Assembly: GCF_024679245.1 (NCBI RefSeq)
Contig: NC_090178.1
Coordinates: 27,809,955 to 27,873,954, forward strand
Source: Pseudorasbora parva
Taxonomy: Eukaryota > Chordata > Actinopteri > Cypriniformes > Gobionidae
Length of the DNA: 64,000 nucleotides
Reading direction: 5' to 3'
Every line of letters begins with the position of its first letter. The stretch's first letter is position 1. The notes beneath the pieces were generated by a model. The model saw only the letters and a program-made list of their open reading frames with translations. It did no database searches and was not told where the DNA came from. Below, one piece after another: positions 1 to 64,000 of the stretch. A program made the position numbers and the translations under genes.

Positions 1-253
1 GAAGGAGTGGCTTCACAACAACTCTATAAGTGTTCTTGAATGGCCCAGCCAGAGCCCAGACTTAAACCCCATTCAGCATCTCTGGAGAGACCTAAAAAAA
101 ATGGCTGTCCACCAACGTTTACCATACAACCTACAGAACTGGACAGGATCTGCAAGGAGGAACGGCAGAGGATCACCAAATTCAGGTGTGAAAAACTTGT
201 TGCAAATTTTCCCAAAAAGACTCATGGCTGTAATAGCTGAGCAAAGGGTCTAA
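1..253 (+). pseudogene. Tc1/mariner transposase, C-terminal fragment (dead)
   Basis: Reading right from the window edge, the frame starting at base 2 gives the Tc1 catalytic-domain tail, with the block [16 protein letters not shown]. From about base 130 the family-like sequence (ELDRICKEE, then RCEKLVANFPK) continues in another frame, and it returns to the first frame for RLMAVIA near the end, so at least two frameshifts are present. The catalytic Glu that should follow DLNPI is Gln. This is a decayed copy, cut by the window start. It differs from the intact element at 24721-26343 and is not a fragment of the same subfamily. Confidence 0.9.
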
Positions 254-2381
254 ATCATAGACACTAAAAAATATGGACGACTCGACATCATCCGTTTCCG
301 TTTGCCATATTTGAAGCTTTCAGGCGGGGTGCACGGCGCTGACATCTTGGGACCGAGTCTGCGCATTAGCGATTTCGGGACCGGAGTTGCGCAGTAGAGC
401 GCAGGAAGTAGAGCAGGAAGTACAGCTGCGATATCAAAAGCCCGCCCACACTCTCACAGATGCAGAACAATTAATTATGTTGGTGTGAAATAAACAGTTA
501 TGGAAATGTAGAAATTAAAGCTAAAGCTCTAATCTGCTCCCAAAAATTCCGAAAAAAGTCCGTTAGTGCCTCAGTGACAACTTCATTCAGAGAAGACGTC
601 AGTCTCAGCTGTCAATCATGACGTCACAACCCCCCCCCCCCCCCCCCGTTTTTAAAGCATCAGATAACTAACTAAAACTAAACTTATTTTAAAAACGAAC
701 ACTTGAAATGAAATCATCGTGATGATAACTGCCTTCAATGACATAAACTAACTTTGGGGAAAAAATATTTGAAGTGTAATTTTATTGTTTAGTTTGCCTC
801 ATTAGAAAACACAGAGGGGCGGCTATACTGGGACCGGTCACCAGGGGGCGATCGAGGCGCGAAAGCTTCAGTATCTGACAGGGAGACTGCAAGCTTGGTC
901 TAAATACCTAGGACCATGTGATATTTCAGTGTTTCTTTTTTATAAATCTGCAGAAATGTCAAAATTTCTGTGTTTTTCTGTCAATATGGGGTGCTGTGTG
1001 TAGCCTACATTAATGAGTGGAAAAATGAACTTAAATTATTTTAGCAAATGGCTGCAATATAACAAAGATGAAAAATGCAAGGGGTACCCTTACATTTAAG
1101 ACATGTAGTACATGTAGGTAGACAGACGTCTGAATACTTTCCGTACCACTGTACAATCCATAGAACATTGTCTGTAAATATTATCTTTGCATTCATATCG
1201 CAAGGCATCATCTGAGACAAGCTTGGCGTCTGTTTATTCTATCTGTATCTACAGACACACACTCATTTCATTTCAAATGCAATGCCCTCAAGATGGCGCC
1301 ACTTGCGTTTGTATGAAACATGCAACGCGCGCGTGATTGTGTGATACGACCGATACGACAGACTGCACCGGTTCAATTGAGGTACTGAAAATAGAATCAA
1401 CAGACGCCAAAGCTTTGTCTCAGACGATTCCGATATGAATGCAAACATAAGTAGACAAATATTTCCAGACAATGTTGTGCCTTGCAGCATTAAAGGTAAG
1501 GTCCACCCCTAGCTAAAAACCCAGGCTTTGGTATTATTTGTTCTTCGATCACTTATTGAAGATAGAATTGTCCCTCCCGATATCATTTTACTGGCGTTGT
1601 TTACCGACGTTGTGGTTCCCTGACAATATGGGTGAGGCCATCCATATAGCCTACTATTTTTTTTTCCCTTATTGGTTATGTGAAGATTTAACGTTACAGA
1701 TTCATGTTACGTTATGTATAAGAAACGCATTGGAGACTTAGAATAAAGAATAAAGTAGCTACAAATTATAATTCTGACCTTTCTTGTTATCATGTCGTTT
1801 TAAACCTCAATAAACAAACTTACCCAGTGGTGACTGGAAAAGCCTTTTTTTATATTTTTTTTATTGTCATGAAAATATGTAAGTCATCGATGTCAATATT
1901 GCTTATTCATTACACCATACACAAAGCATTTGGTATAATTGAATCTCTGTTTTTATTTTTAACAGTGGCTTCACCAAACTGAAAACATCAGAACATCAAA
2001 GAGCACATACCAGAGAAAATCAGATCTGTTTACTCAAGGTGTGTAGCAGGACAGGTGGCAGACAAAGAGAATTTTGAACAATATCATTGTGACACAGATA
2101 TTTAAATAAATTCCATTTTACATTCAAAACGGTAGCAGTAGTAGGCTACTTTTAGGGTTGGGAACCGAGAACCAGTTCTTATTCCTTAAACACGTTTACA
2201 ACCACTCTTTTAAAGAAAATATTTTATTCTCCTAAAAAAAATGTGTACTACATAATCACAGATCTCGAAATACTGTGGGGTTTATGTTTAAAATAAGAAA
2301 AATGGTGAGATGGGGAGGATGCCATGCACCCTTACCCCACCAACTTACGAAAAAAGCATAACTGGCTGACTAGGGTGTAGC
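254..2381. other. Gene-free stretch with repeat debris
   Basis: I see no coding exon here. It holds a poly-C run at about 630-646, a GC-richer patch at 300-450 that looks like part of an old repeat, and the palindromic element listed at 1164-1476. The short ORFs lack family resemblance. Confidence 0.5.
1164..1476. mobile_element. Palindromic MITE (about 80-bp inverted arms)
   Basis: The left arm begins AACATTGTCTG and runs through TTTGCATTCATATCG and GAGACAA to GGCGTCTGTT. The right arm is the same sequence reversed and complemented, ending CAGACAATGTT at 1476. The centre is unrelated, GC-rich sequence. No ORF is carried, so this is a non-autonomous, fold-back type element. Confidence 0.75.
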
Positions 2382-3330
2382 TAGGGATGCACCAATCATG
2401 ATTTTATATGGCCGATTCTGATACTGATTTTTTTTTCAAGCAAACTGGCTGATTCCGATACCGGTTTCCGATTTTATTTTATTTTAAGCAACAAACGATA
2501 AAGAAAGAAAGTATACATGAACAAGATGTTTATTTAGTATTTAATAGGCCAAATTGGCTTTTAGCCAATGAAAACAAGTTTGCAATCTGAAATTAATAGG
2601 AAATTAAATTAGGTTGAACCTATGTAAAAATTAACATTACCTATTAACTTTAACATATGCATATTCTGCAATCCAAACAACACAATCAACAAACATTCAA
2701 CAATCCAAACAAAGAATTTACTTAAATCAATATTTGTTTTTAAATTCAGTGTAAAGAAAAAAAAGTCTTTACCAGTTCAATTAAAATAAATAATTAAATT
2801 AAATAATTTAAAAAAAAGTATATAAATACATTGTTCCAAAAATGTTAAATCAAATAATGTTTAGTGCAACGAAAAAACAAAGAAAACCAAGATGCTACAT
2901 CAGGTGCTTTTTAAACCAAATTAAGTCAAGGTAATTAAGGTAAAATATAAAATAAAATAAAAATGATTTCACTTCAAAAGTGCATGGATGTTCTTTACAA
3001 ACAGAAGCATTTCGGCTTTCTCACAAGTTAGTCGTTTCTCGTCCAACACGTGGGAAGCTGAGCTAAACAAGCGCTCACTATCTACGTTTGTGGACGGCAG
3101 AGAGGTAAGCTCACGCAACTTCAGCGAGTGCAGGAAAGCGGCTTTTATTTGTGTGCCAGTACACTCACGGCTGTTCGCTTCTTGATATCTGTGCTTCAGA
3201 CAGTAGCTCTGCATTTCCAGTCCTGCTCGCATATTGCAAAATACTTCCACACAAGTGATATGTTCGCCAATGATTGCAATATAAGCGTATGTGGATTGCG
3301 CAAGCGGGCGCACTTCCGGAAAAATCGGAG
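2382..3330 (-). mobile_element. hAT-superfamily element, 5'-truncated copy
   Basis: The low-coordinate end has the typical hAT terminal text (TAGGGATGCACCAATCATG followed by repeated GGCCGATTC/GATTCCGATACC). The rest is an AT-rich spacer and then the last part of a transposase on the minus strand (2969-3313). The other terminus is not recognisable, so the copy is truncated at the transposase N-terminal side. Confidence 0.7.
2969..3313 (-). pseudogene. hAT transposase C-terminal (dimerisation) domain fragment
   Basis: About 114 codons are open on the minus strand. The C-terminal part contains the hAT dimerisation signature: LPSTNVDSERLFSSAS, then LDEKRL, then MLLFVKNI, ending just before a stop. 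Full hAT transposases are 500-700 residues, so the zinc-finger and catalytic parts are missing. ZBED-type hAT fish elements are the closest group I can name from memory. Confidence 0.8.
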
Positions 3331-3493
3331 GAAAGAAATAAGCTTCTTAAGGCGTAGCATAAGCTTCTTTGGCAGGTTTGGCAGAAGCTAGAAACTTTGC
3401 TTTAAAAGTTTTTAAAAACTTTCCTTCAGAATGCTTTTATAAAAAATACTTTCATAATGGATGGATGCACTTGTTTGGGCTTCAAATTTGGGC

Positions 3494-3640
3494 CGCCATT
3501 CACTGCCGTTATAAAGCTTGATTTGGCCAGGATTTTTTTTTTATATACCCCCGATTGTATTCGTCTCAAAAAAAAACAAAATCATATGTACACCTAAGAT
3601 GGCTTGAGGATTAGTAAATCATGGGGTGACTATCCCTTTA
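3494..3640 (+). mobile_element. Solo arm of a dispersed palindromic MITE family
   Basis: The stretch GCCGTTATAAAGCTTGATTT ... GCCAGGATTT ... GTACACCTAAGATGGCTTGAGG ... GGGGTGACTATCCCTTTAA matches, in the same order, the right arms of the elements at 43690-44516, 53610-54532 and 62930-63600. Only one arm is present here. Confidence 0.65.
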
Positions 3641-5242
3641 AGAACAATGTGCATATATATATAGATGAGTTTATCACTATTGGGGTAAGACGGCCCCCTA
3701 TCTATGAAAGAAATGAAAAGAATCTTTGAAATGTTCAGTTAATTAATGAAATTGCTGAATAATAACCCCATGAAACACAATAAATATTAAGGAAAAAATA
3801 TATATTTTCAAAAAACAAAATTGATCAGTTAACCTCAAAATGGTTTTGACGGAATAACTGTTGATATTCAGAAGAAATTACAATATTATAGACATTGATC
3901 ATAAGTGATGAGTTTTTTTTATTTTTTTACTTCTATGACTTAGAGGAAAAAATGAAGGTCATCTTGCCATGGGGAGCATCTCACCCTGTCTTATACTCTA
4001 TGTTAAATATATACTATAAACAAATGATGCTATCTCACCTTGGGGGTATATTTACATATAAATATGATTTAAAATAAATATGAATTGTCTATTGATGATA
4101 TTTTTCTTAAAACATATTAGGATTAGGATCACTAATATGATCCACTAATAGTAGTATAGTGTCAGCTCTATTTCGGTTAATGTGGGTTAGCTCTGATTTT
4201 ACTGATAATCCAAAGACATGAAGGATTGGTAAATTGCAAATTCCCTTTAGATGTGAGTGAAGAAGATTATGAATGAATTTATGTCTTCCCATGATGGACT
4301 GTCAATCCATCCAAGGGTTTCCCTGTCTATGGCCAGAGACTCCAAAATCCCTGTGACACTATAGGTCCAGATAGGACGAGAATGTATGGATATCTTTTCT
4401 CATTACTTATGATTTTCATGTCCAATTTATTTCTGATTATGTCTGATTATTATAAGGCTCTGATGTAATGCATGACTAAATTTCAAATGTACATTTTGTT
4501 TAAATTCTTATTAAAGTGTCTTATTAAAGTTTTATTCTTATACAATTTTATGAGAATCATTATTGGGCGTGTCAATGAACTTGAAAGTCAACCGAAAAGC
4601 CTGTATCACATTTAAATAATCGCTAAACAAACAGTGATTCATGATTTTGTACTATTTTTACTGCACAGAAACTAATGTCAGTCGAATGTAATCTTTTAGA
4701 ATGCAAACAAAATGAAGTAATGTTAAACATAGCTTTTCAATGACATCAAACCTGTTCGGCTTACATCCTGCACTTGAGATAAAACTTGATAGAACTTGAA
4801 ACCAGGAGTGACGTTGGAAGCTGGTATGAATTAAACCAGCTATTTTTAATTGTTATCCTGAGTCACTCCATGTTAATATCAACTATTAGTGTTGATAGTC
4901 CACAATTTTTACTAACCACAAATCTTTTCCTACCACACCAGGAACTATTTAAATATATATGGTTTGACCTTCGATTTGTGACTTGAATGTCAGCTGGGTA
5001 CCAGCAGTCTAGATCCAGATTAGAGTCAACCACAACAAACACACCAGTGACTCAAAGTGAATGTGTGTGATGATGACAAGGGGTGTACCTTTTTTGTCAC
5101 ATGCGTTCTCATTGGAGAACCTAGTCATTGGTACAACAAGGTAAATATTAGAAGAATGAAAGTATGGTGATTACTTCATTTAGTTCCAGACTCATCTGAA
5201 GTCTGTGGAAGAAGTAAAGAATATTCTAGTAGGATTTCCAAA
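3641..5242. other. AT-rich upstream region of the CEACAM-like gene
   Basis: No exon is supported. The only ORFs are about 60 codons without family resemblance. It should contain the promoter and 5' UTR of the gene starting at 5243, but no convincing TATA or initiator could be fixed. Confidence 0.4.
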
Positions 5243-5346
5243 ATGGGACATCAATTATTTGCCTTCTCCTTCTTCACCTTAATCTGTATACCAGGTATTT
5301 GTTCAATTATATTTTCATTTTCAAATCATTTTCTCTTCTTATGAAC

Positions 5347-5430
<84 letters not shown>

Positions 5431-8400
5431 ATTTTTTTTTACTTGTAACCTTCAAATTCTGCATAAAAGTATATTGTTTTTCTTTAAATGCTTTTAAAAC
5501 CAAGCATAAAATGGTAGAGACTGCCTCGATTGGTTGTGATTATTTCTCATAAGCTGTTATTTTAATGTTGTATGTACGTTGTAACTGTTTTTATTTGTAT
5601 AACTTTGCTGCCTCTTGGCCAGGACTCCCTTGAAAAACAGGTTCTTAATCTCAGTGGGACTCTCCTGGTTAAATAAAGGTTAAATAAAATAAATACATAA
5701 ATAAAATATCAGTCAAAAGTAGTATTTTAGTAACAAGTAACTTTTAAAAGGACATTTATAGCACATTGCAATATGGCCTTCATTTTTGATAGTGTTCATG
5801 CTAGTTCACAGTGCATTAACTAACTTTTTATCTTAAAAGTTGTTGGTAAATGCTGACTTAACAGGAAACTAACAATAAATTATATACTTTATACAATATT
5901 TTAAACCATATACAATTATTAATCTTAGTTGACGTTAACTAATGTAGTTAACTAATGTTTTAAAAAAAAAAACCTGTAAGGTGTTATCTTTATTTTCAAA
6001 AAACAAAAGTATGAAAAATTGGTATCATGTACAGTGCTAAAATTTTTACTTTTCTCAGGTTCTCCTGGCTGAAATGGATATATCAAGAAATATAATTGCA
6101 TATTTAAAGGAAATGTAAATTTGTGGGTACAGTGACATTAACACCAGAATGTCAGAATACATAAGTATTGGAATAAAGTGCCCAGATTACACATAAACAG
6201 AGACTGAATTACATTAGCAATAGCACTGCTTAATTAAAGGGTGATCCACACAATAAAATGACATATTACCATTACATAGGCTGCTGTTCATTAGTACTCA
6301 GTACTCACTTGATTAGATATTCACTTTACAGTGCCTATGCGCATTTTTACTTCTACAAACTAGAACAGACTACTATGAAAACTACCATATGGAAACAAGC
6401 AACGAATATGCAAAGGCTACATGTAAATCAGATTTCCATCAAACTACACTGAGAGTTGAATGGTTTCTTACTTTATATGAATGTATTCTTACTTTATATG
6501 TTCAAAATGATACTGACTGGCTTTCCTGCTTTTCCCAGGTCTTTGTGCATTGACCCTGGTTCCATCACAGAACCCAGTGACAGTCGGGAGCAATGTCACC
6601 ATAAGTGTGAATGACTCCACTTACATTGTAGCTGGGACCTGGTTGGGTCCTGGGCCTAGTACAGTGTTCATGTGGTACCCAGGGGGAATTTATCAGGGCA
6701 ATGGCTACCGAGCTGGAATAAGTTTTAACAACAGTACATATCAGCTCACCTTATTGTCAGTAACTCTGAAAAGTTCTGGCATCTATGTATTAGATTCCTT
6801 TGCTCCGACCTCAATCCGTGCAGAGATTACATTAGACGTTCAGGGTAAGTTGAATAAATTCCTCTGTAAAAAAAAAAAAATGTGTATAACTTAAAACTTA
6901 TGCTAAAATACATGACTTGTATATGCCTACAGTGTAAAAAATGGTAAAAGGATTACCTTAATTGAGCTATAGAATTTGATGTTCATTCAGTGAAGATGAT
7001 TAATATATATTGGGGGGGGGGGGTAATTGCTTATTTAAATATCATGTTACGGATCCCAATCCCCATTGGCTCAGACAAATACATTTTCTTGAGGCCTGAT
7101 TATCTGTGCCATTAATATATGGGACCACTGATTAATATAAATGTAACATGGGACACTGACATTTTACCAAATATATCCTTAGCTCTTTATGATAAAATAA
7201 TATACAGAATAAGACCATTGTAAACCAAAACAACAGTTTTAATGCAATAAAATACAATCAATACTAAAATAATCAAGTAAAGACTTGTTTTTTTTATGAG
7301 AGGTTACAGGTTACGTGTTATTTTAAGGTGACATAGTCATTGTTCTTACTCAAATATGTACTGATTAATATTAGTTAATACATGTACTTACTAGAGCTAC
7401 AGTTAGGGTTTGGTTTAGGGTAGGTTACTTGTAATTATGCAATAACACTTAATGTTTGCCAAGCGATTACTTCATGCTCTTTGAATACAAAGAACATTAG
7501 GCTATGTATATAGCCTACTGTACCAACCTGTAAGTGAAGATAACAGTCGACAACAATGCTTTACGTGTATTTTGTAATGAATAAGTCCTTATATGGTGAA
7601 GTACAGATTATTTCATTGAGGGAATGCAGATAAAGGAATGGTTTGATTGTGGGAATAGTATACACTGGTAGGCCTAGATGATAGGTACACATGTTTTGAG
7701 CATACAGAAATTTTTGTACTAAAACTTTTTCTGTTAAATCGTAGAACCTGTCAGTAATGTTACTGCAGATGTGAACAGGACAAACCTGGTGGAGTTTAAT
7801 GACACCGTGATATTCACATGCAACGCCACTGGCACGCCACTGTGGTTTTCATGGCAGAACGGCAGCTCTGCGGTCAAAGCGGGAGAAAGAGTTCAGCTCA
7901 TCAACAATGGACGAAATCTTGTCATCAGTGGTGTGACGCGGTACGATGAAGGGCCCTTCAAGTGTATTGTGGTAAACAACGTCAGCAGTGGAGAGAGTGG
8001 CCAAATGAGTCTCACTATAAGCTGTGAGTATATGACAGCACAAAGTGTTTTTAATGCACTGTAATACAATCTCTTCAAAGGGCACAGAGAGGGATGGGCT
8101 GCTGACAATAACATGTTTCAAAAGCTCTCAATCTGAATTGGTTTTATGTGTTTAGATGGGCCCAGTAACCTGAGAATTACAGCCTCGCCAGAGAACATGG
8201 CATATGTTTCTGGTTCGGCCATTTCTCTGTCATGCTCTGCTGACTCCAAACCAACAGCTTCTTTTTCCTGGATGTACAATGGCAATCTTGTGAATGTCAG
8301 TGGTCCGACTTATAACCTTTCAAACACTGCTCAGAACACAACAGGACTGTACACATGCAATGCCCAAAATGCAGTCACACAGAGATATGCTACAGTGACA

Positions 8401-11400
8401 AAAACTATTGTTGTAGTTGGTAAGAACACTCTCAAAATATGGTTGTCTAAATGTTTTATGTTTACACTTATGATCTTTTTATCACCAATACATTGCTGTT
8501 TGTTTATTTAGATCCCATATCAGCAGTGACGCTGAATCCATCAGGCTCTCCAGTAGAAAACATGCCTTTTAATCTAAGCTGTAATATTGTGGGGCCAGTG
8601 GACTCCATTCAGTGGACGAAGAACGGCCAAATTATGTCTAACGACAGTCGGATCACTTTCTCCAATAACAACTTTAATTTAAACTTTAACCTGCTCTCTC
8701 TCAGTGATGATGGACTGTATCAGTGTGCAGCGAGTAATGCTGTCAGCAATGTGAGCAGCCAGGCCTACAACCTTATGGTCAACTGTGAGTATTATCGATA
8801 TTTCCAGAACATTCATGTTTCCTGTGAATACTGTATAGAGTATGATGGGGTAAGATGTCTTCCCACCATTCATTTTTCTCTTAAATGTCATCACAGCACA
8901 TTTATTAAATGGTTATTCTCTTATTAATGCATTTGTTAGGTTTATTCCATCTGAATATTTTTTGAGGTGAAATTATCACATTTTTAAGTGTTAGATAATA
9001 GCGAGCTGTGAATTTATTTTATATTGGATATTTATTTATAGTTATTATTTATAAATAAGTTCCATACATTTTTCCACATATTCAAGCTTCTTCATTATTT
9101 ATATAACTTAAATCATTAGATTTGAATCCATAGTAAAGTAGGTTTAAAGTAGGTAAAGTAGGTTTTTGAATTATAAGTAAAGTTATAATTTATATAATTA
9201 TGTATTATAAAACAGATAGTTCTGGTCCTTTATTCTGATTGGTTGACCCTTGTTCTACAAACATAGACTACACCCTTGTGGTGACATTAGTAATACTCCA
9301 CTTTTTATTCTATGAATAAAATAAATATTCAAATAAATATTTTTATGGACTGATCGTTTTATAAAAACAATACGTCCAGTGAAACCATGGTTTACAGTGA
9401 ATTCATAACAGCTAAGTGGCATTAAAGGCACGGATTATTGGCGCTTTTTTCTTTAGTAGTTCATGTGTATTTCATTTGATGTGACAACATTAATAATAGG
9501 AAGAAATGTTTCTTGAGCAGCAAATCAGCATATTATGATGATTTCTGAAGGATGGCACGGGAGTAATGATATTTAAAAAATCAGCTTTGCAAATTACTGT
9601 AATGTTTCAATTCAAGTTTATTGAATAAACTCTGAAAATATATTAAAATAAAAATGTTCTTTTTAAAATTGAAATAATATTTAAAAAAAAATAGTTTTCT
9701 TGTATTTTGATCAGATAAACGAAGCCTTGGTCAGCTTAAGAGACTTCTTTCAACAAAGTTAAAAAATATTATTATTCCGAACATTTGACTAATATTGTAT
9801 GAATCTTCAAATCTTTTTGTGCATCATTGTTAGTTATGTTTATTACAATGTAATTTTAACTTGAAACAGAAGGTTAAAACAGTTCATGTATTTGCTAGAT
9901 GGCCCGATCAACACAACAGCCTCTGGTCCAGATGTAGCAGTAGTGGGATCCAATGTGACGTTCAGCTGTTCCTCTGTCTCTCGTCCTCAAAGTCAATACA
10001 GCTGGTATTTCAGTGGCTCAAAAGTGGCCGAGGGCTCAGTGTATAGAACTGCAGCTCTCACACGAAACCATAGCGGACAGTACACCTGCACGGCCTTCAA
10101 TAACATCACAGGCATTAGCAGCAACGCCGCGGTGAACCTAACTGTACTTGGTGAGTCATTGAATTCAGTGCTTAGACTGCTTGTTTTTAAAAACTGAAGT
10201 GGCTAATTTTTTTGTATGGAATTTTAGCTCCTGTCAGCAATGTAATGGTGAATATGAACAATCAGCAACCAATCCTCAACCGTCCATTCACACTAACCTG
10301 CACTGCCAGTGGAGATGTTGAAAACATTCAGTGGATGAAGAACGGCAAAATAATGTCTAACGACAGTCGGATCACTTTCTCCAATAACAACTTTAATTTA
10401 AACTTTAACCTGCTCTCTCTCAGTGATGATGGACTGTATCAGTGTGCAGCAAGTAATGCTGTCAGCAATGTGAGCAGCCAGGCCTACAACCTTATGGTCA
10501 ACTGTGAGTATGATCGATATTTCCAGAACATCCATGTTTCCTGTGAATACTGTATAGAGTAAGATGGGGCAATATGTCTTCCCACCATTCATTTTTCTCT
10601 TAAGTATCATCGCAACACATTTATTCAATGGTTATTCTCTTATTAATCAGCATTTGTAAAATTTATTCAATCTGAACATTTTTAAATGGGATTATCACAT
10701 TTATTAGTGTTAGATAATAGTGAACTGTGAATTTATTTTATGTTGGATATTTATTTATAGTTATTATTTATAAATTCCAACATCTTCATTATTAACATAA
10801 TTTACAGGTTAATTGAGTTAAATAATTTATTTATAATCCATAGTATTTTATAGAAAAGTTATATACCAGTAATTTATATAATTATATATTATAAAACAGA
10901 TAGTTCTGGTCCTTGATTCTGATTGGTTGAGCGTTGTTCTACAAACATAGACTACACCCTTGACATTAGTATTACCGCACTGTTTATTTTATGAATAAAA
11001 TAAATATGCAAATAATATTTTTTATGGACTAACCGTTTTATAAAAGCAATACGCCCAGTAAAACCATGGGTTACAGTGAATTTAGCTAAGGGGCATTATA
11101 GGCATTAGGCATGGATTATTGTGCCTATTGCTTATAGTTCATATGTATCTCATTAGATGTTGCAACGTTATTGACAAGAAGAAATGTTTCCTGAGCAGCA
11201 AATCAGCATATTAGTATGATTTATGAAGGAGGATGTGACAATGGAGTAATGATGCTGAAAATTCAGCGTTGCAAATTACAGTAATGACTCAATTAAAGTT
11301 TAATTGATTTAATAATTAAGTTTATTGAATAATTTCAAATTTTAAAATAGAAAAAGGTTCTTTTAAAGTATAATACTATTTAAAAAATATTACTGTTTTA

Positions 11401-14400
11401 TTGTATTTTGGTCCAAAAAAGCAGCCGTGGTCAGCTTAAGAGACTTCTTTCAACAATGTAAAAAAATATTAATATTCTGAACTGCATATCAGCTCACCTT
11501 ATTGTCAGTAACTCTGAAAAGTTCTGGCATCTATGTATTAGATTCCTTTACACCGAACTCGATCAGTACAGAGATTACATTAGACGTTCAGGGTAAGTTG
11601 AATAAATACCTCTTTAGCCTATGCACACTGTAAAAAAAATATATTCATATAACTTAAAAACTTAGATAAATGTATTTACTGAATTTATGCTAAAATACAT
11701 GACTTGTATATGCCTACAGTGTAAAAAATGGTAAAAGGATTACCTTAATTGAGCTATAGAATTTGATGTTCATTCAGTGAAGATGATTAATATATATTTT
11801 GTGTGTGTGTGTGTGTGGGGGGGGGGGGGTAATTGCTTATTTAAATATCATGTTACGGAGCGCCCAATCCCATTGGCTCAGACAAATACATTTTCTTGAG
11901 GCCTGATTATCTGTGCCATTAATATATGGGACAGCTGATTAATATAAATGTAACATGGGACACTGACATTTTACCAAATATATCCTTAGCTCTTTATGAT
12001 AAAATAATATACAGAATAAGACCATTGTAAACCAAAACAACAGTTTTAATGCAATAAAATACAATCAATACTAAAATAATCAAGTAAAGACTTGGTTTTT
12101 TTATGAGAGGTTACAGGTTACGTGTTATTTTAAGGTGACATAGTCATTGTACTTACTCAAATATGTACTGATTAATATTAGTTAATACATGTACTTACTA
12201 GAGCTACAGTTAGGGTTTGGTTTAGGGTAGGTTACTTAGGGTAGGGTAGGCAATAACACTTAATGTTTGCCAAGCAATTACTTCATGCTCTATGAATAAA
12301 ATGAACATTAGCCTATGTATATAGCCAACTGTACCAACCTGTAAATGAAGATAACAGCATGATGACTGACGACAACAATGCAATAAGGATAAGGATAAAA
12401 TGGTGCACCTGTATAACTTGAAACAGAAGGTTAAAACAGTTCATGTATTTGCTAGATGGCCCGATCAACACAACAGCCTCTGGTCCAGATGTAGCAGAAG
12501 TGGGATCCAACGTGACGTTCAGCTGTTCCTCTGTCTCTCGTCCTCAAAGTCAATACAGCTGGTATTTCAGTGGCTCAAAAGTGGCCGAGGGCTCAGTGTA
12601 TAGAACTGCAGCTCTCACACGAAACCATAGCGGACAGTACACCTGCACGGCCTTCAATAACATCACAGGCATTAGCAGCAACGCCGCGGTGAACCTAACT
12701 GTACTTGGTGAGTCATTGAATTCAGTGCTTAGACTGCTTGTTTTTAAAAACTGAAGTGGCTAATTTTTTTGTATGGAATTTTAGCTCCTGTCAGCAATGT
12801 GATGGTGAATATGAACAATCAGCAACCAATCCTCAACCGTCCATTCACACTAACCTGCACTGCCAGTGGAGATGTTGAACACATTCAGTGGATGAAGAAC
12901 GGCAAAATAATGTCTAACGACAGTCGGATCACTTTCTCTAATAACAACTTAAACTTTAACCCGGTCTCTCTCAGTGATGATGGACTGTATCAGTGTGCAG
13001 CTAGTAATGCTGTCAGCAACGCGACCAGTCTGGACTATGATCTGAAGGTCTTCTGTGAGTGAACAACAATACTTTGACCTAGCTTCTGAAAGTATCTGAA
13101 AGTAACCCAGATCAGAGTGTGACCTATTCCACATCTTTGTCTTTCAGATGGTCCATGGAACACAACAATCTCGGGTCCAGCTGTAGGAGCTGTAGGATAT
13201 AATGTGACTTTCAGCTGTTCTGCCAGCTCTTACCCCACCAGTCAATACAGCTGGTTCTTCAACAGTTCAAAGGTGCATGATGGCCCAGTGTATGTATCAG
13301 GAGTTCTCTCAGTAGACTATAGTGGACAGTACACCTGCATGGCCTTCAATAACATCACAGGCAACAGCAAAAACGCCACAGTGATCTTAACTGTAAAATG
13401 TAAGTCATTAGGCCTTCAAATAATGTATGCTGTATTAATACTTTGTCAGTTCTGTTGTTCAACCGTCAGGTCGGCACATCTCTTGAGTTCTCAAATCCAC
13501 CTTATTTTGCATCTTGAAGTAAGCTATTTTCTATGAATGTGCAAGACTTCTCTTTAGGCATTATCCACTAGGCAAATAACTAGAGCAATAACAGTGCAGT
13601 AAACGGTTGGCCAATGTGTTTCTGATTATGATAATAAATTAAAATAATATGAAAACAAATACCAGTTAACAATATCAAACAGCCTTACTGTTTTTGTACA
13701 GCTAAAACACCTGAAAGCAGCTTTGCACATTCAAGTTACAAACTACTTTTTTAAAGATAAAGTGCAGGGTGATATGGAAAGTTCAAAAATTACAATACAA
13801 TATAAAACATATTTTAAAAGAGATAGCTCACTAAATAAATTAAAATTCTGATATAAGTTACTCTCTTAGTCCAAACAAGTTTGACTTCTTGCCACAAAAG
13901 AAGATATTTTGAAGAATGTTTCAGCTTTTTAGTCTGTACTAGGGAAATAAGTGGAGTTCTAAACATCACTGGACCACATTGACTTTCTGTGTATCAACAA
14001 AAACACAGAATTATTTCAAAATATATTATGCACTGTACACAATAAAGAAATGCATACTGTACATGTTTGGAATGACATGAGGGTGAATAAATGATGACTA
14101 TCCATTTATAAGATGTCATCTCTCTAAAATCTTTCTGTCTAAATTTCAGATCCAATCACTCATGTTATGGTAAATGCGGGCAATCAGCAACCAGTCCTCA
14201 ACCAACCCTTTACACTATCTTGCAATGCCATTGGAGATGTTGAGTACATTCAGTGGACGAAGAATGGCACATTCCTTTATCCTGCAAATGGAATCACTTT
14301 TTCCAGTGATAATTCCACCTTGAGTTTCCAAAATCTCTCTCTTAGTGATGACGGACATTATCAATGTACAGCAATGAACACTGTCAGCTACTCAAACAGC

Positions 14401-17400
14401 CAGGCCTATGACTTGATGGTCAACTGTGAGTAACACAGATATATTTGTAGCATGTCCATTTGAAGCAGTGTTCATGGGAATAATTTTCGATGTATATGGC
14501 ATTTTTCAGATGGCCCATGGAACACGACAGTCAAAGGCCCAAACATGTCAGAGACCGGGTCCAATGTGAACTTTAGCTGTACTGCAGTCTCTCGTCCTCA
14601 AAGTCAATACACCTGGTTCTTTAACAGCTCAAAGGTGGCAGAGGGCTCAATGTATACAACCTCAACTCTCTCACTAGGTGATAGTGGACTGTACACCTGC
14701 AGGGCCTTCAATAACATCACAGGCAGCAGCAGAAACGCCTCAGTGAACTTAACTGTAATAGGTAGGTGTTTTTTTTTGTTTTTTTTGTCCCTTCAGGATT
14801 TTTAACCCGATAGTTTTTTTTTCATATACATATTTGAAATGATAATTTGAAAACGTTATACACATTTTGCTTATATAGTATAGAAATTATAATTTATTTT
14901 GGTAATCAGACTACACTGGTTGCAATGTATGTTTTGATTTACACACACAAACACAAAATATCCTAGAGAATCATTCTCTGTGGGAATTTACACTGTTTTT
15001 GATACACTAAAAAGAACCGGCTGACGGGATTCATTCATTCTGGAAATCAGACTACACTGGTTGTGCGTATGTTTTTGATTCACCTAAAAGAACTGGGGGT
15101 TATTCCAGAAAGCAGGTTATGTAATATACCCATATATAAGAGTAAGTTAGCGGAAAAACTCAACTTTCGGTTCCAAAAATGGAGGTAACTTTCAGCGTAT
15201 GTAAGTAACCATGGCAACTCACTCTCTGAACATACCGTGCTCCAGAGCAGGTATATAACTCAAAAATGTTTGTTAATATCTGGCAATTCTGAGACAAAAA
15301 AATTAAAAAAAATTGTGAGATGTAAACGCACAATTGCGAGATAAAAAGTCGCTATTATCTTTTAAAATGATCTATTCTATGGCGGAATCAAGCTTCCATA
15401 TGAATCAGACTACACTGTTGCATTGTATTGTTTTGTGTAGCCCACAGGGACAGTTCAATAGAAAGAGACTTCTTGCAAAGATTTTACAGTACATGTATTT
15501 TCATGGCATCGCATTCAATACAGACTGCAAACTAAATAATTCAGATGAAGATAATTCCAAGTGAAGAGTACTGTCAAACGCGAACCTAGAAAGTACATCA
15601 CAGTCACACTACTAACCACAATATTCTGTACACTCAACAGATGCCATCACTGAAGTGAAAGTGACCAGTGATCGTCTCATTCCTCTGGCTTCTCAAAGCC
15701 TGCAGCTCATGTGTAATGTGAAGGGACCCTACAACAAAATCCACTGGCTTCGAAACGACTATCAATTCCAGCCATCAGACGGAGTTACATTTTCAGCAGA
15801 TAATACCACTGTGACCTTCAAATATCTGAAGACCGCTGATGATGGGACATACCATTGCGCCGCCACAAACGCACTGAAAGAGCGTGTCAGTGATCCATAT
15901 TATCTTGTGGTCAACTGTGAGTAATATAAAAAACATACATGTTTAAAACATAATTAAGGGGCCAAGCACTCAAGTTGGACTAAACGAAAAATGTAATGAA
16001 TTTGAACGACTATGGCATAATTTATATCATTGTGCTCAGAATGACTCAAGGGGCCTCATTTATAAAACGTGTGTACGCATAGATTTTATCTTAGACTGTG
16101 TGTACGTTAAAATCCACCTCAAAGTTCATATTTATAAAAATGGTCTTTGATGTGAAAGAGTGCTTACCGCTACATCAGGGTCTGAGCAGATGTACACTTT
16201 TCCCTGTGGCAGAGTAATGCAGGTATTTGGAAATCTATAAGCAGCAATAATAATTATAGTATAATAGTTATTGTCCCTAATAATAGTTATTTATCCTCTA
16301 ATTAAATTTTCTCTGCATTTATTTGATCTAAAATATAGCAAAAACAGTATTATTGTGAAATAGTTTTACCATTTAATTTACAATTTAACTGTTTTCTATT
16401 TGAATATATTTTAGAATGTAATTTATTTCTGTGATGTAAAGATGAATATATCTTGTCTTGCTATCACCAGACCAAGCTCAGTTTAAGATTGAACATTGGT
16501 CCGGGGAGTCTGCTCTTTATTTTCTACTGCACAAGAGGCGTGATCAATGAGCATAATTTAAAAGACTCTGTACGCCATTGGATAGTCCTTCTACCAATCA
16601 GACCAAAACAGGCGTGATCAATGGGCAACGACGCCTGTAATTCTCTATCCATCTTAAACCAGCTAATGGCGCGCCAGTGGATAAGCCAGTCTGTGATTGG
16701 CAAAAGTGAAACAGAAGCAGCAGAAATTAATGTACAGGTTTCCAGACTGAGTTGCCGGGCGAAATCAAATCGCCATCAGATCAGGCTGGGTTCATCCAGT
16801 CTAGAATTTATCATCATTACTTCAGTCTTCAGTGTCATATTATCCTTCAGAAATGATGATTTGATGCTCAACAAACATTTATTATTATTATCAATGTTGA
16901 AAACATTATTTAATGAATAGAAAGTTCAAAAGAACCGCATTTATCTGAAATATAAAGCTTTTGCAACATTAAATGTCTGTCACTTGATCAATTTAATGCA
17001 TCCTTGCTGAATAAACAAATATTACTTTATATATAAGTTGAAAAAAATGTTATACCGACCCAAAACTTTTGAACGGTAGTACAATGTTGCAAAAGTTTTC
17101 TATTTCAGATAAATGCGGTTCTTTTGAACTTTCTATTTTCCTTTTTTGTTTCTTTTTTTAATGTATAACATAAATGCAGCCTTGGTGAGAAGAGACTTTG
17201 TTAAAAACCTAAAAAAAATCTTAATGTCCAAAAACATATATATACAAATTAAAGCACAATATTTTCTTTTTATTATAAGTGTAAACAAATAAAAGTAAAC
17301 CAGCAGTTTCTGATCAGTTTCTGAACTCAGTTTTGACTGATATTTAGTGTACCTTAACCATGCAGCAAACATTTTAAAAATAGCCTGGAAAAATTAAAAG

Positions 17401-19619
17401 AATACCCTATAGGCTAGTTGTTCAAAATAAAGCATATAGCCTGCATATTTTTTCAAAACCCTGTTAGCATAATTACACAGCATTAAAGTTAAATTATTTA
17501 GCATTATTTAGTAGGACCCCGGTTTCGGCCTCGCCTAAATTATTTTTCTTGCCACTCACCATTCTCAAGTAAAAAATGTGGAGGTTGAATGGTGCTCTTT
17601 TATAATGATATTCTTTAGGCGGCATTTACAAGGCGGAGATCTAAAACCATTCAGCTGCACACAATTTTAAGATCATTTGTGATTTATAAATTTCACATGG
17701 CATATGCACGTTTTTTGTACGTGCGTTCATTTTTCGGAATCACGCGTACACATTTCAGAAATGATCTTAGATCATAGAACAGTTTCTGCGCAACATTTTA
17801 TGAATAAGACCCAAGGAATCTACCCAGACCGTTTAATTAGTATTCAAAAGCTATTGCATTTTTTACATTTCTTTATAGTTTTTGACCACAAGGTGACTGT
17901 CTTGAAACTTTTTAAAACTTCAACAGGGCTGTAGTGTCGACTACACATAACTCGTAACAATGCAGTAATGTGTTCATTAAACATAGCGTTTTACTCCAGA
18001 ATTCAAAATGGCGGATGCCTAAAATGGCCGACATGGGGGAAAAAGTCTCATGATTTTTGGTCAAACAATATTATTTTTTTCATATCTCTTTTATATTTCA
18101 TCTTAATACAGCAAATAATTTGTGGAGATACAGCCTCACATCCATTTTAGTGTTCTCTCTATCCAATTTGTTTTTAAAACCTTTCTGCCAGCATGGTCTG
18201 AAGGTGTGCTTCGGTTTGGTGCTTGGCTCCTAATTACTTTGCTATAAATCTGACTTTAAAAGACTATTTTGCACAAACTAAACCTCTGCGTGTTTCCTGA
18301 GCAGTTGGACCACAGAGTGTGCAGATCATTGTACATCCAGGCATTCCCCCCAAGTTGACATGTCAAGCAGTGTCTCAGCCACCAGCTGTGTATTATTGGA
18401 TCCTCGAAAACAACACAGTAGTGGGAAATCAATCTACCATAGAAATTCCTATGAAGTATATCCTGGGCAGCAATTACACCTGTGTGGCCAAAAACACTTT
18501 GACCAATGTGACGGTCTACACCAGCCAAGTCGTCAGTTGTGAGCATCAGTCCAAATTCACACAAAAAAAGTTAACATGGAGCTGTGTTTCCCAACCTTTT
18601 TTTGCCACGGTTTTGATAAGTAAAAAATTCCACGACACGCCACTATAAAAAATAATATACAGTATAAAACGCAAATAAAACGAGATATTATAGGCTAATA
18701 AAAGTAGTACTTGCATTTCATGTGAAACTTGAGCTTAAAGGAACACTCCACCGTTTTTAGAAATAGGGCTTAATCAACTTCTTTCCTACATTTAGATATG
18801 TGGGCAAATGCATTTTTGTCTCAGTGATCGCATTGTTTTATTTTGGCAGGGTCACCGCTAGCTTAGCTATGCTACTTGGGCGAAGAGATAGCGCCCTCTG
18901 TGCCCGGGTAGCAGTGCTTCGCCTGTGCTTGCCCATAATATAGTCCCAAGTCAATATCTATCTAGGAAATCGCCTAGTATAATTCTGCTTCTCTATATAT
19001 ACTCGTTGTGAATACGCAGGCCACAAGAAGTAATTAGGTGTTTTTTTGTTTGTTTGTTTTTTGATCACTTTTACTCATGCTAGTTGGCAACGTAGGATTC
19101 CATTCATTAAGCTAAGCTAGCGGTGACCCTGTCAAACTTAAACAATGCATGCACTGAGACAAAAATGCATTTGCCCACATATCTAAATGTAGGAAAGAAG
19201 TTGAATAAGCCATATTTCTAAAAACGGTGGAGTGTTCCTTTAAGTCAGGAAGGAACACAATAAGGTCATAGTATGATTTTGTTGGTGATGATAAAACAAA
19301 TTTACATATTGTCTCTGTGGGACAGAAACCTAATTTTTCAATTAAACACTGTATTGGGATACAAGGTTTTTTTGGAATTTGATCCTTTTCCACGAATAAA
19401 CTGACAACCTGTATCGGCACACTAGTTGGGAAACACTGATATAAAGGTTAATTGTAAAAAAAAAAATAGCAGAGATAGTTAGTTTCATGCTGTGTTCTTG
19501 AAGTAACCATCCTCTCTGTCTTCCCCACAGTCCCCAATGCTGCTGTCAGCTTCCAGGCGAGTTTGCTGCTGATGGCTCTTGTCACTCTGCTGTTCCCTGT
19601 TCTGGAAGAATGGCTTTAA
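5243..19619 (+). CDS. CEACAM-like GPI-type cell adhesion molecule, N-(A-B)x6
   Basis: Fifteen exons: 5243-5294, 6539-6844, 7745-8023, 8156-8419, 8512-8784, 9899-10150, 10228-10503, 12456-12707, 12785-13054, 13148-13399, 14150-14425, 14510-14761, 15641-15916, 18305-18538, 19531-19619. All introns are GT-AG and phase 1; the exons total 3603 nt, giving 1200 residues with no internal stop. Exon 1 codes the signal peptide (MGHQLFAFSFFTLICIPG). Exon 2 is an N-type V-like Ig domain without the disulfide cysteines, as in mammalian CEACAM N domains. Exons 3-14 are C2-like Ig domains in alternating A (about 92 residues) and B (about 84 residues, often starting YGP) types, giving six A-B pairs, with Cys, Trp and Y.C landmarks and many N-X-S/T sites. 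Exon 15 ends in a hydrophobic run and EEWL with no cytoplasmic tail, suggesting a GPI anchor (a very short-tailed membrane form is the alternative). The role is presumably cell-surface adhesion at epithelia or in immunity, inferred from the family. Exon boundaries and the family call are very sure, orthology to one named gene is not. Confidence 0.9.
5348..5430. repeat. (AT)n microsatellite in intron 1 of the CEACAM-like gene
   Basis: About 80 bp of nearly pure TA dinucleotides, followed by a short T-rich tail. Confidence 0.95.
8512..9780 (+). repeat. Internal duplication, block X, original copy
   Basis: The 3' half of exon 5 (from about 8630) and the following intron, up to about 9770, are repeated with high identity at about 10340-11470 (3' half of exon 7 plus intron). 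Shared landmarks in both copies: the exon text around ATGTCTAACGACAGTCGG, the intron phrase ACAGATAGTTCTGGTCCTT, and AAGAGACTTCTTTCAACAA. Confidence 0.85.
10340..11480 (+). repeat. Internal duplication, block X'
   Basis: This is the second copy of exon 5 3' half plus its intron. It makes exon 7 a mosaic: its first half matches exon 9 and its second half matches exon 5. The switch lies near 10335-10345, inside the coding sequence, and the reading frame is preserved. Confidence 0.85.
11485..11592 (+). pseudogene. Orphan 3' part of a CEACAM N-domain exon
   Basis: About 108 nt matches the last third of exon 2 (from CATATCAGCTCACC to the donor at GTAAGTTG). The 5' part and its splice acceptor are missing, so it cannot be spliced in as a normal exon. 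Differences cluster near the end: FTPNSISTE here against FAPTSIRAE in exon 2. This suggests it came from another N-domain copy, or diverged under selection before it was stranded. Confidence 0.85.
11593..12390 (+). repeat. Internal duplication, block Y' (copy of intron 2)
   Basis: The sequence after the orphan N-domain exon repeats intron 2 (6845-7560): the phrases ATGACTTGTATATGCCTAC, TTTTCTTGAGGCCTGATTA and GGTTACAGGTTACGTG occur in both. The G-run of intron 2 is here preceded by a short (TG)n, and the telomere-like TTAGGG/GTAGG stretch is slightly expanded. Confidence 0.85.
12420..12900 (+). repeat. Internal duplication, block Z' (exon 6 - exon 7 5' half)
   Basis: Exon 8 and the start of exon 9 with the intron between them repeat about 9860-10340 almost base for base. 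Exon 8 differs from exon 6 by only a few bases (for example Glu for Val in 'DVAEVGSN' against 'DVAVVGSN'). The duplication is therefore recent or kept similar by gene conversion. Confidence 0.85.
15917..18304. other. Large intron 13 of the CEACAM-like gene, repeat-filled
   Basis: No coding exon is seen. It contains a repeat-like segment at about 16450-16830 and an inverted repeat at 16916-17140 (GAAAGTTCAAAAGAACCGCA against its reverse complement). Confidence 0.6.
16916..17140. repeat. Inverted repeat inside intron 13
   Basis: Two arms of about 55 bp. The left arm reads GAAAGTTCAAAAGAACCGCA; the right arm is its reverse complement, ending in TTTTGAACTTTC. The centre has the very common cyprinid phrase AATGCATCCTTGCTGAATAA. 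Confidence 0.75.
18734..19244. mobile_element. Palindromic MITE between the last Ig exon and the GPI exon
   Basis: The left end CTTAAAGGAACACTCCACCG is matched by the right end CGGTGGAGTGTTCCTTTAAG. Arms extend over about 130 bp, through GCATTTTTGTCTCAGTG and the CTAGCTTAGC motif. No ORF. It lies in intron 14, so it is transcribed with the CEACAM-like pre-mRNA. Confidence 0.85.
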
Positions 19620-20174
19620 TAGGCCTACCGATGTTACTGTCAGGATGAACGCGGCATTGTAGGCCTCACACTATCTGTCTGAGTGAGGCTTCTAGATTAG
19701 TAGATTAGATTAGTGCTAATATTAATTTTAAAACAGAACACTCTTTAGGCAACTAAAAAAAAATGTTACATTTTAATAGAACCATACTGCACTATTTACC
19801 TATATATTTATTTTATATACATATGGTACATTTTATGACTATCATTAATTGGACAGTAATTTAACGAATCAACCGTTTAATATGCTATACTCTAAATTAA
19901 AGATGAACTTCACAGATGCAGAATTATTCTGATTTGTAGCTCTTTTTTTAGGTGTGATAGAAATGATCTCTCTGGAAAAGCTATACGTGTACCAAATTCA
20001 GGCATATTATCCAACTGACAAATCCAAATTCTGTTTGCTTCTCAAAGATCATGTTTCTTATATTTCTCAATTAAATATATTTTCTTACTTGAAAGTGTGA
20101 TTAATGTATTTTGTGATTATGTCAAAGATAATTAAAAGAAAAATGAAATTTTATATATTTTCTTTATAGAATTA

Positions 20175-20180
20175 AATAAA
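20175..20180 (+). terminator. Poly(A) signal AATAAA, CEACAM-like gene
   Basis: AATAAA lies about 555 nt after the stop codon. It is the best match on the plus strand before the convergent gene's 3' end. Assignment is by position only. Confidence 0.5.
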
Positions 20181-20223
20181 AGCAAATTATTCAGACAAAC
20201 TGTTCTTTTTATTAGCAACCTGT

Positions 20224-20229
20224 TTTATT
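20224..20229 (-). terminator. Poly(A) signal AATAAA, cxcl17-like gene
   Basis: TTTATT on the plus strand is AATAAA on the minus strand, 210 nt after the cxcl17-like stop. A second AATAAA follows at 20208-20213. The two convergent genes' signals lie within 50 bp of each other. Confidence 0.45.
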
Positions 20230-20438
20230 TTTAAATGCACTTGTACATCTTTTTCCAATATATAAATATTTTCAAATTGTAAAAACTGAACCTAGAACAC
20301 TGGGTAGATTAAATGTTTTGGAATAGTATAGATACAAAGTAGTTCCGTATACACTACTCACTTATATTGTGTAATAGGTACATGTATAAAACTGTAAAGG
20401 TGTATAATTTGTGTATCGTGACTGGGAGTCAGAGAGAA

Positions 20439-21765
20439 TTAAATCGGCATACTGTAGACTTTTCTGACGTTCTTCTCCTTCCTGTTTCCTCCAGTCAACT
20501 GTTGGCATTTTTTATACGTCACAATCCCCTTCTTTTGGCAAACAGCTCTCTGCTCTTTGCTGAGCATTCCTGAAAATAAAAGTAAAATAGATTGGGCTGC
20601 CAAGTTGTAAATGTAATCTTATTGATTACTAGATTTGGCAATTCATTTGACATCAAATTTGGATTTTTTTATGAGAAATTCCCCTTAAAATAGATAATAT
20701 TCATTAAAGTCATTATTGTGTTAAATGAGAAAGGCATCAAATAGACATTAGAAAAAGTGGCTTTAGAAAAGAAAAAAAAAATTGCTTCAACATAGAATTT
20801 ATTACACAAACTTTTAGCCATGAGGCTAAGTAAATAATGTCAGAATATTCATTATTGGGTGAACGATACCTTAAATGTTTTTTATTAAGATAGGAAATAT
20901 GAATCATCTTCACAATCTTCATAAGAAACTTACACTGTAAGCACATTGCGGTAAATATCTAAATGAGTAAGTCATCAGTCTCTGAATGGGACATTCACTT
21001 TATTCAAATATATATAAATATAGCTAAAAGGCAAGTAAAGTGAGTTTGTATTTTGTATTTTGTATTTAAACAAACATTGTCCCAGTGTTTCATTCTGTTT
21101 AACTTGACTGACAAAATGTTAAGTTAAATACAGTCTGGGTAAATACAGGTTGCATGACTCACTGTTTTGACGTTGCAGCTCACAAGGACAGTTCTGCTCC
21201 AGAGAAATTCTTCTTCCTATGTGAAACACCATCAATAAACTTGACTTTTTCATTTTCACCTGTAAATACTTAAGCGCATGTCAAAGTCACACTACATTTG
21301 GGCAGTACACACTATTAGAGAAAATGTAATTTATTCTGAAGCAAAACTTTCATCATTACACTTTAAGAAGCACACTGAGAGACACTTTACTACTAGTTAA
21401 TGGCTGCAAAAAATAAAACAAATAAAGTCCACAAAACAATTCAGTTTTCCACAGAATCGCAAGGTTATGCAGTAAAGGTTTGCCATACAAGAAAACAAGA
21501 GATTTAGGGCTTCTAGTATTTTGTGACCATTTTTAAAACCATTTGAGTCAATGGTGGCCACTCTCACGAAGGTTGGCAGATATGTCACTTTCTGTACACA
21601 GCAAAAGAGACAATCTTACCATTGCAGTTGCACTTCCAGACCTGTCTGGACATGACGTGACCTTTGAACACTGGAGATGTATCTGCGTCTGTCAGCTGAG
21701 ACTGGACTGCACCAGACACATATAGATATGCAAATAGATCACACATTTAATTTAATATCAAGAAT

Positions 21766-21848
<83 letters not shown>

Positions 21849-22304
21849 AATATATATATATATAAATATACTTTTTTTAAATATATATTATATTACAGGA
21901 TTTAAAAGATAGTTCATCCAAAAATTAAATTACTATGGAAGTCTGCAGGGTCCCATCAACTATTTGGTTACATACATTCTTATTTTTTGTTCAGCAGAAG
22001 AAAGAAATTCATACAAGTTTAAAACAACTTTAGGGTGAGTAAATGATGAAAAGAAATGGCATTTTTGGGTGACATCCTTTTAACAGATAGTCAGAAGAAG
22101 GCAAGACAAGCATCTTGTTTTATATATAATATATATATATAAACACAATTTAAGAACATTATATAAAATACAGTAAAATAAAAAAAAATACATAGTGATA
22201 CTGTAAATGTAATTATATTATTTATAGTTTTATTTTTTACCTTGACAGTGGATGTTAGTGGCAACCACCACAGCAAAGGCCAGAAGAATCACCTGGACCT
22301 TCAT
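20439..22304 (-). CDS. cxcl17: CXCL17-like secreted chemoattractant (fish cxcl17 orthologue)
   Basis: Four coding exons on the minus strand: 22304-22241, 21706-21620, 21216-21163, 20569-20439. All introns are GT-AG and phase 1; total 336 nt, 111 residues (human CXCL17 has 119). Residues 1-21 are a signal peptide (MKVQVILLAFAVVVATNIHC). The mature part carries CNC (47-49), CPC (60-62), then C79 and C90, a Lys/Arg-rich tail, and ends in Met-Pro-Ile. Human CXCL17 has the same order: a CXC, a CPC, a further Cys pair after 'RAC', and a terminal Leu-Pro-Leu. The gene also sits beside a CEACAM-like gene, as CXCL17 does in human. The expected role is a mucosal chemoattractant; a Xaa-Pro-Yaa end has been tied to receptor activation (GPR25) as I recall. 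Weakest point: the exon 3 acceptor. The acceptor at 21216/21217 keeps the frame; a stronger-looking one at 21259/21260 would shift frame to a stop near 21180. Confidence 0.8.
21766..21872. repeat. (AT)n microsatellite in cxcl17-like intron 1
   Basis: About 75 bp of pure TA dinucleotides followed by imperfect TATAAATATA units. Confidence 0.95.
21903..22083. mobile_element. Short MITE in cxcl17-like intron 1
   Basis: The ends AAAGATAGTTCATCCAAAAAT and TTTTTGGGTGACATCCTTTTAA are a degraded pair of the widespread 'TTAAAGGGATAGTTCACCC' termini seen intact at 55121 and 58085. Confidence 0.55.
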
Positions 22305-22405
22305 CGTTATCACCAGCACTTAGAAAGAAAATGAGAAAAGAATGCGTTGTCTTCAAGACTCCTGCTTTTCGAGAGAACTCTGTTTTCAAAACTGGGGTTA
22401 CGCAG

Positions 22406-22413
22406 TATTTATA
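22406..22413 (-). promoter_or_regulatory. TATA box of the cxcl17-like gene
   Basis: TATAAATA on the minus strand lies about 100 nt before the start codon, leaving a 5' UTR of about 70 nt. The same box and flanks are preserved in the decayed copy at 30302-30485, which supports its being a true promoter element. Confidence 0.65.
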
Positions 22414-22459
22414 TGACAAAGCTCTGATTTCTGTCTCAAAAGCCATTTCTGGTTATGCC

Positions 22460-24720
22460 CCAGCTTGCTGGACAGAATTATAGAAGTGAAGTGTGAATGA
22501 AATGCTGACAGCACTTCTCATCTGAAACAAGATCTGTGATGAGGGTTGCATGCAATTTGGGGAAAGAAAGATTATTTTGCCAAATGTCAATGTCCCCTTT
22601 GTAATTCAAACTCTAATGAACCCTCACTGTTTTTTTTTTCTTATACTTACTATATCACATTCATAACTTTCAGATCAAAGGAGACATTAGGTCTAGTGGC
22701 AAATATTCTCCATTTGATTGTTTTTCAGGAACCTGAAAGTTCAGATTTCACTCAACCTTTTAAAGTCTAGTAATATATGATGCATCTACAGTCATTTGTC
22801 AAAGACGAAACATGATGGATGTTCCTGTGAACAAGCACCTGGAGGTCTGGGTCACATTTGACGTACAACTCAGGACCAAAAAAATACATTCCTTAACAGC
22901 TAAATGATAATAAGCATGCAACCCATAATCAATCTTGTATTCACTCAGAATCATAAAACTGTAAAGACATGCTGGTCGGACTAAAACCATTGTATAACTG
23001 CAAAACAAAAAGGGGGAAACATTCTGAAGTCATTCTGGGGACACTCTCTGAATAATAGAAGAAAATAGATTTTGTGGAGTTTCTTTATTTAGAGTTCTGA
23101 CCCAACTGAGATGCTTTGGCATGACCGCAGCACTGCGCATGAAAACATAGTTATGTATATTCTATTGCATTTCTATGAATAAACATTACACACTGCACCT
23201 TTATATCCTCACTCTGCCCTGTAAATATTTGCACAGTATGCCCAATAAATATATGAACCTTCAAACAATATTTTTGTTGGGCACCACAGTTATGCAGAAA
23301 ACTAGTGCTTACATACTATAACTGTAAATCAATATCTTAAAGTGAGCTTTTAGAACAGATATAATGAAGATAAATAAGATTACCTGTCACATGCTGACAT
23401 ATAAGACATGTTGTGCTAGACTTTTGCGTTAATAAAAGAACTAAAGTGCACATGGATTGTCTTGACTTGAGCCTGATTTACAGATATCATGAAACTTTAA
23501 ATTCTTCTTTAACAGGAGGAATAACTCAGCTTGATATCATGTGCCATCTGACACTCTTGTGTGTACACTATAACATGCCCCAGCCGAGTGCTTGTTTTAT
23601 GATGCTTATCAGACTGTATAGGTGCCAAAAAGTATTTAACAGTATTTGTGCAGTGACACAATATCAAAGATCAACTGACTTCCATTCAGCTATACGGAGA
23701 CCTACAGGTCTGAAACTGACACTCTCTAGCATGTTTTCTGAACACATGCTTGAGAGTGTCTTTAACTTAGTCAAGTTACTTTAATCACATGAATTAATGG
23801 ATTAAAATCTGAACTATTTTGAATTACAAATTTTCTCTGAATTATCTGTGAATTACAAATATTTTTCTGGTTATTTCAGATTGTAAAATATAATGCCCCC
23901 CAAAAAATAATATTCATGACATTAGCGTAAAAAATAAAAAATAAAAAAATATTAATAAACTAAAACAAAAAAAACTATATATATATATTTCACCGACGAA
24001 AATAGTTCCAGAGGAAAGCAACATTCGGCCCGGTGTTTTGATACTAAATGATTCAGCGATTTGAATGAATCATTTGAATAAACGACTCAATGACTCACTT
24101 ATGAAGACGATCACTTGCTGCCCCCTATTGGCGGTTATGTTTAAAAGGATGATTGCATGTTTTATTTAGAACATCAATCTTATTGCACATTATTTGAACA
24201 TTATTTATTGCAGCTGTATATTTTTGCAGTTTAAATGATTTAATTTGATTGGTAACAACCTAGTGTTTTTACTATTATAACTGAATTCATTAATCAAATG
24301 TAAGAATTTAACAGGAAAGATGATGCATACATTTAATAAGATTTTTAAAAAATGGCCTTTATAAAATTAAATAACGCCCTGGGGTGAATATCACAAATAT
24401 GCAGATTTAAGTAGGCCCATGTAAAAGCTGACAGAACACTGATGAGAATATTACTTCAGGATCAATAGATGTATACCACCAATTTAATTTAATTTGAATA
24501 AATTAATGTTTAAGTTGATATTTACAAGAAATATTGTAACTGTTACTAACTTTTAACTGCTGTAAAAATCACCTTATTTGTTTAAAGTGTTTGCAAACCA
24601 TATGCTATTGCAATTTTGTATTCATTATTGAATTTTGCGCATAATTCGATTTCATCGAATAATCATTCGATTAATCGCGATTAAACATTTTAATTGTTGC
24701 CCAGCACTAATATATATATA
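22460..24720. other. Gene-free stretch between cxcl17-like gene and Tc1 element
   Basis: No exon recognised. The longest ORF (23413-23784, 123 codons) has no family features. Around 24000-24120 and 24640-24700 there are repeat-like phrases (for example GAATCATTTGAATAAACGAC and TTCGATTAATCGCGATTAAA), the latter being an internal-like fragment of the hAT family found at 49560-50619. Confidence 0.5.
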
Positions 24721-26343
24721 CAGTATTGTTCAAAATAATAGCAGTACAATGTGACTAACCAGAATAATCAAGGTTTTTCGTATATTTTTTTATTGCTACG
24801 TGGCAAACAAGTTACCAGTAGGTTCAGTAGATTCTCAGAAAACAAATGAGACCCAGCATTCATGATATGCACGCTCTTAAGGCTGTGCAATTGGGCAATT
24901 AGTTGAATTAGTTGAAAGGGGTGTGTTCAAAAAAATAGCAGTGTGGCATTCAATTACTGAGGTCATCAATTTTGTGAAGAAACAGGTGTGAATCAGGTGG
25001 CCCCTATTTAAGGATGAAGCCAACACTTGTTGAACATGCATTTGAAAGCTGAGGAAAATGGGTCGTTCAAGACATTGTTCAGAAGAACAGCGTACTTTGA
25101 TTAAAAAGTTGATTAGAGAGGGGAAAACCTATAAAGAGGTGCAAAAAATGATAGGCTGTTCAGCTAAAATGATCTCCAATGCCTTAAAATGGAGAGCAAA
25201 ACCAGAGAGACGTGGAAGAAAACGGAAGACAACCATCAAAATGGATAGAAGAATAACCAGAATGGCAAAGGCTCAGCCAATGATCACCTCCAGGATGATC
25301 AAAGACAGTCTGGAGTTACCTGTAAGTACTGTGACAGTTAGAAGACGTCTGTGTGAAGCTAATCTATTTTCAAGAATCCCCCGCAAAGTCCCTCTGTTAA
25401 AAAAAAGGCATGTGCAGAAGAGGTTACAATTTGCCAAAGAACACATCAACTGGCCTAAAGAGAAATGGAGGAACATTTTGTGGACTGATGAGAGTAAAAT
25501 TGTTCTTTTTGGGTCCAAGGGCCACAGGCAGTTTGTGAGACGACCCCCAAACTCTGAATTCAAGCCACAGTACACAGTGAAGACAGTGAAGCATGGAGGT
25601 ACAAGCATCATGATATGGGCATGTTTCTCCTACTATGGTGTTGGGCCTATTTATCGCATACCAGGGATCATGGATCAGTTTGCATATGTTAAAATACTTG
25701 AAGAGGTCATGTTGCCCTATGCTGAAGAGGACATGCCCTTGAAACGGTTGTTTCAACAAGACAATGACCCAAAACACACTAGTAAACGGGCAAAGTCTTG
25801 GTTCCAAACCAACAAAATTAATGTTATGGAGTGGCCAGCCCAATCTCCAGACCTTAATCCAATTGAGAACTTGTGGGGTGATATCAAAAATGCTGTTTCT
25901 GAAGCAAAACCAAGAAATGTGAATGAATTGTGGAATGTTGTTAAAGAATCATGGAGTGGAATAACAGCTGAGAGGTGCCACAAGTTGGTTGACTCCATGC
26001 CACACAGATGTCAAGCAGTTTTAAAAAACTGTGGTCATACAACTAAATATTAGTTTAGTGATTCACAGGATTGCTAAATCCCAGAAAAAAAAAATGTTTG
26101 TACAAAATAGTTTGTACAGTCAAAGGTAGACACTGCTATTTTTTTGAACACACCCCTTTCAACTAATTGCCCAATTGCACAGCCTTAAGAGCGTGCATAT
26201 CATGAATGCTGGGTCTTGTTTGTTTTCTGACAATCTACTGAACCTACTGGTAACTTGTTTACCACGTAGCAATAAAATATATACTAAAAACCTTGATTAT
26301 TCTGGTTAGTCACATTGTACTGCTATTATTTTGAACAAGACTG
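24721..26343 (+). mobile_element. Complete Tc1/mariner element with long inverted repeats
   Basis: It is 1623 bp. Left TIR 24721-24943 and right TIR 26131-26343 are about 215-223 bp and near-identical when inverted, starting CAGTATTGTTCAAAATAATA on the left and ending as the inverse with one or two changes (CAGTCTTG) on the right. It is flanked by TA on both sides (24719-24720 and 26344-26345), the standard Tc1/mariner target duplication. A single transposase frame lies between the TIRs with no interruption. Everything needed for an autonomous copy is visible. Confidence 0.95.
25058..26053 (+). CDS. Tc1/mariner transposase, intact (DD34E)
   Basis: 331 residues, the usual Tc1 length (about 340). 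The N terminus has two helix-turn-helix (paired-like) regions, roughly residues 5-50 and 63-110, separated by a basic GRKRK hook near residues 53-57. The catalytic triad is D144 (in LWTDES), D235 (in [10 protein letters not shown]) and E270 (in [11 protein letters not shown]), with 34 residues between the last two. [12 protein letters not shown] block lies between the first and second Asp. The start is the ATG after GAGGAAA, just inside the left TIR region. No frameshift or stop is present, unlike the fragment at the window start. It would cut and paste the element into TA sites; activity is inferred only. Confidence 0.95.
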
Positions 26344-26345
26344 TA

Positions 26346-26524
26346 CATATATAGAGAGTGTGAGCATGTATATATATATATGCTGGCAAATAAATTGATC
26401 AAAAGTGACAGCTAAGGCATTCATAATATTACAAAAATATTACTTATTTTTCAAATAAATGCTTTTTTAAATGTTATATTCAACAAAGAATCCAACTTAA
26501 ATATGAACTGTGTTTTCAACACTG

Positions 26525-26557
<33 letters not shown>

Positions 26558-28170
26558 TTTCTTGACCAACAATGTGACACTGGAGACTGGAGTAATGATG
26601 CTAAAAATCCGGCTTTGCCATCAAAACAATAAATTACATTTTAATAATATTTAACAATATTAATTTTTTGAGCAACTAAATACAGCCTCTGCAAGCTTAT
26701 AGGACATTTTCCAAAAACCATAAAAAAATACCAACCCCTAAGGGGTTCAATAGTATTTAAACACTGAATAGAATACATTTCTAAGAACTTGACAAATGTT
26801 TTAAACAAAAAAATTTCTTTGTGACTTATAAACTAAACATAACCAAAGACAGTTTAAAAAAGAAACTCAAAACGACACATTTGAAAGGTTTACCAGGTTT
26901 TATTCCACCATTTTTACATGATAATCATTTAAATCGCACCAGGCATGACAACTAACCCTCAGACTGGAATCTAAACATAAGACATTAGGGAGACAATTCC
27001 TGGAATCACTGAAGACTAGAGGAAGATGATAATGTTTACAAAAGCCCATCAAACAAGACAGTACGAACAAAGCAGCAGAACAATCATACACCTTAACATT
27101 TAACCATAATCATCAGCATGTGAAAGTTACGGTTGGTTGTAATACATCCAGAAATTAAAATAAAAAAAGTGACCGGCCCCTTATTTCAATTGTCTGCTTA
27201 GTGGAAACTGAGCCATGCAAGGACCACCCACACTCATTTCATGTCTAGTTACAAGGTTGAATTGAGGAAATCTTTCAGTCAGATACCCCTGGTGCCTTAA
27301 GTACACATGATTTACCTTGAGAGGTGAAAGAGAAAATGAATTCCAAAACACTGTACAAAATAACAAACACTAATACAATGTTTACCACAAAGAATTTCCT
27401 GCAAAGAAACTATCCAAAACAATAAATCTTATGGAATCATTTTGAAGTTGGGTAACATTGTGTGAAGCACCTACCCATTTCTCAGAAAAGAGACAATAGG
27501 CATGTACTATGAAAGATAATTAACGGAGAATGAATTAACCCACGTTTTTCCTTTCAACAAATAAACAAGCACTTGTCTACATCTGAAGGGGTATATAGCC
27601 TGCTTCCAAGAAATCTGCCGTTTCCAACACAAGGATCACACGAATGTCTTGGTCAGTCAAACCATGATAGCAGCACACAGCCCTTATGTACACTTCAACA
27701 ACCTCTACTCATCAGTCATTGAGATCAACATTACACTGCAAAATAACAGACTTGTTCATATACATAGACTTTGTAATGTACTTAACATTTTGCATCTGAC
27801 AAAATGTAAAGGGATAGTTGACCCCAAAATGAAAATTCTGTCATTACAAACCTGTATGACAATTTATTTTGTAAAACACAAATGATAATAGAATCTTCAT
27901 TTTTGGATGAACTATTCCTTTAAGCTAGATCTAACAGAACTCGAACAATATCTATTTTTGTTGTAACAAGGAAACAGTAATGCACACTGACGGGAAGCAT
28001 GTGATGTTGTGTGTGTATATATATATATATATACGTTTGTGTCTAATAAACAGTCAAGAGTTTTCCTGAGGGTGTTTATATCTCAATAAGGCTCTAATTG
28101 TAGAGCATAAAGGATGAGACATCCGTTATTTCGCAGGAAAGGGTGTTTATGCTATATTTTGTGTTTGGAT
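26346..28170. other. Gene-free stretch, 3' flank of pafah1b3
   Basis: No exon recognised. Contents: (TA)n near 26375, an (ATA)n run at 26524-26556, a dispersed-repeat phrase at 26560-26640, a short MITE at 27807-27923, and (TA)n near 28015-28032. The part nearest 28170 is likely the pafah1b3 3' UTR (minus strand). Confidence 0.5.
27807..27923. mobile_element. Short TTAAAGGGATAGTT-type MITE
   Basis: Ends TAAAGGGATAGTTGACCCC and TTTTTGGATGAACTATTCCTTTAA are imperfect inverted repeats of the family that also occurs at 55121-55459 and 58085-58484. Confidence 0.7.
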
Positions 28171-32801
<4,631 letters not shown>

Positions 32802-33429
32802 TACTTCCTGAGGACAGATATGGAGGGAGATGAGTTAGCGTTAAATATGGATGCGTATATGAGCCCAAACCAACATTTGAGATCATACAGTTCTGAGCAC
32901 AATGTAGTGCTTTAACATGCACAATATCAAATTAAGACAGGTTAGCTTGTGCTTTTACCGCATCGTATAACAAGCACTAACACGACTAACGTTACATTTT
33001 TAACGTAGTTTGTTTGGTGCTATTTTATGTATGTATTATTAAGTGTGCACTGCAGTAGTCCTCACAAACTAGCTGATGAAAAATAGCAGCTTATATTGTC
33101 CACGGACGTTTATGTATATCAAAAAGTTAACGTTTTCTTAAAGATCATTAATTCTAGTTGAAAGAGCTTTTTAACTGAACAGCTCACATAACGTTAGCTA
33201 ATGTAGCACGTAGCATGCTGATGCCTCCATTAGGAAAAACAAGGCACAAAACGCGTTAAAATAATGCGTAATATCATACTAAGTATGTGCAATAGATGTG
33301 AACACTTATGTCGAGTTACATTAATTTAAATGATGGGGAAGGTAGTTACCAAAAAAATGTAACCACAGCAGAGTTCAGTGTTGAATCAGTCAGCCAGCGG
33401 TCAGCTGCCAAACCCCGGAAGCAGGAATG

Positions 33430-33650
33430 TCGAACCAGGCATAACTATCAGATCGCCGAGAACGGTTGACTTATAAAATAGCATTCAACTTTATAAACGC
33501 CAAAAGGTTATTAAATACTTCGTTTTTTTAGTTTTCAATGGTGCAAATATACATCAAACTTTTAAACATTGCTTAATGGTAATTCTCTTGACCGTAATAA
33601 TCTTCGCAGAGATCTGCATTTGACGGTCATCTTTCGAAGGACGTTGCCAA
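33430..33650. promoter_or_regulatory. Bidirectional promoter region pafah1b3 / prr19-like
   Basis: The two genes point away from each other. A 5' UTR exon for pafah1b3 likely ends with a donor near 33350 (minus), and one for the prr19-like gene likely ends at 33693/33694 (CTACAG|GTAGGC, plus). That leaves about 200-300 bp for a shared, TATA-less promoter. In human the orthologues also lie head to head. Transcription starts are inferred. Confidence 0.5.
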
Positions 33651-33919
33651 GCAACGCAAAATTAAAACTTAACGGCTGTTGGACTCAACTACAGGTAGGC
33701 TACATACCTATGTAATGTCGTGGTTTGGGATATAAAATATTTGTATATTTGACAATAAAGAAAACATTTCATTCAACAGTTTGACCACAAAAAATGCTAT
33801 TCATTTTATGTATGTCGCTAAACAGGTGTGTGGTGAACGTAACCACAATAACCATGTGACTAATGCATGACGGCTCATTTTTTAATTTGTTTTCATAACG
33901 TATGTTTTATAGTGTTGAC

Positions 33920-36900
33920 ATGAAGATGAGCCACCAATCCTGCAAAAGCTTTCCACATAAACACAACTTGCCAAAGACATCCAACGACCATCACAGTATC
34001 AAATCCAAGTCTTCATGTCATGCAGCCAGTGTTGTCCACAACTGCAAACCAGCGTGCAGCAGCAGCATGAATACAGATGTGCATTGCAACTCATCACATA
34101 AAGTAAGGCGTCTTAAAACCAGGAAGGAGAGGAATCAGGTTCGAGATCAGGAGAGAAACAGGTCTCAGACACACCATCAGCACAGCAAAATAGTAGGCGG
34201 TGAGAAACCTCAGTGCCACCACATCCATCCACTGTCTTGTTCAAGAAAAGAGAGCACATTCGCTAAGCCGTTCATTCCCCAGAAACCAAGCATCATAACT
34301 GAAGGACGCCTTACCTCCATCCGAGGACTTTTCAGCCATGAGGTTAGGTCCATAGATATTGAGAGGCTAGTGAGCGAGCAAATAAAGACAGATAAGCAGA
34401 AAAAAGACCAAAGAAAAATGTCCACGACACACATTACATCACCGCTATCTCCTTTAGTAACGTTACCTGATTCAGACCAGGACTGTACACTTGATGAAGT
34501 ACAGGAACCACACCAAGAACAAGAAAACAATATGCTGCCACATGTGAAGAAGAAGAAATGTTCAAAAAAAGAGCTTACTGGAAAAAACGGTGGTATTCAG
34601 ACTAATAGAGGAGTCGCAGGACCTATGGAATTATCTAGAGAAGATGGGAAGTATGACAGAAATGCTAACAGCAGGAAGGAAGATACGAATAGCAAAACAA
34701 ATTCAAGTAGCCCTAGAGAAACTGAAAATATGGTTTTATCATCCTTAGAAAATGAAACGGTTCATCATTTATGTTCTACTCCAGTTGAAACTAATAAAAA
34801 TAACTCTCATATTTTACAAACAGACATTCTCAAGTCCCGTGATGAAGGAAACCAAGACAATGGTTCTATGAATATTCAGAGATTTGAGAAAACTCCTACA
34901 ATGATAGAATTCCCAAACATGGAAGTCCCGCAAATGTTGGAAAATCCGCAAACTTTGACCTCTCTATCTGAACTAGACTCTGGGGCTGGTCAATTAGCAG
35001 ATATTGTCAAGCAGAGGACGCAAATGTCAATGTCTTGTAGGGAAGCAGTGAAAAGGTTGGCAACACGTTTGTGCCAGGCGTCAGAGCTCCATGTGCCAAG
35101 CCATCGACGTCCCCTGCTCTCTGAGTGCAGAGAGGCACTAATGCACACTTTACAAAAAAGACACAGCTTCCAGTTAGAGAACAACCTGCATAGGCTACAT
35201 TCATTTTTGAATGGGAAGCAAACAGCCTCTCGGCTCAGCTCAGGACAGCGACATGAAGATTGTTTATCTTTTAGCCATGCAGTGGAGAACGAGAATAGGA
35301 GTTACAGCAGGAACATGGAGATTTGGACAGGTATGTCACTTTTTTATTGACAAGTAAAGTTTAAGCAAGTTCCTAAAAATGTGATCTTTTTATTTAGGTT
35401 GCTTTCATATGCTATCTTATTCATAAAAATAAAAAAACGTTGTATTATATTTTCAAAAACATTCAAAATTTAAAGCTACATGACAATTTATAGAATGAAA
35501 TAACCTTGTCTGGTAATAAAAGGGTTCAAATTATTTGTTGTTGTAATAGTATTGAAACAGTGATATTATTCCTGTTTTTGTTATTTTGTTATCATTATTT
35601 CTGACTTTGACACGACAGGCACATTTTTCAAAAGTTTAAATTTTAACAAAACTGCTTTAATGCTTATTTTTTTCTGAAAAAATGTAAAAGAAAATGTCAA
35701 ACTACTAAAGGCATTTGTTTTGTATAATGGTACTAGGACAGAGGTATAACCCTGACATTTTTGGCTTAATGCACCCCAAAAATAACTAAATTAATTTTAA
35801 TTTAGAAATTAAAAACATGCTCATCATTGAAGAGGTTTATCATTATGACCTGGTTTCACAAACATGGCTTAGATTGAGCCAGGATTAGGCCTTATTCAAT
35901 TAGGGCATTTATAAAGGTGCTTTTATAAACGTGCCTTAGAAAAAAACATTATTGGTGTGCGTCTTGAGACAAAATAATGGCACTGACATATTTTGGTATT
36001 TGTCAGTGTAATTTGCTTACAGTTAAATCAGCTCAAACATGCATTTTAGTCTGGAACTAACTTAAGCCATGTCTGTGAAACTGCTGTGTATGTATTCCAT
36101 TGTAATTTTTATATCCTGACAACAACAAAATTTGTCATGTCATTGACCTTTGTCTCATAATATAATATTTCTGAACATGATGGAAGTTTTAAATGACCTT
36201 TTTTGCTTCCTAGACAGTGCCATGCAGCACGACTACTTAGCAGAGGAAGTTAGGCTGGACTTGGAAAGAGGAGATTCCACCAGGAAACGTAGGATACAAG
36301 AGTGGAACACCTCTTTCCCTCCATTCTCTCTTGAAGAACCACGACAATCACACACGGACATGGTGAGTCAGTGAAATCAGACAAACATGTAATGTCTCTA
36401 AACAAAAAAGCAAAGAATCAAGTCCAAATAATACCAAAGTTGTCATAAACTAGACTATTACAGAGGAAAGAAAATGTTACAACTTGCAGTTCAGGACTCT
36501 ATGGCTTATTTTTGCATTTGAATTTGATTGGTCAGTCTTTGCAGTTTGACCAGTGGAGGGCAGATAAATTGTCTCAGGATTGCTTCAGAGCTCAGCATCA
36601 TCCCAGCAGACACCTCTTTAACCAGAGCCAGACCTTTACCCAGCATGCCGTCCCTATGCACACAGCTCCCACCTGGCTTGATCATCCTGTGAACTTCTAT
36701 TCCCAGCAGCAGTCACTGAGCACAGGGGAGAGTTTAGAAAGTGTCAATTTAGATCTCTCCAGAATCTCTCAACAGTGTACTGAAGAAACAGATCTTAATT
36801 TTAATTCACAGCACATATATGAGAGCAGAAAACAAAAACCACAAGAACCACCGTTTGAAGGATCCAGATTCTGGTCCCATCAGCAGAAAGGTCGGGATGA

Positions 36901-37081
36901 AAGAGAAAATTGTGCTCCCTTTTCATTCTCAGCATCCTATCTCTCAGAGGGTTTTCAGTACGAGCCCTTTTTTCGCTGTCCACGTCCATCTAACACACAG
37001 CGCAGGTCAAACTGTCTTAGTATGACTCACTGTCCTACATCAACCAAACCATTTTACCCTCCCCTTGGCCTTTACCTATAG
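33920..37081 (+). CDS. prr19: PRR19-like protein (meiotic crossover factor homologue)
   Basis: Three coding exons: 33920-35330, 36214-36362 and 36545-37081, with frame kept (phase 1, then phase 0), about 698 residues. An upstream ATG at 33902 is in frame, but TTTTATAG at 33905-33912 looks like the acceptor of a 5' UTR intron (donor at 33693), which would make the ATG at 33920 the start. Exon 4 could also start at 36536, in frame. The protein is hydrophilic and mostly disordered, Ser/His/Lys-rich, with a basic RRLKTRKERNQ patch and one well-ordered-looking motif near residues 128-152 (RLTSIRGLFSHEVRSIDIE), which I link to PRR19. Human PRR19 (about 356 residues) works with CNTD1 in meiotic crossover formation. 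The call rests on that motif plus its position beside pafah1b3; most of the protein cannot be matched by eye. AATAAA follows at 37526. Confidence 0.7.
35849..36084. mobile_element. MITE in the first coding intron of the prr19-like gene
   Basis: Ends CCTGGTTTCACAAACATGGC and TTAAGCCATGTCTGTGAAAC form an imperfect inverted pair, with a second inner pair (AGGATTAGGCC region). It is a repeat type common in cyprinid genomes. Confidence 0.7.
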
Positions 37082-37525
37082 CAAAGGCTGTTTGCCATGT
37101 TGTTCCAACTATGCATACATCTTCTTACTGTCTTTGTATGAGTAAAACATTTTTTCTTTGCATTAAAGGTTTGCATTTTTATGTTTACAAAAATGTAAAG
37201 ACCATCACCTCTACATGTGATTTGAATGTGAGAGTTCAGTGTACTTACATTATGATTTCTCTAATATATTCTTATACTGGTAACACTAGGAGTAAGAGTG
37301 AAACAATTTTTAAGATCAAATCTCTTTTTGTGCTGTAGAAATGTCAAAAGCACTGCACATCAAGTTTCTTTTATTTGCCTGCACTAATAGTGTAAATGTT
37401 TATTTATCCTCAAGGACGCTGCTTATATATTTATTTATTTTTGAATATTTTATTTTCCTGACTTATTTTCTTAAGCTCGGTATACTGTAAAAATAAGAAA
37501 AAATGTGAATTTGTTTCATCCTTTT

Positions 37526-37531
37526 AATAAA
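37526..37531 (+). terminator. Poly(A) signal AATAAA, prr19-like gene
   Basis: AATAAA in TTTTAATAAAGCAG, about 445 nt after the stop codon. It is the first canonical plus-strand signal seen in the 3' flank. Confidence 0.55.
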
Positions 37532-37881
37532 GCAGTACAAAATTATAATTTTTTTAATATCATTTCACAATATTCATTTTATATTTATTCAAATGTCTTG
37601 TAATAAACTGAAATATAAGAATTAAATGTAATACTCTTGTAAAATAAGTAGATCACAGTTATTTACCTGTTGAATTTCTATTTATTTATTCAATTTTTTT
37701 ATACATTTTCATTACATTTTCACCACAAAAGCCTAATACAAATTTTTAAAATGGCTTCTGGTAAGTTTGAATCTTTTCCGTTTATGTATTTTTCTTTATG
37801 TGTTAATATATGCAGCCTGCAGAATTTATAGCTTTTTATTGAAGTAAATTCAGTTCAATTTGGTCTTATACATGTGGGCAT

Positions 37882-39008
37882 TATGGAGGACCAAATTACT
37901 CAAAATTAAATAATGAAATAAATAATGAATTCAATTAAACAACAATTAAATGTATCAGTTTATTCTGAAATAATGAAATTATTAATTTAATTATTAAAAT
38001 AAATATTAATTAAATTAATAAATGTATCTATTTATTTTGCAAAATTACAAGAAATTGTTTAATATATTTCACAATTACCTCTTCCACACACACTCTTCCA
38101 AATAAATCCAAATCTATTTTTTTATTATTTAATGTGCTTTTTCAAAATACATTTTTCATAATAATCATGCATTTCCAAAGAAATATTTTCCCAAAGATTT
38201 TTTTTTCATAATAATAGAGGACATTTCACAAATGCCAATCAACAGGCAGTGGGCGGTGCTTGGCGCTGATTGGAGAATCCTTTCAGATTGATTACTTTTT
38301 CCTGTCTGGTTTTGGCAAGTGGCAAGGGGAAATCAATTGATTGTAAATGAATATGGCCATAGGAATTGATCAAGATAAAAACGCACTTACTTAAACACAG
38401 CCACATTTCTCATAGTTTTCAGGTTTTTAGAAAATTCAATAGAGTCAAAATACATTTTCAGTCACAAATAAGTAATGAGAAGCACCCTTGGTGTTCCGTG
38501 ATGTCACCACACCAAAAACAGATCGATCTGTCATGTCTGTCTTCAACTTCAAAACCAATCAGCGCCAAGCACCGCCCACTGCCTGTTGATTGGCATTTGT
38601 GAAAAGTCCTCTATTATTATGAAAAAAATCTTTGGGAAAATGTTGCTTTGGAAATGCAGGATTCATCAAATAGGCGTCATTCGTAAATGCAGCATATTAT
38701 GAAAACGTCTTTTTGAAAAAGCAAATGAAATAATGAAAAAATAGATTTTTAAACATAATAGTGTGTGTGGAAGAGGTAATTGTGAAATATATTAAACAAT
38801 TTCATGTCATTTAAAAAAATGAATAGATACATTTATTTATTTAATTAATATTTAATTAAATTCAATATTTAATTATTTAATTAATTCATTAATTATTAAA
38901 AAAATTATTTATTTATTTATTTCAGAATAAACTGGTACATTTAATTGTAGTTTTATTTAATTCATTATTTATTTAATTCTTTAATTTTGAGTAATTTGGT
39001 CCTCCATA
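37882..39008. mobile_element. 1.1-kb long-palindrome MITE beside the TLR stop codon
   Basis: The ends TATGGAGGACCAAATTACTC and GAGTAATTTGGTCCTCCATA are perfect inverted repeats, and the arms continue inward for hundreds of bases: TTCACAATTACCTCTTCCAC with its inverse, and GCAGTGGGCGGTGCTTGGCG with its inverse. GGGCAT flanks both sides (37876-37881 and 39009-39014), probably the target duplication. There is no transposase. It fills the space between the convergent prr19-like and TLR genes. Confidence 0.9.
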
Positions 39009-39051
39009 GGGCATCAGGTAATACACTTTCAGGGCATCAGGTAATACACTT
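39009..39051. repeat. 23-bp tandem duplication covering the TLR stop
   Basis: GGGCATCAGGTAATACACTT occurs at 39009-39028 and again at 39032-39051, separated by TCA, which is the TLR stop codon on the minus strand. The downstream copy is therefore a non-coding echo of the last codons. Confidence 0.9.
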
Positions 39052-41986
39052 CCTCATCTATAGGTGTCTGATTCACAAAATATTCTCTTTCCTCCATGTC
39101 TTTCTCTTGTCTCCTCTGATCATTCTCCTCCATCATCTTTTGCTCCTCTTGGCTTCCAGTGTTGCAGCTCCTTAGTGCTCTCTTTAACTGATTCCAGAAC
39201 AGTTCTTTTGCACTGCTTGGATCAGAACAATTTGACCCAGGCCACTGCAAATAGGTCTTTTTGAGCATGACTTTTCTCATACGGTGATAAGTGGACAGTT
39301 GCCTCTTGGGTAAAGGCTCCAGAAAGACCAACAAAAGCACGTCCTGCATTTCTTGAAAGAGACGATAGCTGGCCAACTGGATCTCCAGTGAGCACCATTC
39401 ACTGCGAAGGAAGCTCTGACTGACCACGCAGATCGTTTTGCGACTTCCATATACAGCAGCCACAATGTTGTCAACAATATCACGGCCCAGCTCGAAATCT
39501 CTGTGGTGGAGGCAGAGCCGAAAAGAAGAACCCTCGAGATTCGGCAGCAACTGTTCCATTACCCACTCTTCATCGGCTGAGTTGTAGGAAACAAAGGCGT
39601 CATATTTGTATTTCTCCTCTTGGTCCCTTAAGCGACGCCACTGTTCTCCAAACCATGATCGAAACACATAGTAGCCGTACTTAAATTTCCAATAAAGTCT
39701 GACATAGAGAAATGGAATTAAGGTTAATAAGATTGTGAATGTGAAAGTTGAGGAAAAGAGGTAGAGTGCTATGTCCAAATAACACACATTAGTGTCAAAG
39801 TTGTGAAAATATGAGCCTGGATGGTCTTGGCATGTAATATTGAAAAGATATGGAAATTGGAGTCTCTTACTGCTTAGGGTCCAGTTCTGTAGATCACTAT
39901 TCTGGCAGCCACAACTGAGAGGACAACTGCGCATGTCAATGTATGTTAGATTGGTCAGATTGTCCAATAAACTGATGTCCAAGGACATCATGTCATTGCG
40001 ATTCAGATAGAGTGTCTTTAGTCCTGTCAAATTTCCAAAGACCTCTTTTGAAAAAGATTTAATGCCCATGTTCTCAACAGATAACTTCTTCAGTTTTCGA
40101 AGGTTTTTGAAAATACCAGGTTTGAGTTTGGCGATCCCAGCACATGAGTCTTTCAGAGTTAAGTACTCCAAGTTTTTCAGGTCATCAAATGTTTCAGCAC
40201 CAAATCCAATTATATGGTTGTTGGTGAGGTAAAGACTTTTCAGAGAAGTTAGACCCCGGAAAAACGCACCCGGCAACAAGTTTATGCCATTTGGTTTCTG
40301 CGCATCAAGCTTCAGGTCAAGAAGACGAGACATATTTATAAATGGTGAGAATGTTGTTTTCCTAAAATAACAAATGTTGTTAGCCTGTAAATCCAGCACC
40401 TGCAGGGTGGAATGAAGTTTCCCAAAGAGCCTGCCGTCAATCTTTTTTAGACGATTTCTATCTAAATACAAATTGGCCAAGCTATGCAGCCCATCAAATG
40501 CATGTGGCTTCAGCTGTGTGATCTTGTTCCCACCTAAATCTAAAATAGTTAGATTTGACAGAGAATAAAAGGTATAGTTGAAAATTACAGCTATTTGGTT
40601 GTTGCGTAGGTTGAGAGTTTTCAGGCTGATAAGATCTTCAAAGCTGTCGTTGTACACGTCGGTCAAAAGGTTGTTGTCGAGACGAAGTGTTACAAGATCT
40701 TTGAGCCCACTTAAGGCTTTATGGTCCATATAAGCAATTATGTTTATGTTTAGCTCGAGTGTTGTTAATTTTGGTGTATTACGGAAGGCAAAACTATTGA
40801 CCTGTAGAATACGATTGTATCGATAGCTCAGGTTTCTCAGGCTGTAGATGTTTTTATTTTTGCTGCAGGACTTTAAGTTGGTCAGATGGTTATGTTCCAT
40901 TTTGAGACTTTCCAGTTGGTTCTGACCATGCAGAAACTGCAAGTAGTCCGTGGTTTTTATCTCGTTCCGTGAGAGGTCCATTACACCTGTGATATTGGGG
41001 CAATGAGAAAATGTGTTGTTTTTTAGAACTTTTATGGAATTGCTCTGGAGGATCATTTTAGGTATGTGTTGCGTTTTACGATGTCGCAGAAAACGACACA
41101 GCGATAACAGTGCACGAGAGTCCTTGAGTTTCAAACCGGAGAAGTCGATGCTCCACGGTTGTACATTGGTATAATTAAGAAGCTTGCTAGCAGAGACATT
41201 GGTAAAGCGCATGCGCAGGTAAGTTATATTCTCCAGATTCAGGCCCTCAAAATGCTCGGATGATAATTTTTTGTTTTCTGATAAATCTAGCACTTTCACA
41301 TACATTAGGAAAGACTTGTCACATCCCAGTTTGTACAGTTTATTATCACTTAGGTAGAGTTTAGCAAGCGACTCTGGCAGGCGGTGGGAGTGATGAAGGG
41401 TGGTTAGCTTGTTAAAAGAAAGGTCCAGTTTTATCAAGCTGGACAGGTTCGTTATGCATTCAACCAAAGCAGAGAAGTTTTTCAGGTAATTCTTGCGTAG
41501 GTCGAGAATCTGTAGGTTTGTCAATTTGGAAAACAGGAACTTGTCAGTATTATTGAGTTTGTTGCTTCCCAGGAAGAGCATTGTGAGGTTATAGAGGTCA
41601 CTGAAGACGTCACGGTGGAGAGATGGTAAGTTATTGCAGGACAGATTTAAAATCTGAAGTTGGTGCAGATTATTAAAAGCATCTTCGTGGATTTCAGCAA
41701 TATGGTTATTGTCCAGTACCAGAGATGTCAGATTGGGCAGATGATGGAAGCTTTGGCCATGAACATGTGTAGTGTTACTAAAAGAGACTGTAAGGTTTGT
41801 TGCTGTGGGAAATACATCATCCACAATTGTAGTTATGTCTGGTTGGTGACATTTAATACAGCGGAAGGTTTTATGGTTAGAATCTGGGATCTCTATGCAA
41901 CTCCTGAAACTGTAGCTGAAGGCAAGTTTAAGGAGACAGATAAATACCGCCTTTAGGATCAGTTCACGGCATGCAGGATCTGCCAT
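39029..41986 (-). CDS. Toll-like receptor of the fish TLR13/19-22 type
   Basis: One uninterrupted coding exon, 985 residues from the ATG at 41986. An upstream in-frame GTG at 42001 is not a likely start, and a TTTTTTTCTAG acceptor near 42090 points to a 5' UTR intron. Order: signal peptide (about 1-25), a short Cys-containing N cap, more than 20 leucine-rich repeats (about 55-690), an LRR-CT with CPLSCGC, a transmembrane segment (about 738-763), then a TIR domain (about 790-935) with YDAFVSY, RDFELG and box 3 FW. It senses microbial ligands at the surface or in endosomes and signals through TIR adaptors (family knowledge). Odd points: the BB-loop Pro is Leu (L833) and a charged tail of about 50 residues follows the TIR, ending in VYYLMP. 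Among fish TLRs it fits the TLR19/20/21/22 group; I cannot choose between them by eye. Confidence 0.93.
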   Translation of the reverse strand: MADPACRELILKAVFICLLKLAFSYSFRSCIEIPDSNHKTFRCIKCHQPDITTIVDDVFPTATNLTVSFSNTTHVHGQSFHHLPNLTSLVLDNNHIAEIHEDAFNNLHQLQILNLSCNNLPSLHRDVFSDLYNLTMLFLGSNKLNNTDKFLFSKLTNLQILDLRKNYLKNFSALVECITNLSSLIKLDLSFNKLTTLHHSHRLPESLAKLYLSDNKLYKLGCDKSFLMYVKVLDLSENKKLSSEHFEGLNLENITYLRMRFTNVSASKLLNYTNVQPWSIDFSGLKLKDSRALLSLCRFLRHRKTQHIPKMILQSNSIKVLKNNTFSHCPNITGVMDLSRNEIKTTDYLQFLHGQNQLESLKMEHNHLTNLKSCSKNKNIYSLRNLSYRYNRILQVNSFAFRNTPKLTTLELNINIIAYMDHKALSGLKDLVTLRLDNNLLTDVYNDSFEDLISLKTLNLRNNQIAVIFNYTFYSLSNLTILDLGGNKITQLKPHAFDGLHSLANLYLDRNRLKKIDGRLFGKLHSTLQVLDLQANNICYFRKTTFSPFINMSRLLDLKLDAQKPNGINLLPGAFFRGLTSLKSLYLTNNHIIGFGAETFDDLKNLEYLTLKDSCAGIAKLKPGIFKNLRKLKKLSVENMGIKSFSKEVFGNLTGLKTLYLNRNDMMSLDISLLDNLTNLTYIDMRSCPLSCGCQNSDLQNWTLSSKRLQFPYLFNITCQDHPGSYFHNFDTNVCYLDIALYLFSSTFTFTILLTLIPFLYVRLYWKFKYGYYVFRSWFGEQWRRLRDQEEKYKYDAFVSYNSADEEWVMEQLLPNLEGSSFRLCLHHRDFELGRDIVDNIVAAVYGSRKTICVVSQSFLRSEWCSLEIQLASYRLFQEMQDVLLLVFLEPLPKRQLSTYHRMRKVMLKKTYLQWPGSNCSDPSSAKELFWNQLKRALRSCNTGSQEEQKMMEENDQRRQEKDMEEREYFVNQTPIDEEVYYLMP

Positions 41987-42089
41987 ATTTTTCAGTTCCA
42001 CTTTTATATGCCTTCATCAAAGACCAACACAACAAGGATCTTCACTCAGTATGAGCAGCACCTAAATCCAATACTGAGAGTTTATCACA

Positions 42090-43078
42090 GCTAGAAAAAA
42101 ACAGGGAAAGGTTAATCAATTTAAAAATAAATCTGAAATAAAGTTATTACATGTTGATCCATAATGCTATTAGTCAAATTGACATTTCTTCCAGTTAAAT
42201 AGAACAGAAACAGAAAATGGATGTTTTATGAATTTTTTTAATTAATTATCAGATACATAAAATGACTTTGAATGTGATGGAAATATATCTAATATGAATA
42301 GATGCAAAAAGTACATCAAAAAACATTAAATTACACCTAAACAAACTTCACTAAAGTAAACTCTCATAGCCTGTCTCAGGTGACAATTTCACTCTTTTGT
42401 TCTATTCACGTCAACTTCCTTAAAGTTGTAAATAAAACAAGAATGGATTGAAACAACAAAACAATGTTAAAGAAGTTTACATGAAAATGCATGACACATA
42501 CTTATTAAATTTCTCTGTCATTCTTCATTTGATCACCTACTGATGTTACGTACATACAGAGGGCAAAGGCATAAATCTGGTCACAGTGAACAAAGTAGAC
42601 AGAGAGCTAACATTATATTAATCAGGGGAAAGTTTGAAAGCAGCGAGTAATCCCAAATAACCCAAGATCTCATTTCTTTCAATAGTTCATATCATTATGT
42701 TGGCTATTTGTCATTTGAACATTCCCTAAATACAAACAGAAATGTAATTCAGTACCTTACCTTCATGACATTGTTCCCGATCATTTTGTAGAACGATCAT
42801 AGCCGTTCTCTCTTTTAAACAAAAGATTCTCTTCACATGAATAGAAAGAGGAACCAAAAAGGTTTCAAGAGCATGGAAGATCAGACAATGGGGCACAATG
42901 CCTGATCCGATTAACTGAATACTTGAATACTTTAATGAAGGATTGATTCCTAATGGAAACTCTCTGGTCATTTCAATCATAGATATAGTTTGAAACATTC
43001 TAAAAGAAGAAGAAAAAATCCAGCCATTCAGGCATTTTTGGAAAAAGTCAGTTCTCTTCTCTTCATTTTCTTTTTAAA
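42090..43078. other. TLR upstream region, non-coding
   Basis: No coding exon seen. It probably contains the TLR's first non-coding exon and promoter (minus strand), and beyond that the cornifelin-like gene's 3' UTR. Confidence 0.4.
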
Positions 43079-44687
43079 TTAGCCACTCGCCTTCTGTTCT
43101 CGAGCCATCTGACAGAGTCCGCAGAAAGGACAGCAGGTCATGATCACCCAGTCATCACAGACAGAGCCCTAAAAGACACAAGGCAATACTGCAGTGCTAG
43201 TCTCTCAAACCAGTGCTATGAAATGATAGATTTCAGCAGGAATTACAACACCTACATCAACATCAGAAAAAGCAATAATCAATGCTGAAAAATATTTTTA
43301 TTGCATGGCCTACATTAATACGATATTTGTCACGGATGCTGGTTCTCAATGCAATCATAGCTCCAGGTAGGAAGGGCAAACAGCAGCTGTCACCATTATC
43401 CTGTGCCACCTTACAACCCAAGATGCAAGGAATAAATGCCCCGCACAGACCTGAGGAACAAACCAGTGTCAGAATTCACACTTTTTTTTTTTTTGCAATA
43501 TGAGGCTTGTGAGGTTCAAGCCACTTACTCATCAAATCAAAGTTCATTAAGTTGTACTCAAGTTGTTCCAAACCTGTTTGTATTTCTTATTTTTCGCTGG
43601 ACCACTGACTGTCATTGTATGGACAAACAAATATTTTTTTTGTCCATCAACAAAAAAACTTAAAAAAGAATTCTTTAAAGAAAGTCACACAGGATTAAAA
43701 TGACATGAGTAAATGTATTTATTTTTAGGGAAGAATTTTCATTTTTAGTGAAGCAACTCCTTTAACAAATTACCAAATGAATACCCATGATTTACTCACC
43801 CTCAAGTCATATATGACATTATTCTTTCAGACGAATAAAAGTGTTATTAAAAATGTCCTGGCTCTTCCCAGCTTTATAAATTGTTGTTCTGCTTTTGAAG
43901 TCCATAAAAATACATCTATCCATCAAATAACGTGCTCCACATGGGCTAGGGGGGTTAATAAACACCTTCTGAAGCAAAAAAAAAAAAGTTTGTGTAAGAA
44001 AAATATCCATATTTAAATCTTTTTGAATTAAAGTTCCGATCGTCGTCCGTGGAAAAGTGTTGAAAGTTCCTTCTCGGAGTTTAAGATGCGTACTCGATGT
44101 CTGACGCGTATAAACGCCTTTGAACTCCAGAGGCACTTTCAACACTTTTCCCATAAACTGAATACAGAAGGCGATCGGCCGAAACGTTACTTTATAAAGC
44201 TTTAAATGTTTATATTTTTCTTACACAAACGCATCAGTTCACTTCAGAAGGCATTTATTAACCTCCCGGAGGGCGTGGAGCACGTTATTTGATGAACAGA
44301 TTTTATGGACTTCAAAAACAGAACAACAATCACTGCCATTATAAATCTTGGATTAGCCAGGACTTTTTTAATATAACTCAACATTTATTCATCTGAAAGA
44401 AGAATGTCATATACACCTAAGATGACTTGAGGGTGAGTAAGTCATGGGCTTACTCTTTTTCATGAGTAAGTCATGGGCTTACTCAATTTTCATTTTTGGG
44501 TGAACTAACCCTTTAGGCAAAATACATTTACATTAGAAAACTCTCTCTTTCTCTCTCACACACATACACACTCACAAATGCCGCAGTCGTCGCAACAGTC
44601 ACAGACATCAGTGCTCCAGTGAGAAACGGTGTAGCTGGTTACAGTCATTTGTGGCTGGGAAGTCATTGCTTCAGTTTGATATGACAT
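43079..44687 (-). CDS. cnfn: Cornifelin-like protein (PLAC8/Cys-rich family)
   Basis: Three coding exons on the minus strand: 44687-44576, 43450-43314 and 43168-43079 (phase 1, then phase 0), total 339 nt, 112 residues, the same length as human cornifelin. The protein starts MSYQTEAMTSQPQ, then W24-S-T-D, a Cys-rich block (VCDCCDDCGICLCG), CCLPFLPG, a RTSIRDKYRI segment and NGSVCDDW, ending CCPFCGLCQMARE, which lines up with human cornifelin's GSVGHDW and ALCQMAREL. PLAC8-family proteins are small Cys-rich proteins; cornifelin is part of the cornified envelope in mammals, so the fish role, probably epithelial, is inferred. The gene is interrupted in intron 1 by a palindromic MITE. Its position near the pafah1b3/prr19 pair fits CNFN in human 19q13.2, but fish have several plac8-like paralogues. 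Confidence 0.9.
43690..44516. mobile_element. Palindromic MITE in cnfn-like intron 1
   Basis: The two arms share, in inverse order: TACTCACCCTCAAGTCAT, CTGGCTCTTCCCAGCTTTAT, TTTGAAGTCCATAAAA, ATCAAATAACGTGCTCCAC and TTAATAAACACCTTCTGAAG. The unpaired core (about 44030-44160) contains a second small inverted repeat around GAAAAGTGTTGAAAG. It is a full copy of the family whose half-copies lie at 3494, 53610 and 62930. Confidence 0.85.
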
Positions 44688-44699
44688 CACTGACAAAAG

Positions 44700-47600
44700 A
44701 CACACAGAAAAATATGATCATTTACAATTTTTTTGGCACTTTTACGTTGAATTTGTAATTAAAAATACAGTAAAGTCTTTTTTCTATATAAGTAAACAAC
44801 AACAACATTTTTTATATTTGATACTAGCAAAGATTGGTTAAATAAGTATGAATTAGGGCATAACATGATTCCCCTCTCTCTCACCTGTTTCCTTGGAAAG
44901 GCTTCCTGGTACTGTATGTGTCTTACTTCCACAGGGAAAGATGTTCAATTATAGGTCTCAGTGAAGTTGGAAATCACCTCAACATGACATAGAGGAAGAG
45001 AAACTTCCTCGAGAAACGAGTTTTTGCAGTGGTGGGTGGTTTATGTGAGCTGTAAACTGAAGGGTGAAGTGTTTGATTTGGGGGTGAGGAGTTTTACATG
45101 ATTTCAGGTTCTCCACACCTTTCCTTCAAGACAGTATGTTATCTGCAACCCATAAAACATTTTGAAGAGAACATTGTGTTTTTGTGCCTCATCATTGTGT
45201 ACACTGGCCCTTTTGACAGATGAGTAATTGCCTTCAGAAAATCACCACACTGCGCAAATAGGGAGTTCTGACTTCATTTTTAACTCTACGATATATATCA
45301 CAAACACTCATGCCGTTCATAGCTGTGAATTATCTGAACCATTTTAGAGAATTATTCCATTGCTAATTGGCAGATTTCTGCAATCTGTTTGGACGAGCAG
45401 GTCCACAATGGAGTTCAACAGTGCCCTGCACTTTTTCAGCGGCCTTGATTCCGGGACTACTTTTTCCAACAGGGATTTTTATTTTATTTTTTATGTTAAG
45501 AGTTATAGGTCATAACCCAAAGTGAGTTAAATCACAAAATTATAAACTGAATTGAAGCAAATAAAAATTATTGAATGTATTTATTCATTTCTATTTATAG
45601 ATCGATGTGCCACAAACTGACTACATGTTTGAAAAATATTACCACCTTTTATATACATTTAATTGATATTTAAAATAAAAAACATGCTCACACAATTTAT
45701 TGGGCTATTTATTTATGACTTTGTGTCACTATTACATCAGTAAAAGTGGCACAACATACAGCGACATGTTCTGCAACATGGTTTGTGGCACATGACGCAA
45801 TCCTTCAGCATGTCACAATTTTTAGTTGCACATGCCAATGAAAGCCAGACATGCCACAGTGCATGTGTCAAATAATTCTGTGCTTAAGATGTCACAATAT
45901 TAATACTGCTACTGGAGAAGTACAAGAATCTCTCTAGAGTGAGTCATCATCATTTTGTAAAAGCCTTCCTGGTTAAACATAAAAGCACAGTGCACATATA
46001 TTGTTGAATATTTGCAAAATTATCCACAAATAATGCTAAGGTGGTGCCTAGGATCAATCAGTACCAAAAAAAAATACAAAACCGGTCCTAATTGAAAGGA
46101 AACAAGTTAAGAAATAGATTGAATACAGTATTTAGTAATAATATAATATAAGGTTATAAAAGCTATTTTTAAAAGGCCAGTCATTTTTAACTAGCAACAC
46201 CAAAGCTTGTTTTCAACACAGCATAAAGGTTGTTATTTTTCAAAATAAATTCCCAATGTTGAGAAAATTGAAGGGGATTTTTTACTTCCAGAACCTGTTA
46301 CATTCTGATCCTGAATTCTGAGCCTGTAGTATACAGTCTATACTATTTCTAACGGCAAAACTATGCTAGACAGCTCTGAATTCAGATTGTCGCTTTGAAT
46401 TCCAGACTCCTTTGGTTGTAATTGTGCTGCATTCTATTTGATTGGTTGGAATGGGGGCAATTTGGAAAGCCAAATTTGCAAAGCTATACTCGATTTGCTT
46501 GCCCAAGCGGAAAAATAACTGTTTTCGGATATTTGCCGTACAAAAAAAAAATCACCTAAACGCAGCTGATGCAAAACTAATTAAACCACACCAAATTAAT
46601 AAAAGTAAACCTTCTGGCAACATGTAAGCAAAGTAGCAAACATAAAAACAATCAAAGAATGATTTTCATTTACAGGTAGAAAATGGACATACTTTTAAAT
46701 CATGCCATGTTTTCTCTTGTTTTTAGGCTGTGGCTTTGAGTTTATCCTCTACACCAGCTGTGATGGTTACATTATGGTAGAGGAGGGTGCGGTGGAGTTG
46801 AATGTTACAGCATATACCAGGTTGAAAAAGTCACAGCTCGGCTCACCCCTGAACAGACACCGTCCTGTTTACCCCATAGAGAAAAAGACTAAAACAAAAG
46901 AAAAATGGCTGTAACTTCTAAACTTTGATTTTCAGGCCTAAGTTCTCTTTTGAAATGCAAAACTTTGAACTTTCACGTCCACATGAATCAGAATCAAACA
47001 AAATACAAAGGAAACTGAAAAGGGAAGCTCTTATATTAGTATGTAGAGTGTATTAGAGTGTATTCTTTGCACAAAAGATTTTTTATGGAAGATTGTGTGA
47101 CACTGGTCCAAAAAGGGCTTAGAGTCAAAGTAAAAAGTCTGGCCATGTATACGTTGAATTTTGGAGGATGATGCGTCTAAAGAGTGAGTTGTATGAAAGT
47201 CACTGTAAAAAATCCAACTTATGTTTTATATGACAAATTCAGCTGTTAAAGTTTATTCAACTATTTAACATGAAAAAAGTTGAGATAACGCAAACAAAGT
47301 TTGTACAACTATTGACCCTAAGTTGAGAAAACTCAAAAATGTTCTGCAGCTGGTTGCCTTAAACTTTTAAGTTTTCTCAACATTTTATGTTGAGAAAGTT
47401 TTCTCAACATTTTATTTTTATTTTTTTTACAGTTTACATTTGAAGTAATCAGGGCGTGTATACATGAGCACAGAATACACAACATATAAACAGATTTAAG
47501 ACTCCCGCCCCTTAAGTAAATGATCTTTTTAAAAGAAACACCCATCTAAGAATGGGAAATTCCACACGCTTTACAGTTCTCGACAGTTATGAAGTACTGT

Positions 47601-48011
47601 ATTTAGTACCTTTATTTTCATGTGAAAACATGAAATATTAGCATACTCAGCAGTAGTTTCTGATTTATAGCTTCAAATTCATATTTTAAGATTGTTGTGC
47701 ATAATCTACAGCCAGTTCCTCTCCCATTCTGATCACAGTAACCACATACAGACGTGCACAGACCACGTGATTGCACAATGCCTGAAGATATGTTGCACAA
47801 CAGGCAAAATCACACTCCACAGTTTCAAATGTTTTAAACAGAGATCAACTAACAGATCTGAAACACCACCTTGTTGCATTAGCATTAGAAACGGGAAGCT
47901 TTGAGGTCAGAGAATCAACTGTTATGCTGACATTTCTGTATCTTTAAGCTTAGTACATCTGTGATGCAAAATAATGCATCGACAAAATAAAAAAGTAAAT
48001 AATCATTTATT
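44700..48011. other. Gene-free stretch
   Basis: No exon can be supported. A T-rich MITE-like inverted repeat lies at about 47202-47432 (ACTGTAAAAAATCCAAC ... TTTTTTTTACAGTTT), related to the GGTTGCCTTAAA family below. The 46702-46914 ORF follows a TTTTTAG acceptor-like site but matches no family I know. Confidence 0.5.
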
Positions 48012-48111
48012 CAGAGGTGGACAAAGTACACAACTCTACTACTTGAGTCAAAGTAAAAGTACTCAAATATTACTCCGTTACAAGTGAAAGTTCTAAAAAC
48101 TGATTTTTTTC

Positions 48112-49360
48112 TTAAAGGGTTAGTTCACCCAAAAATGAAAATTATCTCATTAATGACTAACCCTCATGCCATTCCACACCATAAGACCTCCATTCATCTT
48201 CGGAACACAGTTTAAGATATTTTATATTTAGTCCAAGAGCTTTCTGTCCCTCTATTGAAAATGTATGTATACTGTCCGTGTCCAGAAAGGTAATAAAAAC
48301 ATCATCAAAGTCCGTATGTGACTTCAGTGGGTTAGTTCAAATTTTTTGAAACATCGTAAATACAATTTGGTCAAAAATAACAAAAACTACAACTTTATTC
48401 CTCATTGTCTTCTCTTCTGGGTCTATTTTCAATCCGCGTTCGCGACTCCACACACTGTAAAAAAATATTTAGAAAAAAAGTTACCTGGTTGCCTTAAAAT
48501 TTTGAGTTCATTGAAAATAAAATTTTGAGTTAATACAATGAAAATCTTTATGAAAATATTATTAAAAGATTTTGTAAGCATATTGGGTAATTGTGTGTGT
48601 TTTATTTCTGATGACACGGTGAAACATGACGAAAATAGCACTATTTTCATGATTTATAAAAAAATGTATGTGGTTCAGATACAATAATATTTTGAGTTTC
48701 TATTTATTAAACAAATTTCCTTCATTGTATCAACTCACATTTTTAATTTCAATCAACTCAAAATTTTAAGGCAACCAGGTTACTTACTTTTTTAAGTTAA
48801 ACCAACAAAAACCAACAAACATTTTTTTACAGTGCAGTGACGCTGCTGACGTCTTATCTTGTGCGCCCGCGTATTCGGGTTCAAATAAATATGGCTTCTG
48901 CAAAAAAAAATGCAAGTCTTCCTCTCTGTCGAAATCCTTAGACATGTTTGCGAAGGTTGTTTTGTTTACAGCGTGCTTCTCCCTCAGACTATAAACGACG
49001 CTCGGTGCACCAGATAACACGTCAGCAGTGCCGTTAATGACAACAACCCCGGAGGAGAAGACAATGCTGAATAAAGGCATAGGTTTTGTTATTTTTGGAC
49101 CAAAATGTATTTTCGATGCTTCAAGAGATTCTAACTAACCCACTGAAGTCACATACGGACTACTTTGATGATGTTTTTATTAACTTTCTGGACATGGACA
49201 GTATACATACATTTTCAATGGAGGAACAGAAAGCTCTCTGACTAAATATAAAATATCTTAAACTGTTTTCCGAAGATAAACGGAGGTCTTACGACATGGA
49301 ACGACATTAGGGCGAGTCAATAATAACAGAATTTTCATTTTTGGTGAGCTAACCCTTTAA
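48112..49360. mobile_element. Palindromic MITE, itself carrying an insertion
   Basis: Starts TTAAAGGGTTAGTTCACCC and ends TGAGCTAACCCTTTAA. The arms share GACCTCCATTCATCTTCGGA / TCCGAAGATAAACGGAGGTC and ACATCATCAAAGTCCGTATG / its inverse. It is interrupted by the element at 48453-48834. A shorter family member is at 60142-60590. Confidence 0.85.
48453..48834. mobile_element. GGTTGCCTTAAAATTTTGAG MITE (inner copy)
   Basis: The inverted ends are CACTGTAAAAAAATATTT and ATTTTTTTACAGTG, with inner TACCTGGTTGCCTTAAAATT and AATTTTAAGGCAACCAGGTTA. A close second copy lies at 59268-59669, which helps define the boundaries. Confidence 0.88.
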
Positions 49361-49559
49361 GTAAAAGTACAGATTGTACTTTTGTTTTTAAAAGTACTTT
49401 AGTATCAAAAGTTAATTTTCTTTTTTTATGTCAATGTATTATTTTGTTATTGTTGCATTGTTGTATAAATGCACATTATGCCATCATGGTGGTTTAAGCG
49501 AGTCATCTGAACATAGCATATGACTACATTAAACTCATTTAAATACTTATATAAAAGTT

Positions 49560-50619
49560 TAGGGCTGTCAATCGATTAAAATATTTAATCGCGATTAATC
49601 GCATGATTGCCATGAGTTAACTAGCGATTAATCACAATTTAATCGCACATTTTTAGCAATTGTAAATGTATCTTACATTAAGTTTAAATTAAGTTTTTAG
49701 TACTCTAATCAACATGGGTATGGACAAATGTGCATGCTTTATGCAAATGTACATTTATTATTAGTAAAATCATACTTATTCCATAATAATCAATACAGCA
49801 TGAAGACTAGACATAGCAAAGGTCATAGATGCTTATCTAAGAAATTGTTCATGTCTCTTAAGCCTAAACTTAAAAATTAAGAGTAAGTAGTGATTTCTAT
49901 CATTTTAAGAATATAAAGGGAGTTTTTACACTGGCAGTTAATTTAAAGCAGGGCACAGTTCGTATGAAAAATTGGTAATGTGTACTAACCAGTGAGCACC
50001 AGAACCACACCATACCTGGAGGAGGTCCATATTCCACGAGTAGGAATATAGTGCGGCCCCTTTAAGAGATCGCATTCCCTATTGAACTGCCGGTATTTTG
50101 CGTGTTCGCGCCGAACTGGGCCGCGATTCACGTGGACAGTGTGAAGAACGCGGACTCGGGAGCGCGCTTGTTCAGGAAAGTAACCTGTGCATTCGCGGAT
50201 TGTAATGTATTTAGTTTAATAAGCAGTGATGTGTTAATGATTTACCTCAGAGGAGAGTGATCTGCAGTGCATCTTGCTCAGACTGCAGAGAATGGGCTCA
50301 GTAAAAAAAACGCAGTTTTCTTTCTGGAGTCTAATAAAAGTTAAACAGAAAATATGGTAGCTTATGTAGGCAATAACTGCACTTTTGGTTTAGAATATTA
50401 ATGTTAATGTCAACCCTTTTCTTTCCCTATTAATGTTTGCTGCTGCATCCTTTGTGTCTGAATGCTCTCACGTTTTCCAACTACTATGCCACGGATCAAA
50501 CAGAAAATGCACCATGCGTTAACGCGCGTTAATAAATTTAGTGGCGTTAAAATGAATTTGCATTAACGCGTTATTGACGCGTTATTAACGCATTATTAGC
50601 GTTAACTTTGACAGCCCTA
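49560..50619. mobile_element. hAT-type element with perfect 8-bp target duplication
   Basis: Termini TAGGGCTGTCAATCGATTAA and TTGACAGCCCTA; both sides are flanked by TAAAAGTT (49552-49559 and 50620-50627), the 8-bp duplication typical of hAT. Inside are the GCGATTAATCGC and TTAACGCGTTATT phrases. No ORF of note, so it is a non-autonomous copy. It has inserted into the outer element at 48012-51099. Confidence 0.9.
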
Positions 50620-51099
50620 TAAAAGTTACAAGCTCTTTACAAAGCTGCTGTCACTTTATGGCGGACTGCACAGACCCTACACTCTGATACAGATCCAATA
50701 TTCTCCCAACTGTTTACTCTTCTCTTTCTCTGAGATATTTACATTTTTTTTACATTTTGAGATATACATCAAGTGTACAAGCCAAATTAACTAATCTTTA
50801 ATCTTTTCAGAAAACTGAAACATATTTCTAAGTATGGCCATGTGTGCACAAGGTGGGAAACTTCACATGACACCACAAGAGTGATTACTGAGGCTGTCTG
50901 CAAAAAACACTTTTTAAAGAAAGAAAGAAAAAAAATCACCCACTGACTTTTGACTATGTGGCTCTTGATAGAAATGTCTTTCAAATGTAGTGCAGTTAAA
51001 GTAAAACTTTCCAGAAAAAAAATAATACTCAAGTAAAGTACGGATACCCAAAAAGTGTACTTATAGTACTTAAGTAAATTGACTTACTGTCCACCTCTG

Positions 51100-53600
51100 A
51101 TTTTATTAATTATTATTAATAATTGAGTTAAGATTGTTGTCAAGTTACATTAAAAAAATTACCTGTTGAATGAACATAATTAAATTAGGGAAAACATGTC
51201 CACGCAATTGAATTGTGCTTTTCCAACAAAATCGAATTGGTTTGAAATAATTTGTTGCAATCTTGTGGACTTAAAATCATTTAGTTAAAACTACAAAAAA
51301 TAATGTCATTCCAACTAGATAAAGTAGGATAGAAAGGGGTAGAATGACTATATTTAGTATGGGAACTGTGTCGCATTAATTTATTATCTATAAAAACTAT
51401 TAGTCAAAAATACTTGATTACGACAATTGATCAAGTTAAGCATTTCTCATCACTCGCATTAGTTGCAGCTCATTGAAAACAGCACAGCCTAACTACAAGG
51501 GTCTACACTTCACCATACTGGTAACCTTAAAAAAAATCGTCACATAACAAACCTTTTAAATGTCAAATATAACATCAAACGTTAACAGGTCATTCCCCAT
51601 ACTAAAAACACATTAAACAGCACTTCATTTCAACATTTACTCTCCTGATCCATCCCTATGCAACTAGTCCCTATGGAACTAGAAATACACTGCCCAGTTC
51701 AGTCAGCACAACATAAATGATTCATGTAGTCCCAACACAAGTGGTTTAGGTTAACTGAACATTTTACAAATTTTAATTTATTTAACGTAATACAATTCAG
51801 TAAAATGCCACAACAACAAAAAACTAAAGATTTGTGCTGTTTCAGCTTATTTTATTTAAATAAACTGAGCAAAAAGCTAGAATAATTTTTTTGAGACTTT
51901 GGACTGTTAAAAGAGTGCTAGTGGCCATGTTACAGGTTACTAGTAATAACTATAAATTATGCAAAATTACATGCAACTTAACCCTAAACCAACCCCTATT
52001 CCTAACCCTAACCTTTATTTCTAACCCTTACCCAGAAAGTGCATGTATTTGTTACGTTACAGCTAAAGAAAACTAAGGTGAGGACTCATGTGCAGAGGAA
52101 AGTGAATTTCATTAACAAAATAAAACATAAACACAAAACAAAACAAAACAAAACAAAACCCACGATGAGGCAAAACACATCATTAAAATAACAAATAAAC
52201 TCAAACAAATGGGAATCACAGGGAAATGGGAGACGTAGACAAGACAATACCGACACAGACTAACAAACACAAGGAGCTAAAGAAGGGTAACAAATCAGAG
52301 ACAGGGACACGAGCACAAGCCCAAAATAACAAAACACCACAGGACAGTGCCACACAGGACAGGACAGGACAGGACAGGCATGTGACAGTATTATGATTTC
52401 TCAGTAATATAATTACACAATAATATGGACACCTCAAAATAAACTGTAAACGCAAGTAAAAATATAGAGCAAACGTCCATCTACTTATATTTTGCTGTTA
52501 TAAATGAAGTCAGTCTCCCACAGGTTACACTTGTTGGAGAGACCTGAGTTCCTGCATGTGTGCGACAGGTAAAAGAGACAAATACTGCTGCTCTGTGGTG
52601 GACGGATTCATTGCAGGTCACAAACATCTGTCATGGTCAATTATTAATAATTTGTGATCAAGTCATCACTGAACCTAATAACTTCAAATATCCCTTTGAT
52701 ATAATTTATACTATAAATAATCTGTCATTTGTCTACACTTTCAGGTTAAGTTCATTATAGAACCATAGGGTTTTATAAACCCTTTATCCAAAAAAAAAGG
52801 TTATTGGGATATTTCATTTTATTTTTCTACTGATAAATTATGGTTATGAGCTGTTTAATTCAAAACATTTATTTAATTATTTTTAATTTAAGACAAAAAA
52901 AAAAACTATAAAAGAATTCCTTTTAAAGTCCCCCTCTGGTGAAAATCCATTTTTAATGTTGTTCATGTTTTTTTATTTTATGCTTTAAATATGCGTAAAT
53001 TTTAGCAGCATCTAGTGGCGAGGTTAAGAATAGCAACCGCTCACCTCTCACTTTCAAAGCATATAGAGAAGCTACGGTGGCAACCCCAGGACAAAAGTGT
53101 CATCGTCTGAGACAGCAGCTAGCAGTTTGTCCATTGAAACATGACAGTGCAAAATGTTGACTTTACTGTAAGGGGATCTGTGGTGGATGGCTCATTCTAA
53201 GGTAATAAAAACACAAAGTTATTTATGTAATGTCTTAATTCACCTCTGAAACCAAGGTGTATGTATATTATATTGCATTTCTGTCAATAGAGCCTAATAA
53301 ATATTACAAACTGTACCTTTAAGACCACACACCACCATCGCTGAGTATTTTCTCCTTAAAACTGCAGTGAAAAAAGCCAGTCTCAAAAACGCAGTTTGAA
53401 ATCAATGTTTCTGATGTCACAAACTACTGATCACTTCAACATGGCTTTCGCATATCCGTAGGGATGTCTCAAAAGGTACATTTTTCTGTTGATATGAAAA
53501 ATTGTGTACATTTCGCATAATAGTGGGTGAATTATGTTAATTTTAAAGTCAATTATCTAGCTTCCGGCGAATCTGGGGGGGGGGGGGGGGGGGGGAAGTA
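51100..53600. other. Gene-free, repeat-rich stretch
   Basis: No exon supported. There are telomere-like CCTAACCCTAACC words near 51995-52030, an (AAAAC)n run at 52133-52158, a repeat-like segment at about 52075-52385 ending with a (AGGAC)n array, a SINE-like or MITE-like piece at 52920-53330, and a G-run at 53575-53595. Confidence 0.5.
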
Positions 53601-53609
53601 ACTGGTGTG

Positions 53610-54532
53610 CAATGTCCTCAGACGTAGCGTAAGCATTTTGAACTGCAAGAGGCGCTACACTTTTTCTGTAAGTTCAATACGGTAGGTGATCTGGTGAAAG
53701 CTAGATTTACTTTATAAAGTTTTAATGTTATTTTTAAAGTTTTTATAAAATTATGGATATTTTTCTTACACAAACGCATCGCTTCACTTCAGAAGGCCTT
53801 TATTAACCCCCCGGAGCCGTATGGAGCAGTTATATGATAGATATATATCCTAGCCTGACAAGCCAGACCCACATCAAGATGTTTGGTCTGGAAACTCACC
53901 ATAGACAGGGCTCAACCCGAGGGGCGGGATAAACGGTTGCCTTTCAAACTCCCTCTGCAGGATAGCACTACACCAACCAGAGCAACGAAGGTTAAAGAGA
54001 GCTTGTTGATAGATTAAACATTCACCGTATCTGGTCGGCTAAACTCCGAACACATCTTCCCTTCTTAAGAATGACTTCAGTGCCGTTTTTTGTTCTTTTC
54101 TCAGAGAAAAGCTTAACTCCAAGTCTTCCAGAGTCGCGGTCAAAACTGATTCGCCAGTTTCTGTGTTTACTAGAAGCACGCAAACTAGGCTGTGGTCATT
54201 ATGGCCCCGCCCACCGAATCTATATGTGATGTGATTGGCCCGGTAAGAGTTTGGCGTTTACAGCTCAGAAGGGTATTGAGAGTTGCTAGACGACACTCGC
54301 AGGCAGATTAGATTTGCTGCCGCTAGGGTGCGTCTAAATTTCTAGGCTACATATATGCACTTTCATGGACTTCAAAAATGACCCAACTGTCATGCTTGGA
54401 AAGAGCTAGGACATTTTTCACAAAAATCACATTTTATTTTATTCATCAGAAAGAATGTTATATACACCTAGGATGACTTGAGGGTGAGTATATCATGGGG
54501 CAATTTTCATTTTTGGGTGAACTATTCCGTTA
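53610..54532. mobile_element. Half-palindrome MITE with an inserted second element
   Basis: Its text follows the right arm of the 43690-44516 element (ACGCATCGCTTCACTTCAGA, GGAGCAGTTATATGAT, then TGGACTTCAAAAATGA, GAAAGAGCTAGGACATTTTT, TACACCTAGGATGACTTGAG, TTTTGGGTGAACTATTCC), but it is split at about 53851-54349 by a different element. Confidence 0.75.
53851..54349. mobile_element. Inserted DNA element with TAGCCTG/TAGGCTA ends
   Basis: It begins TAGCCTGACAAGCCAGACCC and ends AAATTTCTAGGCTA. It interrupts the MITE arm described above, so its boundaries are visible by comparison with the uninterrupted copy in the cnfn-like intron. No ORF of note. Confidence 0.7.
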
Positions 54533-55120
54533 TATTTTTCTCTTTATTTTTGACAATAAGTAAGAAAAAAGGGAATGTTTAATTCTATTCTATGTTCTAA
54601 GTAAAAAAATAAGACAATAGCTTATTTATAGCCTATGTGTTAAAGTGAAATCTGGTTGCTATCTGCCTTTACTTGTTTGTTTTTATATTAGGCCTAAGTT
54701 GCCATATAGGATGTGGTTAACATTCTGAGAAGGCATCAACACACATCAGAGCAGTTCAGTGAAAAGTCCAGTAAACATGTAAACACAACCACAGCACTCT
54801 CTTAACAAGAGGGTTTAAGAGATTCATTTTATAAAGTCAGGATACATTATTGTTTCTATATGTTACAATGTATTCTCGCTCCTGATAATTAAACCTAGAA
54901 AGTGGAATGAACTGGGAAAAAATTATACTGTGGCAGTGACCTCATCAAAAACATAACACTGTGAGTGTGAAGAAATTAGCTACCTGGACTTGCTGGGAAA
55001 TGCTTAACTAAGGCTTTAATGTTGCAATAGATCTCGGGTTGCGTTTGGTGCTGCTGCATATGTCGGAGCACCACCACCACCACCACAAGATTGTTTGATG
55101 TAAATGAAAACCTTTTCCGT

Positions 55121-55459
55121 TTAGAGGGATGGTTCACTTTAAAATAAAAATGATGCCATCCTTCACTCGCCCTTAAGTTGTTTCAAACCTGTATGAATGT
55201 CTTTCTTCAGCTGAACACAAGGGAATATATTTTTAAGAATGTCAGTAACGAAACAGTTAACTGGAGCCATTGACTTTCATAGTATTTTTTTTCCCTACTA
55301 TGGAAGTCAATGGCTCCAGTTAACTGTTTGGTTACTGACATTCTTCATAATATTTTCCCTTGTGTTCAGCTGAAGAAAGACATTCATACAGGTTTGAAAC
55401 AACTTGAGGGTGAGTAAAGGATGACAGAATTTTCATTTTAAAGTGAACTATCCCTTTAA
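55121..55459. mobile_element. Near-perfect palindromic MITE
   Basis: Arms of about 160 bp run from TTAGAGGGATGGTTCACTTT to AAAGTGAACTATCCCTTTAA with few mismatches (for example AACTGGAGCCATTGACTTTC and its inverse meet at a short T-rich loop near 55285). No coding capacity; the transcript would fold into a long hairpin. Confidence 0.92.
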
Positions 55460-55916
55460 CCCTTTTAATTTTTTAATCTGTTGTTGTACTATTCATATAT
55501 ATATATCTCCCAAGTATTAAACCTATTTGTTAGCTGGTCACTGAAATAATCATCACAAATAATGCTCTTACTTGCAAGATGGTTTGGTCAAAAATCATCT
55601 GTAAATAGTCGAAACAACAAATCATCATGTGTCACTAATTTATTTATTTTGGGGGGGGGGGGGGGTCTGAGCAGTAAAAAAAGATGAACCAAAAATGCTT
55701 TTTAGTTTTACAAGCACCTTTAATATATGATGTTAAATGTATTATGTTTTGTGAAGGGAGCAAAAAGGGAAGAGAGAGAGAGAAAAAAAGTCAGGAAGCA
55801 TAAGACATGTGTTTCCTGAACACTTTCATAAGTAATCAGACCATCGTTTGATCTTGGCCAGACAACATCTGAAGAGACAGCACAAAGAGGACAGGTATGA
55901 GATTTTTTTTATATTT

Positions 55917-56072
<156 letters not shown>

Positions 56073-56766
56073 GTTTCACTGCAGTATGAAAATCTTTTGG
56101 TTTTGATATGAATTGCAACAAATAAGAATATTTTCTGTTTTCCATTCAGGGTTCATTCAAATAATTAATTCCTTGTCTTTTAAAAAAAAAAAAAAACTTT
56201 TTGAATGCCTCTTTTTTTCTTCCACTCTAGCAAAAACAGCACAAAATAATATATCAAATACATGTTAACATAATGGTAAAAATATAATTTTTCATAATTT
56301 TATATTGTTCCGTTGCATGACAAACAATGTCAAATTTCAGCACTTTCAGTTCCCTCTGGTTGTACTATTACTGCTTTTGCAGCGTAAACATCGTTTTTTA
56401 GGTTTTTTTTTTACATTCTGGTTTACTAACCACAACCAACTTTCCATCTTTTTAAGTTTACGAAAAAGCAAGGTGTTTGCAATACACTTTTTGATTATGT
56501 CTGCCATCAGCCAAATGGGGATTTCAATGTTTTTAATCAAATCAGTTTTATTTCTCTGTGGATGCAGCATTCGGTTCCCCTTTGTGCTTGTTACACAAAA
56601 ATGTAGGATTTAGTTTCTGTGGTCTGATTTCTCACTCTCTATCCCTCTTTTTTTCTCTACTAACATTTGCCCAAAAGAAAGCAGAGACATATAGACGAGA
56701 TCGTGTGAGAGACGAGGGAATCTCGTGCCCACTTTTTTATTTGTATGTCTCACTTTGAAGCACATC

Positions 56767-57997
56767 ATGAAGAACATCACATCATCCACGGACAACTATG
56801 GGGTGAGTGATAGTTGGTATAAAAATTAAAATTAAAATAAAAAGGTAATTTTAGAAAATAACAAAATATTGAAAAGTCCTTCGCTCTTTTATACAGTACA
56901 CAGAGTATGACTACACCGTCGATGACCAGGACCCTGCTGATAAAGTTTTTGCCCCCTGCAATCTGAAGGAAACATGGGAGTTACTTGGTCACTTTGCCCC
57001 TGTAGCTTACATCGTAGTATTTATCTTGGCGCTAGTTGGTAACATTCTAGTGCTGTGCGTGATCCGCCGCTATCGGCAGTCTCGACACAGTCCCTGCTCC
57101 TTCTCACTGACGGACACCTTCCTGCTCCATTTGGCCATCTCTGACCTCCTACTGGCTGTCACGCTGCCATTTTTCGCTGTCGAGTGGATCAACGAGTGGG
57201 TGTTTGGCTTGTTCATGTGTAAAATAGCAGGTGCTGTGTTCTCGCTCAATGTCTATTGTGGGGTGCTATTCCTGGCCTGCATCAGCTTTGACCGATACTT
57301 GGCTATCGTACATGCCATCAATATCAGCTGGAGACGCAAGACCTGCCATGCTCAGCTGGCCTGCGCCGCCATCTGGGTGGTCTGCTTGGGATTGTCCATG
57401 GTGGACATGCGTTACCGGGACGTGGTGGAAGTACCCGGAATGAATCGGTGGGTGTGCCAGACAGCGTATTCTCAAGAGAACTTCCAGCAATGGCAGATCG
57501 GCATGCAGCTGGTTAGCTTGATTCTTGGATTCATACTTCCCCTACTGGTCATGCTGTATTGCTACCTTCGCATTTTCAAAGCACTGTGCCACGCCACGCG
57601 GAGGCAGAAACGGCGCTCTCTGAAGCTCATCATCTCATTGGTCATTGTGTTTGTGGTCAGCTGGGCGCCTTATAATGCCCTGCGACTGACCGACAGCCTG
57701 CAGACGCTCGATGTCATTAAAAAAAGCTGCGAACTGAACAGGGTGCTGGATGTGGGCATTCTGGTGACCGAAAGCCTGGGGCTGGCGCATTGCGCTTTAA
57801 ATCCACTACTCTACGGCCTTGTGGGGGTAAAGTTCCGTCGTGAGCTCGCCCAGATGTGCAAGGCTGCTTTAGGACCCCAGGGGTGCCTCGGATTAGCAGG
57901 ATGGGCAAACGGTCGGGGATCAACCACACGCAGGCCTAATGGATCATTCAGCTCAGTGGAGAGTGAGAATACCTCGTACTTTTCTGTCATGGCCTGA
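56767..57997 (+). CDS. cxcr3-like: CXCR3-like chemokine receptor
   Basis: Two coding exons, 56767-56802 (12 codons) and 56897-57997, phase 0, GT-AG; 378 residues. The short N-terminal exon followed by one large exon is typical of CXC receptors. The N terminus is acidic and Tyr-rich (YTEYDYTVDDQD), suited to Tyr sulfation, with a Cys before TM1. Seven hydrophobic segments follow. Landmarks: GN in TM1, LAISDLLLAVTLPF in TM2, the Cys of MCK before TM3, DRYLAIVHA near residue 144, WAPYN in TM6, and NPLLYGLVGVKFR in TM7. The C tail ends in a Ser-rich SSVESENTSYFSVMA, like the SETSEASY end of human CXCR3. It is a Gq/Gi-coupled receptor for CXCL11-type chemokines in fish (family knowledge). It keeps DRY, so it is a signalling type rather than the atypical receptor copy known in zebrafish. 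Confidence 0.92.
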
Positions 57998-58084
57998 AAA
58001 GAGAGCCAATGACCTAAACAAGAGGAGAAGTGATGGTTGTGTGTATTTGGAACTGGAAAGTAACCACAGTTTCAGTAAGAGATC

Positions 58085-58484
58085 TTAAAGGGATAGTTCA
58101 CCCCAGGGCATCCGTGTTTGTTACTTTAGTAGAACACAAATGTTTTTTGTTTTGTTTTGTTATTCCCAACACCATTACTTCCGCCGGAGAAGGTCAAAAT
58201 CCGGCACAATCATAGATATGTGTACACAGATGCCTCATTCGACCAATCCGCACCATCCGTGCAGGCACCAATGAGGCATATATACATATATATATATATA
58301 TATGATCGCGCTGGTATTTTGACCTTCTCCGGCGGAAGCAATCGCATTGGGGATACTAGATGAGATTCGCCTGCAATGAGGTAAAAAAATAACATAAATA
58401 CTGTTCGGTTTCTCGCATCTTGGATGCCCCGGGGCTAAGCAGATAAACATCAAATTTTCATTTTTGGGTGAACTATCCCTTTAA
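58085..58484. mobile_element. Palindromic MITE in the 3' flank of the CXCR3-like gene
   Basis: Ends TTAAAGGGATAGTTCACCC and GGGTGAACTATCCCTTTAA. Inner arms share ACTTCCGCCGGAGAAGGTCA and its inverse, CAATGAGGCATATATAC and others. The (TA)n centre is near 58285. It starts about 90 nt after the stop codon, so it is probably in the 3' UTR. Confidence 0.9.
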
Positions 58485-60141
58485 AACAGAACGTTTCCAT
58501 GTTCTCTTATTTAAAAGCATGCCAGTATCTAATACATCAGTGCAGTACATCCATTTTATCACCCATTTGAATGAAGAGACTCTGTCCCTTTTTTTTTATA
58601 TTGTAAAATGCTGTTAAATTTGTTCCATCAGCAATTCTGCTTTTTCATAGTACTTGTAACCATGACAGATAATCACCCCCTCAGTTGTCTGGGTCTAGTG
58701 TTACAAAAAAGGAACTGAAAACATGTTTTCAGACTCCACATCCACTTTCTTAATTTTCCTTTTTTATAATAATTATAAATAATCTTAACAAGTAACACTT
58801 AAGAATCAAATTGAGCTTTGTTTATCTTTTATTAATCTTTTGTTTTATATTTTAAGTAGATGACGAACATACATAATAGATATGAACATAGCAGGATATT
58901 TTCTATTAATGTCATTTTTGTAAATCATTTTTATTGGTATTATTGTTGTGTGTTGCCTCCTCTGATAAAGTGTGGGGTCCATTAAAGTTGTAGTAAAGAC
59001 TTGTGTCACTCACTTCCTTTAATGTTCATGTTCAGCTGTAGATTGAGAGGATGTCATACTCTGAAGATGTATTTTATTCTGAGAATGATAGCCATAAAGG
59101 AAACACAGTTGGTGTAATGTTATAGAGCGCAGATCGTGTGAGAGTGTTTAAGTGTTGTGTAAGCGATGTGTAAGTGTTTATATTTATTACTACCGGTACA
59201 TACAATTTTCAAACAAATAAATTAATGTTAATTGTTTTTAATGAAAACATGAGTAATGAGTATACCTACACTATAAAAAATTATTTAGAAAAAAAGTTAC
59301 CTGGTTGCCTTAAAATTTTGAGTTCATTGAAGTTAAAATTTTGAGTTAATACAATGAAATTTTTTTGAGATTCGACAACCTTTATTAAAATAATATTAAA
59401 AGATTTTGTAAGCATATTGGGGAATTGTGTGCGTTTTATTTCTGATGACACAGTGAAACATGCCAAGTAGTGCTATTTTCATGATTTATCAAATTTTTTT
59501 TATGTGGTTCAGATACAAAAATATTTTGAGTTTCTATTTATTAAACACATTTCCTTCATTGTATCAAATACATTTTTTTATTTCAATAAACTCAAAATGT
59601 TAAGGCAACCAGGTTACTTACTTTTTTAAATTAAACCAACAAAAAACAACAATAATTTTTTACAGTGTAAGTGCATAAAGATTAGATTAAAAAGGAAGTC
59701 AAAAGGGTCGTGTAAGCACCACATCTGCGAGCCACATTTGCTGAGCCCCAGCTCTGAAGGTGTAGATTTGAAAGCTTCCACAATCTCCAAATATGGCCTT
59801 CTGTGGCTGGTAGTTAATGTAATGTGTCTCTGAGGTATATAACCAATCAAACTCTGACCCCATTATAGCAATAGCAAGCCAAGCATGGTTCATCGCAGTG
59901 ACATGAACTTAAGCCTTTTTGGATATTAAATAAAATAAGCAAGCTTTATTGAGTCATCACACTCAAATGTCCTGATTCAATGGAAAATAATGCAGGACAG
60001 AAAGTTTCTTTACTTTTTTATTTTATTTATTGTTTTGCTGAGTAAGTACTAAATTCAGGGTGATGACACTTTTTCGAAGTCATCTCAATGGCAAAAAGTG
60101 TCAAAATCACCCTGAATTCATCCAAGAATTGATGAGTTTCA
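58485..60141. other. 3' flank of the CXCR3-like gene and gene-free stretch
   Basis: No exon supported. It holds the MITE at 59268-59669 and otherwise AT-rich single-copy-looking sequence. Confidence 0.5.
59268..59669. mobile_element. GGTTGCCTTAAAATTTTGAG MITE (second copy)
   Basis: Close copy of 48453-48834, with the same ends (CACTATAAAAAATTATTT ... TTTTTTACAGTG) and the same inner TACCTGGTTGCCTTAAAATT. Confidence 0.88.
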
Positions 60142-60590
60142 CCATTAAAGTGTCAGTTAACCCAAAAATGAAAAATGAAATTGATGTCACTAATGACTCA
60201 CCCCAATGTCGTTCCCTACCCGTAAGACCTCCGTTCATCTTCGGAACACAGTTTAAGATATTTATATTTAGTCCAACAGCTTATCTAAGTGTAGGCACAC
60301 TATACTGTCCATGTTCAGAAATGGAATAAAAACATCATCAAAGTAGTCCATATGTGACATCAGTTGGTTAATTAGAATCTCTTGAAGCATTGAAAATACA
60401 TTTTGGTCCAAAAATAGAAAAAGCTACGACTTAATTCAGCATTGTCTTCTCTTCTGTGTTTGTTTTCAATCCTCAAATAAAGATTCAAATGGTTATGAAT
60501 CAGCGGATTGATTCATGAATCAATTAGGGAACATCATTAGGGTGAGTCATTATGACATCAATTTCATTTTTGGATGAACTAACCCTTTAA
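60142..60590. mobile_element. MITE related to 48112-49360
   Basis: Starts TTAAAGTGTCAGTTAACCC and ends TGGATGAACTAACCCTTTAA. It contains GACCTCCGTTCATCTTCGGA and ACATCATCAAAGTAGTCCAT. One arm is shortened. Confidence 0.78.
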
Positions 60591-60812
60591 ATTCATTGTC
60601 AGCTTTTTCTGTAAATATTCATTTATGTAGGCCTATGTATGTACCCATTGTGGTTATTTCAGCAGAGATCGCAGGAATAATGCTAAAGAAGGCTCTTTTA
60701 TGTTTATTCACAGATTTTGTCCAGTAAATCATTATTTACAGATTTTGTTTTAAAAAAAATTGTACAGTTGGCTTAACTTATTATCTGTCACGTCACAGAC
60801 AACCCTGCTGGA

Positions 60813-61265
60813 AAAACCAGCATAGACCAATGCTGGTTTATGCTGGTCTGGTGCTGGTCTATGCTGGTCTATGCTGGTGGACCAGCAAGGTGATGCTGGT
60901 GATGCTGGTCAACCAGCAAGGTGATGCTAGTGATGCTGGTCAACCGGCAAGGTGATGCTGGTCAACCAGCAAGGTGATGCTAGTGATGCTGGTCAACCAG
61001 CAAGGTGATGCTAGTGATGCTGGTCAACCAGCAAGGTGATGCTGGTCCACTAGCAAGGTGATGCTGGTGATGCTGGTCAACCAGCAAGGTGATGCTGGTG
61101 ATGCTGGTCAACCAGCAAGGTGATGCCAGTGATGCTGGTCAACCGGCAAGGTGATGCTGGTCAACCAGCAAGGTGATGCTAGTGATGCTGGTCAACCAGC
61201 AAGGTGATGCTGGTGATGCTGGTCAACCGGCAAGGTGATGCTGGTGATGCTGGTGATGCTGCATG
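60813..61265. repeat. Minisatellite, 31-bp unit
   Basis: About 13 head-to-tail units of the type GGTCAACCAGCAAGG + TGATGCT(A/G)G + TGATGCT, with some units lacking the second GATGCT. Each unit has a short palindrome (GCTGGTCAACCAGC). The array starts with a related GCTGGTCTATGCTGG variant and ends at GCTGCATGG. Confidence 0.95.
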
Positions 61266-61734
61266 GTCTACCATTAACATAAATAACAGCAGGAATAGGC
61301 TTCTTTAAGTTAGTGAAATATTAGGTTTTATACTTGGTCACAATAGTGACCGGTGGGAAACAGCATAGTCAGAATTCATATAAATTCTTCAATTAGATCT
61401 ATTTACACATTTAAAACTTAAAATAACATAACATATCCAACATATAAGAATGAGATATGATTAGAGTTTACTTCAAAACTTTATTTCTATTGTTTATGTT
61501 ATACAATGTTTAACTTAATTTAACCCATTTAATCCCAAATCCAGGAGATGACATACATGAATGTGTATGGTATTTGTGAGGGTATTAAATAATCTATGTC
61601 AATTATGTAACAAAAGAAAAGAAAAAGAAAAAAATATTTTTTTTTATGTTTGGTCACAATTGTGACCGGTGGTAGAAAACAGGGAGTCTAGGTCTATGGT
61701 GTTAATGCATTTACAAAATTAGACAGACATAAGT

Positions 61735-61813
61735 ATAGATAGACAAACAAAAACAGAATAGATAGATATACAGATAGACAGAAGTATAGATAGACAGACA
61801 GACAGACAGACTA
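61735..61813. repeat. GATA/GACA microsatellite
   Basis: Imperfect TAGATAGACAGA units leading into a pure (GACA)n run at the end. Confidence 0.85.
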
Positions 61814-62424
61814 AGGCATTGTTAAGTGACTGAAAGTTGGAGCATGAAACTCTTGATTGAATCATTGGAACAAAGGATGAATGTAATAATAATTGTATTA
61901 TTTATAATAATTCAAATATACAATGTGGTATATAAAAAACATTATGCCCATGTGGACATAAAAACATCAGAAAAATATAAATATAAAATAAATAAATACA
62001 AATATAAAAAATACTTCCAAAACCAGTGGTCCTTCCCATTTTGCAACTCTATAATTCCAGACACAGCTTGAGCTGGAGTGCGAATGTCCTTCTAGATATT
62101 TCTTCGGCCTTCCGCTGACAACTGGGGGTCATTTCAAATCAATGTCTTTGCAATCGACCCTGTGAATGGTTCTGGGTTCACAGACTGTGTGTAACTGGTT
62201 CAGAAAGCTTCCTGTTAATTGCTTATATTGTTTATTAGAAACATTTTTTCATATACATAAACCTGGCATAACTGTCTAATTGAAATGTGAGCACTTTGCC
62301 CTTTAATTGTGATGACATCACGCGTTGTCATTTCCTGGGAGCACGCGTGGTGCTGCGGAGAGTGAGACGGTAGTTCGTTTGTGAGAGTAAAACTTTCTTT
62401 TGACGGGTCTGCATAAACTATACA

Positions 62425-62922
62425 GTGAATGTAACAAAATCTACAAGACTGAAAAGGGCGATGAGAGAAAGAAATAGAGGGAAAAGTTGGTCAGAGAATA
62501 GGGAGTCTGGTGAGAGAAACCTTAGCAAAAAACTGAGAGCTAATCAACATGAGAAACAGAAACCTGAGAGTACAGAGAAAACACAAGGAAATGACTGGAA
62601 AGTTATAATCGAGTTTAACCAGGATGGTGGGCACTATCACCCAATCAAACTTACCAGGGCAATTGAGAAAGAGATAAAGGGTTAAATTAAATTTGCAAGG
62701 TTTATGAACAACAAAAGAGTACTGATACATGCAATCAGCAAACAACAACAAGAAAAGATTCTAAGTATGTCATCACTTCAAGGGGAAAGGATGAAGGCCC
62801 ACAACCCAGGAGCAATGGCAAAGGTGAGAGGAGTTATCTCAGGAGGTCCATTAAGTATGTCAATGGAAGATGGCAAAAATGAGAGCACCTCTCACACTTC
62901 AAAATGCTTACATTATGTCTGA
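62425..62922 (+). pseudogene. LINE-type ORF1 (Gag-like) fragment with a premature stop
   Basis: The frame from 62425 opens with a basic, charged N part (KSTRLKRAMRERNRG) and then a folded-looking block (WKVIIEFNQDGGHYHPIKLT, AIEKEIKG). A TAA at 62683-62685 interrupts it. In the same frame it continues as FMNNKRVLI, KQQQEKIL, MSSLQGERMKAH and KVRGVISG, which together are typical of ORF1-type proteins that accompany fish non-LTR retrotransposons. After about 62870 the similarity ends, with no reverse transcriptase in the window. It is a dead, truncated copy; the exact LINE clade is not decided. Confidence 0.7.
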
Positions 62923-62929
62923 CAAGTGT

Positions 62930-63600
62930 AACAGTTGTGCAATCAGTTGTGTGTTGTCAGACGTAGAGGAAGCATTTTGAGAGGTGCTACACTTGACTGA
63001 CACCGAGTCGCGGAACATGTCACCATGTGTGTGTGACACCTCCAGTAGTGACTGACAGATTAATCGAGCACCTATACTTATGTAATTATGACACAAAATC
63101 CTAAATAAATAGCATAATTGTGTAATACTTTAAATATAAATTGAACATTGTTATTTTTCATGTCTATTTAATTGACATGTGCAGCTGAATGTTTTGTAAT
63201 ACGTCACAAACTGCCCATTCTAGGAAAGACACAAAATAAATATATCATGTGTCACTATAAGAATAACGCATTAACAGTCGCGTCCGTTACTGTAAACCTT
63301 TAATTTTTATGTGATGCCACTATCCACTGGCACATGCCAATGAAGACCGGATATGCCACCGGATGTGCCAATACGCAAAGTGACATTGGCTTCTGTGCAT
63401 CAGATGCCATGCCACTTAATGTTAATACTACTACTGACTTTTTCCGTAAATTGGATATGGAAGGCGATTCGGCGAAAGCTTGATCATTTACTTTATAAAG
63501 CTTGGAAGAGCCAGGACATTTTTAATATAACTCTGATTGTATTTATATGAAAGAAGAATTTTATATAGTCTTATCATTTCTCCCTAGTTCGTCATTTCTA
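62930..63600. mobile_element. Degraded copy of the 43690-type palindromic MITE
   Basis: Phrases AGACGTAGAGGAAGCATTTT, GAGAGGTGCTACAC, GGCGATTCGGCGAAAGCTTG, ACTTTATAAAGCTTGGAAGA, GCCAGGACATTTTTAATATA and TGAAAGAAGAATTTTATA match the 53610 and 43690 elements in the same order. Confidence 0.65.
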
Positions 63601-64000
63601 AATACTCTCTAACATCGCTTACAGCATCTAACACTGCCCATTGCTAAATTAGATTGCCCACAATGCTAGTTTATGCCGTGTTTATCAGTGGAAGATGGTA
63701 AACTTAATAGGCAGTAAAACTAAAGCGTTAACTTATTCGTTATTTTTTAATCCTTTATGATACAGATATGTTCCATATTGGGATATGTATTGAAGGGGGG
63801 AGTGGGCCGACACGCTTGCCTCTTCATCATATGCATCTTATCCTTTTGAATGATTTTTAATAACCTCATGAATTAAATAATCAGTTATTATCCTTTCAAA
63901 ATAATGAATTATTGACAATCAATTTTATTTGATCATTAATACATTTAACTATTATTTAATAGGATTTTGACTCTATGTCTGCTGTATGGTGTCTCTAATT
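63601..64000. other. Window end, nothing recognised
   Basis: AT-rich sequence without a supported exon, RNA gene or clear repeat boundary. Confidence 0.4.

Follow-up and report, generated by a model that had tools for sequence, protein, structure and literature searches.

A four-exon gene of Pseudorasbora parva, very probably the fish CXCL17 known in zebrafish as zgc:158701

The window analysed here, a stretch of 64,000 nucleotides of DNA from Pseudorasbora parva, the topmouth gudgeon (order Cypriniformes), contains, in order of increasing coordinate, frames with Ig domains, zgc:158701, a Tc1-type transposase, pafah1b3, prr19, a Toll-like receptor, a cnfn-like PLAC8 gene and a CXCR3-like receptor (Table 1). 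Four of the five Ig frames exceed the curated cut-off, the frame at 18301-18645 lying below it, and they are ceacam-like; human CXCL17 lies beside CEACAM genes, as stated in a preliminary description of this DNA made from its letters. Among the pafah1b3-like exons, which carry GDSL and FGIGGD motifs, the one at 28174-28452 gives a match (2.2e-24) to platelet-activating factor acetylhydrolase Ib subunits; its Pfam GDSL match is below the cut-off. Domain content and the published zebrafish gene order suggest the names ceacam, cnfn and pafah1b3, the last in preference to another subunit. In humans, too, PRR19 adjoins PAFAH1B3.

Table 1. Coordinates of zgc:158701 and its neighbours in the window
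Feature	Position	Strand	Description
ceacam-like gene or genes rich in Ig domains	7738..18645	+	five open frames match Ig families
Two AATAAA polyadenylation-type signals	20208..20229 (starting at 20229 and 20213)	-	consensus match only
cxcl17 (zgc:158701) exon 4	20439..20569	-	131 bases; encodes Cys 79, Cys 90, the basic tail and the terminal Met-Pro-Ile; contains the stop codon
cxcl17 (zgc:158701) exon 3	21163..21216	-	54 bases; CPC pair (Cys 60, 62)
cxcl17 (zgc:158701) exon 2	21620..21706	-	87 bases; linker and CNC pair (Cys 47, 49); borders set by identity of product and P0001
cxcl17 (zgc:158701) exon 1	22241..22304	-	64 bases; start codon, hydrophobic signal-like residues 1-21; 100% match to P0001 residues 1-21
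TATAAA, possible promoter element	22408..22413	-	consensus match only; 109 bases upstream of start codon
pafah1b3-like exons	28174..32572	-	28174-28452, 31366-31482 and 32483-32572 among them; edges by eye
prr19-like gene	33899..35347	+	PF15455 Proline-rich 19, 42.1 bits against a cut-off of 27
cnfn-like PLAC8 gene, three exons	43079..44687	-	PF04749 PLAC8, 2.9e-17, 63.8 bits against a cut-off of 34.4

Several other frames accompany these genes. A further Ig-like frame, recognized by eye only, begins at 6517. The Tc1-type transposase frame (25046-26050) runs for 335 codons with no internal stop, and between prr19 and the cnfn-like gene lies a Toll-like receptor frame (39032-42013) that spans about 990 codons in one exon and has TLR13 as its best solved match. 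A chemokine-receptor frame in one piece (56873-57994) is situated about 35 kb from zgc:158701 and has CXCR3 as its nearest solved match. Its identification as GPR25 was considered and rejected, given that the best solved matches are to CXCR3 and that identity to the human GPR25 sequence used is 32%.

The four exons of zgc:158701 have GT-AG borders and join without interruption into 336 bases; these encode 111 residues, and the stop codon has its last base at 20439. All three introns are in phase 1 (1, 1, 1). The minus-strand exons, matching phases and 111-residue product of the preliminary description are thereby confirmed, and its interval, 20439..22304, is the exact span of the coding sequence. 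Exon 3 could be skipped in frame because it is 54 bases long and has phase 1 on both sides. In the fish alignment described below, a protein from Phoxinus (P0013) lacks approximately the exon 3 stretch, and splice variants are mentioned for some fish CXCL17 homologues (PMC12905490). The TATAAA element and the two AATAAA signals, the latter 210 and 226 bases past the stop codon, are consensus matches only and are compatible with the ends of the gene. When the P. parva protein was compared with the whole assembly (1,228,657,085 bases in 79 contigs, the window being on contig 7) at E up to 10, it matched only these four exons; no second zgc:158701 copy was found in the 1.23 Gb at this sensitivity.

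A protein search returned seven proteins, the top match being P0001, 'uncharacterized protein zgc:158701 [Pseudorasbora parva]', with 111 residues and 100% identity over 100% of the length; the product of exon 4 accounts for residues 70-111 of this record, again at 100%. The gene is already annotated by NCBI under a placeholder name and without a function. The expectation that it would easily be missed by annotation is therefore not borne out, function alone being absent from the record. A profile search with the P. parva protein found 17 proteins, 16 of which were aligned, P0017 (70 residues, E 4e-3) being excluded. Judging by the species names, we take all 16 to come from cypriniform fish. 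Half of them (8/16) bear the name zgc:158701 in NCBI. The MPI end is present in 13/16 and a penultimate Pro in 15/16, and the second cysteine pair is CPC in 13 proteins, CTC in two and absent from one. A self-written pattern of six cysteines plus tail is found in 13/16 proteins if Thr is allowed before Pro and in 12/16 otherwise, the difference being P0009, which ends in TPF. Three proteins fail either way, namely P0011 (NPI end), P0013 (second CXC pair missing) and P0016 (truncated). In a tblastn comparison of the 16 proteins with the window, 63 of 185 matches fell in the locus and 122 elsewhere; the best of those outside it had E = 0.13, so that all significant matches are at the zgc:158701 locus.

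The first 20 residues of the P. parva product are hydrophobic by eye and signal-like. From residue 21 onwards the computed pI is 9.94, with 18 K+R against 6 D+E. Cysteines occupy positions 20 (inside the hydrophobic start), 47, 49, 60, 62, 79 and 90. The chain ends in Met-Pro-Ile, an X-Pro-Y tripeptide in which X and Y are both large and aliphatic. The translation thus contains the CXC, the CPC, the third cysteine pair and the terminal tripeptide of the preliminary description, in a six-cysteine CXC-CXC-C-C arrangement within a mature peptide of fewer than 200 residues. No solved structure matched the protein at E up to 10. AlphaFold2, run on the 16-sequence alignment, gives a poor model (mean pLDDT 57.1, pTM 0.32), with helices at 3-25, 61-70, 73-81 and 87-94 and no strands; the AlphaFold model of donkey CXCL17 is as poor (mean pLDDT 57.1, pTM 0.37) and likewise strandless. 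The absence of strands from both models is weak evidence because their confidence is low. The model of zebrafish CXCL17 is reported to be of low confidence as well (PMC12905490).

A phylogenetic study of 2024 regarded CXCL17 as mammal-specific and unrelated to canonical chemokines (PMC10792014), which is the long-standing view mentioned in the preliminary description. This view is overturned by a paper of January 2026 stating that zebrafish zgc:158701 (B0S594) encodes CXCL17, designated Dr-CXCL17 (PMC12905490), and the preliminary description is right in mentioning recent reports of non-mammalian copies and of GPR25 as receptor. According to that paper, the zebrafish gene comprises four exons separated by three introns and encodes a secreted protein of 109 residues that has cysteines at 47, 49, 60, 62, 80 and 91 and ends in Leu-Pro-Ile; on chromosome 16 it is flanked by pafah1b3 and ceacam1, with cnfn nearby, an arrangement similar to the surroundings of human CXCL17, and its expression was shown through cDNA cloning. 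The protein activates zebrafish GPR25 with an EC50 of about 100 nM, displaces a tracer from this receptor with an IC50 of about 380 nM and draws transfected cells in chemotaxis tests. Removal of its last three residues abolishes or nearly abolishes activation, binding and chemotaxis, leaving minimal activity. The authors' criteria selected 2/795 small secreted zebrafish proteins, and several fish homologues were found through BLAST (all PMC12905490). Among the matches listed in our literature search, we saw no further paper devoted to fish CXCL17. A lamprey CXCL8 paper mentions CXCL17; an earlier report of lamprey CXCL17 is attributed to a confusion with IL17 (PMC12905490).

The P. parva gene shares with Dr-CXCL17 the four exons, the CXC-CXC-C-C order with the first four cysteines at identical positions (47, 49, 60, 62), the X-Pro-Ile end, the neighbours pafah1b3 and ceacam, and the NCBI name; its product begins with a putative signal peptide, as Dr-CXCL17 begins with a signal peptide. 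The proteins differ in length (111 residues in P. parva against 109), in the last two cysteines, which lie one position later in zebrafish, and in the final tripeptide, MPI against LPI. The published address of a four-exon gene, with pafah1b3 and ceacam1 on either side and cnfn close by, is found again in the window, with neighbour names that partly follow the published order. The zebrafish zgc:158701 sequence was absent from the matches of both the protein search and the profile search, and the link to the zebrafish gene consequently runs through the NCBI name and the matched features rather than through a direct alignment. Membership of the same sequence family, indicated by 100% identity to the P. 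parva record of that name, points to orthology.

We consider it very probable that the four exons are the P. parva orthologue of zebrafish zgc:158701, i.e. fish CXCL17, a secreted basic peptide that signals through GPR25. In P. parva itself this identification rests on the gene structure, the identity to the annotated protein, the cysteine pattern, the tail, the lack of a detected second copy, and the neighbourhood. Receptor function was assayed in zebrafish Dr-CXCL17, whereas the P. parva protein is known by its sequence and gene anatomy. By analogy with the zebrafish orthologue, the P. parva peptide would bind and activate GPR25 through its last three residues. The product would carry a signal peptide, and its cleavage would release from the cell a basic peptide some 85-90 residues long, whose six cysteines probably form three disulfides. 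Its positive charge could hold it on glycosaminoglycans near the producing cell, and the Met-Pro-Ile end would enter the GPR25 pocket on leukocytes, which the ensuing signalling would draw in; these receptor steps are modelled on the zebrafish protein. The gene is already known, its protein being in NCBI and the identity of its zebrafish orthologue in print since January 2026. It is not a new discovery, because the zebrafish counterpart was published as CXCL17 at that date (PMC12905490).

The relationship with mammalian CXCL17 is a different matter. The P. parva protein, putatively secreted like mammalian CXCL17, has in common with it six cysteines in the order CXC-CPC-C-C and an X-Pro-Y end (a pattern present in 34/35 of the mammalian proteins checked), and the fish and mammalian genes have similar neighbours (PMC12905490). 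They differ in cysteine spacing, the two pairs being separated by 10 residues in the P. parva protein and by 22 in the mammalian CXCL17 P0018, and they show no detectable sequence similarity. BLASTP, with E allowed up to 100, aligned no part of the P. parva protein with a monkey CXCL17. The Pfam CXCL17 family PF15211 matched 0/16 fish proteins at E up to 10; the weak matches that did appear, with best E from 0.031 to 0.089, were to Megourin (2/16), Toddler, ParE_like and DUF617 (1/16 each) and are taken for chance. Toddler is an apelin receptor ligand, and its match in one relative (E 0.042) is most likely fortuitous; some non-mammalian GPR25s are weakly activated by apelin and apela (PMC12905490). 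PF15211 had no match over the cut-off in the P. parva genome, the single match having E 1.5, a stop inside and a position on another contig; 14 control genomes also lacked a match, so this search has no positive control. The human CXCL17 sequence used had one match among solved structures, a polygalacturonase at E 0.53.

Profile comparison, proposed in the preliminary description as a check against CXCL17, did not connect the two groups either. The mammalian alignment comprised 35 of the 85 proteins returned. In hhalign, the fish and mammalian profiles were paired with a probability of 9.7% over eight columns around the CXC. A second comparison with 13 fish rows (P0007, P0013 and P0016 of the 16 being left out) gave a probability of 2.15% and a local score of 18.01, which was reached by 3/100 column shuffles; shuffling columns is a lenient control, as it also breaks the CXC and CPC pairs. 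The global mode produced a 3-column alignment matched by 100/100 shuffles and is uninformative. When the profiles are forced together, CXC faces CXC, CPC faces CPC and the tail prolines are in register, but the third pair is not: a gap lies opposite fish Cys 79, the partner of fish Cys 90 is mammalian Cys 103 (the fifth), and fish Asn 97 stands against mammalian Cys 110. BLASTP, Pfam, and hhalign with and without shuffles all leave fish-mammal CXCL17 homology undetected in sequence; consequently, mammalian orthology rests on the address, on the order of the cysteines and the architecture, and on the published receptor function. Calling the gene a CXCL17 orthologue is supported with respect to the published zebrafish counterpart, whose cysteine pattern, tail motif, exon number and neighbours it matches; with respect to mammals, sequence does not establish it.

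This silence of the sequence counts in favour of a rival reading, in which the fish protein, orthologous to zebrafish zgc:158701 and acting on GPR25, is not mammalian CXCL17 by descent and has converged on the X-Pro-Y tail. The unlike cysteine spacing, with its third pair out of register, speaks in the same direction, as does a second GPR25 ligand of zebrafish, CXCL17-like (si:dkey-112a7.5). The latter resembles zgc:158701 in being a small secreted GPR25 agonist with four exons and an X-Pro-Y end, but has the cysteine order CXC-C-CXC-C and lies on another chromosome, and its authors consider an independent origin possible (PMC12905490). We nevertheless find convergence unlikely. The order of the cysteines is that of mammals, down to the CPC of the P. 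parva protein, and the vicinity of cnfn, pafah1b3 and ceacam1 around the zebrafish gene resembles the human CXCL17 arrangement (PMC12905490), with which the window agrees. Moreover, of the two zebrafish proteins that satisfied the published criteria, one is at the expected address (PMC12905490); since merely 2/795 did so, its presence there by chance is improbable. A history in which GPR25 has more than once recruited unrelated secreted, basic, cysteine-bearing X-Pro-Y peptides, the receptor and the tail persisting while the body of the ligand is replaced, is likewise unlikely in our assessment.

Two other readings would remove the gene from the CXCL17 question altogether. Small size, basic charge, a hydrophobic start and a CXC motif would also suit an ordinary CXC chemokine with an IL8-like fold that happens to be located here. 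Against this, the protein has six cysteines in a different order after the signal region; no IL8-family match occurs among the Pfam families listed for any of the 16 fish proteins, the predicted model, for what a mean pLDDT of only 57.1 is worth, has no strands, and published clustering separates CXCL17 from canonical chemokines (PMC10792014). We regard this reading as very improbable. Less credible still, to the point of being negligible, is that the exons are chance open frames or a dead gene, a suspicion that their shortness, the high variability of the family and the truncation of one relative might raise. The product matches an annotated protein exactly, and cysteines and tail are largely conserved in its aligned relatives. 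That these 111 residues form the NCBI protein of P. parva, and that 15 further cypriniform proteins align with it, excludes chance.

Fish CXCL17 remains our preferred identification of the P. parva gene, whose sequence and neighbourhood independently agree with the very recently published claim of an origin of CXCL17 as far back as fish. The window supplies one more marker of the locus, prr19, and the 16-member cypriniform alignment is a possible starting point for searching other vertebrates. If fish and mammalian CXCL17 descend from one gene, they illustrate strongly how the body of a ligand can change past recognition while its tail and address are kept; if they do not, they represent a case of convergence on one receptor. 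Within the alignment, Siphateles boraxobius contributes two separately named loci with near-identical proteins (P0003 and P0006), the latter having a 14-residue insertion preceding the sixth cysteine; this pair may reflect a duplication in that lineage or an artefact of annotation.
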